This document shows, one piece after another, positions 1 to 64,000 of a stretch of DNA of 64,000 nt; the stretch's first letter is position 1; every line of letters begins with the position of its first letter. Source of the stretch: Woeseiaceae bacterium (GTDB lineage: Bacteria > Pseudomonadota > Gammaproteobacteria > Steroidobacterales > Woeseiaceae); assembly GCA_028277185.1 (NCBI GenBank), contig JANQGQ010000011.1, positions 1-64,000 of the forward strand, read 5' to 3'. The notes beneath the pieces are model-generated. The model saw only the letters and a program-made list of their open reading frames with translations. It did not search any database and had not been told where the DNA came from. The position numbers were made by a program, and so were the translations under genes.

Positions 1-15
1 TTCTATGTTGTGACG

Positions 16-954
16 TCAAGCTGGACGATGGGGGCGCAACTCGGACTGATCCCGCAGGAGTGCGAAGGCCAGCCTTGCGAGTTTACGCGACAACGCCACA
101 TAAGCGGCGGTCGTGGCCAGACCCCGCGCCCGCAGCCGCTCATAGTAACCACGCCACCGGGCGGTGCGGGCCGCGGCACGCGCGGCATTGAACAACAGTC
201 GACGCACCTCCGGATCGCCGCGCTTACTCAGCTTACGCTGACCGCGCCAGCGGCCCGACTCGCGCACCCGAAGATCGAGTCCCAGATAGGCGATGAAGGC
301 ATCGGCGCTGACAAAGCACCCGCGATGGAAGCTCGCCACCAGCGCCGCGCTACTCAGGGGGCCAATGCCCGGTATCCGGGCCGTGCGTCGGGCGTCGGCG
401 CTGTAACCGGCCTCCCTCAGGCACGCGGCGAGCCTGCGATCGATGAGTGCCAGCGCGCCCTGGAGCCGGGTGAGCAGCGCCTGGCGGGTGCGCGCCAAGG
501 CACCCACCGCCGCCAGCGACTGGGCGATCGTGACCTTGGCCGCGGTGAGCCTGGCCCGCGCGTGCAGCAGCTCGCGCAGCCGGGTGACCGCGCGCGGCGC
601 AAGCTCATAGGGGCGAAGGCGCTCACCTTCGGCCCGCAGGTAGCGCCACAGCAGCCGGGCATCGGCCGCATCGCTCTTGACCCGCACACCCAGCGCCTCG
701 CGGTAGCGCGACAGCCGGCAGGCATCGACCAGGTAAACCCGGTGACCACGCGCCAGCGCGGCGTGCACCACCGCCTCGTGGTAGCGCTGGGTCGACTCCA
801 CCGCCAGCTGCAGCGGCCCGCTGAGCGTGCCCAACCAGCGGCGGATCGCCGCCGGTGTATTGGCCACGCGCATCACCGCCTCGCCCTCGGCAACCTCAAC
901 AAACTCCTTACCCACATCCACGCCCACACAGCGCGCCCTCACTGCCATTGCCAT
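16..954 (-). CDS. IS110-family transposase (DEDD recombinase)
   Basis: This 312-residue protein is an IS110-type transposase. The N-terminal third has the RuvC-like DEDD domain: an early Asp in CVGVDVGKEF, a Glu in AVESTQRYHE and an Asp pair in KSDAADARLL. The C-terminal half carries the Transposase_20 domain with the helix-hairpin-like RIPGIGPLSSAAL block and the conserved SKRGDPEVRRLL segment. Length is normal for the family and the frame is intact, so it is probably active. The start at 954 is supported by GAGGAG seven bases upstream on the minus strand. IS110 enzymes of this group are guided by a bridge RNA encoded in the element's non-coding end, here most likely the stretch above 954. 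Confidence 0.93.
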   Translation of the reverse strand: MAMAVRARCVGVDVGKEFVEVAEGEAVMRVANTPAAIRRWLGTLSGPLQLAVESTQRYHEAVVHAALARGHRVYLVDACRLSRYREALGVRVKSDAADARLLWRYLRAEGERLRPYELAPRAVTRLRELLHARARLTAAKVTIAQSLAAVGALARTRQALLTRLQGALALIDRRLAACLREAGYSADARRTARIPGIGPLSSAALVASFHRGCFVSADAFIAYLGLDLRVRESGRWRGQRKLSKRGDPEVRRLLFNAARAAARTARWRGYYERLRARGLATTAAYVALSRKLARLAFALLRDQSELRPHRPA

Positions 955-1200
955 CGCTCTATCTCCTCATCTAGGCTTGATCCAGCCGGGGACTCACCGC
1001 GTGCTGCCTTGCTGACATCGGCCGTCTATACCGGCTCGATTCCTTATCGGCACTGTCGGTGAAGTGGGGAAGGTGGGCTTACTCTGCGGTTGTCCGTACA
1101 CCTCGCGGTGGCGGATGGGAGCCATACAGCCTCTTCCCTTCCCCGGCGCTTTGAATCATCCCGATTCGCAGCAACTAAGAACATACAAGGGAGCCATCCC
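955..1200 (-). ncRNA. Candidate IS110 bridge-RNA region (non-coding end of the element)
   Basis: About 315 bases between the transposase start and the next gene (stop at 1272) hold no convincing gene. In IS110-group elements the bridge RNA that pairs with donor and target DNA is transcribed from this upstream non-coding end. That is family knowledge; I did not fold the sequence or identify guide loops, and the limits are approximate. Confidence 0.3.
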
Positions 1201-1210
1201 GGTGAACCAC

Positions 1211-1252
1211 CCCCAACCCCGCCATGCGAGGGAGCCCCAACCCCGCCACGCG
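1211..1252. repeat. Imperfect 18-bp direct repeat next to the IS110 element
   Basis: CCCCAACCCCGCCATGCG at 1211-1228 recurs as the same 18-mer with T changed to C at 1235-1252, 24 bp start to start. The pair lies between the element's non-coding end and the downstream gene's stop codon. It could be part of the element end or local target sequence; I cannot tell which. Confidence 0.6.
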
Positions 1253-1271
1253 CGATCGACTAAAACGCCAC

Positions 1272-4200
1272 CTACGCGAGGAGTTCGTTGGCAGCCTCAC
1301 CCCAAGGTTCGAAACAGCTCACGGAGGCCGGACGTGCAATGTAGTAACCCTGGGCGAAACCGACGCCGAGGGAGCCGAGCTTGTCGAGCACTTGCTTCGT
1401 TTCCACCCGCTCGGCAATGGTCTCGATGCCCATGGCCTGTCCGACCTCCCGTATCGCCTTCACCATGCTCTCATCCACGCTGTCTTCCACGACGTTGCGG
1501 ATGAACTGTCCGTCGATCTTGAGGTAGTCGACCGGGAGATTCTTGAGATACGTGAAAGACGACAGGCCGCTGCCGAAGTCGTCGAGGGAAAAGAGGCAGC
1601 CCAGCTTTTTCAGAGTCTGCATGAAGTGTACGACGCGCGAGAGGTTGGAGATCGCCGCCGTCTCCGTGATCTCGAAGCAAATGGCTCCTCTCGGCAGCTC
1701 GTGAGATTCGAGCTCGCTGATCACATAGTCGAGAAAACGGTCCTCGCTGAGTGACGTGCCGGAGAGGTTGATCGCCAGCGTATAGCCGGCCTCTCCCTCG
1801 CTATCGCGGTCGGCAAGCTCGGCGAGCGCTTTATGGATGACCCATCGATCCAGCGTGGACATCAGGTTGTAGCGCTCGGCGGCAGGTATGAACTGATCGG
1901 GACCAATCAGCTCGCCAGTTTCGTCACGCATGCGCAACAGCAGTTCGTAGTGGCCCCGTACGCCATCTTCGGCGTCGCCGATGCCAATGATCGGCTGAAA
2001 GAACAGCTCCAGCCGGTCGTCTTCGACGGCGCTGGAAATCCGCGACACCCACTTCATTTCTTCGTGTCTCAGTGCCGCATCGCTGTCCTGATAGAGATGC
2101 ACCTGGTTGCGGCCTTTGTCTTTCGCGGAGTAGCACGCCACATCGGCCGAACTCATGACGCTCGCCACACCCTTCGCGTCGGCGGTGAACACGACAACGC
2201 CGATCGAGCAGCGCACGGTCGTGAAGGAGTCCTGCCACTCGAAACGATACCCTTCGATCGCATCGCGAATGGTCTCGGCGACCTCCATTGCTCGTTCCTC
2301 GCTGCAGCGCTCGAGCAATATGCCGAACTCGTCGCCGCCGAGACGAGCGAACTCGTCAGTCGAGCGGATGCGTGTCTGCATCAGCTCGGAGAGCTGGCGC
2401 AGCAGTTCGTCGCCGGCCGTGTGGCCGAACGTATCGTTGACGACCTTGAACTGGTCCAGGTCGACGTAAAGAAGCGCATGCGTCGTAGTCGAGTCGCCGC
2501 GGAGGCGATCCAGAGACGCCATGACCCGGTTCTCGAACTCGCTCCGGTTGATCAGCCCGGTGATGGAGTCGTGTGCAGCCTGGTAGCTGAGCTGCCGGAA
2601 CAAGCGGGACTCCTTGCTCGTATCGTGGAACACCATCACGGAACCGATGATGTTGCCGATGCGGTCGCGGATCGGAGCCGCGGAGTCCTGAATCGGCACT
2701 TCGTCGGCCTTCCGCGTGATCAGTATCGAATTCTGCGCCAGCGTAATCACGCGGCCTTCCTTGAGACAGGTCACAACCGGGTTTTCGACGGTAGCTCGCG
2801 TGTGCTCGTTCACGATCGTCATGATCTCGGCGACCGGGCGCCCCCGCGCACCGCGCATGTCCCAGCCGGTGAGATCCTGCGCGACCGGGTTTATGTAGTC
2901 GATACAGCCCTCCGCGTCCGTGGTAATCACCCCGTCGCCGATCGACTGCAGCGTAACCTGAGCGCGCTCCTTCTCCTCGAAGATCCGGGTCTCGGCAAGC
3001 TTCCGGTCCGTGATGTCGGAGATCGTGCCCTCATGAGCGATTACGCGCCCGCTGTCGTCGTAAACGGCACGCGAATTCTCCAGAACGACTATCTCCTTGC
3101 CGTCCTTGCGGCGCAGGCGGTACTCGAAATTGCGCACAAAGCCCTGTGATTCCAGCCGGGCGAAGACCCGTTCCCGGTCGATGGGGTTTACGTACAGAAG
3201 GCTCGTGCGGCCGACCGCTTTGAGATCGCTCATGCTTTCGTAGCCAAGCATCTCGATCAACGCCGGGTTCGCGGTGATGAGATCCCCCTCGCGCGAGACG
3301 ATGAACACCCCGTCGACGACGTTTTCGAACAGTCCGCGGTAGCGCGCCTCGCTGCTGCGCAGGCGCTCTTCGTCCTGCTGGCGATTGATGGCGATTCCGG
3401 CGAGTCGTGCCATCCTCCCAAGGCGATCGAGCTCGTCCGTAGACGGTGCGCGTGCTTTGTCGAGATAGACGTCCAGCGTACCCAACACGCGGTCGAGCGC
3501 GCCGGTAATCAGAAAAGACCAGACGGCGCCGACGCCATTCTGCTCGAGCAGCTCGATGTGTTCGCTCCAGGCCGGCTCGTGCGCGATGTCTCTGACGACC
3601 CTGTCCTGATCGTGATACACCGCGGCGCCCGGAGTCAGACCGTCCGGGCGTACGCGGATCGTATCGAGGCACGCACGAAACTCATCCGTCAGGCTCGGCG
3701 CCTCGCCGACCGACAGACGCTCACGCGCGGCGTCCACCTGCATTACGGCGGCACGCATGCCGCGACCGATGCGCTCGACGAAGTGGCAGATCGCGCGCAG
3801 CGTCCGATCGCAGGGCTGGTTGGCCGCGATCATCTCGAGAACTTTGCTCTGGGCGTATGCCAGCGTCTCGCCGCGCTTACGATCGGTAATGTCGGTGATC
3901 GACACACGGATCAGGCGGCGCCGTCCGTCGGGCAGGCGGCTGAAGCGAACCTCACACGGAATCTCGGCCCCCGTGGAGTCGGTGTGCAGCCACTCGAAAC
4001 TCGGATGCTCGCCGTTCAGCGCTTTGTCTATCCAGCCGCGGCGAACACCGAAGGACGGCGTGCCATCGGGCTGCATTTTCGGGCTGATGGCTTCGGGCCC
4101 GACCGTGAGGAGGCGCGCCCTGGACAGATTGAAGAGCATGCACGCTTTGTCGTTCGCGTCGATGAATCTGTTGACATCGACATCCAGAACGACGATGGCC

Positions 4201-4784
4201 TCGGGCGCGTTCTCCACGAGAGCACGGTATCGCTCCTCGTTCTCACGAAGCGAGGTCTCGGCTTCTTTTCGCTCCGTGATGTCGCGCAGCGTCGCTACGT
4301 AAACGGCACCGTCAGGCGTGTCGATCCGGCTGGCGTTTATCTCCGCGAGAAACTCACTTCCGTCGGCACGGCGCGCCGTGACCTCGCCGCCAGAGTTTTC
4401 GACATGGGTAGCGTCCAGGTTGGACATGAACGGCTCGACGAACTCGGCCATCGTGAGCCCGGTGGCGGCGGGCAGAAAAGTCTCGATCGGCGACCCGATC
4501 AATGCATCCTTTTCGAGACCGAAGAAGCGGACGGACACCTGATTGCAGACCCGAATTTTGCCGGACTCGCCGATCGAAATGAGCGCGTCGGTCACGCTGT
4601 CGAAGATGACTTCGATCGGCGTGGTGTCGGCGAGGGAGCGCGCGGAGACCGTTTCGGAGATCGTCGCTTCCATCCGATCGTAGTGCGCGTCGATCAGTCG
4701 CAACAACTCGATGAAATCGGATCGGCCGACGCTCGACGACTCCGTTGCCTCCCTGATCCTGTCCCTTAGATCGTGTTTCATCAA
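1272..4784 (-). CDS. Multi-PAS/GAF sensor with GGDEF and EAL domains (c-di-GMP turnover)
   Basis: This 1170-residue protein is cytosolic, with no obvious membrane segment. In order: a PAS domain (~56-165), a second PAS (~180-305), a GAF-like domain (~315-475), PAS (~485-600), PAS (~610-725), GGDEF (~735-895) and EAL (~915-1165). The GGDEF domain keeps the exact GGDEF motif (RLGGDEFGIL). The EAL domain has the ELL variant in place of EAL, but keeps the NLS, EITE, DDFGSG, LKIDG and AERVET elements that carry metal- and substrate-binding residues. It probably makes and/or breaks c-di-GMP; which activity dominates cannot be read from sequence. C-di-GMP often controls exopolysaccharide, which fits the locus 20 kb away, but the link is inference. 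Confidence 0.93.
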   Translation of the reverse strand: MMKHDLRDRIREATESSSVGRSDFIELLRLIDAHYDRMEATISETVSARSLADTTPIEVIFDSVTDALISIGESGKIRVCNQVSVRFFGLEKDALIGSPIETFLPAATGLTMAEFVEPFMSNLDATHVENSGGEVTARRADGSEFLAEINASRIDTPDGAVYVATLRDITERKEAETSLRENEERYRALVENAPEAIVVLDVDVNRFIDANDKACMLFNLSRARLLTVGPEAISPKMQPDGTPSFGVRRGWIDKALNGEHPSFEWLHTDSTGAEIPCEVRFSRLPDGRRRLIRVSITDITDRKRGETLAYAQSKVLEMIAANQPCDRTLRAICHFVERIGRGMRAAVMQVDAARERLSVGEAPSLTDEFRACLDTIRVRPDGLTPGAAVYHDQDRVVRDIAHEPAWSEHIELLEQNGVGAVWSFLITGALDRVLGTLDVYLDKARAPSTDELDRLGRMARLAGIAINRQQDEERLRSSEARYRGLFENVVDGVFIVSREGDLITANPALIEMLGYESMSDLKAVGRTSLLYVNPIDRERVFARLESQGFVRNFEYRLRRKDGKEIVVLENSRAVYDDSGRVIAHEGTISDITDRKLAETRIFEEKERAQVTLQSIGDGVITTDAEGCIDYINPVAQDLTGWDMRGARGRPVAEIMTIVNEHTRATVENPVVTCLKEGRVITLAQNSILITRKADEVPIQDSAAPIRDRIGNIIGSVMVFHDTSKESRLFRQLSYQAAHDSITGLINRSEFENRVMASLDRLRGDSTTTHALLYVDLDQFKVVNDTFGHTAGDELLRQLSELMQTRIRSTDEFARLGGDEFGILLERCSEERAMEVAETIRDAIEGYRFEWQDSFTTVRCSIGVVVFTADAKGVASVMSSADVACYSAKDKGRNQVHLYQDSDAALRHEEMKWVSRISSAVEDDRLELFFQPIIGIGDAEDGVRGHYELLLRMRDETGELIGPDQFIPAAERYNLMSTLDRWVIHKALAELADRDSEGEAGYTLAINLSGTSLSEDRFLDYVISELESHELPRGAICFEITETAAISNLSRVVHFMQTLKKLGCLFSLDDFGSGLSSFTYLKNLPVDYLKIDGQFIRNVVEDSVDESMVKAIREVGQAMGIETIAERVETKQVLDKLGSLGVGFAQGYYIARPASVSCFEPWGEAANELLA

Positions 4785-5075
4785 CCGCGCTCGCTGCGAT
4801 TTCGCACCGCTTCGGCGGAAAAGCCCTGAGTCGGACTGCCGCCAGCTTGGTCAACAATAGGCCGGAAAGACCAGACACGTCTGTGAACCAGCGCAGATTC
4901 TGGAAAAAATTTCGGGAAAGTTTTCCCAAAATTGCCGGAGGCGATGAGCTAAGTGCCTGTTTTCCGGTCAATCATGCGGCGCTGGACATAACGCCGTCGG
5001 TAGGAAGAGAAAAGAATAACCAAACGCAGTGCGCGAGGCAAAGATCCGGGCACGGACCCGGCCCGGGAGCTTCCC

Positions 5076-5651
5076 TCAGCGCGGCCTCGCCGGCAACGCA
5101 CGGATGGCGTTGCCGTTCGCGTCCGTCGTGAGCGTGCCGTTTTCCTCGAAACTGCGCGGGCCGCTGCCGACCTGGATCGGAATCGCCATGACCGTCGACG
5201 ACATACCCATATCGGTTTCGACGCCCACGGACACGTTGAGGTAGAGACGTCCTTCGCGCTGCGGTACGACCGTCACCTGTTGCTCGGCCGTCATGGATTG
5301 ACTGTCCGGAAGTGCCGTTGTCGTCGCCAGTTGCTGCGCTGCGAACGCAAGCGCGCTGCCGTCGTTGATCCGATAGTCGACACGGAGCGGCTTCGCGCCG
5401 CGCATTGACTTGAGGCTCAGATCGATGGACAGCGGCTGGCCGACGATCGGCGTGCCGACGATCCGATGACTGATCTGTACCGGACCGCCCGGGCTGACGG
5501 GCTCGTCGTCGATCTTAGCGGCCTTTTCTTCCGGCGACAGACTGGCGCCCGGACCGCTGTCGACGTCGCCGCAGGCCGCAAGCAGAACGGCGGCCGCGAG
5601 TCCCGGAAACAGCGTGCTGAGCTTCGAAAGATACGTGGAAGTCATTGTCAA
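5076..5651 (-). CDS. Small predicted lipoprotein, function unknown
   Basis: This 191-residue protein begins with a short N-region, a hydrophobic core and a lipobox ending LLAAC, then DVDSG. It is probably a lipoprotein. The rest looks beta-rich, with no family I recognise. It starts six bases after the stop of the metalloprotease-like gene upstream on the same strand, so the two are very likely co-transcribed. It may be a partner or chaperone of that protein, which is inference from position only. Confidence 0.75.
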   Translation of the reverse strand: MTMTSTYLSKLSTLFPGLAAAVLLAACGDVDSGPGASLSPEEKAAKIDDEPVSPGGPVQISHRIVGTPIVGQPLSIDLSLKSMRGAKPLRVDYRINDGSALAFAAQQLATTTALPDSQSMTAEQQVTVVPQREGRLYLNVSVGVETDMGMSSTVMAIPIQVGSGPRSFEENGTLTTDANGNAIRALPARPR

Positions 5652-5657
5652 CAGATC

Positions 5658-7802
5658 CTAGTTCGGTGTGATGCTCACGTCGAAACAAACGCGATCCGGA
5701 AAGTCCGTCGGCGAATCGTCGTCACTGTAGCGGAACTCCTGCAGTTCCGCGACGTACAGGCCGGCCGGAAGGGGGTTCTGGCCCACGAACACCTCTTCGT
5801 CCGCGACGCCGCTGATGCCGAACGCCACGAGGTCGCCGTTCCGGAACACAAACAAATCCGGATCGCTGCGATCGGTCGCGTCGTTGGGATCGTCCACGCC
5901 CGGAATTGTCGTCGTGGTCCTGACCGCGAACAGATAGCGGTTGTTCGACGGAATAGTGAAGCGCAGATAGCGCCGCTGCCCGAGCTTGTTGCCGGTTCGC
6001 TCCGACTGGTTGTTGAAGCGGTCGTACTGCTCGTTGACACATACTTCCGTGGTGCCACCCCCGACCGTGATGTCGGTGTACAGCGGAAACACGTCGGGGG
6101 CGCCGCTCGAGTCGTTCAGCTCGCCGTCGCCCCAGCGATCGAAACCCGGTGTCATGTCCTCCCGCGTGAGCTGGTTGTCGAGCCGCTGCTGATCGGCCGG
6201 ATCGAGCCGCGCACGCAGGGCCGTCGCGAAGGAAAACACGGTCGTAAACGAATCCGTGACGGCCTGTTCGCCGATCATCGTCTCGTAGATGGGCTCGAAG
6301 CCCAGGGCAATGTCGTCGTTGTTGCCGTCTTCGACGCTCGTCGCATCGTAGAGGTCATAGAGCAGCCGGACCACGGAGATCTCGTCGTACCAGCCCCGCC
6401 CATCGTAGCTGCCGGACTCGGAGCCGATACCGAAGCCGGTGCCCGCGCCGGCGGGTCCCGTATCGCAGTAGACGGGCTCGGTGAGCGCCATGCCCGCAAG
6501 CGCCGTCGCCCAGCCCTCGCCCCAGGCGAGGCGTGCGTCCAGCCGGTCGCCGATCGCATGCGGTCCGCCCGTGGAGTCGGTTCTGGACAGGACGTCCTCG
6601 AAGTAGTGTCCCCATTCGTGAACCGTGACGTGCTCGTCGAATTCCTCGGTATCGGTGGCCGCGTCCCCGGTGAGGAACAGCTCGCGGTCGCCGCCGCGAT
6701 AGAACGAGGCGGTCAGTTCGCCCGCCGTAACGTCGAGACCGGTCGACACCAGCTTGTTGTTGACGCTCCAGTAAGCGGTCAACGGCTCGAAGCTGGCGTT
6801 CGGGTCGACGCCTGCGACGAAGCTCATACCGGCATAGATCGCGTCGAGCACCGCGAACGGCCCGGCCGCCCGGTCCCCGGTATACGCCGAACCGCCCCAG
6901 CCGGTATCGGCCACCAGATCGAGCGTGAGGGGCACGGACCCCGAGTTGATCGTCGTCGCGAGAGCGTACTGCGGCCCGTTCCGGAACGGCGGGGGATTGC
7001 TATCCGCGTCGCTTGCGTTCGGAATGAAGTTGTCACGAACCGTCACGTCCCAGCTAACGGCTCCCGTGCCGGCCTTGAGTTCGGCCAGAATCAGGACATC
7101 GACTTCGGTGTTCTCCGGGATACCGGCGACGGAATAGTTGCCGTTCCCGTCGCTGGCCGTCGTTCCCAGAAGCTCGCGCGTCGCCGTGTCGACGACCTGC
7201 ACCGTAGCGCCCCGGATGGGCCGGTTCGCGGTCGAAGCGAAGTCGAGACCCTGACAGTTGGGGTTGGGCGGCACGAATTCGTACTGCAGGTTGCCGTTGA
7301 CCGTCACGAAGGCCGCCGCGGCGGGCTCCCGCACCGTAACGCGCACGACGTCGTCCGCGGTAAACGTGCCGTCGGAAACGGTCACCCGAAACTCCAGGTT
7401 TACGGGGACACCGGGCTCTGCGTCGGGAGCCGTGAACGAGGCCTGCAGCGAGTTCGGGCTCGTCAGGCTCACGGGAGGACCCGAGACCTGCAGCCAGGTC
7501 GGCGTGATACCCGCCCCCTCCGGATCGCCGGCACTGGCCGCCAGCACGACGCTCTCTCCCTCGAACGCGACCATGTCGGGACCGGCATTCGCCGCGGGCG
7601 CACGGTTCACCGGAGCCGCGGGCGCCGGCGGCGTGCCGGACGGAGGTGGCGGCGGAGGCGGTGGTGGCGAAGGCGGCGAACCAACGGGAGGCGGCGGCGG
7701 CGACGGCGGGCTGTCCCCGCCTCCGCCGCCACAGGCGGCAACGCTCACGGCCGCCAGCAGCATGCCGAAGACCGCTCTGACCGATGCTGTCCGTTCTCTC
7801 AC
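5658..7802 (-). CDS. Secreted HExxH metalloprotease-like lipoprotein with PKD-type domain
   Basis: This 714-residue protein has a signal peptide with a lipobox (SVAAC, Cys24), followed by a Gly run and a Pro-rich linker to about residue 60. Next come a PKD/Ig-like domain (~66-158) and a CarboxypepD_reg-like beta domain (~165-260). The catalytic-looking region contains HEWGH at 395-399 and GEGW at 428-431, whose Glu429 is a plausible third zinc ligand as in gluzincins. The C-terminal ~120 residues resemble a pre-peptidase-type beta domain. A surface peptidase role is likely; substrate unknown. It is the first gene of a two-gene minus-strand unit, divergent from galE. Confidence 0.8.
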   Translation of the reverse strand: MRERTASVRAVFGMLLAAVSVAACGGGGGDSPPSPPPPPVGSPPSPPPPPPPPPSGTPPAPAAPVNRAPAANAGPDMVAFEGESVVLAASAGDPEGAGITPTWLQVSGPPVSLTSPNSLQASFTAPDAEPGVPVNLEFRVTVSDGTFTADDVVRVTVREPAAAAFVTVNGNLQYEFVPPNPNCQGLDFASTANRPIRGATVQVVDTATRELLGTTASDGNGNYSVAGIPENTEVDVLILAELKAGTGAVSWDVTVRDNFIPNASDADSNPPPFRNGPQYALATTINSGSVPLTLDLVADTGWGGSAYTGDRAAGPFAVLDAIYAGMSFVAGVDPNASFEPLTAYWSVNNKLVSTGLDVTAGELTASFYRGGDRELFLTGDAATDTEEFDEHVTVHEWGHYFEDVLSRTDSTGGPHAIGDRLDARLAWGEGWATALAGMALTEPVYCDTGPAGAGTGFGIGSESGSYDGRGWYDEISVVRLLYDLYDATSVEDGNNDDIALGFEPIYETMIGEQAVTDSFTTVFSFATALRARLDPADQQRLDNQLTREDMTPGFDRWGDGELNDSSGAPDVFPLYTDITVGGGTTEVCVNEQYDRFNNQSERTGNKLGQRRYLRFTIPSNNRYLFAVRTTTTIPGVDDPNDATDRSDPDLFVFRNGDLVAFGISGVADEEVFVGQNPLPAGLYVAELQEFRYSDDDSPTDFPDRVCFDVSITPN

Positions 7803-8059
7803 CAGAAACGCTCCTCTTCCCTAAGACACCGGCCGTCGGGCCTCACCGCCCGAATCCGTATGTTACCCGCCGGATGTGAACGGCAACACAACGAATGGCG
7901 TCCGTATTTGGCGACAATTCGTCTCACATAATGATGTGCGAAGCAGGTCCTGCTTTCCGTCACGTGAGTATTGCTAAACTCCGAGCGAAAAATCGCGGTC
8001 GGGTTCACATAAACGCCATGTGAGGCAATGGCCCGGCTGCGGCCGGTGCGGAAAAACTT

Positions 8060-9070
8060 ATGAGAAACAAAAAGATACTTGTGACAGGCGGCGCCGGATA
8101 CATCGGCAGCCACGTCGTGCGCCAGCTCGGCCAGCGCGGCGAGACCGTAATCACCCTCGACAATCTTTCTACCGGATTCGAAGCGGCTGTCACGTCCGGG
8201 GAACTGGTTGTCGGCGATACCGGCGACGAGAGCCTGCTCGAGTCGCTCTTCTCCGGGCACGACATCGATACCGTAATGCACTTCGCCGCGCATACGATCG
8301 TGCCCGAGTCGGTCGCCGAACCGCTGAAGTACTACCGCAATAACACGGCGTCGAGCCGCACGCTGCTCGACGTCGCCCGGCGCCATGGGGTCCGGCACGT
8401 CGTGTTCTCGTCGACGGCGGCCGTGTACGGCATTCCGCCGGGCGGGATCGCCAGCGAAGACTCGCCCACCGCACCGATCAATCCCTACGGCAGCTCGAAA
8501 CTCATGACGGAGTGGATGCTGCGCGATCTCGCGATCGCCGGCGGGCCGAGCTATGTCGCGCTGCGCTATTTCAATGTGGCCGGCTGTGAGCCCGGAGGCT
8601 CGATCGGACAATCGACGCCCAAAGCGACGCTGCTCGTGAAGGTGGCCTGCGAAGCCGCGGTCGGCCGGAGACCCGGCGTCTCGATCTTCGGCACCGACTA
8701 CCCGACTCCGGACGGCACCGGTCTGAGGGACTACATCCACGTCGAGGATCTGGCGACAGCGCACCTCGACGCCCTGACCTATCTGCGGGCAGGCGGCGAA
8801 TCGGCGACGCTGAACGCCGGATACGGACACGGCTACAGCGTGCGCGAGGTGCTGGCGGCGGTCGAACGCGCTAATGGCGGGCCGCTCAACATCTCCGAGG
8901 AACCGCGCCGTCCGGGCGATCCCCCCGAGCTCGTCGCTGCCGCAGACCGGATCCACGAGCTGCTCGGCTGGGAGCCGCAGTTCGACGACCTCGACACGAT
9001 TGTCCGGACCGCCCTCGCCTGGGAACGCCGGATAGCCGCCCGCGATTCCGGCGCATACTGGGCGGTCTGA
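8060..9070 (+). CDS. galE: UDP-glucose 4-epimerase
   Basis: This 336-residue extended SDR enzyme interconverts UDP-glucose and UDP-galactose, and often the N-acetyl forms. The N-terminus has the Rossmann TGGAGYIGSH motif. The catalytic SSTAAVYG Ser/Thr region and YGSSK (YxxxK) follow, then RYFNVAG and the RDYIHVEDLA signature typical of GalE. Length matches the family. It sits 13 bases before glrK and may be co-transcribed with it. The product could feed the polysaccharide locus. Confidence 0.93.
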   Translation: MRNKKILVTGGAGYIGSHVVRQLGQRGETVITLDNLSTGFEAAVTSGELVVGDTGDESLLESLFSGHDIDTVMHFAAHTIVPESVAEPLKYYRNNTASSRTLLDVARRHGVRHVVFSSTAAVYGIPPGGIASEDSPTAPINPYGSSKLMTEWMLRDLAIAGGPSYVALRYFNVAGCEPGGSIGQSTPKATLLVKVACEAAVGRRPGVSIFGTDYPTPDGTGLRDYIHVEDLATAHLDALTYLRAGGESATLNAGYGHGYSVREVLAAVERANGGPLNISEEPRRPGDPPELVAAADRIHELLGWEPQFDDLDTIVRTALAWERRIAARDSGAYWAV

Positions 9071-9083
9071 TAGTCTTTAAGTC

Positions 9084-10550
9084 ATGAGGATCCGCCGACC
9101 CCGCTCGCTCAACGGCCTGATACTGGTCGGCTTCGGTATTGTCGCCTTGCCCCTGCTCGTGGCGGTGGTCTGGGCGCTGTTCAATCTCGATCGTCTGGCG
9201 GCGCAGAGCGAACGTCTCATCACTACCGGCGTCGCCGCCGCCGAGAACAATCGCCTCCTGACCGAGCAGATCGGAACGCTCGAGCGCGTGGCCAGACAGC
9301 ACGACATCCTCCGCAACGACGAAAGCCTCGCCCTGCTCCGCCAGGATCTCCGCACCCTGAACCGGCGCCTCGAAACGATGCGCCCGCTCGCAAACACGGC
9401 CGGTGTCGCGAGCAGGCTCGACGCGATCGGCAACGACGCGCGGGCGATCGTACTCACGCTGGCCAATCCCGACGTCGAAGCCGGCGACGCCGCGACCGCG
9501 ATCGAGAGTTTCGCGGCGCTCCGACAGCGCACCGCGCAGCTCACGGAACTGCTCACGAGCTATGTGGACGACGAACTTCTCGCGCTCCAGGACAGCATGC
9601 GCCGCGCCCAGCGCATCTCCGCGTGGCAGGTCGCGGCGCTGGTGCCCGGCACCCTGTTCCTGGTGCTGATCTTCACGCTGCTCGTCGCGCGACCGATCCG
9701 GCAGATCGACTCGGCCATCCATCAGCTCGGCGAGTCCGGTTTCTCGAAGCCCATCAAAGTTCGCGGCCCGACCGATCTCGAGCGGCTCGGACGCCAGCTC
9801 GAATGGCTCCGGGTCCGCCTGCTCGAACTCGCTCAGGAGAAGAACAAATTCCTGCGGCAGATGTCGCATGAACTCAAGACGCCGCTGGCCAATATCCGGG
9901 AGGGGACGGAATTGCTGCTCGACGGTACCGTTGGCGAACTCGACAAACCGCAGCGCGAGGTCACGGACATCCTGCGCATGAACGGGGTCAAGCTTCAGCA
10001 GCTCATCGAGAACCTGCTGAGCTTCAGCGCCTGGCAGGCCAAGAGCGAAGTGCTCACGCTCACCGACTTCCCGCTCCGGGCGCTCGTGATTTCGGTAGCC
10101 AAGGAGCAACGCCTCGCGCTCAAAGCCGCGCACATTCAGCTACGGCTGGACGTCGAGGACATAATTGTGAACGCGGATCGCGACAAAATGCGGACCGTAC
10201 TGGATAATTTGTTATCAAATGCGGTCAAGTTCACCCCAAAAGGCGGCTACGTGACGATCCGGGCCAAACGCAGCACGTCGGGCTTCATACTCGAATTCGC
10301 GGACACCGGCCCCGGCGTCCCCGAGGAGGAGCGCCCGCGAATATTCGAGGCGTTCTTTCAGGGACGTCGCGAACAGGGCGGTTTTGTCGGGGGAACGGGC
10401 ATTGGGCTGTCCGTCGTGCTCGAGTGCGTGCAGGCGCACGATGGGACCGTAGAACTCCTCGACAGTGACGAATTCCCCGGTGCGCACTTTCGCATCCGGA
10501 TTCCGCAGAACCAGAGCCTTTCGGAACAGAAGATCGCAGCCAGTGGGTAA
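9084..10550 (+). CDS. glrK: Sensor histidine kinase, GlrK/QseE type
   Basis: This 488-residue inner-membrane kinase has TM1 at ~11-33, a helical periplasmic sensor, TM2 at ~182-203, a HAMP segment, then HisKA with the phosphorylated His262 in RQMSHELKTP. The HATPase domain shows the N box (DNLLSNAVKFTP), G1 (FADTGPGVP) and G2 (GTGIGLSVV). The gene order kinase, QseG-like lipoprotein, GlrR-type regulator is that of the glrK-qseG-glrR operon of enterobacteria, where GlrR with sigma54 activates the small RNA glmY. The symbol rests on that synteny and domain match. Confidence 0.85.
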   Translation: MRIRRPRSLNGLILVGFGIVALPLLVAVVWALFNLDRLAAQSERLITTGVAAAENNRLLTEQIGTLERVARQHDILRNDESLALLRQDLRTLNRRLETMRPLANTAGVASRLDAIGNDARAIVLTLANPDVEAGDAATAIESFAALRQRTAQLTELLTSYVDDELLALQDSMRRAQRISAWQVAALVPGTLFLVLIFTLLVARPIRQIDSAIHQLGESGFSKPIKVRGPTDLERLGRQLEWLRVRLLELAQEKNKFLRQMSHELKTPLANIREGTELLLDGTVGELDKPQREVTDILRMNGVKLQQLIENLLSFSAWQAKSEVLTLTDFPLRALVISVAKEQRLALKAAHIQLRLDVEDIIVNADRDKMRTVLDNLLSNAVKFTPKGGYVTIRAKRSTSGFILEFADTGPGVPEEERPRIFEAFFQGRREQGGFVGGTGIGLSVVLECVQAHDGTVELLDSDEFPGAHFRIRIPQNQSLSEQKIAASG

Positions 10551-11166
10551 GGATCTACGACATCGGGGAAGACGCGCGCTTGCAGCGGCAGTTGCCGCCG
10601 CCATGCTGTCGGGCTGCGCGCAAACCCGGGACTGGCTCGACGATTTCCGCAAACCCGACAGCAGTCCCCCAGGCACCGAGATTCTCGGCGCGCCGGAAGC
10701 GGACGCCTACCTTGCCGACCTCGCGGCCATCGCCTCGGGCGATCCGGCCCGCCAGGCTGAGATATACGAGGATTCACGCGCGGCCGCGCAGCTCACCCCG
10801 AACCCGTCCACGAATCTGCGCTACGCCCTGGTTCTCGCGGCACCGGGTCACCCGGAGTCCGACTCCGCTCAGGCCCAGAGCATGCTGCGTGAGATTCTGG
10901 CGCAGACGCCGCTCATGACGCAGGCCGAAGTCGCGCTCGCAACCATTCATCTCAAAGCCGTCGAGGAACGTATGGTCCTCGAATCGGAAGCCCGGCGGCT
11001 CAGAGCCAACTCCTCGCGCGCACAGCGTACTCAGGAGCAGGCCATCAACCAGCGGCTCGCTACCGTGGAAGCGGAGAACCGGCGGCTGCGTGAAGAGTTG
11101 TCCGACGCCGAGCAGAAGCTCGAGGCCATCACGTCCATCGAACGCTCGATCCGCGAGCAGGAGTAA
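10543..11166 (+). CDS. qseG: QseG/YfhG-like lipoprotein
   Basis: I start this at a GTG (10543) that overlaps the kinase stop by eight bases. The open frame runs further back, but only this start gives a proper lipoprotein signal: MGKDLRHRGRR, then an Ala-rich core ending MLSGC. The 207-residue product has a helical middle and a C-terminal coiled coil rich in Glu, Arg and Gln (~residues 150-205). Similarity to QseG is mainly positional: between a GlrK-type kinase and a GlrR-type regulator. In E. coli QseG interacts with the kinase QseE (GlrK). Confidence 0.72.
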   Translation: MGKDLRHRGRRALAAAVAAAMLSGCAQTRDWLDDFRKPDSSPPGTEILGAPEADAYLADLAAIASGDPARQAEIYEDSRAAAQLTPNPSTNLRYALVLAAPGHPESDSAQAQSMLREILAQTPLMTQAEVALATIHLKAVEERMVLESEARRLRANSSRAQRTQEQAINQRLATVEAENRRLREELSDAEQKLEAITSIERSIREQE

Positions 11167-11296
11167 GGGCAACAGCCTAAGCCTTATCTGTCGCTCAAAG
11201 CCGACAGGGTAAACGCGTGGATTCGCGACGCGCTCGCTTGCAGAGCAGCGTCCAGACGCACTACCCTCTCCGCACAGAAAATTATCGTCAAATCCC

Positions 11297-12649
11297 ATGC
11301 CTGTACCTCAAGCCAATACTCAGGGTCGCATCCTCCTGGTCGACGACGATCCGGGGCTGCTGCGTCTGCTCAGCATCCGGCTGCGCGCCGAGGGCTACGA
11401 AGTGGAAGCTGTCGAGTCCGCCCACAAGGCGCTGGCGACCGTAGGCCGCTTCGCACCGGACCTCGTCGTCACCGACTTGCGAATGGACAAGATGGACGGC
11501 ATCGAGCTGCTCAAGGAACTGCAGACCCGATCGCCCGGGCTGCGCGTGGTCATCATCACGGCGCACGGCACGATACCCGACGCCGTCGTGGCCACGCAGA
11601 GCGGTGCATTCGGCTTTCTGACGAAGCCGATCGACAAGGACGAGTTGATGGCGACCGTCGAGAAGGCGCTGCGTGTTTCGGGCTCGGTCGACGTCGACGA
11701 GGACTGGGCGGCCGACATCATCACGCGCAACCAGGGCATGCGCGAGATCCTGAACCAGGCTCGCATGGTCGCTGCCACCGATGCGCGCGTACTGATCAAC
11801 GGCGAGAGCGGCACGGGCAAGGAACTGCTTGCGCGGGCAATCCACAACGCAAGCCCGCGCGCCAAGAAGCCCTTCGTCGCAATCAACTGCTCCGCCATGG
11901 CCGAAAACCTCCTCGAGTCGGAACTGTTCGGGCACGAGAAAGGCGCGTTTACCGGCGCGACGAGAAGCCATAAGGGACTGTTTCAGGCGGCCGAGGGCGG
12001 CTCGCTGCTGCTCGACGAGATCGGCGACATGCCGATGCGCCTGCAGGTCAAACTGCTGCGCGTTCTCCAGGAAAACCAGGTGCGGCCGGTCGGCTCGACC
12101 GAAGCGCGGGAGGTGGACGTACGCGTCATCTCCGCGACGCACCGGGATCTGCAGCAGCTAATGGGCCAGGGACGCTTCCGCGAGGATCTCTACTATCGCC
12201 TGAACGTCGTCAACATCAAGATTCCGACGCTCAACGACCGCCGCGAGGACATCCCGCTGCTCGTGGCGCACTTCCTGCAGCAGATTGCCGCGGAGGCCGG
12301 CCAGGAGCGCAAGGTCTACGCCCCGGAGGCCGTGGAGATGCTCGTGACCGCGGAGTGGCCGGGCAATATCCGCCAGCTCTACAACGTCGTGCGGCAGAAT
12401 GTCGCCCTGTCGCGATCGCCGGTGATCAGCGCGGAACTCGTCCAGCAGAGCCTTGGCGAACACGCCGGCAAGCTCCTGTCGTTCACCGATGCGCGCGACG
12501 AGTTCACGCGGAACTACCTGTCACAGATCCTGCAGATCACGATGGGTAACGTCAGCCAGGCGGCGCGGCTGGCGAAACGCAATCGCACGGACTTCTACAA
12601 ACTGCTTGCGCGCCACGATCTGAATCCCGACCAGTTCAAAAGCCGGTAG
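11297..12649 (+). CDS. glrR: Sigma54-dependent response regulator, GlrR/QseF type
   Basis: This 450-residue regulator has a receiver domain with phospho-acceptor Asp60 ([12 protein letters not shown]) and Lys in TKPID. The AAA+ domain has Walker A GESGTGKE and an intact sigma54-contacting GAFTGA loop. A Fis-type helix-turn-helix ends [19 protein letters not shown], very like the end of E. coli GlrR. It lies 130 bases after the qseG-like gene. It converges with a second sigma54 activator (12665-14050), with only 15 bases between the stops. Confidence 0.88.
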
Positions 12650-12664
12650 CGGCCACGCCGCGTA

Positions 12665-14050
12665 CTAGTTCGCGAGCGATCGCTTCGAATAGCCTTCGGC
12701 CGAAAGCGAATACTTATTCATCAGGTCGTAGAGAGTCGGCCGCGTAATGCCCAGCAGTTCGGCCGCCTTGGAGATGTTGCCGAAGCTTTTGGTGAGTGCA
12801 ACGCGAATTGCACGCGATTCGGCACGCTGGCGGACTTCTCTCAAGTTGAGGCTCTCGGCTTCCGCGCTGTCGGCATTGAGCTGCAGGTCCGCCGCGGTGA
12901 CGAACTTGCCGTCCGCCATGATGACCGCACCCTTAATCTTGTTTTCGAGTTCGCGGACATTGCCCGGCCACGAGTAGGCCTCGATCGCCCGGACGGCTTC
13001 CTCACTGAAGCCGTTGATCGCGCGTTTCTGGGTCTTGCAGTGCTTGTTCAGAAGCGTCCGTGCAAGGATCAAACGACCCTCCTCCCGGTCCCTGAACGGC
13101 GGAATGTTGATCGTGATCTCGGAGACGCGATAATAAAGATCGTCGCGGAACCGCCCTTCGTCGATCAGTGCCTCCGGGTTTTGATTCGTCGCGCAAATGA
13201 CGCGGACGTCCACGGGAATCTCCTTGCGTCCGCCGACCCGCTCGATCACGCGCTCCTGCAGAAACCGCAACAGCTTCGACTGTAGCGGCATCGGCATGTC
13301 GCCGATCTCGTCGAGGAAGAGCGTGCCGCCATCGGCCACCTCGACCTTGCCGATCGTCTGTTTGTGCGCACCCGTGAACGCCCCCTTTTCGTGCCCGAAC
13401 AGCTCGGACTCGAGGAGATTCTCGGGAATCGCCGCGCAGTTGATCGCAACGAAGTTACGATCCCGCCTCGGGCTCAGGCGATGCAGGGCGCGCGAGAGCA
13501 ACTCCTTACCGGTCCCGGACTCGCCGAGCAGAAGGGTCGTCACATCGGTGGGCGCCACCTTTTCGATCATGCGGCAGACTGCCAGCATGCCTTCGCTTGC
13601 CGCGACGATGCCGTCGAGCGGCGAGTCGCCGAGCCGATTGGCCAGACGACGATTCTCGCGTTCGAGCTCCGAGATGTTGAAGGCGCGGTCGACCAACAGC
13701 TTGAGCGTGTCGGTATCGACCGGCTTCTCGTAGAAATCGTAGGCGCCCTGGGCCACCGCCGTCAGGGCGTTTTCCTGGTCCCCGTTGCCGGTTACGACGA
13801 TGATCTTCGTATGCGGCGCGAGGCGCAGCGTCTCGGTCAGCGTCGCGAAGCCCTCCTCGACGCCGTCGGGTTGCGGCGGCAGGCCGAGATCCTGCAGGAC
13901 TACCGCGGGCTCGTGGCGGCGCAGCTCCGCAATGGCGGACTCCCGATCGCCCGCCGTGAAGACTTCGTAGTCCTCGAAGCACCACTTGAGCTGATTCAGG
14001 AGCCCGGGATCGTCCTCGACGATCAGTAGTTTACGTGCACGGTCATTCAT
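12665..14050 (-). CDS. prsR: PEP-CTERM-system sigma54 response regulator (PrsR type)
   Basis: The start is the Met at 14050 ([14 protein letters not shown]), giving 461 residues; the frame extends upstream but without a plausible domain. The receiver has Asp54 in [18 protein letters not shown], an insertion typical of the PrsR subfamily. The AAA+ domain keeps GESGTGKE and GAFTGA, and a Fis-type HTH ends the protein ([15 protein letters not shown]). PrsR with kinase PrsK and sigma54 controls PEP-CTERM protein genes in EPS- and floc-forming bacteria. A PEP-CTERM gene with a sigma54 promoter lies 8 kb away (22036). PrsK is not in the window. Confidence 0.85.
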
Positions 14051-14172
14051 CGAAGTTTTTGCCCCCAGCACCTGACCGGAATGGTGCCATGAAGCAGGGG
14101 GCTTGTGCAGAGCAGCACATCGCAGTCCGAAGTGTGCGCTCTGCACGTTTTGGCGAATACGTAACACCACAG

Positions 14173-14201
14173 TTGCGAATCATAATCATTTACACTACCT
14201 T
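14173..14201 (+). promoter_or_regulatory. Fur-box-overlapped promoter of the TonB receptor
   Basis: TGCGAATCATAATCA at 14174-14188 matches the 15-base Fur consensus TGATAATNATTATCA at 11 of 14 defined positions. It overlaps a possible sigma70 promoter: TTGCGA at 14173-14178, 17 bases, TACCTT at 14196-14201. The receptor starts 33 bases downstream. This fits iron repression; binding is inferred. Confidence 0.6.
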
Positions 14202-14234
14202 GCGCGCGACAGAAACATCGCACCGAGGGATCAG

Positions 14235-16442
14235 ATGAACCGCTTCACCGCCGGCCGGTCGGCTATTGCCGCGGCCGTAGCCGCCGCGTTGCCGCTGGCC
14301 GCCCCCGCCCTGGCCGAAACCGAGGTCCGGGAAATCGACACCGTCACGATCATCGGCACGAAGTCCGATATCTCGGACATTCCGGGCTCCGCCCATATCG
14401 TCGATGCCGAGGAACTCGGCAACTTTGCCCAGGCCGACATCCTGAGGGTGCTGCGCACCGTGCCGGGCGTCTATATCCAGGAGGAAGAAGGCTTCGGGCT
14501 GCGGCCAAACATCGGAATCCGCGGCTCGGGGCTGGACCGAAGCGCAAGAATCGCCCTGCTCGAAGACGGCGTATTGATTGCGCCGGCACCCTATGCGTCG
14601 CCGTCAGCCTACTACTTTCCGACCCAGCGGCGGATGAACGCCGTCGAAGTGCTGAAAGGGCCGTCGTCGATCACCGTCGGCCCGAGAACGACGGGCGGCG
14701 CACTGAACCTGGTCTCGACGCCCGTGCCTGACGACGGTCTGGGCGCCAACGCCGACGTCCGCCTTGGCGACCACACCACCGTCGACGCTCACCTCAACGC
14801 GGGCTACGGCGGCGAACGGGTGTCGTGGCTCGTGGAAACCGTGCAGGCGGAAAGCGACGGCTTCAAGACGATCCAGGGCCCGGCCGGCGGCGATACGGGC
14901 TTCGATATCGAGGACTATGTCGGCAAGTTCGAGGTTCGGAGCGACCCGTCGAGCGACGTGTTTCAGGCGCTCAGGCTCAAGGTGGGCTTCACGGATCAGG
15001 ACTCCGACGAAACCTATCTCGGACTGACGGACGCCGACTTCGCGGCGACGCCGTACGACCGCTACGCGGCCACCGCGCTCGACAATTTCCAGAGCGAGCA
15101 CGAGCAGGTGCAGGCGACCTACGTGATCGACTCAGGCTTAGCGTGGCGCGGCGAGGTCACGGTGTACCGCAACGACTTTCAGCGCAACTGGTACAAGCTG
15201 CAGTCCGTAGCGGGCCAGTCGCTCGGCAACGTGCTGGACCGTCCCGAGGATTTCGCGACGGAGCTGGGCTACCTTCAGGGCACGACGAGCCCGGACGACG
15301 CGCTTCAGATCCGCGCCAACAACCGCGAGTACTACTCCCAGGGCGTCCAGGGCAAGCTCGAATGGGATCTCGGCGTTGGCGACGCGGACATCGCGCTGGA
15401 TATCGGTTTTCGCATCCACGAGGACGAAGAGGACCGCTTTCAGAAGCAGGACGGCTACCGCATGGAAGACGGCCGGCTCGTGCTGACGACCGCGGCGGCG
15501 CCGGGCTCGCAAACCAATCGGGTGTCGACCGCCGAGGTGAACGCGCTCTTCGTCGCCACGGAGATCCGCATCGGGCGCTGGATATTCACGCCAGGCTTGC
15601 GCTACGAGGACATCGATTTGACGCGGTTCGACTATTCGACGAGCGATCCGAGCCGCGCCGACGGACCGACCCGGGTCCGCGAAAACAGCGTTTCGACGTT
15701 TATCCCGGGCGCCGGCGTGCTGTACAAGCTCAGCGACGAGTGGCGTCTGCTCGGCGGTATTCATCGCGGCTTCAATCCGCCGGGCCCGGGCAGCTCGGCC
15801 GACGAGGAAACCAGCACGAACTTCGAGGCCGGCGTTCGCTACGATTCGAGCACAGTCAGCGTGGAAGCCATCGCGTTCTATAACGACTACGACAATCTCG
15901 TCGGGACGGTCACGGAATCGACCGGTGGCGGCGGCGAGGTCGGCGACCAGTTCGACGGCGGTCAGGTGCGCGTCGCCGGCCTGGAGTTGACGGCGGCAGT
16001 CAGGCCACGCCTGGGCAATATCGACGTTCCGCTGTCGATCCGCTACACCTATACGCCCGAAGCGGAGTTTCGCGAAGGCTTCGAGTCGGGCTTCGATCCC
16101 TGGGGCGACGTCGTACCGGGCGACGAACTGCCCTATATCCCGGAGAATCAGTTCCGTGCCGAAGCCGGATTCGTCGCCGAGCGCTGGCGCGTTAACCTCG
16201 CCGCGAATTACGTCGGCCGGATGCGAACGCTGGCCGGTCAGGGCGACTTCCTGCCGCGCGAGACGATCGACGATTACACCGTCTGGGACCTCATGGGTGC
16301 GTGGAGCTTCACCGAGGCTCTGTCCGCCTACGTCAAGGTGGACAACCTGTTCGACGAGACCTATGCATCGGCGCGACGGCCTGCCGGTTTGCGTCCGGGG
16401 CTGCCGCGCACCGGGTACATCGGACTCACCTGGCGATTGTAG
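14235..16442 (+). CDS. TonB-dependent outer-membrane receptor, FecA-like
   Basis: This is a 735-residue outer-membrane receptor. The start at 14235 follows GAGGGA and gives a signal peptide ending APALAE. The plug domain (~35-160) includes the TonB-box region near VREIDTVTIIG and the conserved blocks GLRPNIGIRGSG and VEVLKGPSSITVG. The rest is a 22-strand barrel ending in the C-terminal aromatic motif GYIGLTWRL. The plug resembles FecA/ferric-siderophore receptors. With the Fur-like site upstream, the substrate is probably a ferric complex, though no siderophore genes are here. Confidence 0.9.
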   Translation: MNRFTAGRSAIAAAVAAALPLAAPALAETEVREIDTVTIIGTKSDISDIPGSAHIVDAEELGNFAQADILRVLRTVPGVYIQEEEGFGLRPNIGIRGSGLDRSARIALLEDGVLIAPAPYASPSAYYFPTQRRMNAVEVLKGPSSITVGPRTTGGALNLVSTPVPDDGLGANADVRLGDHTTVDAHLNAGYGGERVSWLVETVQAESDGFKTIQGPAGGDTGFDIEDYVGKFEVRSDPSSDVFQALRLKVGFTDQDSDETYLGLTDADFAATPYDRYAATALDNFQSEHEQVQATYVIDSGLAWRGEVTVYRNDFQRNWYKLQSVAGQSLGNVLDRPEDFATELGYLQGTTSPDDALQIRANNREYYSQGVQGKLEWDLGVGDADIALDIGFRIHEDEEDRFQKQDGYRMEDGRLVLTTAAAPGSQTNRVSTAEVNALFVATEIRIGRWIFTPGLRYEDIDLTRFDYSTSDPSRADGPTRVRENSVSTFIPGAGVLYKLSDEWRLLGGIHRGFNPPGPGSSADEETSTNFEAGVRYDSSTVSVEAIAFYNDYDNLVGTVTESTGGGGEVGDQFDGGQVRVAGLELTAAVRPRLGNIDVPLSIRYTYTPEAEFREGFESGFDPWGDVVPGDELPYIPENQFRAEAGFVAERWRVNLAANYVGRMRTLAGQGDFLPRETIDDYTVWDLMGAWSFTEALSAYVKVDNLFDETYASARRPAGLRPGLPRTGYIGLTWRL

Positions 16443-16519
16443 GCGCGACGCAAACCCTACCCCCCGGTCCGGAGCGTTCTATACTCACAGGACGCGCAGA
16501 AGTGATCTGGAGGAAAGCC

Positions 16520-17182
16520 TTGAACAAAGCCCGGACTGCCGTAAGCCTGGCGGTCGCACTCGTCTTTTCGGGCTGCGGCGCGAACGACGAGCCGCCGAAG
16601 ATAGTGATGCCGGACGGCAGCATTACCGTGGCCACAAACGAAAGCGACAGGGAGCTCGCCGACCTGGCCGCGGCCACGCTCGCCGAGGCGATAGACGTGC
16701 CGCTGACACGCATCAAAGTGGAATCGATACGTGCGGTCGAATGGCGCGACGGCAGTCTCGGCTGTCCGCAGCCGGGGCAGGCCTACGCCCAGGTGATTAC
16801 ACCGGGCCACAGAATCCTCCTGCGCGTGGATACCCGCGTATATGCCGTGCATGAAGCCAACGGCCGCGCTCTCGTTTGCCAACGCAAGAAGGCAACGGCC
16901 GAAGTCACGACCGGGCTGGAAATCGCGTGGGGCACCAAGAGCATCGAGGCGCGCCGGGACCTGGCCGCCCGCCTCGGCGTCGAGGAGCAGCACGTCGTAG
17001 TCTCAGGAGCCACTCAGACCGTCTGGGACGACCTGTCGCTGGGCTGCCCGAAACCCGGCATGACCTACACGCCCGAGCGCGTGTCGGGCTACATCATCCG
17101 GCTGCGTCACGGCGGACGCGAATACACCTACCACACCGATCTCGAACAGCTCTTCCCCTGCCCGGATTTCGCCGAGCGGTAG
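16520..17182 (+). CDS. Lipoprotein with a tandem-repeated W-D-x-SLGCP domain, function unknown
   Basis: A TTG start at 16520 is supported by GGAGG eight bases upstream, and gives a 220-residue lipoprotein (core ends VFSGC, Cys19). It contains two copies of one domain, ~45-120 and ~144-214. Each has a helical start, then W-x-D-x-SLGCPxPGxxY, a glycine-led strand (GHRILLRVDTRVYAVH, GYIIRLRHGGREYTYH) and a closing Cys. The paired Cys may form a disulfide in each copy. I do not recognise a named family. It lies 77 bases after the TonB receptor and may be co-transcribed with it. Confidence 0.78.
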   Translation: MNKARTAVSLAVALVFSGCGANDEPPKIVMPDGSITVATNESDRELADLAAATLAEAIDVPLTRIKVESIRAVEWRDGSLGCPQPGQAYAQVITPGHRILLRVDTRVYAVHEANGRALVCQRKKATAEVTTGLEIAWGTKSIEARRDLAARLGVEEQHVVVSGATQTVWDDLSLGCPKPGMTYTPERVSGYIIRLRHGGREYTYHTDLEQLFPCPDFAER

Positions 17183-17270
17183 GAACGAGGTCGCCGGGCG
17201 TTCCAGCCGGCTCGGCGGACGCCAAACCACTCGCCGCCCGGCACCGCTTCCGCGGGCAGGCAGCTTCATA

Positions 17271-17303
17271 AAAAAACCGCCGGGCTTTCTCAAGCCCGGC
17301 GGT
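17271..17303 (-). terminator. Intrinsic terminator of the S8 protease gene
   Basis: A stem of ACCGCCGGGCTT with CAAGCCCGGCGGT (about 12 bp) sits between the converging lipoprotein and protease genes. An A run just before it on the plus strand becomes a U run after the hairpin on the minus strand, so it terminates the protease transcript best. Confidence 0.85.
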
Positions 17304-17341
17304 CGCGTTGCGGCGAATGTCGCCGCAGAACCAGCTTTGCC

Positions 17342-20300
17342 TTACGGCGCGGGACAGCCGACGAGCCCGCGGCCCAATTCGGCTTCCAGCTCCGCCCGGG
17401 CGTCGCCGCTACAGATGGATTCGCCGGGATCGTTCTGGAAGTCGAACACCGTGAGCGCCTGCACACCGTTCGGATCGCTGTGCGAAATGGCGCCCAACTG
17501 CTTGTCGTACGCTCCAGTCGGCAGTCCCGTCCACGTCGTATCGATCGATACCGTCTCGCCGACGTTGCCAAAGCTCGGCGCGGTGACCGAGAAGTTTCCG
17601 GCATCGTCCACGACACCGAACTGCCCGGTAAACGTGACGAGGTCCGTGACCGGGCTGGCCATGTCGAACGCGTGAACGAACAGGAGGTAGGGGTTCACGC
17701 CGGCCGGGCCGGCATCCGGCACCGGGAACTGCACTTCTACTGTCTCGTCGAAGCCCGCCGGGCTCGTGCTCGAATCGACGAGCGAGCACGAGAAGTTCGG
17801 ACAGTAATACAGGTACAGATCGATATCGTCCGCTGAACCGCCCGCCGTGTACGCCTCGTAGGTCGAGACCCGGATGGCGGCGGTGCCCGGCGCAACCGGC
17901 GGAAGGAACCCGGCGAAGTAGGAGAAGTCCGTGCCGCTGACGCCGGTGCCGAAGTCGAAACCGGCACCCTCACCGTCCGCGAGAACGAGCGGCTGCAGGA
18001 ACGTCTCGTTGATGCCGTGAACGCCCGCCGTGTAATCCCCGGTGTAACCGAAGGTCAGGTCGAACGACGCGGCTCCGTCGCTTCCGGTGGCAACGATGTT
18101 GTCCTCGGTTACGAACGCCGAAGCTTTGACGGCGATCGGGCTGCGCACGTCGTTGCCTTTCTGGCTCTCCCAGGTCACGGCGCCGAACTGCCACGATTCC
18201 GGCGGTGCCGTGTCATTGGAGATCGTGAGCTCATACGTTGCGCTTTCGCCCGGCGCCAGATACAGCGACGACGGCGATACGTCTACGCTGAATCCCGGGG
18301 GCGCATCGACGCGCGCAACATACTCCCGCGGCCCGCTATCGTCGTTCGTTTTGCCCCACCACCAGAACAGCCGGGGTTTCTCGAAGTCCGCTACGGCAGT
18401 AACCGTACGCGTGACCGTTTGCGTACCCGGCAGGCTGCCGATGGCGATCGACGGCAGGTTGAGGTCGGCCGGTGCGAAGCCCAGTCCGAGATCCTCCACG
18501 GCGGTGCAGAAGCTCACGCCCGGGAACGTATCGGCAGCGTTCGTGGCGCAGCTTGCTATCGCGTAGTCGAGCGCACCGACGTCGTACGTCAACGCGGGAC
18601 TGACGGCATCGTTCGGCACGACGTGCCCGGCGCCGAAGTCGAAGGGATCGCCCGGCGTCGTACCGTCTTCCTTCGCGACGTCCTGGCGCGCAGTCGTCAT
18701 CAGGGCCGACTTGACTTGCGCGGGGCTCCAATCGGGCCGAGCTTCGCGTATCAGGGCCGCCAGACCGGCGATGTGCGGGCTAGACATCGACGTGCCGCTC
18801 TTGTTACCGAACAGTCCGCCTGTCGAACCGTCCGCCTGATCCGGCGAATCCGCGGCGAGGATAGTCACACCGGGCGCGGTGATGTCGGGCTTCAGGAAGT
18901 CCTCCTCGAACGTGTACGGGCCGCGCGAGGAGAAGTTGGCCATGATGTTGCCCTCACGCTCTATCTCGGTGACGATGTCCTCGGCGAGCGTCGCGTTGAC
19001 CGTAGCCCCCGCCTGGAGTTCGGCCAGAAGCGCGAGACCCGCTGCATTCTCGATCATCACACCCGGGATCGGGTTGCTCGAATCACCGCCCATGACGGTC
19101 AGCGGGCGATCGTCCGAGTAGACGATGACGGCCGACGCGCCGGCGGCGACCGCATTGCCGACCTTTTCGTCGAAGCCGCAGACGCCGCGCGCGATCAGCG
19201 CGATGTTGCCGGCGATGTCGTTGTTCAAACCGGCTCCGCAGGCATTGACCGGATCGGCCGCCGTCAGGTTGCCGGTAATCGGTCCCGTTACCGAGAGCGC
19301 CGTCGTGATTGCGCCCTCGACCGCCCGGTAGGTGCCGGCAACCGACGCCGGCTCGTTGACGCGGATGCCGAGGACGAGGGCAGGACCGTCCGTGGTCGAC
19401 GCCGCAACCGACGTCACCCATGGCTCACCGGCATTGGTCGTCGCGAAACCAGGTCCGTCGTTGCCGGCGGAACGCGCGACGAATACGCCGGCCGCGGTAG
19501 CGTCGAAGAACGCCAGATCCTGCTGGTCGACGAAGGTCAGCGCCGTGCCTACCGAGAAGTTCAGAACGTCGACGCCATCGAGGACCGCATCCTCGGTCGC
19601 CGCCGCCGTATCGGAGAAGAAGCAGGTGAAGTTCGGTGCGCCCGGCGCAAGCCAGCACGCCTTGTAGACGGCGATACGGGCACGCGGCGCCATGCCGACG
19701 ATACGCCCAAACTCCGTACCGCTGACGTTGGCACGGACGCTGTTGCCGCCGGCCGTGCTCGCGACGTGGCTGCCGTGGCCGGAGGAATCGCGCGGCGAAA
19801 TGAATTCGTCCTCGTCGAGAGCGCCCTGTCCGGCGAGGAAACCGTCGACGTAGAAGCGCGCGCCGATCAGCTTGTTATTGCAGTCCGCTTCGCTCCAGCT
19901 GCCGTCGCCGACTTCGCAGACGCCGTTCCAGTCTTCGGGCGGATCGTAGACGACTCGCTCGCGGAGCTTCTCGAGCCTCCCACAGATACGCTTCTGCCAG
20001 CTATGGCGCGGATCGTCGCAGAAGCTGGGCAGCGCAAAGTCGCGGGTATCGGCGAAGCTCGGATGCTGAGGAACGGCGCCGGTGTCGATGACACCGATGA
20101 CGACGTCCTCGCCTTTGAGACCCAGACGATTGCGCAGGCCGTCCCGGAAATCGGTCAGGCCGAGGAAGTCCGAGGTGCTGCTCGTGTTGATTTCGTAACT
20201 ATAGTCCTGGAATACCGAAAGCACGTCGGCGCGCTTGCTGAGCGCGGCCACCTCGGCCTGCGTCAGCTCGGCAGCGAAACCGTTCATCGTATGGCTGTAG

Positions 20301-20650
20301 CTATACAGCTTGCGTTGCGATGCGCCGAGCGCGGCCAGGAGTTCGTCGTGCTTCGACGTCAGGTGGCGCGTATACATCTGGACGTGCGATGCGAGCGCAT
20401 CGTAGTCGTCGCCGGGAGCCGGCGCGGTTGCGGCGAAGCCCGCCTCGCCGCCGTCGTAGCGAATAGCCGGCTCACCGTCGAGCAAGACGATGAACGTCTT
20501 TCGCGAAGCGTTGGCCGTCTGCGCGGCGTCCGCATCGACGAGCGTAATTCCCTCCGGTATCGCCTGCGGCGCCATGTCCGCGTCGAAGGCCTGCGCGGCA
20601 AGCGGCAATCCAATGAGGACTGCGATCGTTGGCACGATCCTGTTAATCAT
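17342..20650 (-). CDS. Secreted subtilisin-like serine protease (S8) with PA domain
   Basis: This 1102-residue precursor has a signal peptide (cleavage near AAQAF), an I9-type propeptide (~50-155) and a subtilase domain. The catalytic triad is Asp189 in VIGVIDTG, His292 in SSGHGSHVA and Ser near 640 in SGTSMSSPHIAG. A PA domain (~430-560) is inserted before the Ser, as in plant subtilases and lactocepin-like enzymes. Fn3-like beta domains follow (~740 to the end), with no sorting tail seen. It is probably an extracellular broad-range protease. The gene stands alone with its own terminator; AGGGG lies ahead of the start on the minus strand. Confidence 0.92.
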   Translation of the reverse strand: MINRIVPTIAVLIGLPLAAQAFDADMAPQAIPEGITLVDADAAQTANASRKTFIVLLDGEPAIRYDGGEAGFAATAPAPGDDYDALASHVQMYTRHLTSKHDELLAALGASQRKLYSYSHTMNGFAAELTQAEVAALSKRADVLSVFQDYSYEINTSSTSDFLGLTDFRDGLRNRLGLKGEDVVIGVIDTGAVPQHPSFADTRDFALPSFCDDPRHSWQKRICGRLEKLRERVVYDPPEDWNGVCEVGDGSWSEADCNNKLIGARFYVDGFLAGQGALDEDEFISPRDSSGHGSHVASTAGGNSVRANVSGTEFGRIVGMAPRARIAVYKACWLAPGAPNFTCFFSDTAAATEDAVLDGVDVLNFSVGTALTFVDQQDLAFFDATAAGVFVARSAGNDGPGFATTNAGEPWVTSVAASTTDGPALVLGIRVNEPASVAGTYRAVEGAITTALSVTGPITGNLTAADPVNACGAGLNNDIAGNIALIARGVCGFDEKVGNAVAAGASAVIVYSDDRPLTVMGGDSSNPIPGVMIENAAGLALLAELQAGATVNATLAEDIVTEIEREGNIMANFSSRGPYTFEEDFLKPDITAPGVTILAADSPDQADGSTGGLFGNKSGTSMSSPHIAGLAALIREARPDWSPAQVKSALMTTARQDVAKEDGTTPGDPFDFGAGHVVPNDAVSPALTYDVGALDYAIASCATNAADTFPGVSFCTAVEDLGLGFAPADLNLPSIAIGSLPGTQTVTRTVTAVADFEKPRLFWWWGKTNDDSGPREYVARVDAPPGFSVDVSPSSLYLAPGESATYELTISNDTAPPESWQFGAVTWESQKGNDVRSPIAVKASAFVTEDNIVATGSDGAASFDLTFGYTGDYTAGVHGINETFLQPLVLADGEGAGFDFGTGVSGTDFSYFAGFLPPVAPGTAAIRVSTYEAYTAGGSADDIDLYLYYCPNFSCSLVDSSTSPAGFDETVEVQFPVPDAGPAGVNPYLLFVHAFDMASPVTDLVTFTGQFGVVDDAGNFSVTAPSFGNVGETVSIDTTWTGLPTGAYDKQLGAISHSDPNGVQALTVFDFQNDPGESICSGDARAELEAELGRGLVGCPAP

Positions 20651-21001
20651 GAGTTAACCCCTATGCTAGAAAACGGTCGATATCCGGCAGGCTCTGCCGG
20701 TCGCTCATCGAACGTTGGTTGACGGTACTTGCTTCTTACTTGTCTTAACTACCGACTTTTGCGGCGCGCTTATGTCATCCATCCGGACCCGGGCGGGTGG
20801 GATGAAGCGCGAGCCATGCCGCTAGGATTGACGAAACAGGAATATGTTGCAAGTCCAACCAATTTCGGATTTGCCGACCAAATGCCGCTGAGTGGACTTA
20901 TGTAAAACAGCATCTTGTTTCGGTTTATACGTAATGCTATTGACAATCATTCTCATTTTGAACTCTAATGCAGTCAAAGTTATCTGAACCGCTATAGAGT
21001 C
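20651..21001. other. Divergent intergenic region between S8 protease and bfd
   Basis: This 351-base stretch is AT-rich compared with its surroundings and holds no gene I can support. It must contain the minus-strand protease promoter and, at 20940-20969, the bfd promoter with its Fur site. Confidence 0.6.
20940..20969 (+). promoter_or_regulatory. bfd promoter with overlapping Fur box
   Basis: The -35 is a perfect TTGACA (20940-20945), followed by 18 bases and TCTAAT (20964-20969) as -10. TGACAATCATTCTCA (20941-20955) matches the 15-base Fur consensus at 12 of 14 defined positions and is itself symmetric. Fur-Fe should block this promoter. The bfd start is 33 bases after the -10. Confidence 0.78.
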
Positions 21002-21211
21002 ATGTACGTCTGCATCTGCAACGCCATCACGGACAAGCAAATCCGTCAGGCCGCCTTCCGGGGCGCGACCACCGTGATGGACCTGACCGATGAGCTCGGC
21101 GTCGCGGCATGCTGCGGCTCCTGCCACGAGTCGGCCGCCGAAATCCTCGCCGAGCACGCGCATCGCGGCCACCATTTCGAACCGGTCGTTTTCAACCCCG
21201 CACTCGCGTAA
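21002..21211 (+). CDS. bfd: Bacterioferritin-associated ferredoxin
   Basis: This 69-residue [2Fe-2S] protein donates electrons to bacterioferritin to release stored iron. The four ligand cysteines are at positions 4, 6, 38 and 41 (YVCICN and CCGSCH), the normal Bfd spacing. Length is typical. It precedes bfr by about 150 bases, and its promoter carries a Fur box, so it should be induced in low iron. Confidence 0.93.
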   Translation: MYVCICNAITDKQIRQAAFRGATTVMDLTDELGVAACCGSCHESAAEILAEHAHRGHHFEPVVFNPALA

Positions 21212-21363
21212 CGAATCTCATTCGCGCAATTTCGGCCGCTTCCGAAGCATCGGAATTAAGCGACTGTTTCTGTTTGAAAATTTCTGCGTCGGGCGGCTTG
21301 AGTCCCGCCCCGATCCCGCTATCATTCGCCCCTGTTCCCGAACCCGGCACCACGGAGTGACGC

Positions 21364-21828
21364 ATGAAAGGCGACGCCAAAGTCATCGAGCATCTGAACA
21401 CGGTCCTGAAGAACGAACTGACGGCCATCAACCAGTACTTTTTGCATTCGCGAATGCTGAAGGACTGGGGGCTGCACAAGCTCGGCGACTACGAATACGG
21501 TGAGTCGATCGACGAAATGAAGCACGCCGACGTCATTATCGAGCGCGTCCTGTTCCTGGAGGGACTGCCGAATCTGCAGGATCTCGGCCGGCTCCGCATC
21601 GGCGAGAACGTCAAGGAAATGCTCGAGGCCGATCTCGCGCTCGAGATGGACGCGATTCCGGATCTGCGCGAGGGCATCGCCTACTGCGAGGAGATTCGCG
21701 ACTACGTCACGCGCGAGATTTTCGACAAGATCCTCGAGTCGGAGGAGGAACACGTGGACTTCCTGGAGACGCAGCTCGGGCTCATCGAGAAGCTGGGCAT
21801 CGAGAACTACCTGCAGAGTCAGCAGTAG
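21364..21828 (+). CDS. bfr: Bacterioferritin
   Basis: This 154-residue ferritin-family subunit forms a 24-mer iron store with haem between subunit pairs. The ferroxidase-centre ligands are at canonical positions: Glu18, Glu51 and His54 in DEMKHAD, Glu94 and the SEEEHVDF pair near 127-130. The haem ligand Met52 is present. It follows bfd on the same strand and ends before a strong terminator. The 152-base gap before it may hold its own promoter, but I see no clear boxes there. Confidence 0.95.
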
Positions 21829-21855
21829 GTCCGGACCGGCACGAACGCGTTCGCG

Positions 21856-21882
21856 AAGCCCCGCTCCGAGCGGGGCTTTTTT
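21856..21882 (+). terminator. Intrinsic terminator after bfr
   Basis: The stem AGCCCCGC / GCGGGGCT with a TCCGA loop is followed by a run of T. It lies 28 bases after the bfr stop. Confidence 0.93.
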
Positions 21883-21952
21883 GTGTCGACATCCTTGACA
21901 CAGAATTGCAAGGTTCCCCCATAAGTATATGTTTTAAATAAACTTATAATTC

Positions 21953-21967
21953 TGGCACAGCTATTGC
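21953..21967 (+). promoter_or_regulatory. Sigma54 (-24/-12) promoter of the PEP-CTERM gene
   Basis: TGGCAC at 21953, five bases, then TTGC ending at 21967 is the consensus RpoN site. The invariant GG (21954-21955) and GC (21966-21967) are 10 bases apart. A start site near 21979 would leave a ~57-base leader. Upstream lie two nested inverted repeats: CAGAATT (21901) with AATTCTG (21948), and ATAAGT (21921) with ACTTAT (21942). The PrsR-type activator at 12665-14050 is the obvious candidate regulator. Confidence 0.88.
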
Positions 21968-22035
21968 TTCATAGCGGGAAAGACGCCGGGATTTCCGGTG
22001 TCAGGATTAGGTCAAGTTCAGGGAAGTACACCGTT

Positions 22036-22743
22036 ATGAAGCTGCAAAGACAACTCGCTGCACTGACAGCCGGCCTGCTCGTCACATCGCTCGGCGTCGC
22101 CGATCCCATCATCGTCGAAATCGACGGCGGCGAAGGCATGAACCCGCTGGGCGGCTACGAAATGACGCCGTTTGGCGCACCCAACGCCGACGGCGGCTGC
22201 GCCAGCTCGACCACCAACGCCGACGGGCTGACCATCGACTTCACGACCCGCAACAACGCGGACGGCACCGGCGGCAGCCCCGCGTGCATGAACGTCGAGT
22301 CGCCGAACTGGTGGGAATGGGACCACGGCAACGTGTTCACCACCGACGTTCGGGAGCTGAACTGGGTCGAGCTCATTCTGCCGGCCGACACGCGGGCGCT
22401 TTGGGTGTACGTCGGCGCTGAATTCACCAACGGCCGGGGCTGGATCGAAGCCTTCGATCAGAACAACGCTTCCAGCGGCCGGACGCATTTCGGTCACAGA
22501 AGCGACATCCCGTTCGGTCCGGGAAACACACCGGGTTTCGGCGTATACAGCCCGGATACCTGCGGCTCCATCAGCCGCGTCATCATCGAGCCGTCGGACT
22601 GGGGCTTCGGTTTCCTCGCAACGAACAACGATCCCTGCGTCAGCGTGTCGGAGCCGGCGCCTCTGGGCCTGCTCGGTCTCGGCCTGCTCGGCATTGCGCT
22701 CGCGCGGCGGCTGCGGGCAAAGCCGGTCGGTGCCGACGCCTGA
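22036..22743 (+). CDS. PEP-CTERM sorting-domain protein
   Basis: This 235-residue exported protein has a signal peptide (cleavage near LGVAD). Its C-terminal sorting tag reads SEPAPLGLLGLGLLGIALARR: a PEP-variant (EPAP), a hydrophobic helix and an Arg cluster. The middle is beta-rich, with a few Cys and an NxxxxTDF-type core typical of PEP-CTERM surface proteins. Such proteins are cut and anchored by an exosortase (EpsH/XrtA), not present in the window, and take part in floc or EPS matrix. Expression should depend on sigma54. It is followed by a terminator, so it is a single-gene unit. Confidence 0.9.
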   Translation: MKLQRQLAALTAGLLVTSLGVADPIIVEIDGGEGMNPLGGYEMTPFGAPNADGGCASSTTNADGLTIDFTTRNNADGTGGSPACMNVESPNWWEWDHGNVFTTDVRELNWVELILPADTRALWVYVGAEFTNGRGWIEAFDQNNASSGRTHFGHRSDIPFGPGNTPGFGVYSPDTCGSISRVIIEPSDWGFGFLATNNDPCVSVSEPAPLGLLGLGLLGIALARRLRAKPVGADA

Positions 22744-22778
22744 CGATTACGTTCGGCAAAGCAACTCCTCTCTCCATC

Positions 22779-22805
22779 GGGGCCCTTTCTTAAGGGCCCC
22801 TTTTT
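22779..22805 (+). terminator. Intrinsic terminator after the PEP-CTERM gene
   Basis: A perfect 9-bp stem GGGGCCCTT / AAGGGCCCC with a TCTT loop is followed by TTTTT. It isolates the PEP-CTERM gene from the next operon. Confidence 0.94.
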
Positions 22806-22948
22806 GGTTTCGGGCAGCGTCCGCCCGGCCGCTGGTCCCTCCTGCCCGCCCCGATACCGGGTGAAATCCGCGAATACGCTGCTTTCCAAAGCATGCCTGC
22901 CTGACGTGTAGTGGTGTCGCCCGTGGAATCGAAAAGGAGGACGAGACC

Positions 22949-23728
22949 ATGACAGTAAAACCATCGGCGGCCGCATTCGCCGCAATAGCCACGATCGTAG
23001 TACTCGGCGTCTATCAGCTAAGAGACGAGCACGACCCGACGCCGGTCGTCGGGGCCCCCGCCGACCCACCCGTTGAGGCAGCCCCTGAGCCGCTTGTTGC
23101 AGGCACCACCAGAAGGATCGGCGAGAAAGCCCCTGTGGCCGAGGACGACGTGCACGCGCACGCCGCCGAGACTATCGGCGCCTACACGCTCCGCAAGGAC
23201 AGACACTGCGACGCGGAACTCGTCACGCTGCCCAACGCCGACGGTACCGCGACCGAAGCGCTACGCTGCACGCCGCGCGCACCCCGGCAGAGGCCTTACC
23301 AACACTACGACACCGCCGGCCTGCGGCAGATGGCGTACGGCGACCCCGAAGCGGCGGCGGAACTCGGCTATCGGTTAATCGACTCGAACGCCCCGGAGGG
23401 GACGAAGTATCTGCTGCGGGCCGTCGCGCTCGATCCCGGCTATGCGAACGAGATCGAAACGATCCGCCACGCCGTCTACCCGCCCGAAGTCAATGTGGAC
23501 AACCAGCTGGAGCTGGCCGCGGGCAGCTATCTGTTCGCGATGCTTAGGGCCCGAATCGACGGCGACTATGGGCAGATGCTCGCCATCGCAGAGTCCCACT
23601 TCCGGGACAGCGGCGGTACCGAGGCGCAGCGCGCGCTGCTCGAGGCACGCGCTGCCGAGCTATACGAGCATATGCGGAGTATTCGCAAGCACGTCGTCGG
23701 CGATGACACCCTGGCGGTGTCCCCATGA
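22949..23728 (+). CDS. Membrane-anchored protein of unknown function
   Basis: This 259-residue protein has one N-terminal hydrophobic segment (~8-23, AFAAIATIVVLGVY), then a Pro-rich linker and a periplasmic domain with a helical, Ala-rich C-terminal half that resembles a Sel1/TPR-like arrangement only loosely. The start follows a strong AAAGGAGG. Its stop overlaps the start of the next gene by four bases (ATGA). I do not recognise a family. Confidence 0.72.
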   Translation: MTVKPSAAAFAAIATIVVLGVYQLRDEHDPTPVVGAPADPPVEAAPEPLVAGTTRRIGEKAPVAEDDVHAHAAETIGAYTLRKDRHCDAELVTLPNADGTATEALRCTPRAPRQRPYQHYDTAGLRQMAYGDPEAAAELGYRLIDSNAPEGTKYLLRAVALDPGYANEIETIRHAVYPPEVNVDNQLELAAGSYLFAMLRARIDGDYGQMLAIAESHFRDSGGTEAQRALLEARAAELYEHMRSIRKHVVGDDTLAVSP

Positions 23729-24366
23729 AGGCCGCTACGAGCGCCGCGCTGATCGCGGCAGTGCTGGTCGCGGTCAGTCAGGCGGCAAGCGCCAATGGCA
23801 GGCTTGTATATGTCTGCGATGCCTGCCGCGACGTATCGGAGCATCCGATCGACGCGGCGAACTTCGCCCTGAATGCAACCCTCGGCCCGGACGCGTTCAT
23901 TTTCGGCGCGCGGGCGGACGAGTTCGACGTGGTCGATCTGTCGGGGAATCGCGTTACCGTGGACGTCAATTTCTCGTATCGCGACGGCTGGTTCTTTCCG
24001 GTCTTCATTCGCCGGTTTCCGATCCCCGTGCCGATTCCCGATTTCAATTTCGGAGGCTGGGCGATCCTGCAGGCGATCGTCAAGGACGCACGGGGCAAAG
24101 TCGTTCTGAACCTCAGGATTCAGGCGCACAAAGTCAACTGGCCTCTCAAGGTTGGGCCGGTGAAGGAGCCCCTCGCCCCACCCGTTCAGCCGCCTCCCGG
24201 TCCACCCCGGAGCGGAAACGGCGGCGGCAGCGAGGACGATTCACCGGACGGAGGCGATTTCGAGTACGAGCAGCCCGAGACGGAGCCGAGCTGGCGTTCG
24301 GGGCGCGTTGAGATCGTCGATCCCGACGAATACGGCGACTTCGGTGAGTGGATGGAGGAGTTGTAG
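23725..24366 (+). CDS. Secreted protein of unknown function with Pro/Gly-rich linker
   Basis: This 213-residue protein has a signal peptide ending QAASA. The body (~25-135) begins LVYVCDACRD with a CxxC pair and has alternating hydrophobic strands rich in Phe, Pro and Trp. A Pro- and Gly-rich linker (~150-175) leads to an acidic tail. It overlaps the preceding gene by ATGA, so the two are probably coupled. No family is recognised. A long hairpin follows the gene. Confidence 0.72.
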   Translation: MKAATSAALIAAVLVAVSQAASANGRLVYVCDACRDVSEHPIDAANFALNATLGPDAFIFGARADEFDVVDLSGNRVTVDVNFSYRDGWFFPVFIRRFPIPVPIPDFNFGGWAILQAIVKDARGKVVLNLRIQAHKVNWPLKVGPVKEPLAPPVQPPPGPPRSGNGGGSEDDSPDGGDFEYEQPETEPSWRSGRVEIVDPDEYGDFGEWMEEL

Positions 24367-24393
24367 AAGGCTTAGCGAAGCTCAACGAAAGCG

Positions 24394-24427
24394 ACGCCGG
24401 CACCGAACGCCCGGTGCCGGCGTTCTT
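24394..24427 (+). terminator. Hairpin terminator after the 22949-24366 operon
   Basis: A 12-bp perfect stem ACGCCGGCACCG / CGGTGCCGGCGT with a six-base loop follows the stop by 27 bases. The T run behind it is weak (TCTTC), so termination may be partial. Confidence 0.7.
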
Positions 24428-24451
24428 CGCTCAAACGGATCAATCCGGAAA

Positions 24452-24527
24452 TGGCGTCCCCAAGGGGATTCGAACCCCTGTTACCGCCGTGAAAGGGCGG
24501 TGTCCTAGGCCTCTAGACGATGGGGAC
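24452..24527 (-). tRNA. tRNA-Glu (anticodon TTC)
   Basis: On the minus strand the 76-base gene begins GTCCCCATCGTCTAGAGG and ends CCTTGGGGACGCCA. The acceptor stem GTCCCC/GGGGAC pairs fully. The anticodon arm is CCGCC-CTTTCAC-GGCGG, with TTC in the loop. The T arm has GGTTCGAATCC, and CCA is encoded. Confidence 0.97.
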
Positions 24528-24702
24528 ACAGGACCTTGAATTATTTGTCTTTTCCCGGAAGCGGCGTGGACGCGAGATCGCCCGAATACGGCGCGCAGAG
24601 GGTCCCGGAAAGGCCGCGACTTTACGGAGACAGCCGAGGCCTGTCAAGCGATGCGGGCTGACTCCGGGACCTGCCATTTGCGGGCATTGACGTAGATCGC
24701 TG

Positions 24703-25878
24703 TCATCGACTCGCTTCCGACAGGACCGCCTGCAGCACAGCAGCACTTCGATCGATTTCTGCTTCCGCGAGCGTCGGATGCACCAGCGTCATGAGGCTCG
24801 TTTCGCCGAGCTCCTGAGCGACCGGGTGCCGCGCAGGTTGACGACAGTCGCTCTCTTCGAAAGCTCTTTCCCGATAGATCTCCGGACAGGCACCGTGGTA
24901 GCAGGGCACGCCGCGGGCGTTGATCTCGTCGACGATGCGGTCCCGGCTCCAACCGTCCGCCAGTTCATCCGGCACGACGAACGCGTAAAACCGGTAGTAT
25001 GCGTGCACGAAGCCGGTCGGGATCGCGGGAACGCGCACGTTCTCGTAGCCGCGGCAAGCACGGGCGAGTCGCTCGGCATTGGCTGTACGACGCTCGTGCC
25101 ACGCGGCCATACGCCCGAGCTGGAGCCGGCCGATCACGGCCTGGAATTCCAGCATCCTTGCGTTCGTTCCGAAGCTATCGTGGAGCCAGCGAAAACCGGG
25201 CGCGTGTCCGCGCTCATACACCGCGTTCCACGACTTGCCATGATCCTTCCGGCTCCACGCACGCGACCAGATAGTTTCGTCGTTGGTCGTGATCATGCCG
25301 CCCTCGCCGCCCGTGGTCATGATTTTGTCCTGGCAAAACGACCACGCCGCCGCATGGCCGATGCTGCCGACCATGCGGCCACGGTATCGCGCGCCATGCG
25401 CCTGGGCGCAGTCCTCGATCACGATCAGCCCGTGCTCGGCAGCCAGTGACATGATCGGATCCATGTCGCATGGCATGCCGGCGAGGTGTACGCAGACGAT
25501 GGCTTTCGTTGCAGGCGTCAACGCCGCCCGTATGCTCTCGGCCGTCAGGTTTTGCGAGTCGCGATCCACATCTGCAAACACGGGACGCGCGCCAAGCGAG
25601 ACCGCACACGATGCGGACGCGATGAACGAACGCGGCGTCACGATGACATCGTCGCCGGCGCCGATACCGGCCGCCTCGAGCGCAATCTCGAGCGCCAGCG
25701 TGCCATTGGCGATCGCCACCGCGTACTTCGTGCCCGTCCATTCCGCGAACTCGCGCTCGAACTGCCGGCATTCGTCGCCGGTCCAGTAGTTCACTCTGTT
25801 GCTCGCGAGCATCGCCGCGACGGCGTCGCATTCTTCCTGCGTGTAGCTCGGCCAGGGACTAAAGGGAGTATTGAGCAT
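24703..25878 (-). CDS. DegT/DnrJ/EryC1 sugar aminotransferase
   Basis: This 391-residue PLP enzyme of the sugar aminotransferase family transfers an amino group to a keto-sugar nucleotide. The Schiff-base Lys185 lies in FCQDKIMTTGGEGG, the ring-contacting Asp156 in IEDCAQAHGA, and Thr60 in ANGTLALE. It is the last gene of a minus-strand trio with two glycosyltransferases, 70 bases after the preceding one. The exact sugar is unknown. It is a different subgroup from the WbpE homologue at 35099. Confidence 0.9.
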   Translation of the reverse strand: MLNTPFSPWPSYTQEECDAVAAMLASNRVNYWTGDECRQFEREFAEWTGTKYAVAIANGTLALEIALEAAGIGAGDDVIVTPRSFIASASCAVSLGARPVFADVDRDSQNLTAESIRAALTPATKAIVCVHLAGMPCDMDPIMSLAAEHGLIVIEDCAQAHGARYRGRMVGSIGHAAAWSFCQDKIMTTGGEGGMITTNDETIWSRAWSRKDHGKSWNAVYERGHAPGFRWLHDSFGTNARMLEFQAVIGRLQLGRMAAWHERRTANAERLARACRGYENVRVPAIPTGFVHAYYRFYAFVVPDELADGWSRDRIVDEINARGVPCYHGACPEIYRERAFEESDCRQPARHPVAQELGETSLMTLVHPTLAEAEIDRSAAVLQAVLSEASR

Positions 25879-25948
25879 ATCGACTACGCCTTTTCCGGCA
25901 GCCGCGTCGGGCTACCGGCCTCCGCAATTCGGGCGCGGGCTCTTTTCG

Positions 25949-27187
25949 TCACGATCGCGCCCGTGCCGATTGCGCTTCGTCGTGCACCTCCTCGAGGAGA
26001 ACCCCGAGATTGGCCGCGAGATCGTCGCGATTGAACCGCTCCAACGCCAGTTTTCGCCCCGCTTCCGCGGCGCTCGCAAGCCATTCGGTATCCCTGAGTG
26101 CGGCGACGATATCGCGGGATGCCGAATCGATGTCCGTAGAACTCAGAATGATGCCAGCCCCGGCCTCCTCGGCCAGTATTCCCTGCCAACCGCGAAAGTT
26201 GTTCGCCACCGGCTTGCCAGCCGCGAGCGAATCGAAGAACTTGTTTTGCGTGGCATCGCGCCAGATGACGTCCGGTCCCGTCAACATGGTAATCGACATA
26301 TCGGCTGTACGAGTCCATACCGCCGCTTTGTGTTTGGGCAACTGGCCGATAAGAAAGAAGTTCTTGTCGAGAACACCGAGTTCGGTGGCCAGTTCCCGCG
26401 TCGAATCGAAACTCCGGCCTGTACCGACGGCCGCAACCCGAATGTCCGGATCGATGCGGTCGATAGCCGCGGCAAGCCTGACCAGGTAGTCCATCCCGGT
26501 GACGACGCCGAATGTCCCGGTAAACACAAGCAGCGGGCGATTGCCGAGCCATTCGTACGAACTCCGAAGCTCTGCTTCCTCTCCGGAGTCGGTAAATTCC
26601 GCGATGTCGCAGCCGTTAGGGATGACGGTGGTCTTCTCGCGCGGGTACCCGGTAGCGACGATCTCGTCGCGCATGCCCGGTGCCAGGGCAACGACGCGCG
26701 CGGAGTTTCGGTAGGCGAATCGCTCGAGACGCCGCGCGGCCCACTTCAATATCGGATTCCTGATCGCGCCAATCGCAATGGGTACCGCAGGCCACAAATC
26801 GCGTACCTCGAAGACCAGCGGCACCCGCGAGCGACGCGCCGCGTAAACGGCCGGAATGGCGATCGTCAATGGCGTGCTGGTAGCGAACACGATATCACCG
26901 CCGATTTCCGCCGCCTTGCGCGATGCGCGCCAGGCGAAACTGAAGAACGAGCGGAGTCTCTCGCTGTATGCCATCTTGTTGCTGTACTTAACGGGCGTCC
27001 AGTGAACCTGGATGCCGGCCTCGGTCGTCGTGCGCCAGTGCGGCGCGGACGGCGCAGCGTCACGATCGCTGGTGATCATATGAACTTCGTGCCCGCGCTC
27101 CACCAGTCGACGAGCCATTTGGTACGAGCGCGTTCCGCCAGACATTTGCGGCGTCACGAAATACTGATGGAGATAGACGATCTTCAC
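25949..27187 (-). CDS. GT4-type glycosyltransferase (WbuB-like)
   Basis: This 412-residue protein has the GT-B fold. The N-terminal domain begins MKIVYLHQYFVTPQMSGGTR, a start typical of WbuB-type enzymes. A Rossmann half near 200-330 contains VIPNGCDI and LLVFTGTFGV, and the C-terminal nucleotide-binding part includes the Glu-rich AEEAGAGIIL segment (E-x7-E-like). Donor and acceptor are unknown. It is the middle gene of the minus-strand trio. Confidence 0.88.
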   Translation of the reverse strand: MKIVYLHQYFVTPQMSGGTRSYQMARRLVERGHEVHMITSDRDAAPSAPHWRTTTEAGIQVHWTPVKYSNKMAYSERLRSFFSFAWRASRKAAEIGGDIVFATSTPLTIAIPAVYAARRSRVPLVFEVRDLWPAVPIAIGAIRNPILKWAARRLERFAYRNSARVVALAPGMRDEIVATGYPREKTTVIPNGCDIAEFTDSGEEAELRSSYEWLGNRPLLVFTGTFGVVTGMDYLVRLAAAIDRIDPDIRVAAVGTGRSFDSTRELATELGVLDKNFFLIGQLPKHKAAVWTRTADMSITMLTGPDVIWRDATQNKFFDSLAAGKPVANNFRGWQGILAEEAGAGIILSSTDIDSASRDIVAALRDTEWLASAAEAGRKLALERFNRDDLAANLGVLLEEVHDEAQSARARS

Positions 27188-27413
27188 GAATCACCGGGCT
27201 TGCAGCCGAGCGATGCCAGCTGCCGCTCGACGACTCGCCCGCACCTGAGCAATGCGACCTTCAGCATTTAGTGTTGAACCTTGCAGAAAACCCGGAAGAA
27301 ATCGCGCCTGAGCGGACGCACGTCCCCTTGAACCGGGGCGCAAGCTTATCAGACCTTCTCAGGCTGCGGGACCCGCCTGACAAGCTGCACTCGAGCCAGG
27401 ATCGCGGCCCGTC

Positions 27414-28577
27414 CTACTGCAAGCGGTGTGGCGCCGTCGCCGGCTCGCCGAGCATCCTGGTGTAAAGCCCAATGAGTTCTCTGGATTCCACCGCCCAGTT
27501 GTATCGCGACTCGATTGCCGACCGGCCTTTTCGGCCCATCGCCTCTGCTCCCGCCGGATCGTCGAGTATCTTCTGCATGGCTGTGCAAATTGCACCGGGG
27601 TCCATTGGGTCGACCAGAAGGCCGGCACCAGTATCCTCGATGAGTTCGCGCCATAGGGGAAAGTCGGACGCAATCACTGGCAGGCCTGCGGACATGTACT
27701 CGAACAGTTTGATGGGCTGTGAATTGATATGATTTGGCGTCGCGTGTAGCGCAACCAGGCCTGCCCTCACGCCGGCCAGTAGTTGGGCGACCTCACCCCG
27801 GTCCAACCAGCCGAGAAAACGGCTCCGCGCAGCGCCGGGGCTGGCTTCCAGTTCCTGAAGCAGGGATTCCGGGCTGAACCTCCCCGCGAGATCGACCCCA
27901 ACATCGGCATCAGGCGGGAAAGCATCAACCGCGGCCAGCATCTCGCGAGCGCCACGTTGTTCACTAATGCCGCCGATGTAGGCGAAACGACGTGGCCGTT
28001 GCGCCTGCGGAACGGCGTTTGCGCCCGACAGCTCGCCGACGATAGGAAAGTTCTGTACGAGCGTGGTTTTGTGAGCCGGAAACTGCATCGCGATGCCGGG
28101 GGTTGCACATACAATGCGATCGAACACACGCGCGGCGATCCACTCGGCAACGGCGACACCGCTCGTGAGCACGAACATCGACACGGCGCCGAGGGAACGG
28201 CGTGCTCTGAGTTGCGCCCGCACATTCTCGTGAACGTCGTAGACGACCCGGATCCCCAGAATTTTGGCGACAAATCCGACGGGAATAAGCTCGGGATCGT
28301 GAAAATGCAGAACGCTGGGCCGCCGCCTCATCAGGTATGCGGTTGCGCGAACGAATCCCCGAAACGGCCGCCAGAACCTCGATGACGAAATGAAACCGAG
28401 GTCGACTACGTTGAACAGCTCACCGGGCTCGTCTCCATTGCCGTCCGCAACGACTAATTCGACCTCGCCCTCGAAAACGCGCGCCAGCGAAGAACACTGC
28501 TTGACGGCTATGCGAACGTCCTTTCGCGAGTGCACGGTCGTGAGCTGGACGACGCGAACGTTGTCTTTGGAACCCAA
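27414..28577 (-). CDS. GT4-type glycosyltransferase
   Basis: This 387-residue GT-B protein begins at a TTG (28577) preceded by AGGT on the minus strand. Motifs include VLHFHDPELIPVG in the N-terminal domain, RRFAYIGGISEQRG at the inter-domain region and KLFEYMSAGLPVIASDFPLW in the nucleotide-sugar site. A hydrophobic helix near 130-150 may touch the membrane. It is divergent from the EPS regulator, with 262 bases between, and heads the minus-strand trio. Confidence 0.88.
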   Translation of the reverse strand: MGSKDNVRVVQLTTVHSRKDVRIAVKQCSSLARVFEGEVELVVADGNGDEPGELFNVVDLGFISSSRFWRPFRGFVRATAYLMRRRPSVLHFHDPELIPVGFVAKILGIRVVYDVHENVRAQLRARRSLGAVSMFVLTSGVAVAEWIAARVFDRIVCATPGIAMQFPAHKTTLVQNFPIVGELSGANAVPQAQRPRRFAYIGGISEQRGAREMLAAVDAFPPDADVGVDLAGRFSPESLLQELEASPGAARSRFLGWLDRGEVAQLLAGVRAGLVALHATPNHINSQPIKLFEYMSAGLPVIASDFPLWRELIEDTGAGLLVDPMDPGAICTAMQKILDDPAGAEAMGRKGRSAIESRYNWAVESRELIGLYTRMLGEPATAPHRLQ

Positions 28578-28768
28578 ACGTAAAAACCTGACGACCAGTG
28601 AGCGGGACTACAGCAGGGCAGCGATGTTCTTTGAAAGCTCGGGAGCGGTCAAGAACACTCGCTCGTTCCCATCGAAAACGACCGTATTGAATCCGAACGG
28701 TGCGCAATCGGTCACGAAGTCGCCGTCGCTCGCTTGCGTTGCGGCTCCGAATTCTGTGTAATTTCGAG

Positions 28769-28785
28769 CGTTCATTAATTGAACG
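28769..28785. promoter_or_regulatory. Candidate operator CGTTCA-N5-TGAACG upstream of the EPS regulator
   Basis: CGTTCA (28769-28774) and TGAACG (28780-28785) form a perfect 6-5-6 inverted repeat in the divergent region, 54 bases before the regulator start. The same arms and spacing recur at 34834-34850 ahead of the wbpE operon. Winged-helix regulators of the MarR type bind such palindromes. Binding is inferred. Confidence 0.6.
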
Positions 28786-28839
28786 AGATATATTTGACCC
28801 TTTTTTCCTATTTTTGGCGATTGGCTTCCGCGTAACCGT

Positions 28840-29199
28840 ATGCTCGACGACGCAACCCGATACGAGCTGCTGACCGCTCTCGAGGAGAACCCGGAGCTTT
28901 CGCAGCGCGACCTGGCCCGCAGGGTCGGCATAAGCCTCGGCAAAACGAACTACTGCCTCAAGGCTCTGATCGGCCGCGGCTGGGTCAAGATCGACAACTT
29001 CCGCAACAGCAATAACAAGAGTGCCTACCTCTACAAACTGACACCGGCCGGAATCAACGAAAAAGTGCAAGTCACCAAGCGCTTCCTGGCCATCAAGGTT
29101 CAGGAACATGCGCAGCTCGGTGAAGAGATCGAGCGTCTGAGAAACGAGGTCGAATCCGGCCGGCAGACCGATGAACCCGCCGGCGCGAACTCTGACTGA
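28840..29199 (+). CDS. MarR-like EPS-associated transcriptional regulator
   Basis: This 119-residue winged-helix protein has the HTH at ~12-45 (ELSQRDLARRVGISLGKTNY), a wing (~52-70, with SAYLYKLTPAG) and a C-terminal helix for dimerisation. It fits the EPS-associated MarR-type regulator family found at the heads of exopolysaccharide loci. It lies between the minus-strand trio and the wbpB operon, next to an inverted repeat that may be its operator. Activator or repressor role is unknown. Confidence 0.82.
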   Translation: MLDDATRYELLTALEENPELSQRDLARRVGISLGKTNYCLKALIGRGWVKIDNFRNSNNKSAYLYKLTPAGINEKVQVTKRFLAIKVQEHAQLGEEIERLRNEVESGRQTDEPAGANSD

Positions 29200-29266
29200 C
29201 ACCGTATCTGACCTCCCATTCAGGACATTCCTTTCGCAACCCAAACAACGGGAGCCCCGCCAAGCC

Positions 29267-30334
29267 ATGAGCCCTGTACACCCTTTCGATCCTATCGATG
29301 AGCGCAAGATTCGATTCGCTTTAGTTGGCTGCGGCCGTATCTCGAAAAACCACATCCAGGCGATAGACAAACACGAAGAAACCTGCGAACTCGTGGATGT
29401 ATGCGACATCGATTCGGAGGCGCTTGCCGCTACCGTCGGCAAGACGGGGGCGAACGGCCATCGCAGCCTTGGCGACTTGCTCGAAAAATCCAGCGCCGAC
29501 TGCGTCATCCTCGCGACGCCAAGCGGGTTGCACTCCGACCAGACCGTTCGGATCGCGCAGTCGGGTCGCCATGTAATGACCGAAAAGCCGATGGCGACAC
29601 GATGGAGCGATGGTCTTGCTATGGTCGAAGCTTGCGATGAGGCCGGTGTGAAGTTGTTCGTCGTCAAGCAGAACCGACAGAACGCGACCCTGCAATTGCT
29701 CAAGAAGGCCATCGACGGCGGGCGGTTCGGACGGATCTATTCTGTTGCGGTCAATGTTTTTTGGACCCGGCCTCAGGACTACTACGACAGCGCCGACTGG
29801 CGCGGTACCTGGGAGTTCGACGGCGGGGCCTTCATGAACCAGGCCAGCCACTACATCGATTTGCTCGACTGGCTCATTGGGCCCGTCGACAGTGTCATGG
29901 CATATACCGGGACTTTGGCGCGCAATATCCAGGTTGAGGACTCGGGCGTAGCCGCACTTCACTGGCGCAACGGTGCAATGGGCACACTCAACGTCACGAT
30001 GTTGACCTATCCGAAGAACTACGAAGGCAGCATCACAATTCTCGGCGAGAAGGGTACGGTCCGCATCGGTGGCGTTGCGGTAAACGAGATACAGCAATGG
30101 GAGTTCGCCGACGAGCGGGAAGGCGACGACTCGATTGCGGACGCCAGCTACGCAACCACCAGCGTATACGGCTTTGGGCACCCGCTCTACTACGACAACG
30201 TAATCAAGACTTTGCGCGGAGAGGAAAAAGCAAAAACAGACGGCCGCGAAGGCCTGAAGTCGCTCGAGTTACTGATCGCGCTTTATCTCTCTGCGCGCGA
30301 CGGCAAGCGCATTGCTCTGCCATTGGAGTATTGA
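29267..30334 (+). CDS. wbpB: Gfo/Idh/MocA dehydrogenase, WbpB/WlbA type
   Basis: This 355-residue NAD-dependent oxidoreductase has the Rossmann motif [13 protein letters not shown], the EKP motif with catalytic Lys in [10 protein letters not shown], and the active-site His in [12 protein letters not shown]. The start at 29267 is preferred over upstream ones because the family pattern begins there. WbpB/WlbA oxidises C3 of UDP-GlcNAcA, the step before WbpE. It is separated from wbpD by two bases. The assignment rests on motif match and neighbours. Confidence 0.88.
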
Positions 30335-30336
30335 GC

Positions 30337-30918
30337 ATGGACTACACGGTTCACGACAGCGCAATCGTCGATGATGGTGCAAAGATCGGGCACCGTACGC
30401 GGATCTGGCACTGGGTCCACGTTTGCGGCGGCGCCATCATAGGATCCGACTGCTCACTCGGACAGAACGTGTTTGTCGGCAACCGCGTCGTTATCGGCAA
30501 CAACTGCAAGGTTCAGAATAACGTCTCGGTCTATGACAACGTAACCCTTGAGGACGACGTGTTCTGCGGCCCGAGCATGGTATTCACAAATGTCTACAAC
30601 CCACGATCGGCGGTTCCACGTAAGGACGAATACCAGGATACGCTTATTCGTCAGGGTGCGACGCTCGGAGCGAACTGCACGATCGTGTGCGGAGTTACCG
30701 TTGGCGAGTATGCATTCGTTGCGGCCGGTGCAGTCGTCAACCGTGACGTCAGACCGTACGCGCTCGTAGCCGGCGTGCCAGCGAAACAGATCGGCTGGAT
30801 GAGCCGGCACGGGGAACAGCTCGACCTGCCTCTCGACGGCAACGGCACCGCGACGTGTAGCGAGACCGGCGCCCGCTATCGATTGACAGAAGGACACTGC
30901 GAATGCCTGGACAAATGA
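30337..30918 (+). CDS. wbpD: Left-handed beta-helix N-acetyltransferase, WbpD/WlbB type
   Basis: This 193-residue hexapeptide-repeat protein has repeats such as [20 protein letters not shown] and [19 protein letters not shown]. The end [18 protein letters not shown] is the WbpD/WlbB signature. It acetylates the 3-amino group of UDP-GlcNAc3NA with acetyl-CoA. Its stop overlaps by ATGA with the start of a decayed aminotransferase fragment. Confidence 0.92.
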
Positions 30919-31130
30919 TCCCGTTCGTCGATCCCGAAACGCCGCAGCGGTCGCTTCAAACGCAAATCCCCGAACGGATAAAGTCCGTGCCCGGGCACCG
31001 AAATGCACTCGCGACACCGTCAATACCCGTCAATACCCGCCGGATGATTCTCAAATACGATTCAGGCAAAATGCGCGTCTCGAAACGCGCTGTCCTGCTG
31101 GCCGACCGAGCATGCAAGACGAGACTCTGA
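30915..31130 (+). pseudogene. Decayed 5' remnant of a WbpE-type aminotransferase
   Basis: A frame starts at 30915, overlapping the wbpD stop by ATGA as in an intact operon. Its first ~30 codons read [20 protein letters not shown], then RIKSVPGHR. They align without gaps to the WbpE start at 35099 (IPFVDLSAQQKAIDAQLRAR, then IDGVLAHGR): IPFVD, later Q, Q, R-I, V and H match. After this the resemblance ends, and two tandem copies of GTCAATACCC (31019-31038) follow. The PLP core is absent. It overlaps the next gene's start. Confidence 0.6.
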
Positions 31131-31702
31131 AACTCAGATTCAAAGGTGACCGCCGCTACGTGCACGGCAGCGACGTTTTCAACGCCATAGATCGGGTCAT
31201 TCTCGGACACGATAGCAGTGCCTTCGTTGCACAGCTGGCGTTTCGCCGTTTCGCGCGACACGATTGCGAACTCAGATGGAAACAGCCACCGCCCGCGGAC
31301 TCGGTGTTTGCTCAAGGCCGTGTCAACGTCGCCGGCAACCTGCAACCGTTCTGGGTCGTCGAGACTACGGCCGAGGTGGGCGCTCGATACGAGTTTGACG
31401 AAGATGGGCTGCTGTCCGCCTCCGTCGTCAACGGCGACGCGATCGAATTGCCCGAGCCTACGCGCCATTCGACCATCGAAGAAGTGATCGCACTGACGAA
31501 ACGCCTGAACTACGCACTCACCCCGGACGTCGACGGCAAGTGGGTCTTCGGGGAATTGAAACTCAACAGATCGTTTCCAGACGACTATCGCGTCATCCGT
31601 ATCGTCCGGGTCAACGAAATGGGTGGCCGATTCAGCGTGAACCGGATAAGCATCGATGGCGACGCGATTGGCGACATCCGCTTCATAGTAGGAAAGCCAT
31701 GA
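31112..31702 (+). CDS. Protein of unknown function in the acyl module
   Basis: This 196-residue protein has no signal or membrane segment. It is rich in beta strands, with VWVVETTAEVG-like segments around 75-90 and a C-terminal hydrophobic-polar pattern. It could be a hot-dog dehydratase/thioesterase-like or 3-hydroxyacyl-handling protein, but I do not see a defining motif. Its stop overlaps the KAS III start (ATGA), so it is very likely coupled to the acyl module. Confidence 0.7.
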   Translation: MQDETLKLRFKGDRRYVHGSDVFNAIDRVILGHDSSAFVAQLAFRRFARHDCELRWKQPPPADSVFAQGRVNVAGNLQPFWVVETTAEVGARYEFDEDGLLSASVVNGDAIELPEPTRHSTIEEVIALTKRLNYALTPDVDGKWVFGELKLNRSFPDDYRVIRIVRVNEMGGRFSVNRISIDGDAIGDIRFIVGKP

Positions 31703-32625
31703 TCGGCATTAAATCCATAGCAACGTTCGTGCCGGATGGCGCGATCGACAATATCGCTCAGGGTGAGCGCTTCGGCGAATCAGCGGACTTCATCCGCAAC
31801 AAGATAGGCGCGCGCCGGCTTGCGCGTAAAGGAGACGACCAGGACACTTCCGATCTCGTTCGAGCCGCAGTAGTCCGGCTGACCGAGCAGGAAGGCCTGG
31901 CAGCCGAAGATATCGACGCACTGATCGTCGTGACGCAGAATCCGGACGAATCGGGCCTGCCTCACACGGCTGCCGTCGCTCACGCCAAGCTGGGCCTCGG
32001 GCAAGATGTGGCGGCATTCGACGTCTCGCTCGGATGTTCCGGTTATGTATACGGCTTGAGTATCCTCAAAGGGCTGATGGACGAGACGGGCCTCCGAAAC
32101 GGCGTGCTGGTCACGGCCGACCCGTACTCCAAGGTCATCGATCCCGGTGACCGCGTGACGTCACTGCTGTTCGGCGACGCGGCCAGTGCCACCTGGCTCT
32201 GCGAGGACGCTGTATGGGACATCGGCAAGCCACTGCTCGCCACCGACGGCACCGGCGGCGACCACCTGATGGTCGCAAACGGTTTGCTGAAGATGAACGG
32301 CAGGCAGGTCTTCAACTTCGCCGCGCTACGCGTACCGCCGCAGATCCAGGCCGCGCTGGAACGGGAAGGCCTCGAGCCGACCGATGTGGACCTGTATTGC
32401 ATCCACCAGGGAAGTGCCGCGATCGTCGATGCCATAGCGCGCAGGTTTCCCGTCGTCAAAGACCGCTTCGTCCTCGACATGGATGGCACCGGAAACACGG
32501 TCTCCTCAACAGTCCCGCTCCTGCTGGCGAGCAGGCTGAACGATCCCGGGTTGCAGAGAATACTCATCAGCGGATTCGGCGTAGGGCTGTCCTGGGCGAC
32601 ATCGATCATTAGCAAAAGGACTTAG
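31699..32625 (+). CDS. 3-oxoacyl-ACP synthase III-like (KAS III) enzyme
   Basis: This 308-residue thiolase-fold protein condenses an acyl group with malonyl-ACP or transfers an acyl group. The catalytic triad is Cys113 in SLGCSGYVYG, His236 in IHQGS and Asn266 in GTGNTVSS. Length is close to FabH. The adjacent ACP and GNAT suggest a dedicated acyl chain for the glycan rather than bulk fatty-acid synthesis. It overlaps the gene upstream by four bases. Confidence 0.9.
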   Translation: MIGIKSIATFVPDGAIDNIAQGERFGESADFIRNKIGARRLARKGDDQDTSDLVRAAVVRLTEQEGLAAEDIDALIVVTQNPDESGLPHTAAVAHAKLGLGQDVAAFDVSLGCSGYVYGLSILKGLMDETGLRNGVLVTADPYSKVIDPGDRVTSLLFGDAASATWLCEDAVWDIGKPLLATDGTGGDHLMVANGLLKMNGRQVFNFAALRVPPQIQAALEREGLEPTDVDLYCIHQGSAAIVDAIARRFPVVKDRFVLDMDGTGNTVSSTVPLLLASRLNDPGLQRILISGFGVGLSWATSIISKRT

Positions 32626-32629
32626 GGAA

Positions 32630-32866
32630 ATGCTTTCCAAAGCTCAACTTGAAGAACTCATTCTCGGCGCGGGCCTCGTCGTTGAGCTCGAGTCACCGAT
32701 CCCGACCGACCGGGAGTTCTCCGACCTCGGCCTCGACAGTCTGGACGTCTACAATATCTTCGTCGAAGTCGAGGTTCAGACGTCGATCGAGATTCCGGAC
32801 AGCGAAATCGCGAATCTCAACACGATCGACAACCTGCACGCATACCTCGCCGCACAGGACTCGTGA
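32630..32866 (+). CDS. Acyl carrier protein
   Basis: This 78-residue ACP has the phosphopantetheine site Ser37 in LGLDSLDVYN, followed by the acidic helix II typical of ACPs. It starts four bases after the KAS III stop and overlaps the following GNAT by GTGA, so the three are coupled. It probably serves the local KAS III, not general fatty-acid synthesis, since no other fab genes are here. Confidence 0.93.
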   Translation: MLSKAQLEELILGAGLVVELESPIPTDREFSDLGLDSLDVYNIFVEVEVQTSIEIPDSEIANLNTIDNLHAYLAAQDS

Positions 32867-33957
32867 CTGCCGGGTATGCCTGGCGGCCGTATCGCGACGG
32901 CGACGCACGCGCGATCAACGACCTCTATACAAAGATCACGGGTACAACCCGATCCGAAAGTGAATTCGAGTGGCAGTGGCTGTCGGCTCCCGGCGGCAAC
33001 GGTGGGATCTGGCTGATCGAAACAGCCGGTACCGATGCCCCGAAACTCGTCGGCCACCACGGCGTCATGCCGGTCCGCTTCTCAAACGGCGAATCCGACC
33101 TCCTCTTCGGTAAGACGGAGAACACCATGGTTTTGCCGGATCATAGAAACCGGCTCCTGTATCCGCGCTTCGAACGACGATTCGCCAACGCCTACGAACC
33201 CCGGTTCGATGCGCTGTTTTCGACGTTCGGCGACGCCTCGGCGATTCGACTGCGCAAGGCTATGGGCTACGATTTCTCGTCGACGTGGGTGCAGCTTCAG
33301 ATCCCAACCAGCCGGCGCGCGGACTACGGGTTGCTGTTGGCCGTGCTGCTTCGGCGGCTTGGCCTTGCCGCAGGCCGGCGTCGGGATGCGTCTGCCGTCG
33401 ATCACGCTGTCCGGCGGCGGACAAACCCGCTGCCGCTGCGCAGCCTCGACGACGATGCGGCGCCCCGGGATGCGTTTTTCGACCGGTTCTGGGCCGAGCA
33501 TCGTCGGAATTTCCGGCTGACGCCAAGGCGTGACAAAGATGATTTGAACTGGCGCTTCTGGACAAACCCGTACGTATCCTATGTAACGCTCGTCAGCGAT
33601 GCGCTGAGTAACGAACAAGGCTACGCGATCGTCAGAGTGAATGGAGAGTCCGCAGTAGTCGAAGACATCGTCCCCGGTCCGGCGACCGCCGGGTCGTTCG
33701 CGCGCCTGCTGGATTCCGTTCTGTCGTGGTTGAGCGCCAACAGCGTGAACTGGGCCAACGTCTCGACGACCAGCGATTCTTGTACGAATGACGACATCGC
33801 ATCGGGGCTACGGCAACGCCAATCGCTCGCGAGGCGACTTCGCAACCGCACGCCGGCCGCCCGCTACATGCCGCGCAAGCTTACAGCTTCAGGAAAAGAC
33901 AAGAACCTGGACTGCCACGACTGGTATGTGACGCCGATCGTGTTCGAAGGCCGATAG
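32863..33957 (+). CDS. GNAT-family acyltransferase
   Basis: This 364-residue protein starts at a GTG overlapping the ACP stop. The N-terminal half matches a GNAT fold: an opening WRPYRDGDARAINDLY, a central strand pair around LVGHHGVMPVRF and a later LRKAMGYDF. The C-terminal half is less clear and may form a second GNAT-like lobe. It could take an acyl group from the ACP for transfer to an amino sugar. Position suggests this; the sequence does not prove it. Confidence 0.78.
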   Translation: MTAGYAWRPYRDGDARAINDLYTKITGTTRSESEFEWQWLSAPGGNGGIWLIETAGTDAPKLVGHHGVMPVRFSNGESDLLFGKTENTMVLPDHRNRLLYPRFERRFANAYEPRFDALFSTFGDASAIRLRKAMGYDFSSTWVQLQIPTSRRADYGLLLAVLLRRLGLAAGRRRDASAVDHAVRRRTNPLPLRSLDDDAAPRDAFFDRFWAEHRRNFRLTPRRDKDDLNWRFWTNPYVSYVTLVSDALSNEQGYAIVRVNGESAVVEDIVPGPATAGSFARLLDSVLSWLSANSVNWANVSTTSDSCTNDDIASGLRQRQSLARRLRNRTPAARYMPRKLTASGKDKNLDCHDWYVTPIVFEGR

Positions 33958-33985
33958 GTCGGCGCGGCCTGCTTGCGGTAACCGC

Positions 33986-34642
33986 CTATCGTGAACCGGG
34001 ATTGCGCACCTCGAGTGCATAGAAGCGGATATAGTCGCAGGTCAACTGCCGCGCAACGCCGAGTCCGGCGTCTTCGAACAGCGCTTCGACGCTCGCCACC
34101 GTATGTTCGCCAAAGTCCATTTCCCAGTGATGCGCCTCCGTCGTGATCGCCTTTTTCAGTCTGCGCCACTCGAGGTTGATGCGTGGAATTCTCGGAATCT
34201 TCAGATCGAACTTGAAAACGACGTTCTCGTTGCGGGGCAGCGAGATGAACGCATACTTGCGCACGAAGTGCGGGATCTTCCGAATGATCTTCTCAAACTC
34301 GGCATACGGAATGTGCTCGAGAATCTCGAACGCCATCAGGTGGTCGTAGCTGCGCTCGAAATCGTACGTGACGACGTTGGCAACGATGTCAGGCTTCTTC
34401 TCGTCGTCGATGTCGATTGTTGTGACGTCGAGGCCTTTGGATCGGCAGTAATTTGCTGCGAACCCCGAGCCTATACCCATCTCGAGCAGGCCGTCCTTGC
34501 CCGGGACGACCAGTCCCTCCATGAGTTTCTGCTGGTACCAGTAGAACTCCCAGTGGCGTCGGGCCTCCAGTTTCCGGGTCCACGCCGCGTCGTACTTGTA
34601 TTCGACGCCGTCGACGACGTCCACGCGATACTTTTGGGTCAT
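33986..34642 (-). CDS. Class I SAM-dependent methyltransferase
   Basis: This 218-residue protein has motif I LLEMGIGSGFAANYC, the ribose-binding Asp in VTTIDIDDEKK and motif IV in MAFEILEHIPY. It is convergent with the GNAT (28-base gap) and divergent from the wbpE operon. It may O-methylate a sugar in the same glycan. Confidence 0.85.
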   Translation of the reverse strand: MTQKYRVDVVDGVEYKYDAAWTRKLEARRHWEFYWYQQKLMEGLVVPGKDGLLEMGIGSGFAANYCRSKGLDVTTIDIDDEKKPDIVANVVTYDFERSYDHLMAFEILEHIPYAEFEKIIRKIPHFVRKYAFISLPRNENVVFKFDLKIPRIPRINLEWRRLKKAITTEAHHWEMDFGEHTVASVEALFEDAGLGVARQLTCDYIRFYALEVRNPGSR

Positions 34643-35098
34643 GGCGATGTCAGCTCAAAGCGTTGGGGTGGGCGTGGGCGGAGGCGTGTCACGACGACGC
34701 TTCCCGCAGCCGGGCCAGGCTGCGGAAGCCTAGCGGAGGAAATGCCCACAAGCAATGATCCAGTCTCGCGGAGGCGGTCACCGACCTTGCGTCGCGGTTG
34801 CTTGCCCCGCGTCGGAGATGCCGCTATCCTCCGCGTTCACAAGTTGAACGCTGCCATTTTATGTCAAATAACGCCCCCCTGGACAGAGGCGCCGGGGCGA
34901 TCCGACATCTTGACGGCAGCCTTCGCTACCGCCTGCTGTGGCTGCCCGAGCGGCATCAAAGCGACGCATGAGCCCTCCCCCAATCGCCGAACCGGTCACC
35001 GGCCGCAAGCTTCGATCTGCGCTTGCCGGCCCGTATCTTTTGGCGCGCGACGGTCTCCGTGTCGCGCTACCCCTGGAACAATGACAAGGACAATGCAC
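34643..35098. other. 456-base divergent intergenic region before wbpE
   Basis: No gene is supported. The candidate operator (34834-34850) lies here, and the 5' leader of the wbpE operon must also start here. Beyond that I see nothing I can name. Confidence 0.55.
34834..34850. promoter_or_regulatory. Second copy of the candidate operator CGTTCA-N5-TGAACG
   Basis: CGTTCA (34834-34839), CAAGT, TGAACG (34845-34850) is the same 6-5-6 repeat as at 28769-28785; here the flanks extend it by one G:C pair. It lies ~250 bases upstream of wbpE, the first gene of the long operon. Confidence 0.6.
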
Positions 35099-36205
35099 AT
35101 GCACCGAGATCCGATTCCCTTCGTCGATCTGAGCGCCCAGCAAAAGGCGATCGACGCGCAGCTTCGCGCACGTATCGACGGCGTACTGGCGCACGGACGC
35201 TACATCATGGGACCTGAAGTCGCGGAACTGGAAACGCGACTCGCGGACTATGCCGGCGTTCCGCACTGCATTTCGGTCGCGAGCGGTACCGAAGCTCTGC
35301 TCATTAGCCTGATGGCACTGAATCTCGAACCGGGCGACGAAGTCATCACCACGCCGTTTACGTTCATTGCCACGGTCGAAGTCATCGTCCTCCTGGGTCT
35401 GACGCCGGTTTTCGTCGACGTCGAGCCCGATACCTGCAATATCGACGCATCGCAGCTCGAGGCGAAAATTTCTGCCCGAACGAGGGCCGTCATTCCCGTC
35501 AGCCTCTACGGCCAATGCGCGGATATGGATGAGATCAACGAAATTGCCGCAAGGCATGGCATTGCGGTCATAGAGGATGCCGCGCAGAGTTTCGGCGCCA
35601 CCTACAAAGGCCGCAGGAGCTGCGCACTCTCCAGGCTGGCGTGCACGAGTTTCTTTCCGAGCAAACCACTCGGCTGCTACGGCGATGGCGGTGCGATATT
35701 CACTGACGACGACGACCTGGCCCAGGCTTCCCGCGAAATCCGCGTGCACGGGCAGAGCGCTCGCTACGTGCACACGCGAATCGGTGTCGGCGGGCGAATG
35801 GACACGTTGCAATGTGCCGTTGTGCTCGCGAAGCTTGATCGTTTCGACTGGGAAATCGAGCAACGCAAGACGGTGGGCTCACGGTACCGGCAGGCGCTCG
35901 ACGAGATAGGGATTGCGAGCGTCACGGTGCGACCGGACCGGGATTCGGTGTATGCACAATACACGATCATGGTTGACGACCGCGATGCGCTGCAGCAACG
36001 CCTCACGGAGGCTGGCGTACCGACGGCAGTTCACTACCCGACACCGCTGAACGAGCAACCCGCGTACAAGCAATTCGGCGAGGCCGGCGAGACTCCGCAG
36101 GCCAGTTCCTTGTCACGCCGGGTGATCAGTTTGCCGATGCACGCCTACCTCGACGCCGATACGCAGGCCGACATCGTCACACGATTTGGAGAAGTCATCG
36201 CGTGA
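35099..36205 (+). CDS. wbpE: UDP-3-keto-GlcNAcA aminotransferase, WbpE/WlbC type
   Basis: This 368-residue PLP enzyme adds an amino group at C3 of the 3-keto sugar. Hallmarks shared with WbpE are PVSLYGQCADMDEIN, Asp160 in IEDAAQSFGATYKGRRSC, and Lys189 in TSFFPSKPLGCYGDGGA. The C-terminus has VPTAVHYPTPLNEQPAY. I choose the ATG at 35099 because AAGGA lies eight bases upstream; in-frame ATGs at 35081 and 35093 are possible. It heads a coupled run of genes to 48484; its stop overlaps wzx by four bases. Confidence 0.93.
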   Translation: MHRDPIPFVDLSAQQKAIDAQLRARIDGVLAHGRYIMGPEVAELETRLADYAGVPHCISVASGTEALLISLMALNLEPGDEVITTPFTFIATVEVIVLLGLTPVFVDVEPDTCNIDASQLEAKISARTRAVIPVSLYGQCADMDEINEIAARHGIAVIEDAAQSFGATYKGRRSCALSRLACTSFFPSKPLGCYGDGGAIFTDDDDLAQASREIRVHGQSARYVHTRIGVGGRMDTLQCAVVLAKLDRFDWEIEQRKTVGSRYRQALDEIGIASVTVRPDRDSVYAQYTIMVDDRDALQQRLTEAGVPTAVHYPTPLNEQPAYKQFGEAGETPQASSLSRRVISLPMHAYLDADTQADIVTRFGEVIA

Positions 36206-37683
36206 CGTCGACCGGGTCGACAGCGAGGAAACCGGAACGACGCCAATCGAGCTTTCGCGGCGACGTCTTCCGCCTGGCGACGGGTACGGGACTGGCGCAG
36301 CTCATCGGGGTCGTTTCGGCGCCGATAGTTACCCGGCTGTTTGCGCCGGAAGCTTACGGCGTCGCCGCGCTGTTTGCGTCGTTGACTCTGATACTGGGCA
36401 TCGTCGCTTGCTTGCGTTACGAACTGTCTATCGTGCTCCCTGAGGACGACAGCGACGCCGCTAACCTGCTGTGGCTGAGCCTGCGAACGGCGATGATCGT
36501 TGCCGGCGTTACGGGGCTTGGCGTCTGGCTCGTCGGATCGAACGTCGTAGCGTGGCTGAACGCACCGGAAATCGGGTCGCTGCTGTGGCTCCTTCCCTTC
36601 GCTGTGCTCGTGCACGGCGCATTCTCCGCACTCAAGTACTGGAATACCCGCACCCGCCACTTCACACGCCAGTCCGTCGCCGAGATCACGGGCCGTGCTT
36701 CCGGTACTGTCGGCGTCATTTCGGCAGGGGCCGCTGGGTTTACGACGGGTTCAGTGATGATCGTCGGGGCCATCGCCGGCAATCTGCTCGCAGCCCTCGT
36801 TCTGGCGGGACAGATCATCCGTGATAACGGACGGTTCTTGCTCGAGAGTTACGATCGACGCAAGATAGCCGCGGGCGCCCGCCAGCATCGGCGGTTTCCG
36901 ATATTCGGCACGTGGGCGGCGCTCCTCAATACCGTGAGCTGGCAGCTACCGATTCTGCTTTTCGGCGTATTCTTCTCGCCCGCGATAGCCGGCTTCTACG
37001 CGCTTGGTTTTCGCATCCTGCAAATGCCCATGAGCCTGATCGGCGGTGCCATCGGCCGGGTCTTCCATCAGCGTGCCGCCGAAGCGAATCTCCGCGGCGA
37101 GCTCGCGCCGCTCGTGCAGAACCTGTTAAAGATGCTCGCTATCGCCGGCCTCGCACCCATGATTGCGCTCGCCATCGCGGGCGAAGACCTGTTTGCGGTC
37201 GTGTTCGGCGGGAACTGGAGCGAGGCAGGCGTGTATGCGCAAATACTCAGCCCATGGGCGTTCGTGTGGTTCATTTCGTCGCCCCTGAGTACCCTCTTCG
37301 GTGTTCTGTCAAAGCAAGCGCAGGGGCTTGTCGTGCAGATCGCGATATTCGCCTCGCGACTCGTTTCGATCGGCGTAGGCACCTGGTATGGTGACGTACG
37401 GCTTGCTCTGGCGCTATTTTCGATTACAGGCATCGTCGTCTACGGCGGCCTGATAATCCACATCGTCCGCCTTTCGGGCGTAAGAGCGCTATCAGTCCTT
37501 GACTACGGAATCCTGAAAGCTCTGTTGCTCGGCATCGGACTTGCTCTCACCCTTGTCCTTATCGATTCGCAGGCAGGCGGCGGCATCCCGCTCATTGTTG
37601 CCGCGGGCGTCCTGGTCGGCACCTACTTCGCCTTGGTCTGGCGGGATTTGCTTGCGTGCGGGCAATTCGACGGGACCTCATGA
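36202..37683 (+). CDS. wzx: Wzx-type polysaccharide flippase
   Basis: This 493-residue membrane protein of the Polysacc_synt/MOP family has about 12-14 predicted membrane segments, opening with GDVFRLATGTGLAQLIGVVS. It moves lipid-linked repeat units across the inner membrane. It starts at a GTG overlapping the wbpE stop. It is unlike the two shorter flippases at 56806 and 60786. Confidence 0.9.
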   Translation: MTSTGSTARKPERRQSSFRGDVFRLATGTGLAQLIGVVSAPIVTRLFAPEAYGVAALFASLTLILGIVACLRYELSIVLPEDDSDAANLLWLSLRTAMIVAGVTGLGVWLVGSNVVAWLNAPEIGSLLWLLPFAVLVHGAFSALKYWNTRTRHFTRQSVAEITGRASGTVGVISAGAAGFTTGSVMIVGAIAGNLLAALVLAGQIIRDNGRFLLESYDRRKIAAGARQHRRFPIFGTWAALLNTVSWQLPILLFGVFFSPAIAGFYALGFRILQMPMSLIGGAIGRVFHQRAAEANLRGELAPLVQNLLKMLAIAGLAPMIALAIAGEDLFAVVFGGNWSEAGVYAQILSPWAFVWFISSPLSTLFGVLSKQAQGLVVQIAIFASRLVSIGVGTWYGDVRLALALFSITGIVVYGGLIIHIVRLSGVRALSVLDYGILKALLLGIGLALTLVLIDSQAGGGIPLIVAAGVLVGTYFALVWRDLLACGQFDGTS

Positions 37684-39068
37684 GCACGTCTGCATTCCGC
37701 TTCGAGGTCCCGCGCGGACACCGTGCCGAACTCGCCTGGATCTCGGACGTCGTATTCCGGGACCGCTTGGGGATCGAGGTGTCGCTCGAGGAAGTCGAGC
37801 GCCCGGATTTCCGACTCGTCAATGCAGACAAACACCTTACGCTGGCCAACGAGTACTTCGGGCAACGAGCCGACGGCAGCGAGCCGCCGATCCCCGCACA
37901 TGTCGACACGTCGTGGAAACCGCCGATGCCGGAACTCCGCAACCGACTGGTGTCGGACTCGGTTCCGGTACTGTTCGGCAACGGCGGCTTCCAACTGCAC
38001 TCAGAAAACGGCGGTCGGCTCGACCTCGACGTCATCGGTTCGGCGTTTTTTATGCTCTCGCGTACAGAAGAAACCTTGCCGGGCGACCGCGACGCCCACG
38101 AGCGATTCCCGTCGCATGCGTCGCTGGCCGGCAATCGCGGCTTTCTGGCGCGGCCAATCGTCGACGAGTACATCGAGATACTCTGGGCAGCAATTGCGCG
38201 AATCTGGCCCACTCTGAAGCGCCGCCAGGCCAGGTTCCGCCAGTCTCTGAGCCACGACATCGATTCACCGAGCTACTACGCGTTTATGCCCTGGGCGACG
38301 TCGCTGCGACGAGCGGCGGGCGACTGCGTGAAGCGTCGGCAGCCGGCAAGAGCGGCCAGCGAGCTGCGGCTGCGATTCCGGAGCCGTCGCGAGTTGCAGG
38401 CAGGCGATCCGTACAATACGTTTGACTGGATCATGGATCAGTCGGAGCGCCTCGGCCAACGCAGCGTCTTTTACGTCGTGTGCGGCCGCGGTCACGAACG
38501 CTTCGATCCTGCCTACGACGTTGGCCACCCGGCTATCAGGGCCCTGTTGCGGCATATCTCACGTAGGGGGCATTCGATCGGCTTACACGGCAGCTATTTG
38601 GCATTCGATTCCGAATCCCGTCTCAAAGCAGAGGCCGCGCGGCTCGCAGCCGTATGCGCGGAGGAAGGCATCGACGTCGGCCCGCTGCGATGTCGTATGC
38701 ACTATCTGCGCTGGCGGACGCCCGCATCGATGCACGCACTCGTCGCGGCCGGCATTCGCGCCGACGCGACGCTGTCGTTCGCAGATTCGGCCGGGTTCCG
38801 ATGTGGAACGTGCAAGGGCTATCAGGCATTTGACCCGGTCACCGCTACTGCGCTCGACTTGCGAATCGAACCGTTGATTGCAATGGAATCCAGCGTCATC
38901 GACCAGCGATACATGGGCATGGGTATCACCAATGCCGCTGCAGAAACACTCGTATCGCTAAAAGACGCCTGTCGCAGTGTCGACGGAGAATTTTCGCTCC
39001 TCTGGCACAACACGCAACTCGTCGACGACTCACAACGCTCGCTGTACAAGGCAGTGATCAATGGGTGA
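37680..39068 (+). CDS. Polysaccharide deacetylase-like protein with an N-terminal DUF7033-type domain
   Basis: This 462-residue protein has an N-terminal region (~1-185) of the type that precedes deacetylase domains in EPS loci, then an NodB-like segment: QSLSHDIDSPSYY with the His-Asp pair, GHSIGLHGSY in the middle and FSLLWHNTQL near the end. No signal peptide is seen, so it probably acts in the cytoplasm on a lipid-linked intermediate, or its export is not obvious. It overlaps wzx by ATGA. Confidence 0.82.
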   Translation: MSTSAFRFEVPRGHRAELAWISDVVFRDRLGIEVSLEEVERPDFRLVNADKHLTLANEYFGQRADGSEPPIPAHVDTSWKPPMPELRNRLVSDSVPVLFGNGGFQLHSENGGRLDLDVIGSAFFMLSRTEETLPGDRDAHERFPSHASLAGNRGFLARPIVDEYIEILWAAIARIWPTLKRRQARFRQSLSHDIDSPSYYAFMPWATSLRRAAGDCVKRRQPARAASELRLRFRSRRELQAGDPYNTFDWIMDQSERLGQRSVFYVVCGRGHERFDPAYDVGHPAIRALLRHISRRGHSIGLHGSYLAFDSESRLKAEAARLAAVCAEEGIDVGPLRCRMHYLRWRTPASMHALVAAGIRADATLSFADSAGFRCGTCKGYQAFDPVTATALDLRIEPLIAMESSVIDQRYMGMGITNAAAETLVSLKDACRSVDGEFSLLWHNTQLVDDSQRSLYKAVING

Positions 39069-40275
39069 TGCAGATCAGAAGGACTCTCCCGTGGTTCTTC
39101 ATGTCGCTTCAGTCACATCGGCGAGCAGCAATCGACTGGCGTTGCAGTACGGCTATACGTCCTCCACCTGGCGAAATGAGCTCTTGCACCTCCAGGCGCT
39201 GCCGAGTGACATGGCGCGTGCGGACGAAGTCGATGGCAAAGTGTATACCCTTCCGCACAGACCGCGGTTCCGCGACAATGACTCGGTGCCTGTCCGCCGC
39301 CTCCGCAGTTTAATCCGGCGGGTTAGCAACACTTGCGCGATGTTCTGGGGGCTATGGCGAAGCCGTGCGGACCTGTTACATGCTCACGAGAATTCGTCGC
39401 TGTGGGCCGTCGCGTTTTGGTCGGTGGTTTTGGGCCGGCCCGCGGTTTGGGACCCACACGACTACTTCCACGAAGGCGAACGGTCGCGAAGCCGCCTGGG
39501 AGGCTGGAACATCAAGGAGTTTCTGGAGCGGCGACTCGTAAAGCGGAAAGTACCGATTCTCGTCGTGTCAGATGGTATGCGGCGAATCTACGGCGAAATG
39601 TACAGCACTGCACCGGTATTTACGATCCGGAACTACTCGGCGGACTTTCGGGAGCGCGATGCGATTTCATCTGCCTCTGACATCGCCTACCGGCGCCGGG
39701 AGCTGTCGCACGGCAGGATTCGAATCGTCTATTTCGGCTTGATAGATGCCGGACGACTGGAGCTGCCGCTTCTCTCGACCATCGGCCGGAACGCGCGCAT
39801 TCAGTTCGATATCTACGGCATTTATCGATCCGCCCGTTATCAAACTGCGGTCGAGGAGCTGCTGGTGCACGAAGGCATTTCGAACATTCAGATCTGTGGT
39901 CCGTACAGTCCGCAGAGTATCGGTTCCATTCTCGAGCGATATCACTTTGCGCTGTTTCCGTATCCGACCACCACCGTAAACCACAGAATCTGCCTGCCGA
40001 ACAAGTTCTTTCAGTGCATGGAAGCGGGCCTGCCAGTACTGTCGACGGACATGGAGGAACTGGACGGCATCATCACTCGCCATGGCCTTGGCAGTACATA
40101 CTCGTCACACGATGCTGTAGCTTTGCGGAATACTCTGAGCGATTTGAGTGTGAACGACGACAGCTACGAGACCCTGGTCGAGCAAGTGTTGGCATACAGA
40201 TCGGAGGAAATGGATTATCCAGCTCAGCGGTCTGCATTGCTCGATGCGTATCACCTGGCTACCGGAAAACAATGA
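39061..40275 (+). CDS. GT4-type glycosyltransferase
   Basis: This 404-residue GT-B protein has LLHAHENSSLWAVAFW and VWDPHDYFHEG in the N-terminal half, IRIVYFGLIDAGR between the domains and FQCMEAGLPVLSTDMEEL in the nucleotide-sugar site. It overlaps its upstream neighbour by eight bases and its downstream neighbour by ATGA. Specificity unknown. Confidence 0.85.
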   Translation: MGDADQKDSPVVLHVASVTSASSNRLALQYGYTSSTWRNELLHLQALPSDMARADEVDGKVYTLPHRPRFRDNDSVPVRRLRSLIRRVSNTCAMFWGLWRSRADLLHAHENSSLWAVAFWSVVLGRPAVWDPHDYFHEGERSRSRLGGWNIKEFLERRLVKRKVPILVVSDGMRRIYGEMYSTAPVFTIRNYSADFRERDAISSASDIAYRRRELSHGRIRIVYFGLIDAGRLELPLLSTIGRNARIQFDIYGIYRSARYQTAVEELLVHEGISNIQICGPYSPQSIGSILERYHFALFPYPTTTVNHRICLPNKFFQCMEAGLPVLSTDMEELDGIITRHGLGSTYSSHDAVALRNTLSDLSVNDDSYETLVEQVLAYRSEEMDYPAQRSALLDAYHLATGKQ

Positions 40276-41480
40276 CCGGACCAGCCAGAGTATTACTCGT
40301 ACATCACGGTAGTGGCGGCGGTGGCGCGGCCAACAGCCTGCTGTACATGATCGAAAACCTCGATCGGAATCGCTACAGCCCGATGGTTGCCTGCAACTTC
40401 GCGCTGCAAGGAGCGCGGGACTTTTTTGTCCGGCACAGTTTCGAGTTGCTCGACTTTGCTTCAGCCCCATTTGTTCATACGTCCCGGAGCTGGAAGCTCT
40501 ATACGCCGCGCGGTGTGGCAAAGTTCCTGCAATGGAGCATGCTTCGCCAACCGGCCGCGCGGAAGGAATTCAGGAAACTGCTTGCCGACATATCACCGGA
40601 TATCGTGCACCTGAACGGGGTGTCTCTCCTGCCGCTCGCATCGGTAGCCAAGGCATCCGGGGTTCCGGTTGTGCAGCATGTTCGTGAATCGGTAAACGCC
40701 GGCCATCTGGGTCTTCGGAAAAGCTGGCTGGCCTCCCTCGCCCGCGAGCTCGACTACATTATCTACATTTGCCAGGACGGCAGACGACGCTTCCCGGTAC
40801 CGACGGTCAAGCACGAAATCCTTTACGATCCCATCCCGTTCGACAGGTTCCGGCCCAGTGACGAGGGAGCCGCGCGGCAGTCTTTGGGCGTACCGGAAGG
40901 TATCCCGATACTCTTTTTCCCTGGTGGCTCGATGCTGGATATCAAGGGAATCGTACCCTACCTCGAGGCCTTTGCCAGGGTTCGCGACAAACACCCGGAT
41001 GTACGGACAATCATTCCCGGCATCTCCGGCAAGCCGCACCCACGGGATAAGAACCGACTACATGCCGAACACATCATCAACGAATGCAACCTGGAGTCGG
41101 CTATCATCAGACTTCCGTTCACCTCCGAAGTCGAGACATATTATCGCGCATCGGATATTGTGGTCGCTCCGTTCGTCATGCCCCATTTCTCGCGGGCTGT
41201 AACCGAAGCAGGTGCGATGCGTCTCCCGGTTGTCGGCTCGAGAATCGAAGCAATCGAGGAAGTGCTGGACGACGGAGTAACTGGCCTTTTGGCCGAACCT
41301 GGCGATGCGGACGAGTTGGCGATGAAGCTTTGTCTGCTGCTTGAGCAACCGGCTACCGCAGAAGCCATGGGCGAGGCAGGATATCGTGCGGCACGCGCCG
41401 CGTTTGACGCAACGAACTACGCAATGTCCGTCATGGAAGTGTACGACCGTGTGCTGAGCGCAAAGGGAGCCGGCAAGTGA
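40272..41480 (+). CDS. GT4-type glycosyltransferase
   Basis: This 402-residue GT-B protein begins RVLLVHHGSGGGGAANSLLY, with a Gly loop typical of GT4 acceptors. PFVMPHFSRAVTEAGAMRLP carries the Glu of the nucleotide-sugar site. ATGA overlap upstream. It is followed after 76 bases by the polymerase gene. Specificity unknown. Confidence 0.88.
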   Translation: MTGPARVLLVHHGSGGGGAANSLLYMIENLDRNRYSPMVACNFALQGARDFFVRHSFELLDFASAPFVHTSRSWKLYTPRGVAKFLQWSMLRQPAARKEFRKLLADISPDIVHLNGVSLLPLASVAKASGVPVVQHVRESVNAGHLGLRKSWLASLARELDYIIYICQDGRRRFPVPTVKHEILYDPIPFDRFRPSDEGAARQSLGVPEGIPILFFPGGSMLDIKGIVPYLEAFARVRDKHPDVRTIIPGISGKPHPRDKNRLHAEHIINECNLESAIIRLPFTSEVETYYRASDIVVAPFVMPHFSRAVTEAGAMRLPVVGSRIEAIEEVLDDGVTGLLAEPGDADELAMKLCLLLEQPATAEAMGEAGYRAARAAFDATNYAMSVMEVYDRVLSAKGAGK

Positions 41481-41556
41481 ACTACCTTGCTGACACTCAC
41501 ACGCGTGATGCCGTGGGCATCAGTGATCTGGCATTGGATTGCGGGGCCAGCGCTCA

Positions 41557-42873
41557 ATGAGCACACTGCTCAGGAAACTGGACGAGTCCATGTATGTGCG
41601 GCGGCCGGTCGTCGTACCTATAGGCTCGATCGCACCTGTATTCTTTGTCATCGGCATCGGGCTGATCGTCGTAGAAGCGATGTTCTTCGAGACCGCGGCG
41701 AGTGCTGCTCACTCGCCGTTTTCAACGCGGCGATTCATCGGCTATCACCTGTTTCTGAGCGAAATCTGGTTCATCTTCATTGGCAACTTGTTGCTGTTCC
41801 TGTCGATCGGCAACAGGAGCTTTCGAATTCGAAAGAGCATCTTCACAGATGTGCGCGCGGTGTTGCTGACACTGGGCGTCTACACGGTATGGTTCGTTTA
41901 CGGGGCGCTCGCGGGAAACAGCTGGGCTCTGCAGGAATTTCGGGAAATGGCATTCGCTGCCCTGTCCCTGCCGCCAGTGCTCTACTTCGGTTCGCAACTC
42001 AAGTCGTACAAAGTCGTCGAAAGATTCGTGATACCGGCTACGTTGCTCCTGTTGCTCGTGGCGCTGTTAGGGGCACACAATGCGTCTCTGCTCGCCAGCA
42101 CGTTCCTTGTTGCATATTTCACATTGAAGCTGCTCTACGGCAGTAACTGGGCGATTGTCGGACTAGCCCTCGTATCGCTGCCTTTCCTTTTCAAGTTTGC
42201 GAAGCCGATGATCGTGCTATTCGGGTTTACGGTCGGGTTGACGTTTATTCTGGCTGGATACTTCAATCCCCGGTCCCTGAACTGGATACTGAGTCGGTTC
42301 AAACTCAGAGTTGCAGCAATCGGCGTTGCGTTGCTGCTCGCGATGATCGCGGCGATAGCCGCGATCAACTTCATTACCGACGGGCTGATCGAGTCGATAT
42401 TTCGATACTTCTTTCTCAAGGAACGGATTTCCACGTCGGGAACGATCTACGGCGACGTTAGCGGCGGTCGTTTCGCAATATGGAGTGCTGCGATCGAAGC
42501 ATGGTCGCAACGCCCCCTGCTCGGGCACGGACTGGGAGCCGAGGTCGAAGCGTACTCCACGGGTTGGGCGACGAAAGCCCAGTTCCACAATTACTTAGTG
42601 CAAGCGCTGCACAATACCGGGATCGTCGGCTTCACCTTGATTGTCGGCGGCTGGTTTCTCTGGCTACGCAAAAGCCTCGGGAAGATCAAGCGCTGCAAGT
42701 CCGACCGCGACCGCACCCTGCTGGGCAGTATGCTCATATTCGTACTTGGCGTTCTCTTTTTCGGCCTGTACGGGCATTCCTTCACCTACCCGCCGAGCAC
42801 GCTGCTCTTCTGGTTGTTCGTCGGATTGCTCAGCGTAGCGCACCCATCCAGATTGCCGGGCGAAAGAACATGA
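41557..42873 (+). CDS. wzy: Wzy-type O-antigen/EPS polymerase
   Basis: This 438-residue protein has about 11-12 membrane segments and a large periplasmic loop between ~290 and ~350, with GRFAIWSAAIEAWSQRPLLG, a signature-like stretch of the Wzy/O-antigen ligase family. The RW/H-rich HNYLVQALHNTGIVG follows. It sits between two glycosyltransferases' genes and the oxidoreductase fusion, as expected for Wzy. I chose the ATG over a TTG 18 bases upstream. Confidence 0.87.
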   Translation: MSTLLRKLDESMYVRRPVVVPIGSIAPVFFVIGIGLIVVEAMFFETAASAAHSPFSTRRFIGYHLFLSEIWFIFIGNLLLFLSIGNRSFRIRKSIFTDVRAVLLTLGVYTVWFVYGALAGNSWALQEFREMAFAALSLPPVLYFGSQLKSYKVVERFVIPATLLLLLVALLGAHNASLLASTFLVAYFTLKLLYGSNWAIVGLALVSLPFLFKFAKPMIVLFGFTVGLTFILAGYFNPRSLNWILSRFKLRVAAIGVALLLAMIAAIAAINFITDGLIESIFRYFFLKERISTSGTIYGDVSGGRFAIWSAAIEAWSQRPLLGHGLGAEVEAYSTGWATKAQFHNYLVQALHNTGIVGFTLIVGGWFLWLRKSLGKIKRCKSDRDRTLLGSMLIFVLGVLFFGLYGHSFTYPPSTLLFWLFVGLLSVAHPSRLPGERT

Positions 42874-45005
42874 AGCAGGTTTTGGTTTCCCAGGGCGAAG
42901 CCGTTGTCAGGGAGGTGCCGGCGCCTACGGTCGGCCAGGGCGAGGTGCTCGTCAAGGTGTCGGCATCCTGCCTCTCCGTGGGAACGGAGATGAGCGGCGT
43001 AAGAGCAAGCGGCGTTCCTCTATGGCGCCGTGCTCTCTACCGACCCGAGCAGGTCGCCAAGGCGGCCCGTATGGCGTTGGACAAGGGCGTCCGCCGCACT
43101 TGGGAGTTCGTCGAGCAAAAACGCAGCGAGGCGCGGCAGACGGGATACTCGGCGGCTGGTGTCGTCGTGGAAACCGGCTCCGACGTAAGCGGCCTTGCAG
43201 TCGGCGACCGCGTAGCCTGCGCCGGCGGCGGATACGCCGTGCATGCCGAATACATCCGTGTACCCCGTAATCTGTGCGTACCCGTGCCCGACGGCGTCGG
43301 GTTCGACGCGGCATCCACGGTAACGCTGGGTGCCATCGCACTACAGGGCGTACGCCGCGCATCACCGACGCTCGGAGAGACTTTCGTCGTTGCCGGCCTC
43401 GGTATCCTTGGCCAAATGACGGTTCAGCTGCTACGTGCGAATGGCTGCCGTGTCATAGGCGTCGACCCCGCGCCGGAACGCATCGACCTGGCGCGGGAAT
43501 TCGGGATGGAACTGGGTATCGACCCGTCGGTGGAAACCGAACTCGAGCACGTCGCGCGGCTGACAGACGGCCTTGGAGCCGATGGCGTGATCATCACCGC
43601 AGCGACGATGTCCGATGCTGTGGTTTCGCAGGCATTCCAGGTGTGTCGCAAGAAGGGCCGCGTCGTACTCGTAGGCGATGTCGGACTAACTCTGAACCGC
43701 AGAGACTTCTACGAAAAAGAAATCGATTTCCTGATTTCGACGTCTTACGGGCCTGGCCGCTACGACTACCGATACGAAGAGCTGGGTTACGACTACCCGC
43801 CCGCGTACGTTCGCTGGACCGAAAACCGTAATATGGCGGAATACCTGCGACAGATCGAGGACGGTCGAGTCGACGTGGGATCGATGATCACCGCGCGCCA
43901 CCCTGTCGATGATGCACCAGCCGCCTACGCGTCATTGAGCACTGACGGTCAGAAGCCGTTGATGGTGCTACTCACGTACCCGGAGCACGAATCCGCGCCT
44001 GTTCGAAGCATTCGGGTTGCAAGCAAGTCGACGCCATCGCCGGGCACGATCCGGGTCGCCGTCGTGGGCGCGGGAGCATTCGCGCAAGCGAATCACTTGC
44101 CAAACCTCAAAAGTCTCGGCGACCGCTTCGAACTGCGTACGGTGGTGAGCAGGTCCGGCCCGACGGCAACTGCCGCAGCGAAACGCTTTGGCGCCGTCAC
44201 GGCGTCGACAGACTTCGACGAGATGCTCGAAGACCGGGATATCGATGCGATCATCGTCGCGACACGGCACAATTTACACGCAAGCATGGCTCTCGCCGCC
44301 TTGCAGGCCGGCAAGCACGTGCTCGTCGAAAAGCCGACAGCATTGACGAAGGAAGACCTGGAATCGCTCGACGAATATCTCACGAACTCGGACGAGACGC
44401 CGATGCTCATGACCGGCTACAACAGACGATTCTCCCCATACGGAGTCGGGTTAGGCAGCCTGCTCCGGGGGCGCAGCGGACCGTTCATTGTCAACTACAG
44501 GATGAACGCGGGGTTCATTCCCGCCGATCATTGGGTGCACGGTCCCGAAGGCGGCGGCCGGAATCTCGGTGAGGCCTGTCACATATATGACCTGTTTACG
44601 TTCCTGGCAAATACCGAAGTTGCAAGCGTCTCGGCAACGTCGATTGCACCCGCTTCGGAGCACTATCGACGAAACGACAACTTCATTGCGACCATCCGTT
44701 TTACAGACGGCTCGGTCGCGTCGTTGACCTACTCGGCAGCCGGAAGCACCGAATACGCGAAGGAGACTGCCGACCTGTATGTCGATGGCAAGACGGCGAT
44801 ACTCCACGACTATGAGCGGCTCGAGGTCTACGGCGGTGATGGCGATGTGAAGACAGCGATGCGCGACAAAGGGTTCAGGGACGAACTCGTCGCGTTCGCC
44901 GACTGCATCAATAACGGAAAGTGGCCTATCCCCTGGTGGCAGCAAAAACAGGTCGTCGAGATCGGCCTCGAAATCGAGAGACAACTCACGAATGCTCCGA
45001 AATGA
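42870..45005 (+). CDS. Bi-domain oxidoreductase: zinc-type alcohol dehydrogenase fused to Gfo/Idh/MocA
   Basis: This 711-residue protein fuses an MDR/alcohol-dehydrogenase part (~1-370) to a Gfo/Idh/MocA part (~390-711). The first has GLGILGQMTVQLL as NAD(P) motif and SVGTEMSG near the start; I do not see the usual zinc-ligand Cys cluster. The second has VAVVGAGAFAQANHLPNL and the EKP motif in VLVEKPTALTKED. Such fusions are found in EPS loci. The substrate is unknown. ATGA overlap with wzy. Confidence 0.88.
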   Translation: MKQVLVSQGEAVVREVPAPTVGQGEVLVKVSASCLSVGTEMSGVRASGVPLWRRALYRPEQVAKAARMALDKGVRRTWEFVEQKRSEARQTGYSAAGVVVETGSDVSGLAVGDRVACAGGGYAVHAEYIRVPRNLCVPVPDGVGFDAASTVTLGAIALQGVRRASPTLGETFVVAGLGILGQMTVQLLRANGCRVIGVDPAPERIDLAREFGMELGIDPSVETELEHVARLTDGLGADGVIITAATMSDAVVSQAFQVCRKKGRVVLVGDVGLTLNRRDFYEKEIDFLISTSYGPGRYDYRYEELGYDYPPAYVRWTENRNMAEYLRQIEDGRVDVGSMITARHPVDDAPAAYASLSTDGQKPLMVLLTYPEHESAPVRSIRVASKSTPSPGTIRVAVVGAGAFAQANHLPNLKSLGDRFELRTVVSRSGPTATAAAKRFGAVTASTDFDEMLEDRDIDAIIVATRHNLHASMALAALQAGKHVLVEKPTALTKEDLESLDEYLTNSDETPMLMTGYNRRFSPYGVGLGSLLRGRSGPFIVNYRMNAGFIPADHWVHGPEGGGRNLGEACHIYDLFTFLANTEVASVSATSIAPASEHYRRNDNFIATIRFTDGSVASLTYSAAGSTEYAKETADLYVDGKTAILHDYERLEVYGGDGDVKTAMRDKGFRDELVAFADCINNGKWPIPWWQQKQVVEIGLEIERQLTNAPK

Positions 45006-46212
45006 CGCGGATCGTGCGTTCGACGCACTGGACAACTGGATTACCGACAATGGCTGGGCCGGCTACGATCCCTACGACGTTAAAGGCCAGGACTGGTACG
45101 TCCGTATGTTTGGCTGGCAGAACTGGCCGAGCCGCAAACTTCGCAGCGCACTTGCGTTGATTGAGCGTCGATTGCCACCCGCCGGCTTGCGGCGGGTACT
45201 ACGAGTTCCGAAGGCAATCAACGCGAAGGGCATGGGATTGCTGGCAAACGCCTATCTCATACATTCTGAAGCGTCTTCCGATGGCACAAGCCGCGCGAAG
45301 GCCGACGCTATTCTCGGCTGGCTTGCCGAAAATCCGAGCGAGGGCTATCCGGGCATCTGCTGGGGATACCCTTTTCACTGGCAATCGCGCGTGTTTCTGC
45401 CCCGCGGTACCCCGTCCGTCGTAGTCACAGCCACGGTGGGCGACGCGTGGTTGCGTCACTACGAAACTACGAATTCGGGTCGAAGCCTGGAGATTCTCGA
45501 GGGCATCGCCGAATTCATAACGCGGGGGTTGAACCGGCCCGTTGACGACGAGGACAGACTCTGTTTCAGTTATACGCCGCTCGACGACTTCAAGGTTCAC
45601 AACGCCAATCTGTTTGCGGCTGCGTTTCTGGCAAAGTTCGGCCGCATTACCGGCAACGAGGACTGCCTGCAACTGGCCTTGCGATCGGTCGGCTACGCGC
45701 TTGACGAACAGAACGACGACGGTTCCTTCTACTATTGGGGCTCCGAGCCTCCGACCGTCGTCGACCATTACCACACCGGCTTCGTGCTCCGGCACTTGCA
45801 TACAGTGCTGCGCTGCACGGATGCACAGCACATTGCCAAGCCGCTACAGCGGGCGTACGACTTCTATCTCGACAGACTATTCGATCCCGATGGCGCTCCA
45901 AGGTTTACACCGAATGCGCGATTTCCGATCGACGTGCATTCGTGCGCCGAGGCGCTGCTCTGCATCAATCAGCTGGCGCAATCGTTCGGTGGCCGGCAGG
46001 CCCTGGAACCGACATTTCGTTTCATTCAGGAGAACATGTTGAGTGACGGCGGCTGGTATTACGCCGGACTGCGGAGTCGCGCCGGTAAGGTTCATCCGGT
46101 CAGAATTCCATACCTGCGCTGGGGTCAGGCATGGATGCTGTTGGCATTGGCGAGCATTGCCGCAACGACAGGCAGCGGAACCGAGTCCGCATCGGAGGGG
46201 ACATGCGCATAG
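44992..46212 (+). CDS. (Alpha/alpha) toroid-type protein, possible uronic acid-modifying enzyme
   Basis: This 406-residue protein has repeated helical pairs with aromatic motifs: SFYYWGSEPPTVVDHYHTGF, GGWYYAGLRSRAG and IPYLRWGQAWMLLAL. This pattern suits an (alpha/alpha)6 toroid, as in heparinase- or glucuronyl C5-epimerase-like proteins. No exact family is assigned. It overlaps the fusion gene by 14 bases. A role in modifying uronic acids fits the ManNAc3NAcA genes, but is inference. Confidence 0.72.
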   Translation: MLRNDADRAFDALDNWITDNGWAGYDPYDVKGQDWYVRMFGWQNWPSRKLRSALALIERRLPPAGLRRVLRVPKAINAKGMGLLANAYLIHSEASSDGTSRAKADAILGWLAENPSEGYPGICWGYPFHWQSRVFLPRGTPSVVVTATVGDAWLRHYETTNSGRSLEILEGIAEFITRGLNRPVDDEDRLCFSYTPLDDFKVHNANLFAAAFLAKFGRITGNEDCLQLALRSVGYALDEQNDDGSFYYWGSEPPTVVDHYHTGFVLRHLHTVLRCTDAQHIAKPLQRAYDFYLDRLFDPDGAPRFTPNARFPIDVHSCAEALLCINQLAQSFGGRQALEPTFRFIQENMLSDGGWYYAGLRSRAGKVHPVRIPYLRWGQAWMLLALASIAATTGSGTESASEGTCA

Positions 46213-47411
46213 GTATGGTGCTGCTCACGGAGTTCCCTCCGGACATTCGTGTTGAGAAGGAGCACATGACGCTGAATGAACACCACGATGTGTTCCTGCT
46301 TTGCCCACGGCGGGGCAACCAGGCCGCGGCGGAGCAATGGAACGGCCTTGGCATTCGGCGTGTGTTCTCTCCGGGCCAGCGCTGGCGTGGTCAGCTGAGC
46401 CTGATGTCGAGGCAGGCCTCCGCCCTCTGGGAAGCCCAGATCGAGCGGTTCGCGACCGACATCGAAGCAGATGTACTGCACGTTCACGACCTGCCGTTAC
46501 TCGGACCGGCACTGCACGTGGCTACCAGGCTCAATCTGCCGGTGGTCGCGGACCTGCACGAGAACTACCCGGCACTGCTCGAGGTCTCGCGTGGACGCCC
46601 ATGGTACGAGCTGCCGTCTTTCGGCGCGCTCGCATCGCGATTACTGGTATCGATTTCACGTTGGCGCGACTATGAATCGCGTGTCGTACCGAAGGCAGAC
46701 CGTGTCATAGTGGTGATCGAGGAGGCAGCAGAGCGACTGGTTGGCATGGGCATATCCAAAGAGCGGATTGCCGTCGTAGGGAACTACGCGACGTTCGATA
46801 CAGAGTCGGACAGCGATCCTCCTTCTCCGCCGTCCGGAGAGCTCAATAGTCGATTGTCCGTCGTGTATGCAGGTGGTTTCGGTGAGACGCGCGATCTCGA
46901 GACGGTTCTCGACGCAGTTGCAATCCTGCCCGACGCGGTCCGTGCCGGAATGCACGTCCAACTCGTCGGCGGAATGGGCCGAGACCTCACGCACCTCGAA
47001 CGGCACGCGGCCAGGCTCGGCGTGGGCGACTACGTGACACTAACGCAATGGTTGCCTCGCAAGGAAGCCGAACTTCTCATGAGCAAAGCCGACGTTGGCT
47101 TGGTTCCGCATGTCAAATCAGCGCACACGGACGCGACAGTTCCACACAAGCTATTCCAGTACATGTGGCGCCGCTTACCGGTAGTCGTCTCGAACTGTGC
47201 GCCACTCGAGCGTATTGTCCGCGACGCCGGATGCGGATTCGTTTACGAATCCGGGAACGCACAGTCGCTGGCCGAGCGGCTCGGGGAAATGCACGCACTC
47301 GGTGACCGTCGCGCCTCAATGGGAGCTGCGGGCAGAGAGGCTGTATTGCAGACCTACAATTGGAGCAGCGCCGGCAAGGCGCTGCTCGATGTCTACAGAA
47401 GCATTGGATGA
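46203..47411 (+). CDS. GT4-type glycosyltransferase
   Basis: This 402-residue GT-B protein starts MRIGMVLLTEFPPDIRVEKE. The N-terminal half has VLHVHDLPLLGPAL and VVADLHENYPALL. The C-terminal half has LSVVYAGGFGETRDLET and KLFQYMWRRLPVVVSNCAPL. It overlaps its upstream neighbour by ten bases and wbpI by ATGA. Donor is unknown. Confidence 0.88.
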   Translation: MRIGMVLLTEFPPDIRVEKEHMTLNEHHDVFLLCPRRGNQAAAEQWNGLGIRRVFSPGQRWRGQLSLMSRQASALWEAQIERFATDIEADVLHVHDLPLLGPALHVATRLNLPVVADLHENYPALLEVSRGRPWYELPSFGALASRLLVSISRWRDYESRVVPKADRVIVVIEEAAERLVGMGISKERIAVVGNYATFDTESDSDPPSPPSGELNSRLSVVYAGGFGETRDLETVLDAVAILPDAVRAGMHVQLVGGMGRDLTHLERHAARLGVGDYVTLTQWLPRKEAELLMSKADVGLVPHVKSAHTDATVPHKLFQYMWRRLPVVVSNCAPLERIVRDAGCGFVYESGNAQSLAERLGEMHALGDRRASMGAAGREAVLQTYNWSSAGKALLDVYRSIG

Positions 47412-48484
47412 AGATTACGACAATAATCGGCGCCAGGCCGCAGTTCATTAAGGCCGCTGCCGTATCGCGCGCACTTGGGAAACACCCGGGCATCTATGAA
47501 ACTATCGTCCACACCGGACAGCACTACGACAGGAACATGTCAGAAGTGTTTTTTTCCGAGTTGGCGATACCGGAGCCGCACATAAACCTGGGTGTAAGCG
47601 GCGGCTCGCACGGAAAGATGACCGGCACAATGTTGGCCGCGATCGAGGAGGTTCTGACCGGGGATCCGCCGGACTTCCTTCTGATCTACGGCGATACCAA
47701 TTCGACCCTCGCCGGGGCGCTCGCCGCCGCCAAGATTCACGTCCCGGTAGCTCATGTCGAAGCCGGTCTGCGCTCATTCAACCGTCGCATGCCGGAAGAA
47801 GTCAATCGCGTCGTCGCCGACCACGTAGCCGATCTGCTGCTCACCCCGACGGACACGGCCACCGCGAACCTCGCCGCCGAGGGTGTTGCCGCCGAAAAGG
47901 TCCATCAGGTTGGCGATGTGATGTTCGACGCAGCACTCTTCTACGGGTCCAAAGCCGATCGCGAAAGCAAGATCCTGGAGACGCTTGGGCTCGAGGACAA
48001 CAACTACGTGCTGGCGACCGTTCACCGTCAGGAAAACACGGATTCTCCGGACCGGCTTCAGGCGATCACGTCAGCCCTCGAAAGCATCGCGGAGGACATC
48101 GCCGTAGTCTTGCCTCTCCACCCCCGGACGAGAAAGCTGCTCGATGCCGGCGGCTACCTGGGACGCAAGAACGGCGTCCGTGTGATCGATCCCGTCGGAT
48201 ACCTGGACATGGTCATGTTGGAGCGCGGCGCAACCGTCATTGCGACTGACTCCGGCGGCGTACAGAAGGAGGCTTTTTTTCATAGCACGCCTTGCGTGAC
48301 GCTGCGTGACGAGACCGAGTGGGTTGAACTGGTAGAGATGGGATGGAATCGTCTCGCGCCGCCGGGTCAGGCTGACATCGCCGCATCGATCAGGTCTGCT
48401 CTCGGCAGTGTCGGCACGACGGGCGCACCTTACGGCGACGGGGAAGCCGCCGGGAAAATACTGGATGTGCTTGCGGCCGCCTGA
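47408..48484 (+). CDS. wbpI: UDP-HexNAc 2-epimerase, WbpI/WecB type
   Basis: This 358-residue non-hydrolysing 2-epimerase has TIIGARPQFIKAAAV, the signature GDTNSTLAGALAA, HVEAGLRSFNRRMPEEVNR and TDSGGVQKEAFF. With WbpB, WbpE and WbpD homologues in the same locus, it most likely epimerises UDP-GlcNAc3NAcA to UDP-ManNAc3NAcA (WbpI), but a WecB role (UDP-GlcNAc to UDP-ManNAc) cannot be excluded from sequence. It is the last gene of the long coupled operon. Confidence 0.92.
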   Translation: MKITTIIGARPQFIKAAAVSRALGKHPGIYETIVHTGQHYDRNMSEVFFSELAIPEPHINLGVSGGSHGKMTGTMLAAIEEVLTGDPPDFLLIYGDTNSTLAGALAAAKIHVPVAHVEAGLRSFNRRMPEEVNRVVADHVADLLLTPTDTATANLAAEGVAAEKVHQVGDVMFDAALFYGSKADRESKILETLGLEDNNYVLATVHRQENTDSPDRLQAITSALESIAEDIAVVLPLHPRTRKLLDAGGYLGRKNGVRVIDPVGYLDMVMLERGATVIATDSGGVQKEAFFHSTPCVTLRDETEWVELVEMGWNRLAPPGQADIAASIRSALGSVGTTGAPYGDGEAAGKILDVLAAA

Positions 48485-48493
48485 TCAGGCGGC
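48476..48493. terminator. Palindrome at the wbpI stop, possible terminator
   Basis: GCCGCCTGATCAGGCGGC is an 18-base perfect palindrome that contains the wbpI stop codon and ends ~30 bases before the wzz stop. No T run follows on either side, so it may be a weak terminator or an unrelated palindrome. Confidence 0.35.
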
Positions 48494-48522
48494 GTCGGGC
48501 GAGTTGAAGTCAGGCCTCGCCG

Positions 48523-49497
48523 CTATGCCGGAGCGTCGGATGCGTCGTCGGCGCCACGCTGACGGACGAAGCCCCTGGCCAGCACGAAAAATACGGCCAG
48601 CAGTCCACCGAACAGCGTAGCTACGATCACCATCAATCTGCGGTTCGGCCGAAACGGCGACTCAGGCACTTCGGCGCTGTCAATTACGCGAAACGCATAT
48701 TCCTCGTTGCCACGCGCCAACATCAGCTTCTGCTGCTCACGTTCGAGCAGACGACCCACAGCCTGCTCGAGAGCGATCACGCTGGTTGCGGAGATCTGCG
48801 ACTGGAGGTACGCGACATTGGCTTCGGCCTTTTCGAGAGCGCGCGCACGCATCTCGTCGTTCAGGCGCTTCACCATCAGCGTCACCCACTGCGCTGCCAG
48901 TTCGGGATCGGTCCAGTCGACGGATACGGTGACCATACCAGTCTCGCGGTCCTGGGAGATTCTGCGGAGACTCTTGTCGAAAACCCGCGCTCCATCGGCG
49001 GCGTCGGGCCAGAGTTCGGGATCCTCTTCGATCCATCGGCCAGCCTCAGCATCCCACTTGTCCGCGAACAGAACCGGCAGCAGGTCCTGCTCCTCGACGA
49101 ACGCACGCGTAAAGTCACGCGACTTCATGACCGCAAGCGCCTCCACACTGCTGCCGCCCGTGCTGATCGAGATACCTGCCAGACCCGCCAGGCTGCCGAG
49201 CTGCCCCGAGATACCGGTGTTGACGGTTTCCTCGCCCGCCGGTGCCAGGAGCATCCCGGATCGATACCAGTGAGTCAGCGTCAGCGCGTACCCTATCGAG
49301 CCAATGGCAAATACCGCTGTGATCGCGGCAACCGTCCATTTATTGCGCCAGAGAGTGTTCCAGACGTTCGCCAGATCGATCGAGTCGTCGTCCTGCCGCC
49401 ATGCCTCCTGGTCAGGCATTACGTAGACGACGCGTTCTTCCCGCCGCGGCGAGTCGGACGCACCGTGCTTGCTCGAATCCCTCGAAGAGTATTCCAT
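48523..49497 (-). CDS. wzz: Wzz-type polysaccharide chain-length determinant
   Basis: This 324-residue inner-membrane protein has a cytosolic N-tail, TM1 (~53-73, VAAITAVFAIGSIGYALTL), a periplasmic helical domain and TM2 (~285-305), preceded by the Pro-rich motif AEVPESPFRPNRRLM. It sets polymer length together with Wzy. It is convergent with the wbpI operon. No kinase domain is attached. Confidence 0.92.
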   Translation of the reverse strand: MEYSSRDSSKHGASDSPRREERVVYVMPDQEAWRQDDDSIDLANVWNTLWRNKWTVAAITAVFAIGSIGYALTLTHWYRSGMLLAPAGEETVNTGISGQLGSLAGLAGISISTGGSSVEALAVMKSRDFTRAFVEEQDLLPVLFADKWDAEAGRWIEEDPELWPDAADGARVFDKSLRRISQDRETGMVTVSVDWTDPELAAQWVTLMVKRLNDEMRARALEKAEANVAYLQSQISATSVIALEQAVGRLLEREQQKLMLARGNEEYAFRVIDSAEVPESPFRPNRRLMVIVATLFGGLLAVFFVLARGFVRQRGADDASDAPA

Positions 49498-49709
49498 GCT
49501 ATCGGTTTCCCGCCGCGGACGGCATACCTATGCTGCATTGCGAAATGCTGCAGTATTCTAGCCGTTTCAGTGACTTGGCGTCTAATCGCAAGAACAGGCT
49601 ATAGCTGGCGCTCCGGTCCGGCAGGTGCCGGGCCAGCCGGGAAACCCGATCACGACGCGGATCCGACATTGGGAGTAGTGCAGACGACCCGAATACGGCC
49701 GAAGGGAAC

Positions 49710-49785
<76 letters not shown>

Positions 49786-49917
49786 ACAGAGCGGGGCACT
49801 TTACGGATGCGCGCTCAAGCTGTCAAGAATCGCGCCGCAGCAGCGGGTTCTTTCGGCAAAACAAGAACTTGCATCCGAATTGGGAAGCCGGAAAACGGCG
49901 CCAATCGGCACCCGGAT

Positions 49918-50877
49918 CTAGTCGTCACCGTCGCGATTGACGATTTCGGCGGCGGTGTACTCTTTTAACTGGGTCGCGTGCGTGAAGATGACGATCTCCC
50001 CGACCAGACCTATCGCGAGAAGCTGCACCCCAAGTACTACCAACAGCGATGCGAGCAACAAGGCGGGACGATCCGCCAGCGGCACGCCGAAAAACAGGCG
50101 TTGCGCGGTAATCGCTACCAGCAACAGCAGCCCAAGACCGGCAGCCGCCGCTCCGATCAGACCGAAGAAGCGTAGCGGCTTCTTGGTGAACTTGACCAGG
50201 AAGAAAACCGTAATCAGATCCAGAACGCGGCGCGGTAACACGCCGAACCCGGGAAACCGGCGGAACGTCTCCTTCGTCGATTGCGGCAGATCGACCTCGA
50301 CGACGCTGAAGCCGCGGCTGTGGGCAAGGATCGGCAGGAACCGGTGCTGATCGCCGTAGACAGGCACTTCCTCGATGACCTGCTTGTTTATCAGGCGGCA
50401 GCCGGAGCCGAGATCGTTGAAATGCGTTCCCGTCAGGAAGCTGACAACGCGGTGAAAGGCTTTGGTCAAAAACTGGTTGAGACGCGAATCCGCCCGGGGC
50501 CAACGCCGACCGAGGATCAGATCGGCACCGGTGGAATGATTGAGCAACTGAACGATGGATTTCGGATCGACCTGATAGTAGGCCGGCAGTGTCATCACCC
50601 AGTCGGTCCCGGCCCGATCGAAACCGGCGCGCAGCGCCGTCGCTTCACCGAACCACCGTCCGAGCTGTATTACCCTGATGTTGTCGTGCTCGCTCTGCAA
50701 CTCGCCCAACAGCTTCCTGACGCCCGGATACTCGCCGTCCAGCACGTAGATAAACTCCACGCGACACTCCGCCTCGTCGAACGCGGCCGCGTAGTCCCGA
50801 TGCAGCTCCAGCGTGTTGTCGACGCGTCCCGAGACGGGCACGACGACGGTAAGCTCATAGCGGTCACTCATGGTCAT
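49918..50877 (-). CDS. GT2-like protein lacking the DxD motif
   Basis: This 319-residue protein resembles the DPM/ArnC-type GT2 family: a GT-A domain followed by two C-terminal membrane segments (~230-255 and ~268-290). Where the neighbouring paralogue (50907-51854) has MDGDLQNDP, this one reads LPAYYQVDP (residues 97-105), so the metal-binding DxD is gone. It also has VLDGE in place of VDDGS. It may be inactive, regulatory, or use another chemistry. Confidence 0.8.
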   Translation of the reverse strand: MTMSDRYELTVVVPVSGRVDNTLELHRDYAAAFDEAECRVEFIYVLDGEYPGVRKLLGELQSEHDNIRVIQLGRWFGEATALRAGFDRAGTDWVMTLPAYYQVDPKSIVQLLNHSTGADLILGRRWPRADSRLNQFLTKAFHRVVSFLTGTHFNDLGSGCRLINKQVIEEVPVYGDQHRFLPILAHSRGFSVVEVDLPQSTKETFRRFPGFGVLPRRVLDLITVFFLVKFTKKPLRFFGLIGAAAAGLGLLLLVAITAQRLFFGVPLADRPALLLASLLVVLGVQLLAIGLVGEIVIFTHATQLKEYTAAEIVNRDGDD

Positions 50878-50906
50878 TCAAATCCAGGGGGCTAATCGTG
50901 TGTATG

Positions 50907-51854
50907 TCACCGGGTTTCCGTACCCAACTGCGCCAGGCGCACCAGATCGATGTCGCCGGTCCGGTAGATGAGCTCGCACAGCGCGCCGGTCAGCAGCAAC
51001 GTAAACGACAGAGCGGCGAACAGGACGCCGGAGCCGGCAATCGATATCGGCAACGGATTCCCGGCAAAGACCGCCGCGAAACCATATACGAGGCAGGCGA
51101 TTCCTATTAGCCCGGGAAGCACGGCCAGGAGCGCGAACCAGTACATCGGGCGGGCACCGAACGAAACGATCGCCTTTATCGTCATCAGGTCGATGAGCAC
51201 CTTGTAGATTCGGGACAAGCCGTACTTGGACTCGCCAAACTGTCTTGCGTGATGTCGAACCTTGATTTCGGCGATTCGCGCACCGGACAGCGACGTCATC
51301 GCCGGAATGAAGCGATGCATTTCGGAATACAGTGGCACGCTCTGAATGATCGCCCGGCGATACGCCTTCAGAGAACAGCCGTTGTCCTTGATCGGCACGC
51401 CGGTGACTTTGCCGATCAGCCAGTTGGCGATCTTCGACGGGATCTTGCGGGTAACCAGCTTGTCCTGGCGCTTGTGCCGCCACCCGACGACGATGTCGTA
51501 TCCCTCGGCCATCTTCTCGAGGAAATTCGGGATGTCGCGCGGATCGTTCTGCAGGTCACCGTCCATCGTGACGATTACGTCGCCCTTCGCGATGTCGATA
51601 CCGGCCGACATCGCCGGCGTCTGCCCGTAGTTACGCCGGAACTTCACTACCTTGAGCGCTTTGTCCTTCGAGGCAAGGTCGCGCGCGATCTCGAATGTCC
51701 TGTCCCGGCTGCCGTCGTCGACGAATATGATTTCGTACTCGAGCCCGAGCCCTTCCACTCCCTCTTTGATCGCGTTGTAGAGAGGAACGAGGCTTTCCTC
51801 TTCGTTGTAGAGCGGAACGGCTACCGACAGGTCCATGCTATTTGGCTCCGCCAC
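50907..51854 (-). CDS. GT2 glycosyltransferase, dolichyl/undecaprenyl-phosphate sugar synthase-like
   Basis: This 315-residue GT-A enzyme has VAVPLYNEEES, IIFVDDGSRD, and the DxD as Asp98-Gly-Asp100 in VTMDGDLQND, followed by a QFGESKYGLSR motif. Two C-terminal membrane segments (~230-250, ~265-290) follow, as in DPM1/ArnC-type synthases that load a sugar on a polyprenyl phosphate. It overlaps the next gene upstream (51838-53019) by 17 bases. Confidence 0.9.
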   Translation of the reverse strand: MAEPNSMDLSVAVPLYNEEESLVPLYNAIKEGVEGLGLEYEIIFVDDGSRDRTFEIARDLASKDKALKVVKFRRNYGQTPAMSAGIDIAKGDVIVTMDGDLQNDPRDIPNFLEKMAEGYDIVVGWRHKRQDKLVTRKIPSKIANWLIGKVTGVPIKDNGCSLKAYRRAIIQSVPLYSEMHRFIPAMTSLSGARIAEIKVRHHARQFGESKYGLSRIYKVLIDLMTIKAIVSFGARPMYWFALLAVLPGLIGIACLVYGFAAVFAGNPLPISIAGSGVLFAALSFTLLLTGALCELIYRTGDIDLVRLAQLGTETR

Positions 51855-53019
51855 ACGCGGCTTGCAGTTCCCCGACCAGGGCGCCGTAGGCTGCTTCCCT
51901 GACGGCGGGACTGCAATACTCTTCGATGAATTTGTTCGCCCCCACCACCAGTTCCTGCGCCAGTTGTTGGTCGTTCAACACGGCACTCACCGATTCCGCG
52001 AATGCCCTTGCATTCGGCTCACTCAGCATTGCACACGAGTCATCGATGAGCTGATTATGGACAAGGCAGTTGGTCGCAACAACCGGCCGTCCCGAGTCGA
52101 GGTAGGAAAACAGCTTGCCGGGCGGATTGATCCCCTGAATCCGCGGCGAAACCAGAACGTCCGCGGCGGCCAGGAAGGCCGGCATTTCCGACTGAGGCCG
52201 GCTCTCGACGAATACCACGCTACCTTCGACACCGAGTTCTGCAGCCTGCTTTCGAAGCGACTCGATCTCTGGCGGAGTGCCGCCAACCAGCAGGAAGACG
52301 GCGTCGTTCGCCGCCTCGAGCACATGAGGCACGGCGTCGATCAGCATATCCAGCGCCTGCAGCGCAACGAATGAGCCCGTGTAAAGGACGACTTTGGCGT
52401 CCTCGTCGATCCCATACTTGTCGCGGATGCCCGCGCCTGCTTCCTGCGTTGCCTTTTCGCTACCGAAGTAGTTCACGATGATGATCGGCTCCGCTTGCGG
52501 CCACGCTTCCTTCGCCGCTTCCGCTACGGCCGGCGAGATAGCGACGACAGACGCTGCTTCCTTAACCGATTGCCGCTCGACGAATTCAAACAGCTGAGTC
52601 ACCCACTTCTTACTGCTGAACTTCCAGTCGGTGATCTGCCGCGGCAAACTCGAGTGCATGTCGTAGACGTACGGCTTCCTGACCAGCGGCTTGATCATCC
52701 GCACGATGAAAGCAGCTTCCTCGTGCGTATACAGCGCGTCGTAGCGAGTGCGGGCAAGCCGGTATAGAAGATTCAACAACAGCAGGAAGTCGAACCAGAT
52801 CTTGCGCTTCGACGGCCCGGACTTGATGGTCGAATAGAAATGCGGACCGGCCGACCGATACACCCGGATATCGAGGTTCGGTGGCGGGTCGCCGATCGGG
52901 TAAGTCAGTATGTCGACATCGTGCCCCATCTCTACCAGTTCACGGGTCCGGTGATACGCACTCATCGGCGTGCCGCGCGTTGTATAGAAGGCCTGTGGAA
53001 CGATCATCAGAATTCGCAT
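51838..53019 (-). CDS. GT4-type glycosyltransferase
   Basis: This 393-residue GT-B protein begins MRILMIVPQAFYTTRGTPMS. In the C-terminal half are VVLYTGSFVALQALDM and KLFSYLDSGRPVVATNCLVH with the donor-site region. It stands between a ChbG-type deacetylase and two GT2 genes in one minus-strand unit. Confidence 0.88.
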   Translation of the reverse strand: MRILMIVPQAFYTTRGTPMSAYHRTRELVEMGHDVDILTYPIGDPPPNLDIRVYRSAGPHFYSTIKSGPSKRKIWFDFLLLLNLLYRLARTRYDALYTHEEAAFIVRMIKPLVRKPYVYDMHSSLPRQITDWKFSSKKWVTQLFEFVERQSVKEAASVVAISPAVAEAAKEAWPQAEPIIIVNYFGSEKATQEAGAGIRDKYGIDEDAKVVLYTGSFVALQALDMLIDAVPHVLEAANDAVFLLVGGTPPEIESLRKQAAELGVEGSVVFVESRPQSEMPAFLAAADVLVSPRIQGINPPGKLFSYLDSGRPVVATNCLVHNQLIDDSCAMLSEPNARAFAESVSAVLNDQQLAQELVVGANKFIEEYCSPAVREAAYGALVGELQAACGGAK

Positions 53020-53020
53020 T

Positions 53021-53842
53021 TCAGACGTCCCAGTAAGTCACGATGCTGATCTCGTTCGCATCCAGGATCTGCCTGAAACGCGGTGACGTCAGAAACTGTA
53101 GTTCCGCCCAGCGGTCGCAGCTGCCGGGCTTCTCTTCGACAGCCCGTTCGGTTCCCGGGTGGCAGCCCACTTCGACCGGACCGGGATCGGCCCCTACTTC
53201 CTGGACCGGCGACTCCGAATCGTTCTTCATTATTTTCGCGATATCGATAAACGCCTGCGGAGATCGAAGACCGGATGCATCGAAGAGTTTCCATGCCTGT
53301 CGCGCCATGAGCATACGGACCAGCCGGTAGGCGTTGACCTGGGGACTCTGCGTCCGGCGCCACAAGCCCTCTTCCCGCGTACTGCGCACACGATCGATAC
53401 CGTACTTCGGCAGAAGCCTCGCCACGACGCGTCGGATCACAGGCAACTGGTGCAGGTGCTTGTGGCTGTCGATGTGTGAGATCTTCACTCCTGCCGAGCC
53501 CACTCGATCCAGCTGCGCACGCACTTCACGCTCGACGTCCTCATCCCGCAATCTGCCGGTCACGGCTCTGAGAAACAGTTTTCGTTTCGGGAGAAACGAG
53601 CCATCTGCACTCGTCAACGTACTGGCGCCGGAAAGCGCCGTGCCCTCGCAGAAGTTCAGATGCACGCCGAAGCTCTGGTCGCCCTCCCAGTGACTGGCTA
53701 TTCCGAGAGCGTCGTCAGTGCCCGGCATATTAGCCATTATCGACGTACTCGATACCATGCCCGACTCCATGCCAAGCACGATACCGCGCGTTATCTCCTG
53801 AGTTTCCCCAAAGTCGTCTGCGTGAACAATCCACTTGCGCAT
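53021..53842 (-). CDS. ChbG/HpnK-type carbohydrate deacetylase
   Basis: This 273-residue protein of the YdjC family has the metal-site signature VHADDFGETQEIT (HADDFG) near the start and the KISHIDSHKHLHQLPVI block with the three His. It deacetylates amino sugars. It leads a four-gene minus-strand unit; one base separates it from the GT4 gene. Family members occur in chitooligosaccharide, hopanoid and glycan pathways; the local substrate is probably a lipid-linked amino sugar. Confidence 0.88.
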   Translation of the reverse strand: MRKWIVHADDFGETQEITRGIVLGMESGMVSSTSIMANMPGTDDALGIASHWEGDQSFGVHLNFCEGTALSGASTLTSADGSFLPKRKLFLRAVTGRLRDEDVEREVRAQLDRVGSAGVKISHIDSHKHLHQLPVIRRVVARLLPKYGIDRVRSTREEGLWRRTQSPQVNAYRLVRMLMARQAWKLFDASGLRSPQAFIDIAKIMKNDSESPVQEVGADPGPVEVGCHPGTERAVEEKPGSCDRWAELQFLTSPRFRQILDANEISIVTYWDV

Positions 53843-54148
53843 AAGTTCGGAAGTCCGTCGGTCTATGCAAGTCTGAAACTCTGCGGAGAACCCTCTGGTA
53901 CTTCTGCCGCCGACAATGTGCTCTTTCTTGCGATCCTCCGTTTACACGTGCCGACCTTAAAATGCAATGCACCTGGTCAGTTATTGCGCCCGCCTGTCGG
54001 TTTTCTTTGCAGAAATGTGATCTGATCTGAAAATGCACTGTCGCAATGCGGTGCCCGGCGGAAGGATATTCCATTAGACTACGCACCTGGTCTCGTTCAA
54101 CGGGATACCGGGTAACAACGGCAGGCAGCGCGGCAGGACACGGCGCGA
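53843..54148. other. 306-base divergent intergenic region
   Basis: Nothing codes here. The region must hold the promoters of the minus-strand deacetylase unit and of the CapK-like gene. I see no clear boxes or repeats. Confidence 0.5.
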
Positions 54149-55492
54149 ATGATTACTTTCAAGTACCGTAACTACTTCTTCCCGGTCAAGGCGCTCAGGT
54201 TCCATCGCCTGATGCGGGCGGCACCGCGGTGGACGCCCGAGAGACTGGACGCATGGCGGTCTGAGCAGAAGCGAAAAGTTATCGCGCACGCCGTCGCAAC
54301 GGTGCCGTTCTACAAAGACCTGTTGTCGCGAACCGGGATTGATCTCGCGAACGTGGATCAGCCGGAGAACTGGGCACGCCTGCCGACGGTAAGAAAAGAA
54401 GACATACGCAACAATGCCGACCAGTTCGTATCCTCGTCGGTGAAGCCGGCCAGTCGGTTTTGGGCGAACACTTCCGGGTCGACCGGAATGCCGTTCAAGA
54501 TACTCCTGGACGAAAACGTGAACGCTGCTGCATTCAATTTGTTCCTGCGCGCATGGACGACGGGCGGGCATTGGAAGCTTGGGCAGCGTCAGGCAGCCCT
54601 GAAAGGCGCGACGCATGAATCGGGCTGGCGTTACAACCGCGCTATCCGAACGCTGGAACTCGCCGCAAGTCATGTCAGCGCAGAAAACCTCGACGTCTTC
54701 TACGAAGCGCTTCGCCGATACGAGCCCAGGCTGCTCCGCGGCTACCCGTCGGCTATCTTCATGCTGTGCCGCCTGCTGAACGAGCGCAATCTGTCGCTGC
54801 GCATCCCCATGATCGTGACCGTGGCCGAGACGCTGCATCAATTCCAGCGCGAGGAGATCGAAAAAACCCTGGGCGCCAGGGTCTACAACCACTACACGCA
54901 CTGGGAGCGAGCGGTATCGATATTCGAATGTGAGCACGGCAGCCTGCATGCTCAGGAGGATTACGCGCATCACGAAATCGTCGATGACGACGGATTTCCC
55001 GTACCCGAGGGAGTCCTGGGCGAGATCGTGGGCACGGGCCTTCACAACCGCGCTATGCCGCTCATTCGCTACAGAACCGGTGACATCGGCGTGTGGTCGC
55101 GGAAAGAATGCGAGTGCGGCCAGGTTTTCCCGGTCGTAGAGAAAGTACTCGGTCGGGAATCGGACTTTCTGGTTCGACCGGACGGCTCACTCGTCGCAGC
55201 AACCTACGCTTCCAGTGACGTCAAGTTCTACCGCAACGTGGTGTACGTGCAGCTCATTCAGGACACCCCCGGGAAAGTAGAAATCAGGATCGTTCCGACG
55301 AGCGAATTCTCCGAGCCGGACGACCTTCGGCTGATCGTCGACAACCTGCGTAAGAGGCTCGGCGAGGAGATGACGTTCGAAGTCCGGAAATGCCGTATCG
55401 AAGACCTGGAGAGAAGCCCGGTCGGCAAGGTACGCGCATGCTTTGCGAGGGCCGCTCAACGGCAACTCTCAACGCGACTCGAAACCGCCTGA
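54149..55492 (+). CDS. CapK/PaaK-like adenylate-forming enzyme
   Basis: This 447-residue protein is of the phenylacetate-CoA ligase (CapK) family. The P-loop is FWANTSGSTGMPFKI, and LIRYRTGDIGVWSRKE lies in the C-terminal part with a CECGQVF segment. CapK-like proteins occur in capsule loci where they may activate an acyl acid. It converges on the hydroxylase gene with a 24-base overlap of coding ends. Confidence 0.88.
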   Translation: MITFKYRNYFFPVKALRFHRLMRAAPRWTPERLDAWRSEQKRKVIAHAVATVPFYKDLLSRTGIDLANVDQPENWARLPTVRKEDIRNNADQFVSSSVKPASRFWANTSGSTGMPFKILLDENVNAAAFNLFLRAWTTGGHWKLGQRQAALKGATHESGWRYNRAIRTLELAASHVSAENLDVFYEALRRYEPRLLRGYPSAIFMLCRLLNERNLSLRIPMIVTVAETLHQFQREEIEKTLGARVYNHYTHWERAVSIFECEHGSLHAQEDYAHHEIVDDDGFPVPEGVLGEIVGTGLHNRAMPLIRYRTGDIGVWSRKECECGQVFPVVEKVLGRESDFLVRPDGSLVAATYASSDVKFYRNVVYVQLIQDTPGKVEIRIVPTSEFSEPDDLRLIVDNLRKRLGEEMTFEVRKCRIEDLERSPVGKVRACFARAAQRQLSTRLETA

Positions 55493-56464
55493 TCGGTAAC
55501 CCGGCCTGCGAACCAGGACTGAGTAGGCGTTGTAGAAGGGCCGGACGATCAGACCGAAGACGGAATCGAACCAACGTTCCTTCTCGTCGGGCAAGCCGAA
55601 GCTGAGATCCTCACGGCGCTCGGGAACGTACAGCGTTCCGAACATCCAATCCCAGATCGCCAGCGCCGATCCAAAGTTCTTGTCGTAGTGCCTGGGCTGG
55701 TCGCTGTGGTGGATCTGGTGCTGTGCGGGGCTGATGAAGATGTGCTCGATTCGGCGCCCCCATGACAACCAGATGTGACTATGTCTGAGATTCGATCCGA
55801 GGGTATCGAACAGAAAATAGCCGACGTTCACGCCCAGCACCGTGAATACGCTCAACTGGCTCCCGAAGAGACCGATGAACACACCGGTCGTCACGCCGAT
55901 GAGGGCCGCGGCAGACACCCGGGAAGTCAGTAGATACACCGGGTGTTCCCGATAGAGCGTAATCGGCGTCAGAACCTCCGCAGAGTGGTGTACTTTGTGA
56001 AACTCCCACAGGAACGGCACGCGGTGAAACATGTAGTGAACAGCGTAACGCCTAAAGTCGTCCGCGAAGAAAAGACACACGGTGTACGCGAGGCCAGCAA
56101 TTACCGGGGACGTGTCCGTAAGCTCTACGGACGTAAGCGACTGGAGCGCATCGGCGACCAAAGCACCCACCGTCGCGGCGGAAAGCAGAACCGGGCCGAC
56201 TACCGCCGTCCAGAATGGCACGACGATAATGAAGAAGCGGTAGTCGACGAGTGCCGACTTGTTGAACCATACCGACCTGGGGAAGAGGAATCTGACGAAA
56301 CCCTTCAGCGAAAGGGGCTCGCCCTCGTTCCGGTAGCGCAAGTACGAAACGCCCGCCAGGAGAAGGGCAGACAGCAGAAACAGCCAGTAGATCCTTACGC
56401 CGGCGTGATAGTAGCGGAAGGCGAAATCCACGGCCTCACGCCAGAATATGCCTAACTCGATCAC
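55469..56464 (-). CDS. Sterol desaturase/fatty-acid hydroxylase-fold membrane protein
   Basis: This 331-residue protein starts at a GTG (56464). It has 4-5 membrane segments and di-iron His motifs: HYMFHRVPF, FHKVHHSAE and HQIHHSDQP, plus HSHIW. The family hydroxylates or desaturates sterols, fatty acids and related lipids. The neighbouring genes suggest a lipid carrier or acyl substituent, but no substrate can be read from sequence. Confidence 0.88.
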   Translation of the reverse strand: MIELGIFWREAVDFAFRYYHAGVRIYWLFLLSALLLAGVSYLRYRNEGEPLSLKGFVRFLFPRSVWFNKSALVDYRFFIIVVPFWTAVVGPVLLSAATVGALVADALQSLTSVELTDTSPVIAGLAYTVCLFFADDFRRYAVHYMFHRVPFLWEFHKVHHSAEVLTPITLYREHPVYLLTSRVSAAALIGVTTGVFIGLFGSQLSVFTVLGVNVGYFLFDTLGSNLRHSHIWLSWGRRIEHIFISPAQHQIHHSDQPRHYDKNFGSALAIWDWMFGTLYVPERREDLSFGLPDEKERWFDSVFGLIVRPFYNAYSVLVRRPGYRSGGFESR

Positions 56465-56805
56465 GTATTGCCCCTGAACCGGCCACGCCGCTCACCTGTA
56501 GTTTCGCAGACGGCTAAAGCGACGGTCGGGATTTGATCGTTTTTCGACGCGAATTGAGTGCTGGTTCACTGAGCGATATGTGTGGTAGTTCACTGACGCA
56601 TCGCGCGGCGATTTCTACACTAACAAGTCGTGCACCGACATAGTACCATCCCGCCATGCGACTCCGGCAGGATGCCGCCGTCGATGCACGATGCATCCGG
56701 AAACCCACAGGCAAATTCTGCAGGATTGAGAGGAAGAGGGCTCATGCGCTCGCGAGTCGCTGAATCTGCTGCCCCGATCCAGTGCAGCGGCCGGAGAATA
56801 CAGTA
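56465..56805. other. 341-base divergent intergenic region with GTTCACTGA repeat
   Basis: No gene is supported. GTTCACTGA occurs at 56564-56572 and 56588-56596, 24 bases apart start to start. The promoters of the hydroxylase and flippase genes must lie here. Confidence 0.55.
56564..56596. repeat. Nine-base direct repeat GTTCACTGA x2
   Basis: Two perfect copies with a 15-base gap (56564-56572, 56588-56596). It may be a binding site for a regulator on one face of the helix (a 24-base period is about two turns plus a bit), or chance. Confidence 0.5.
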
Positions 56806-58044
56806 GTGTCGAATCCGCGAGGCCTCGCGAGACTTTTCAAGTCGCTGCTCAGTGCACCAACCACCAGATCCGCCCTGCTGTATGGCCTCATGGGCATCGG
56901 GTTTTCCGGCGCTCACCTGCTGCTGGCCAAATTTCTGCCGATTGCAGAATACGCCGTCATTACGTTGACCCTGGCCATACTCAACCTCGCGAAACAGTTC
57001 GGCCCGGTTGGAGCGCAGGGCGTGGTGCTGCGACAGCAGCTACCCCCGCACCGCTCCATGCTGATCAGAGTCATCGTCTCGGCTGCAATCTTCGGGGTCG
57101 TGGTCGCGGTGGCGGCCGCCGCCGTGTACGGCCTCGACACATCGTTGGTTTTGCTAATTGCCGCGGGAAGCGTCGCGGGAAGCTCGACCGTGGTCGCGGC
57201 AACCTATCTCCAAAGCAAACTCAAACTGGGCCGCGGGATCATCCTGGGTCAGTGCGGAAACATCTTCACGCTGCTGGCCGCCGTCACGATCATACTCGTC
57301 GACCTGAAGTCGGCCGCTGTTGCAATCGGCGTAGTCGTGCTGGGCTACGCCGGGGTCGCATTCTGGAGTTGGTCGCGGTTGCTCGGAGGTCGCGCGGGCG
57401 ATTCGACGACTCAGGACTACTCGTGGCGTGAAGCTCTCGGCTTTTTGCTCGTGAGCGGCGCCGTACCGTTTCTCGCTCAGTCGGAACGCCTGTTGATACC
57501 GCAGCTGCTGTCGCTCGAAGACCTGGCCACCTACGGCGTCCTCGCAGCCATCATCATCTCGCCCTACCGGACGCTTCAGATGGGGGCCGCGTTTGCGACG
57601 CTCCCCCGGCTTCGGGCCGCGGACTCCATTCACGAGCAGCGACTGTTGCTGAAGAAGGAAGCGCTCATTCTGCTGGTACTGGTGCTTGCGGGCGCCTTGC
57701 TTCTGGCCTGGCTGACGCCGCTCCTGATCAAACTGATCTACCAGGACAAGTTCGCCATCGACGACGGTTTGATTCTGGCCGCGATCGGCGTGGGCGCGAT
57801 CAGGAGTTTCTGCGGCCTCGCCAAAGGCGCCGCACTCGCTCTGTGTCCGACGGAGCAACTGTCGTCGATGGGCTATCTGATCTGGCTGTGTCCCGCCATC
57901 GCGGTAGCCGGCGCCGCGTTCGGCGCAGAGTGGGGGCTGACCGGCCTCGTTCTCGGCATAGGGAGCGGTTGGGTCGCCATGCTGCTCGTCTATGCGGTCC
58001 TCGCCGCGCCCCAACTGCGATTGCGGCCTGTCGAAAGCGGTTAA
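56806..58044 (+). CDS. MOP-type polysaccharide flippase (paralogue of 60786-62015)
   Basis: This 412-residue membrane protein has about 12 segments. The GTG start at 56806 is preceded by GGAG at 56792; the frame is open from 56782. The shared motifs with the gene at 60786-62015 are ERLLIPQLLSLEDLATYGVLAA and the parallel ERLMIPTLLSIEQLATF. Both are unlike Wzx at 36202. Probably it moves a lipid-linked glycan. Confidence 0.82.
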   Translation: MSNPRGLARLFKSLLSAPTTRSALLYGLMGIGFSGAHLLLAKFLPIAEYAVITLTLAILNLAKQFGPVGAQGVVLRQQLPPHRSMLIRVIVSAAIFGVVVAVAAAAVYGLDTSLVLLIAAGSVAGSSTVVAATYLQSKLKLGRGIILGQCGNIFTLLAAVTIILVDLKSAAVAIGVVVLGYAGVAFWSWSRLLGGRAGDSTTQDYSWREALGFLLVSGAVPFLAQSERLLIPQLLSLEDLATYGVLAAIIISPYRTLQMGAAFATLPRLRAADSIHEQRLLLKKEALILLVLVLAGALLLAWLTPLLIKLIYQDKFAIDDGLILAAIGVGAIRSFCGLAKGAALALCPTEQLSSMGYLIWLCPAIAVAGAAFGAEWGLTGLVLGIGSGWVAMLLVYAVLAAPQLRLRPVESG

Positions 58045-58126
58045 AATCCGCCGGGATCGACTACCATACGGCTGCAGGTTGCACTGACACGACGATCTGA
58101 CGAAAGCGGACAATGCAGACAACGAC

Positions 58127-59062
58127 ATGAAAGCAAATACAACGACACACGACCGGAGCGGGCGCGATGAGCTTGCGGCAGGGCGCCGCGGCAACGGCGC
58201 CGGCCATGTCCTGTTCGTCGACACGCACGTGCACATACGCACGTGTTTCCCGCGCGAACAGGTCTTCGATTCGGCGGCCGCCAGTTTCGCCGCGGCCGCT
58301 CAGGAACTCGGCCGCGAGTCCTACACCGGTGTCCTGATGCTCACCGAGTCCGCTACGGAAAACGCCTTCAAGGCACTGGCGGAATGCACCGGCACCCCCG
58401 GCCAGCCGGTAACACTCGATGGCTGGGGTAGCTGGCAGGGATCCATGTGTAAAGATGGTCGCTCGATACTCCTGACGCGGGATAACCCGGATTCGCCCGC
58501 TTGCATAGTCGTGGTTGCCGGCCGCCAGATCGACACGTCCGAGCGCCTCGAGGTGTCGGTGCTGGGTTCCGACACCTTCATCCCGGACGGCTTGCCGATA
58601 GAGGAAGTCTTGAGCAGAGCGAGTTCGGAAGACACCTACCAGATCCTCCCGTGGGCACCCGGCAAATGGTCGCTCGCGCGGGGGCGCATGCTGGATGCCC
58701 TCCTCGACCGCCAGGCCGAACTCGGGTTTGCACTCGGCGATAACGGCGGACGGCCCTGGATATGGCCGACGCCCGGTCATATCCGCAAAGCCCGACGGCA
58801 CGGCATTCCGGTTTTTCCGGGCAGCGATCCACTGCCGTTCGTACCCGAACTCCGGCGGATGGGCAGTTGCGGCGTGACCGTGGCGGGCGGAATCGACGAG
58901 AATGCTCCCGCAAGTGGGTTGATCGGGCTGTTTCGCACCCGCGGCCGCGACCTCGAGACCTACGGCCGACTGGCAAACCCGGTGTCCTTTTTCAGCAACG
59001 AAATCACGATGCAGTTGACGAAGGGCAAGCGTAAACGAGCCGCCGCGGCGCGTAAGAGCTGA
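58127..59062 (+). CDS. PHP/amidohydrolase-like protein, function unknown
   Basis: This 311-residue protein has a metal-hydrolase opening LFVDTHVHIRTCF near residue 29 and a later GIPVFPGSDPLPF, HxH and DP motifs suggesting a metal site. It lacks a signal peptide. The basic C-tail KGKRKRAAAARKS could bind nucleic acid or membrane. It lies between the flippase and the GlpD-like gene on the same strand, probably one operon. Confidence 0.7.
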   Translation: MKANTTTHDRSGRDELAAGRRGNGAGHVLFVDTHVHIRTCFPREQVFDSAAASFAAAAQELGRESYTGVLMLTESATENAFKALAECTGTPGQPVTLDGWGSWQGSMCKDGRSILLTRDNPDSPACIVVVAGRQIDTSERLEVSVLGSDTFIPDGLPIEEVLSRASSEDTYQILPWAPGKWSLARGRMLDALLDRQAELGFALGDNGGRPWIWPTPGHIRKARRHGIPVFPGSDPLPFVPELRRMGSCGVTVAGGIDENAPASGLIGLFRTRGRDLETYGRLANPVSFFSNEITMQLTKGKRKRAAAARKS

Positions 59063-59105
59063 CGCCGAAGCCGACATCGTACGGACGGACGACGACTGAA
59101 CGGAC

Positions 59106-60797
59106 ATGGAAGCCGTGGACCGACGCAGCAGCGACCTGGAAAACCAGCAGTTCGATCTCGTCATCGTCGGCGGCGGCATATACGGTATCTGCGCCGCCCG
59201 CGAAGCCGCGCTGCAAGGCCTTAGCGTCTGCCTGCTCGAGAAAGACGACTTCGGTGCATCGACCTCGAGTAACAGCCTGAAGATCATTCACGGCGGATTG
59301 CGGTATCTGCAGAACCTCGACATTCGCCGTATGCGCGAGTCGATCCGTGAGCGCCGCGCCATGCTCCGCCTCGCCCCCCATCTGGTTCGCCCGATGCCTT
59401 TTGCCATCCCCTGCTACGGTCACTGGCTGCGGGGACGTGAAGTGATGGCAGGCGCGCTGGTGGCGAACGCCGTGGTCAGCGCCGATCGCAACGTCGGGGT
59501 GATGCCGGAGAATCGGCTGCCGGCCGGACACCTGCTTTCGAGGAAGCGGCTCGAAGAACTGATTCCCGAACTCCCCGAGCCCGGCTGTGTCGGCGGTGCC
59601 GTCTGGTACGACGGCCAGGCTACGAACACCGAAAGGCTTGCCGTCGCCTTCCTCGAGGCGGCCCAGGCGTCCGGCGCCCGCTTGTTCAATCATGTCCGGG
59701 TCACCGGCTTCCTGAAGTCCGGGGACCGGGTCGTGGGAGTCGAAGCGACCGACGAGCTTAGCCAGGAAGCCATCCGGATTCGATCACGGCTCGTACTCAA
59801 TGCCGCAGGTCCGTGGGTGGACGAGCTGCTCGACAGTCTGCCCGGCGGCGCTCGCCGGCAATACTTCACCCCGTCGAAGGCCATGAACCTGGTCACCCGC
59901 CGTCTGTTTTCGGACCATGCCGCGGCCATACCCTTCCTGGCCGGATACGACGATGCGCAGGCAGTGTTCGACAAGAAGAGCCTCCATTTTTTCGTGGTCC
60001 CATGGAAGGCATACTCGCTTATCGGCACGCGCCATCTGCCCTGGTCGGGCCGGCCGGACGATTTCCGGATCGAAAGACGCGATGTCGAACGATTCCTCGC
60101 CGAGATCAACGAGGCGTACCCGGCCGCGCGCCTTACGCTCGCCGACGTACACCGGGTCTACGGCGGGGTGCTGCCGGCGCTGCCGCCGGAGACGGGTTCG
60201 GACGTCCAGATCGCCAAGCAATACACTCTGGTCGACCACGAGACGGCAGACGGCGTGCCGGGGCTGATTACGATGCTCGGCGTCAAGTGGACGACCGCCA
60301 GAGACGTAGCCGAGCAAGCCATTCGCGTCGCGCTGAAGAAGCTGGGGAAACGGCCCGTTTGCGACACGTCGCGAGCGCTGCCACCAAGCGCACGATACGC
60401 CAGCTGGCAGGGACTATTGTCCGGACTGTCGGGCATTGGGGCCGGCCGCTACGACGACGCGCTGCTCGAACGACTCGCGGAGAGCCACGGCGCAAACGCC
60501 GTAGCACTGCTCGAAAGCGCCGTTGCCGACGAGCGGCTGGGCGCGGTCATCGAAACGGACGATGCCGCCCTGCCCGTGCTGGCTGCGGAGGTAGAGACGG
60601 CAGTTCGTTCCGAGTGGGCACGTGGACTCGACGACATCGTGTTGCGCCGCACTGAAATCGCGATTGGCGGCCATCCGGGAACCGCGGCTCTGGAGGCAAT
60701 CGCTCGTATCGCCGCAACCGCGGCAGGCTGGGATAAACAAAACATCCACGCACAGATCGACAGGACTGAGTCAGCGCTCGACAGACTAACCGTTTGA
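59106..60797 (+). CDS. GlpD-like FAD-dependent dehydrogenase
   Basis: This 563-residue protein has the FAD-binding LVIVGGGIYGICAAREAAL motif, the GlpD signature STSSNSLKIIHGGLRYL and LNAAGPWVDELLD. It resembles aerobic glycerol-3-phosphate dehydrogenase. The place in a glycan region rather than a glp operon suggests a role in making glycerol-phosphate or an oxidised polyol for the glycan, or it may be a plain GlpD. It ends 12 bases inside the converging flippase gene. Confidence 0.85.
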   Translation: MEAVDRRSSDLENQQFDLVIVGGGIYGICAAREAALQGLSVCLLEKDDFGASTSSNSLKIIHGGLRYLQNLDIRRMRESIRERRAMLRLAPHLVRPMPFAIPCYGHWLRGREVMAGALVANAVVSADRNVGVMPENRLPAGHLLSRKRLEELIPELPEPGCVGGAVWYDGQATNTERLAVAFLEAAQASGARLFNHVRVTGFLKSGDRVVGVEATDELSQEAIRIRSRLVLNAAGPWVDELLDSLPGGARRQYFTPSKAMNLVTRRLFSDHAAAIPFLAGYDDAQAVFDKKSLHFFVVPWKAYSLIGTRHLPWSGRPDDFRIERRDVERFLAEINEAYPAARLTLADVHRVYGGVLPALPPETGSDVQIAKQYTLVDHETADGVPGLITMLGVKWTTARDVAEQAIRVALKKLGKRPVCDTSRALPPSARYASWQGLLSGLSGIGAGRYDDALLERLAESHGANAVALLESAVADERLGAVIETDDAALPVLAAEVETAVRSEWARGLDDIVLRRTEIAIGGHPGTAALEAIARIAATAAGWDKQNIHAQIDRTESALDRLTV

Positions 60798-62015
60798 CCC
60801 GGCCACGCGGGCCCGATGGCCGGCCCGAAGGCTTGATAAGACCAGAAACGTCGCTACTGCCGCGCGCAACAGCCATCCCGACGCCACGCCGAACACGACG
60901 CCGGCCAGCCCCCACCGTGCGCCGATCCACGCCGCAACGATACCCGCAACGACGGCAAGCCAACTCGCACACGTCAACACCAACAAGGTTCTGCGATCCG
61001 CGATCGCCGTGACGGCCGCCGACGTGAAGGCGCTCAAGACCTTCGCGAAACCAGCGGTGATCGCCGCGAGAACCAGGGGCTGGCCCAGAGTGTATTTGTT
61101 GCCGACGACGAGCGTGATCAGGTACGGCGCAACAAACCAGAGCACGACGCCGCCGATTAGTGTGACCCCGAGTATCTGGAGCCCTTCCAGCGCGAAGGCC
61201 CTCTGCCGCTGGCTCGTCGACGCGGCGGCTCTCATCCGGGGAAGCACGGCGTAGGTCGCAGCCAGTTGCAGGACGCGAAACGGTGCCCCGACGGTTGCCG
61301 CCAACACGGCGAATGTCGCCAGCTGTTCAATGCTCAACAGCGTCGGGATCATCAATCGCTCGAGCTGCATCATGATCAGGTCGGCACCCGTCGCGCCCAC
61401 GGCGATCAGGCCTTCCTTCCATGGAAGCGGCCCCGTGTCTGTGTACCCCCTGCTCTTCACGACCGATCGCCAGCCGACAATCGCCGACACCAGGTAGCCG
61501 GCGGCGATGACCAGAACGGCCAACCATGCCACCTCCGCCCCACTCAGGATTACTACCGTTGTGGCCACGACGAGCACGAGATTCGTATTCTGAGACAGCA
61601 ACAGGGAAGCCGCCGAAAGATGTCGGCTCTGGTAGTACGCAGCGGCAATCCAGTTTGCCGATCCGGCGATCGCACCGAGGCAAAACAGAATCACCAGGCT
61701 CAGGTCGAGGCCGTAGTACAAGCGACCGAACAAGGCGAACGGGACTGCTACGAGCGTCGCACTCAGCAATGTGCGATACAGGATCGCCCGACCCAGTTCC
61801 AACCGGTGACGATTGATCAGGACATCGATCCCGGCCGGCCCTATCGGCACGGCGATGCTCAGAAACGCCAGCACGAGCGCCAGGCTGCCATACTCCACCG
61901 GCGTCATGAAGCGCGCCAGCATCAGATTGCTGAGCGTGAAGCCAATGCCCGACGCACCAAAAACCCCCGCGACGCGAAGCGTGCTGGGTCCGCTGTTGTT
62001 TTTGGTCAAAGACAA
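60786..62015 (-). CDS. MOP-type polysaccharide flippase (paralogue of 56806-58044)
   Basis: This protein has about 12 membrane segments. The frame is open to 62135, but a TTG at 62015 gives 409 residues, matching the paralogue's 412; no good Shine-Dalgarno is seen at either, so the start is uncertain. Motifs include FGASGIGFTLSNLMLARFM and ERLMIPTLLSIEQLATF. It is convergent with the GlpD-like gene. Confidence 0.78.
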   Translation of the reverse strand: MSLTKNNSGPSTLRVAGVFGASGIGFTLSNLMLARFMTPVEYGSLALVLAFLSIAVPIGPAGIDVLINRHRLELGRAILYRTLLSATLVAVPFALFGRLYYGLDLSLVILFCLGAIAGSANWIAAAYYQSRHLSAASLLLSQNTNLVLVVATTVVILSGAEVAWLAVLVIAAGYLVSAIVGWRSVVKSRGYTDTGPLPWKEGLIAVGATGADLIMMQLERLMIPTLLSIEQLATFAVLAATVGAPFRVLQLAATYAVLPRMRAAASTSQRQRAFALEGLQILGVTLIGGVVLWFVAPYLITLVVGNKYTLGQPLVLAAITAGFAKVLSAFTSAAVTAIADRRTLLVLTCASWLAVVAGIVAAWIGARWGLAGVVFGVASGWLLRAAVATFLVLSSLRAGHRARVAGSNG

Positions 62016-62129
62016 GGCGGGATGTGGAAGCCGGTTAGCCCGGACAGGCCGTTCGGGCCCGACAGCGTGATCAAACCGAAGAGTTCTTTTACCATGCCGA
62101 ACACCGGTCACCCTCAAGACGGCGAGAAT

Positions 62130-62633
62130 ATGCAAAATCGAACACGGTTCCTAGGAAACACACTGAGCCTCCTGCTCTTCGTGATGATCGGCATACAACT
62201 CGTTCTTGCTTATGTCCTCGTATCTCAGCGAGCCGGTGTTGGTGACAACCTGCTCATCTCAATTCTGAGCGCCAACTGGCTGGTGTGGATCGCCGTATTC
62301 GTTTGCAATTACGCGCTCGTCAGCTGCGGGACCGTAGCCGTTCGGTACGAGCATTCGAGGATATGGGTGAACCGCCCGGAGTTCGGGTTTCGTGTCCTGA
62401 TGCACGTATTGATCAACTGGTCCGCAGCTGGATGGACGCTCGTAGCGGGATGGGCGATTCACGGCAGAGCACTGTCCGACTCGCTTGCCTGGCTGGTGAT
62501 CGCCGCATCCGTAGCCGTCTGGATCGGCTTCAACCTTCGTCACCGGCGTATGAACAGAGCGCGCAACCTGACGATCAGCACAGGCTTCGCCGCCGTGTTG
62601 ATGGCGGGATCGACCGCGCTACTCCTGTTCTGA
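62130..62633 (+). CDS. Small four-segment membrane protein, unknown function
   Basis: This ~167-residue protein has four hydrophobic segments (about 10-30, 45-65, 88-108, 117-135) with short loops. An in-frame ATG at 62094 would add 12 residues. It is divergent from the flippase gene and convergent with the epimerase, where a long hairpin lies. No family recognised; the topology is reminiscent of GtrA-like proteins but motif support is lacking. Confidence 0.65.
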   Translation: MQNRTRFLGNTLSLLLFVMIGIQLVLAYVLVSQRAGVGDNLLISILSANWLVWIAVFVCNYALVSCGTVAVRYEHSRIWVNRPEFGFRVLMHVLINWSAAGWTLVAGWAIHGRALSDSLAWLVIAASVAVWIGFNLRHRRMNRARNLTISTGFAAVLMAGSTALLLF

Positions 62634-62640
62634 CGCGATC

Positions 62641-62665
62641 CGTCGCGATGGTTCTCATCGCGACG
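62641..62665. terminator. Ten-bp-stem hairpin between converging genes
   Basis: CGTCGCGATG and CATCGCGACG form a perfect 10-bp stem with a GTTCT loop, between the stops of the membrane protein and the epimerase. No T run follows on either strand, so it may be a bidirectional or Rho-assisted terminator. Confidence 0.55.
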
Positions 62666-62674
62666 ATGAGCCCC

Positions 62675-63658
62675 TCAAAGGTAGCCGTGTTCCAGATACC
62701 AGTCGCCGGTCTGTTTGAGCCCGTCCGCAAGCGACATCCTCGGGTCGTAGCCCAGCTCTCGCCTGGCCTTCTCGATCGAGAATCCGCGGTTGGTCGTATA
62801 CCACTCGGCGCGCCGTCTGAACAAAGGCGGGGTTATCCCAAAGGGTTTGCACAACCACTCGACGATGACGGACAGCGCGAGAAACGGCGCATAAGGAAAG
62901 CGCAGTATCCGCACGTCGACACCGATCGATTCCGCGGTCATCCTGACCAGCCGGTTCAGTGAAACGTACTCCTCGTCACCGATGAGGTACGTCTGGCCCA
63001 GGGCTTCGGGCCTTTCACTCGCCTTCAGAAACGCGTCGTTGAGATTGTCGACGTGCACTGGATGATAGTGCACGTTCCCGGAACCGAACATCGGAAACCA
63101 ACCTCTCTTCGCAAACTTGTAGATCATCAGGTACCGGCCCGTATCTCCGGGCCCGTAGATCGCCGTGGGCCTCAGGATCACACTGGGAAGCCCCTTCTCG
63201 TGAAACTCCAGCACGACTTCTTCGCCTTCGTACTTGGTCACCGAGTAATAGTCTTTGGGCGCAATCGGTCCGCTTTCGTCCATCGGCGGTTCCTCGACCA
63301 GACCGTGAACGCCCTCGGTCGACGTGTACACAAACCGTCCCACGCCGTTGTTCAGCGATGCCTGCGCCAGCTGTCGCGTCCCTTCGATGTTTACCTTCCG
63401 GTAGGCCTCTTTCGACAGGTCGACCGTGCGAAAGGCCGCCGCCAGATGGAACACTACGTCCTGGCCCTGCGTCAGTTTGTCGCATAACTCGAAGTCGTAT
63501 ATCTGCCCGTAGTGGAGCTTTGCTCCCTTCGCTTCCAGCTCTTCGTCGAAGATCCCCTTCTGTACGTCGAGTACGGTCACCTCGTGGCCCCGATCGAGGA
63601 GAAACCGCACCAAATGGCTGCCGGTAAACCCCGTACCGCCCGTAACCAGACACTTCAT
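62675..63658 (-). CDS. NAD-dependent epimerase/dehydratase (extended SDR)
   Basis: This 327-residue SDR has TGGTGFTGSHLVRFLL and the catalytic YYSVTKYEGE (YxxxK), plus RPTAIYGPGD. It resembles 3-beta-HSD-like or dTDP-4-dehydrorhamnose-type reductases more than GalE. Nucleotide-sugar or lipid substrate unknown. It lies on the minus strand, with 277 bases before the next (plus-strand) gene. Confidence 0.87.
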   Translation of the reverse strand: MKCLVTGGTGFTGSHLVRFLLDRGHEVTVLDVQKGIFDEELEAKGAKLHYGQIYDFELCDKLTQGQDVVFHLAAAFRTVDLSKEAYRKVNIEGTRQLAQASLNNGVGRFVYTSTEGVHGLVEEPPMDESGPIAPKDYYSVTKYEGEEVVLEFHEKGLPSVILRPTAIYGPGDTGRYLMIYKFAKRGWFPMFGSGNVHYHPVHVDNLNDAFLKASERPEALGQTYLIGDEEYVSLNRLVRMTAESIGVDVRILRFPYAPFLALSVIVEWLCKPFGITPPLFRRRAEWYTTNRGFSIEKARRELGYDPRMSLADGLKQTGDWYLEHGYL

Positions 63659-63935
63659 TCAGATCTCCTCAAAACTTCGGTTTCTCGATTCCCGGCTTCG
63701 GCGGCCAACGTGGCGAGGAGCCGGTTGTACTGCCGCCGGATTTCGGGTGCCAATTGTATATGAGGTCGAAAAGCGATTCTCGTCGTGTACGGATTCCGGC
63801 GGTGCGGAACACGGCCGAGGTCGCACAAATCCGGTTAAGCACTACAAGAGTGCCGACGATGATATAGCGTGAAGTGAGTCAAACGACACGGTAAACTGCC
63901 GGTTCGGAAAACCTCGCGTTGGACAGAGGAAAACG

Positions 63936-64000
63936 ATGGCAATCAGACGGGTATTCGGACTTCCCCCGCTTGCCATAATGGCGGCAGCTCTGCTCGGAGT
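63936..64000 (+). CDS. 5' end of a secreted or membrane protein (cut by window)
   Basis: An ATG at 63936 with AGAGGA upstream opens a frame reading MAIRRVFGLPPLAIMAAALL up to the edge. This looks like a signal peptide or first membrane segment. Nothing more can be said. Confidence 0.55.
   Translation, partial: MAIRRVFGLPPLAIMAAALLG

Follow-up and report, generated by a model that had tools for sequence, protein, structure and literature searches.

N-acyl groups of bacterial surface sugars shape antigenicity and both phage and host recognition. As described in the excerpts available, the viosamine island of P. syringae comprises vioA, vioB, vioS, vioR, acp, vioM and vioT, has a counterpart in P. 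aeruginosa PAK, and was assigned the proposed product dTDP-N-(3-hydroxy-1-oxobutyl)-2-O-methylviosamine using MS of mutants (PMC3927599). In F. psychrophilum, the 3-ketoacyl-ACP synthases, ACP and acyltransferase encoded by wfpC-G are predicted to supply the 3,5-dihydroxyhexanoyl group of Qui2NAc4NR, a structure seen by NMR (PMC6519341). In P. gingivalis and T. forsythia, a diacetamidouronate is made by WbpA/B/E/D, the C-2 acetyl is proposed to be removed by VimE, and a transferase re-acylates the sugar (PMC7468200). According to these excerpts, the glycans were analyzed by MS or NMR, and the KASIII and ACP roles were deduced from sequence (PMC3927599, PMC6519341, PMC7468200).

The window, a stretch of 64,000 nucleotides from a Woeseiaceae bacterium, carries a four-gene cluster encoding a protein here called X, a KASIII, an ACP and a GNAT-like protein, among sugar-pathway genes (Table 1). 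The earlier note had all four genes overlapping; this holds for two of the three junctions, X stop/KASIII start (ATGA, 31699-31702) and ACP stop/GNAT start (GTGA, 32863-32866), each of 4 nt, but KASIII (end 32625) and ACP (start 32630) are separated by a 4-nt gap. The four ORFs are taken as genes and not chance ORFs because their relatives are conserved in other genomes.

Table 1. Features of the window, with the evidence for each assignment
Feature	Coordinates	Strand	Evidence and remarks
MarR-family EPS-associated regulator	28840..29199	+	TIGR04176, 152.5 bits, above its cut-off
Gfo/Idh oxidoreductase, putative WbpB role	29267..30334	+	E 1.4e-175 to PDB 3q2i (WlbA)
Hexapeptide N-acetyltransferase, putative WbpD role	30337..30918	+	E 3e-99 to PDB 3mqg (WlbB)
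X	31112..31702	+	196 aa; without named family; predicted double-hotdog fold
KASIII	31699..32625	+	308 aa; Cys-His-Asn present; start inside X stop (ATGA)
ACP	32630..32866	+	78 aa; LDSLD attachment motif
GNAT-like N-acyltransferase	32863..33957	+	364 aa; may contain two GNAT domains; starts with GTG within the ACP stop
WbpE-like aminotransferase	35081..36205	+	E 2.6e-129 to PDB 3nu7
VimE-like deacetylase	37680..39068	+	NF053580, 200.3 bits (cut-off 440); PF23019 above cut-off; scanned as frame 37656-39068
WbpI-like UDP-2,3-diacetamido-2,3-dideoxyglucuronic acid 2-epimerase	47408..48484	+	E 2.4e-139 to PDB 8sxv

A KASIII with an ACP had been called unusual inside a glycan locus, a view that the vio island, PAK orfA-N and wfp contradict, since all have such sets. 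As in the window, vio and PAK place a KASIII, a dedicated ACP and an N-acyltransferase beside aminosugar genes; they differ in having a 3-oxoacyl-ACP reductase (vioR, orfD), whereas no dedicated 3-ketoacyl-ACP reductase was found on the contig of the window module, in a gene list that, as excerpted, contains no X, in their sugar (dTDP-viosamine), and in their transferase (VioB, annotated as an acetyltransferase and not a GNAT of the window type). The wfpC-G set likewise combines a 3-ketoacyl-ACP synthase, an ACP and an acyltransferase in a glycan locus, but with two synthases and a reductase, no X in the excerpted gene description, UDP-Qui2NAc4N as sugar and a PglD homologue as transferase. 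The Wbp/Vim system resembles the window in its Wbp enzymes and in the proposed deacetylation and re-acylation steps; however, its transferase VimA attaches serine or glycine and falls under the FemAB model TIGR03019, to which the window GNAT has no match, and KASIII, ACP and X, all present in the window, do not figure in the excerpted description (PMC7468200). Such acyl sets are therefore already known, and what is new here is the previously unnamed protein family X and a different sugar pathway. Among the matches listed by a literature search, whose coverage takes in a minority of subscription journals, there was no paper on exactly this four-gene module.

By homology, the Wbp pathway set appears to be present, with relatives of WbpB, WbpD, WbpE and WbpI in the window and a WbpA-type dehydrogenase outside it on contig C21 (603 bits, cut-off 592). 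NF053580 scores for the deacetylase were 170-202 bits in four other loci, similar to the window's and far under the 440-bit cut-off; the substrate may therefore differ, and the protein is termed VimE-like.

The KASIII exceeded the cut-offs of PF08541 (70.8 bits) and PF08545 (62.1 bits), and LGCSG, HQGS and GN[T/L]xSS were present in all nine module KASIIIs checked by motif, as well as in the L012 KASIII outside that set; the intact Cys-His-Asn triad described earlier is thus borne out. The ACP exceeded the PF00550 cut-off (37.7 bits) and carries the DSL serine. Against the housekeeping fabH model TIGR00747 the KASIII scored 168.2 bits (cut-off 292.1), and a better FabH match lies elsewhere in the genome, on contig C17. 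Similarly, the ACP scored 37.6 bits against the acyl_carrier model TIGR00517 for housekeeping AcpP (cut-off 70.45), and a stronger ACP lies on contig C20 beside FabG-like (SDR) and FabF-like genes (FabF by eye). Because the better FabH and the stronger ACP lie elsewhere, and because the module parts recur together in amino-sugar loci, the claim of a dedicated module is supported. The separate ACP makes it unlikely that this one serves general lipid synthesis, a use raised in the earlier note. Searches for a ketoreductase close to the module were negative: none of the genome's 40 SDR match rows fell on the window's contig (C29), and a home-made model, which recovered 8 of 10 left-out SDRs, gave no match across the window and the remaining X loci.

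Protein X had no Pfam, NCBIfam or PDB sequence match, in agreement with the earlier view that it belongs to no nameable family, and it is rare. Structure prediction, proposed earlier for the products of 31112 and 32863, gave a confident double-hotdog model for X (pLDDT 88.6, pTM 0.87; built on 4 sequences). The model places X in the fold class to which polyketide dehydratases and acyl-ACP thioesterases belong. Foldseek matches to this model were hotdog enzymes (best E 4.1e-6, probability 1.00), the best being polyketide dehydratase and pyran synthase domains, with FatA- and TesB-like thioesterases also present. As TM-scores in the top 50 were 0.35-0.52 and rmsd 11.2-15.2 A, X fits the fold class and not one given enzyme. 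The class is common to X, polyketide dehydratase domains, FatA/TesB thioesterases and MadB-type decarboxylases; X is set apart from these by its 196-aa length, 8-15% identity (top 50), the lack of a Pfam match, PF09500 (MadB, malonyl-ACP decarboxylase) included, and the lack of an invariant histidine across nine homologues. Residues R14, G19, E97, K130, P138, W144, G187 and F191 were invariant in these homologues, and the second long helix carried E or D at position 123. A ketoreductase role for X was rejected given the confident model, since the double hotdog is not known to include a nucleotide-binding fold. Two matches of the X profile to PDB sequences at E 0.39 were judged chance, and a match in genome G415 (single protein, E 4.1e-4, 90 residues of a 449-aa frame) was not counted, being absent from the profile search. 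The earlier note mentioned neither the Wbp genes, nor the VimE-like deacetylase, nor the fold of the 31112 product.

Ten X loci were compared. Searches with X proteins or an X profile recovered six (L006, L007, L011, L012, L097, L099), whose KASIII and ACP thus played no part in the selection; L013, L014 and L092 came in by way of KASIII, which is there by construction. L014 belongs to the isolate Marinomonas aquiplantarum CECT 7732. The X of genome G362, two unjoined pieces on two contigs (L012, L098), was counted once and excluded from the conservation, Mantel and structure alignments. KASIII was present in 10/10 loci, as was ACP (8 by search, L007 by ORF reading, L099 by annotation), and the 4-nt X/KASIII stop/start overlap in 8/10. 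Over nine loci, X identities covaried with those of KASIII (Mantel rho 0.72, p 0.0015) and ACP (rho 0.65, p 0.0035). Nine of the ten loci lay in three recognizable sugar contexts (Wbp-type, dTDP-3-aminosugar, pseudaminic-type). Within the fetched flanks, the GNAT and VimE-like deacetylase co-occurred in the same five loci and neither was found in the other five, where hexapeptide or AAC(3)-like acyltransferases took the place of GNAT. X-KASIII-ACP is thus constant while the acyltransferase varies with the sugar. WlbB-like and WbpE-like genes adjoin the module in L013 and L014, whose oxidoreductases are only remotely related to that of the window (E 3.6e-9 and 5.9e-10), and lie on another contig of the L092 genome (72% and 59% identical). 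At L006 the contig edge cuts off all but the end of an aminotransferase, and a search of that genome (84% complete) gave no WlbB-like gene. Joint recurrence of the module parts in amino-sugar loci is what would be expected for the making of an N-acyl group.

The GNAT assignment, made by similarity, is the weakest label of the four genes. The window protein scored below cut-off against PF13527 (E 0.024, 15 bits, cut-off 25), as did its L092 and L006 orthologues (E 3.8e-4 and 0.045); among four orthologues scanned, that of L014 was the sole one above cut-off (PF00583, 21.0 against 20.7), and that of L013 had no GNAT Pfam match. Structure prediction for the 32863 product was run, but the model was poor (pLDDT 53.3). 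The GNAT had no NCBIfam match to E 0.1, and therefore none to TIGR03019 (VimA/PEP-CTERM FemAB); neither it nor the VimE-like protein had a meaningful PDB sequence match.

A short fatty-acid-like group is probably made by the linked genes and placed on an unusual surface-coat sugar. The earlier note's interpretation is partly supported: the module looks dedicated, while an unusual acyl group and its transfer by the GNAT are tentative. In the reading preferred here (probability roughly 0.6), X-KASIII-ACP would be a portable core for acyl synthesis, adapted to this sugar by the GNAT as its transferase after VimE-like deacetylation. The reactions and their order, which we infer from the genes, motifs, associations and predicted X fold, would run as follows. 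The WbpA-type dehydrogenase and the window's WbpB/E/D-role enzymes would yield UDP-2,3-diacetamido-2,3-dideoxyglucuronate, from which the VimE-like enzyme would take off one acetyl, probably at C-2, leaving a free amine. KASIII would join an acyl primer and malonyl on the dedicated ACP into a short 3-oxoacyl-ACP, X would act on or guard the ACP-bound chain, and the GNAT would transfer the finished group to the freed amine. Given the negative ketoreductase searches around the module, a 3-hydroxyacyl product would depend on a housekeeping FabG, without which the group would remain 3-oxo or be altered by X.

Alternative roles for X lead to other acyl groups. X is unlikely to be a dehydratase or hydratase following housekeeping FabG, which would give the sugar a crotonyl, butyryl or (S)-3-hydroxybutyryl group and not a 3-oxo or (R)-3-hydroxy one: its best structural matches and the lack of SDR matches on the window's contig favor this, but dehydratase domains use a His-Asp pair in catalysis, and X has no invariant histidine. 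A role for X as thioesterase or malonyl-ACP decarboxylase, editing or priming the ACP and leaving the acyl group to be set by KASIII alone, also seems improbable, as KASIII can start from acyl-CoA primers and would not depend on acetyl-ACP, and X does not match PF09500. The thioesterases among its structural matches and the acidic residue at position 123 point the other way. So do the known hotdog decarboxylases, which, in the excerpt available, are MadB, acting on malonyl-ACP, and a double hotdog given as LmnK, acting on methylmalonyl-ACP (PMC8666670).

It is quite unlikely that the GNAT is VimA-like and attaches an amino acid or just acetyl, while KASIII and ACP work for a different acceptor. 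The VimE-like partner and Wbp-type genes recall the Wbp/Vim pathway, and L006 and L013 also encode an AsnB-like protein, the type to which WbpS belongs; however, the GNAT gene directly follows and overlaps the ACP gene, and the protein lacks the TIGR03019 match of VimA. KASIII-type enzymes also take part in signal synthesis, e.g. of alkylquinolones, and the window KASIII has PQS enzymes among its matches in the PDB. That the product is a small molecule or lipid off the glycan, with the sugar-locus setting incidental, is nevertheless very unlikely given the vio and wfp precedents and the module's recurrence, alongside acyltransferase genes, in all three sugar contexts named above.

A broader extension of the preferred portable-core reading is tentative, and as a whole somewhat doubtful. 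X would found an undescribed double-hotdog family that shapes acyl chains, while bound to a dedicated ACP, for the N-acylation of sugars, and X-KASIII-ACP would be a mobile acyl-swap cassette usable in different sugar pathways, paired with a transferase matched to the sugar and, where the amine is already acetylated, a matching deacylase (VimE-like with GNAT, DUF4910 with AAC(3)-like, no deacylase with hexapeptide enzymes). If true, a cassette making its own acyl group for several sugars would show the origin of acyl variety, give DUF4910 a testable role and provide a tool for glycan engineering. The predicted fold of the X family also opens its chemistry to direct testing in vitro.

The closest KASIIIs outside X loci, among the best 80 of 576 confirmed matches, were lone Pseudomonas KASIIIs near flaG-like genes (56-60% identity). 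Of their 77 fetched flanks, 4 of them short, 73 held a flaG-like gene (named by eye); unlike in the window, X and a match to the window ACP were each found in 0/77. Full gene content was read in three of these loci. The KASIII profile had no match in viral contigs, and X had none in phages, viral contigs or, with the window protein as only query, the genome contig collection; the X model found nothing at E 0.001 or better in a viral structure library. Plasmids gave no match to the window X, and one plasmid was matched with the X of L014 as query.

In all ten distinct loci with X (the 31112 protein, which belongs to no named family), a KASIII gene (10/10) and an ACP gene (10/10) were present. 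X and KASIII overlapped by 4 nt in 8 of the 10; the overlap was longer in L012, and KASIII was on the opposite strand in L007. Over 9 loci, pairwise identities of X correlated with those of KASIII (Mantel P = 0.0015) and of ACP (P = 0.0035). X-KASIII-ACP is a unit, and it is constant across sugar contexts while the transferase varies. The ten loci, KASIII-profile loci included, were the window, L006, L007, L011, L012/L098, L013, L014, L092, L097 and L099. Six loci came from X searches: the window's X found L006, L007, L011 and L012, a 7-member X profile found L097, and the X of L014 found L099. X was found in 3/60 relatives, 4/369 class genomes (profile search), 1/398 phylum genomes and 3/396 order genomes, where each count takes in the window's own genome and the draws overlap; it was also found on one alphaproteobacterial plasmid. 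The X of genome G362 is in two pieces on two contigs (L012:6628-7005 and L098:7838-8100), probably through an assembly break.

Coordinates of the module genes in the window, and of the AAC(3)-like and DUF4910-type genes beside module genes in two other loci
Feature	Coordinates	Strand	Basis
X	31112-31702	+	ORF
KASIII	31699-32625	+	ORF, Pfam
ACP	32630-32866	+	ORF, Pfam
GNAT-like gene	32863-33957	+	ORF
AAC(3)-like acyltransferase adjoining DUF4910-type protein	L007:10718-13049
AAC(3)-like acyltransferase adjoining DUF4910-type protein	L012:8159-10273

In the window, ATGA is common to the X end and KASIII start, GTGA to the ACP end and GNAT start, and 4 nt separate KASIII from ACP. The KASIII was over both Pfam cut-offs, yet its FabH model score was far under the cut-off, and the ACP was under that of the housekeeping ACP model. 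Elsewhere in the genome, contig C17 carries a better FabH match and contig C20 a stronger ACP, which lies between an SDR match and a FabF-like frame (named by eye from the frame start); the window pair is therefore extra to lipid synthesis. All 10 module KASIIIs have L or I directly before a conserved proline; in the genome's own FabH, phenylalanine takes this place. If this site is, as we assume, the primer gate at FabH residue 87, primer choice may differ. Among the best 80 of 576 confirmed KASIII matches, neither X nor a match to the window ACP was found in the fetched flanks of the 77 nearest Pseudomonas KASIIIs, so such a KASIII can also occur outside the module; a flaG-like gene lay near 73 of these 77 loci. 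A minus-strand methyltransferase gene (33986-34642) faces the window module's end, and the gene adjoining GNAT in L006, L013, L014 and L092 is a different one.

X had no match in Pfam, NCBIfam or PDB sequences, and members of a 7-sequence alignment gave only weak Pfam matches, one member each (best E = 0.11). The AlphaFold model (from 4 sequences; pLDDT 88.6, pTM 0.87) predicts two repeats, each a long helix and then four strands. By title, the top 50 Foldseek PDB matches included polyketide dehydratase domains, larger synthases, pyran synthase, FatA and TesB-like thioesterases, product template domains and itaconyl-CoA hydratase, which presumably share the hotdog fold. With TM-scores of 0.35-0.52 and rmsd of 11.2-15.2 Å, these matches place X in a fold class but name no reaction. 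Across 9 homologues R14, G19, E97, K130, P138, W144, G187 and F191 are invariant, and position 123, on the second long helix, holds glutamate in eight of them and aspartate in the ninth. Canonical dehydratases use a His-Asp pair; as no histidine is invariant across the 9 homologues, that pair is not kept. Passages of PMC3927599 (vio and PAK islands) and PMC6519341 (wfp) describe a 3-ketoacyl-ACP reductase, whereas none was found by the window module. None of the genome's 40 SDR match rows lay on the window's contig; a home-made SDR model, run on the window and on the remaining X loci, matched nothing, a negative of moderate weight because the model missed 2/10 left-out SDRs. X may act at the reductase's point by something other than reduction, or the step may fall to a borrowed FabG.

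The window, L006, L013, L014 and L092 form a Wbp/Vim-like group: all five have the GNAT and a VimE-like deacetylase (170-202 bits against NF053580), neither of which was found in the flanks of the remaining 5 X loci. Window enzymes match PDB 3q2i and 3mqg (which we take to be WlbA and WlbB), 3nu7 (WbpE) and 8sxv (diacetamidoglucuronate 2-epimerase) at E = 1.4e-175 to 3e-99, and a WbpA-type dehydrogenase is on contig C21 of the genome. WlbB-like and WbpE-like genes adjoin the module in L013 and L014, with an oxidoreductase distantly related to the window's (E about 1e-9); in L092's genome the pair is on another contig, ~1.4 kb apart. L006 does not confirm the Wbp pathway, since only the end of an aminotransferase is seen, at the contig edge, and no WlbB-like gene was found in its genome (84% complete).

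Elsewhere, L011 and L099 have a dTDP-3-aminosugar context, with an FdtA-type protein (by eye in L011), a DegT aminotransferase and a hexapeptide acyltransferase. Pseudaminic-type contexts (genes named by eye) hold AAC(3)-like and DUF4910 proteins in L012 and a hexapeptide protein in L097. L007, outside these groups, carries an AAC(3)-like and a DUF4910 protein as well as a methyltransferase. The AAC(3)-like and DUF4910 pairing of L007 and L012 is a second transferase with a possible deacylase. Excerpts of the DUF4910 structural study suggest transacylation, with deacylation only a possibility needing unusual residues (PMC4000134); a deacylase role is a possible extension made here.

For P. gingivalis, passages of PMC7468200 describe Wbp enzymes leading to diacetamidouronate and propose that VimE takes off the C-2 acetyl and VimA adds serine or glycine. 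The window likewise has these sugar enzymes and a VimE-like protein. In place of VimA, however, it has another kind of transferase, a GNAT that does not match VimA's model; the gene of this GNAT overlaps an ACP gene itself 3' of KASIII. In the simplest reading of the window locus, the sugar amine would be stripped of acetyl by the VimE-like protein, then re-acylated by GNAT with a KASIII/ACP-made group. On this strip-and-reacylate reading no deacylase is expected in loci with a hexapeptide enzyme in which an aminotransferase would newly make the amine. The three such loci, L011, L097 and L099, agree, neither a VimE-like nor a DUF4910 protein being found in their fetched flanks.

KASIII, ACP and a transferase for N-acyl aminosugars are known in kind. 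New are the X family with its predicted fold, the module's association with Wbp enzymes and a VimE-like protein, and the swapping of transferase and deacylase (VimE-like, or putatively DUF4910) around a constant core; among the papers listed by a literature search none was found to describe this combination, which does not prove absence.

An asparagine-synthase-like protein, resembling WbpS of the Wbp/Vim pathway, lies near the module in L006 (3331-5292; TIGR03108 below cut-off), L013 (10353-12323) and L007 (near 16669), with no match in the window. In the window's glycan cluster, 42480-45005 joins an alcohol-dehydrogenase-like part (by eye) to a Gfo/Idh-like part (the frame matches the window Gfo), and a second stretch at 53024-56032 holds YdjC-like deacetylase, AMP-ligase-like and desaturase-like proteins, all named by eye.
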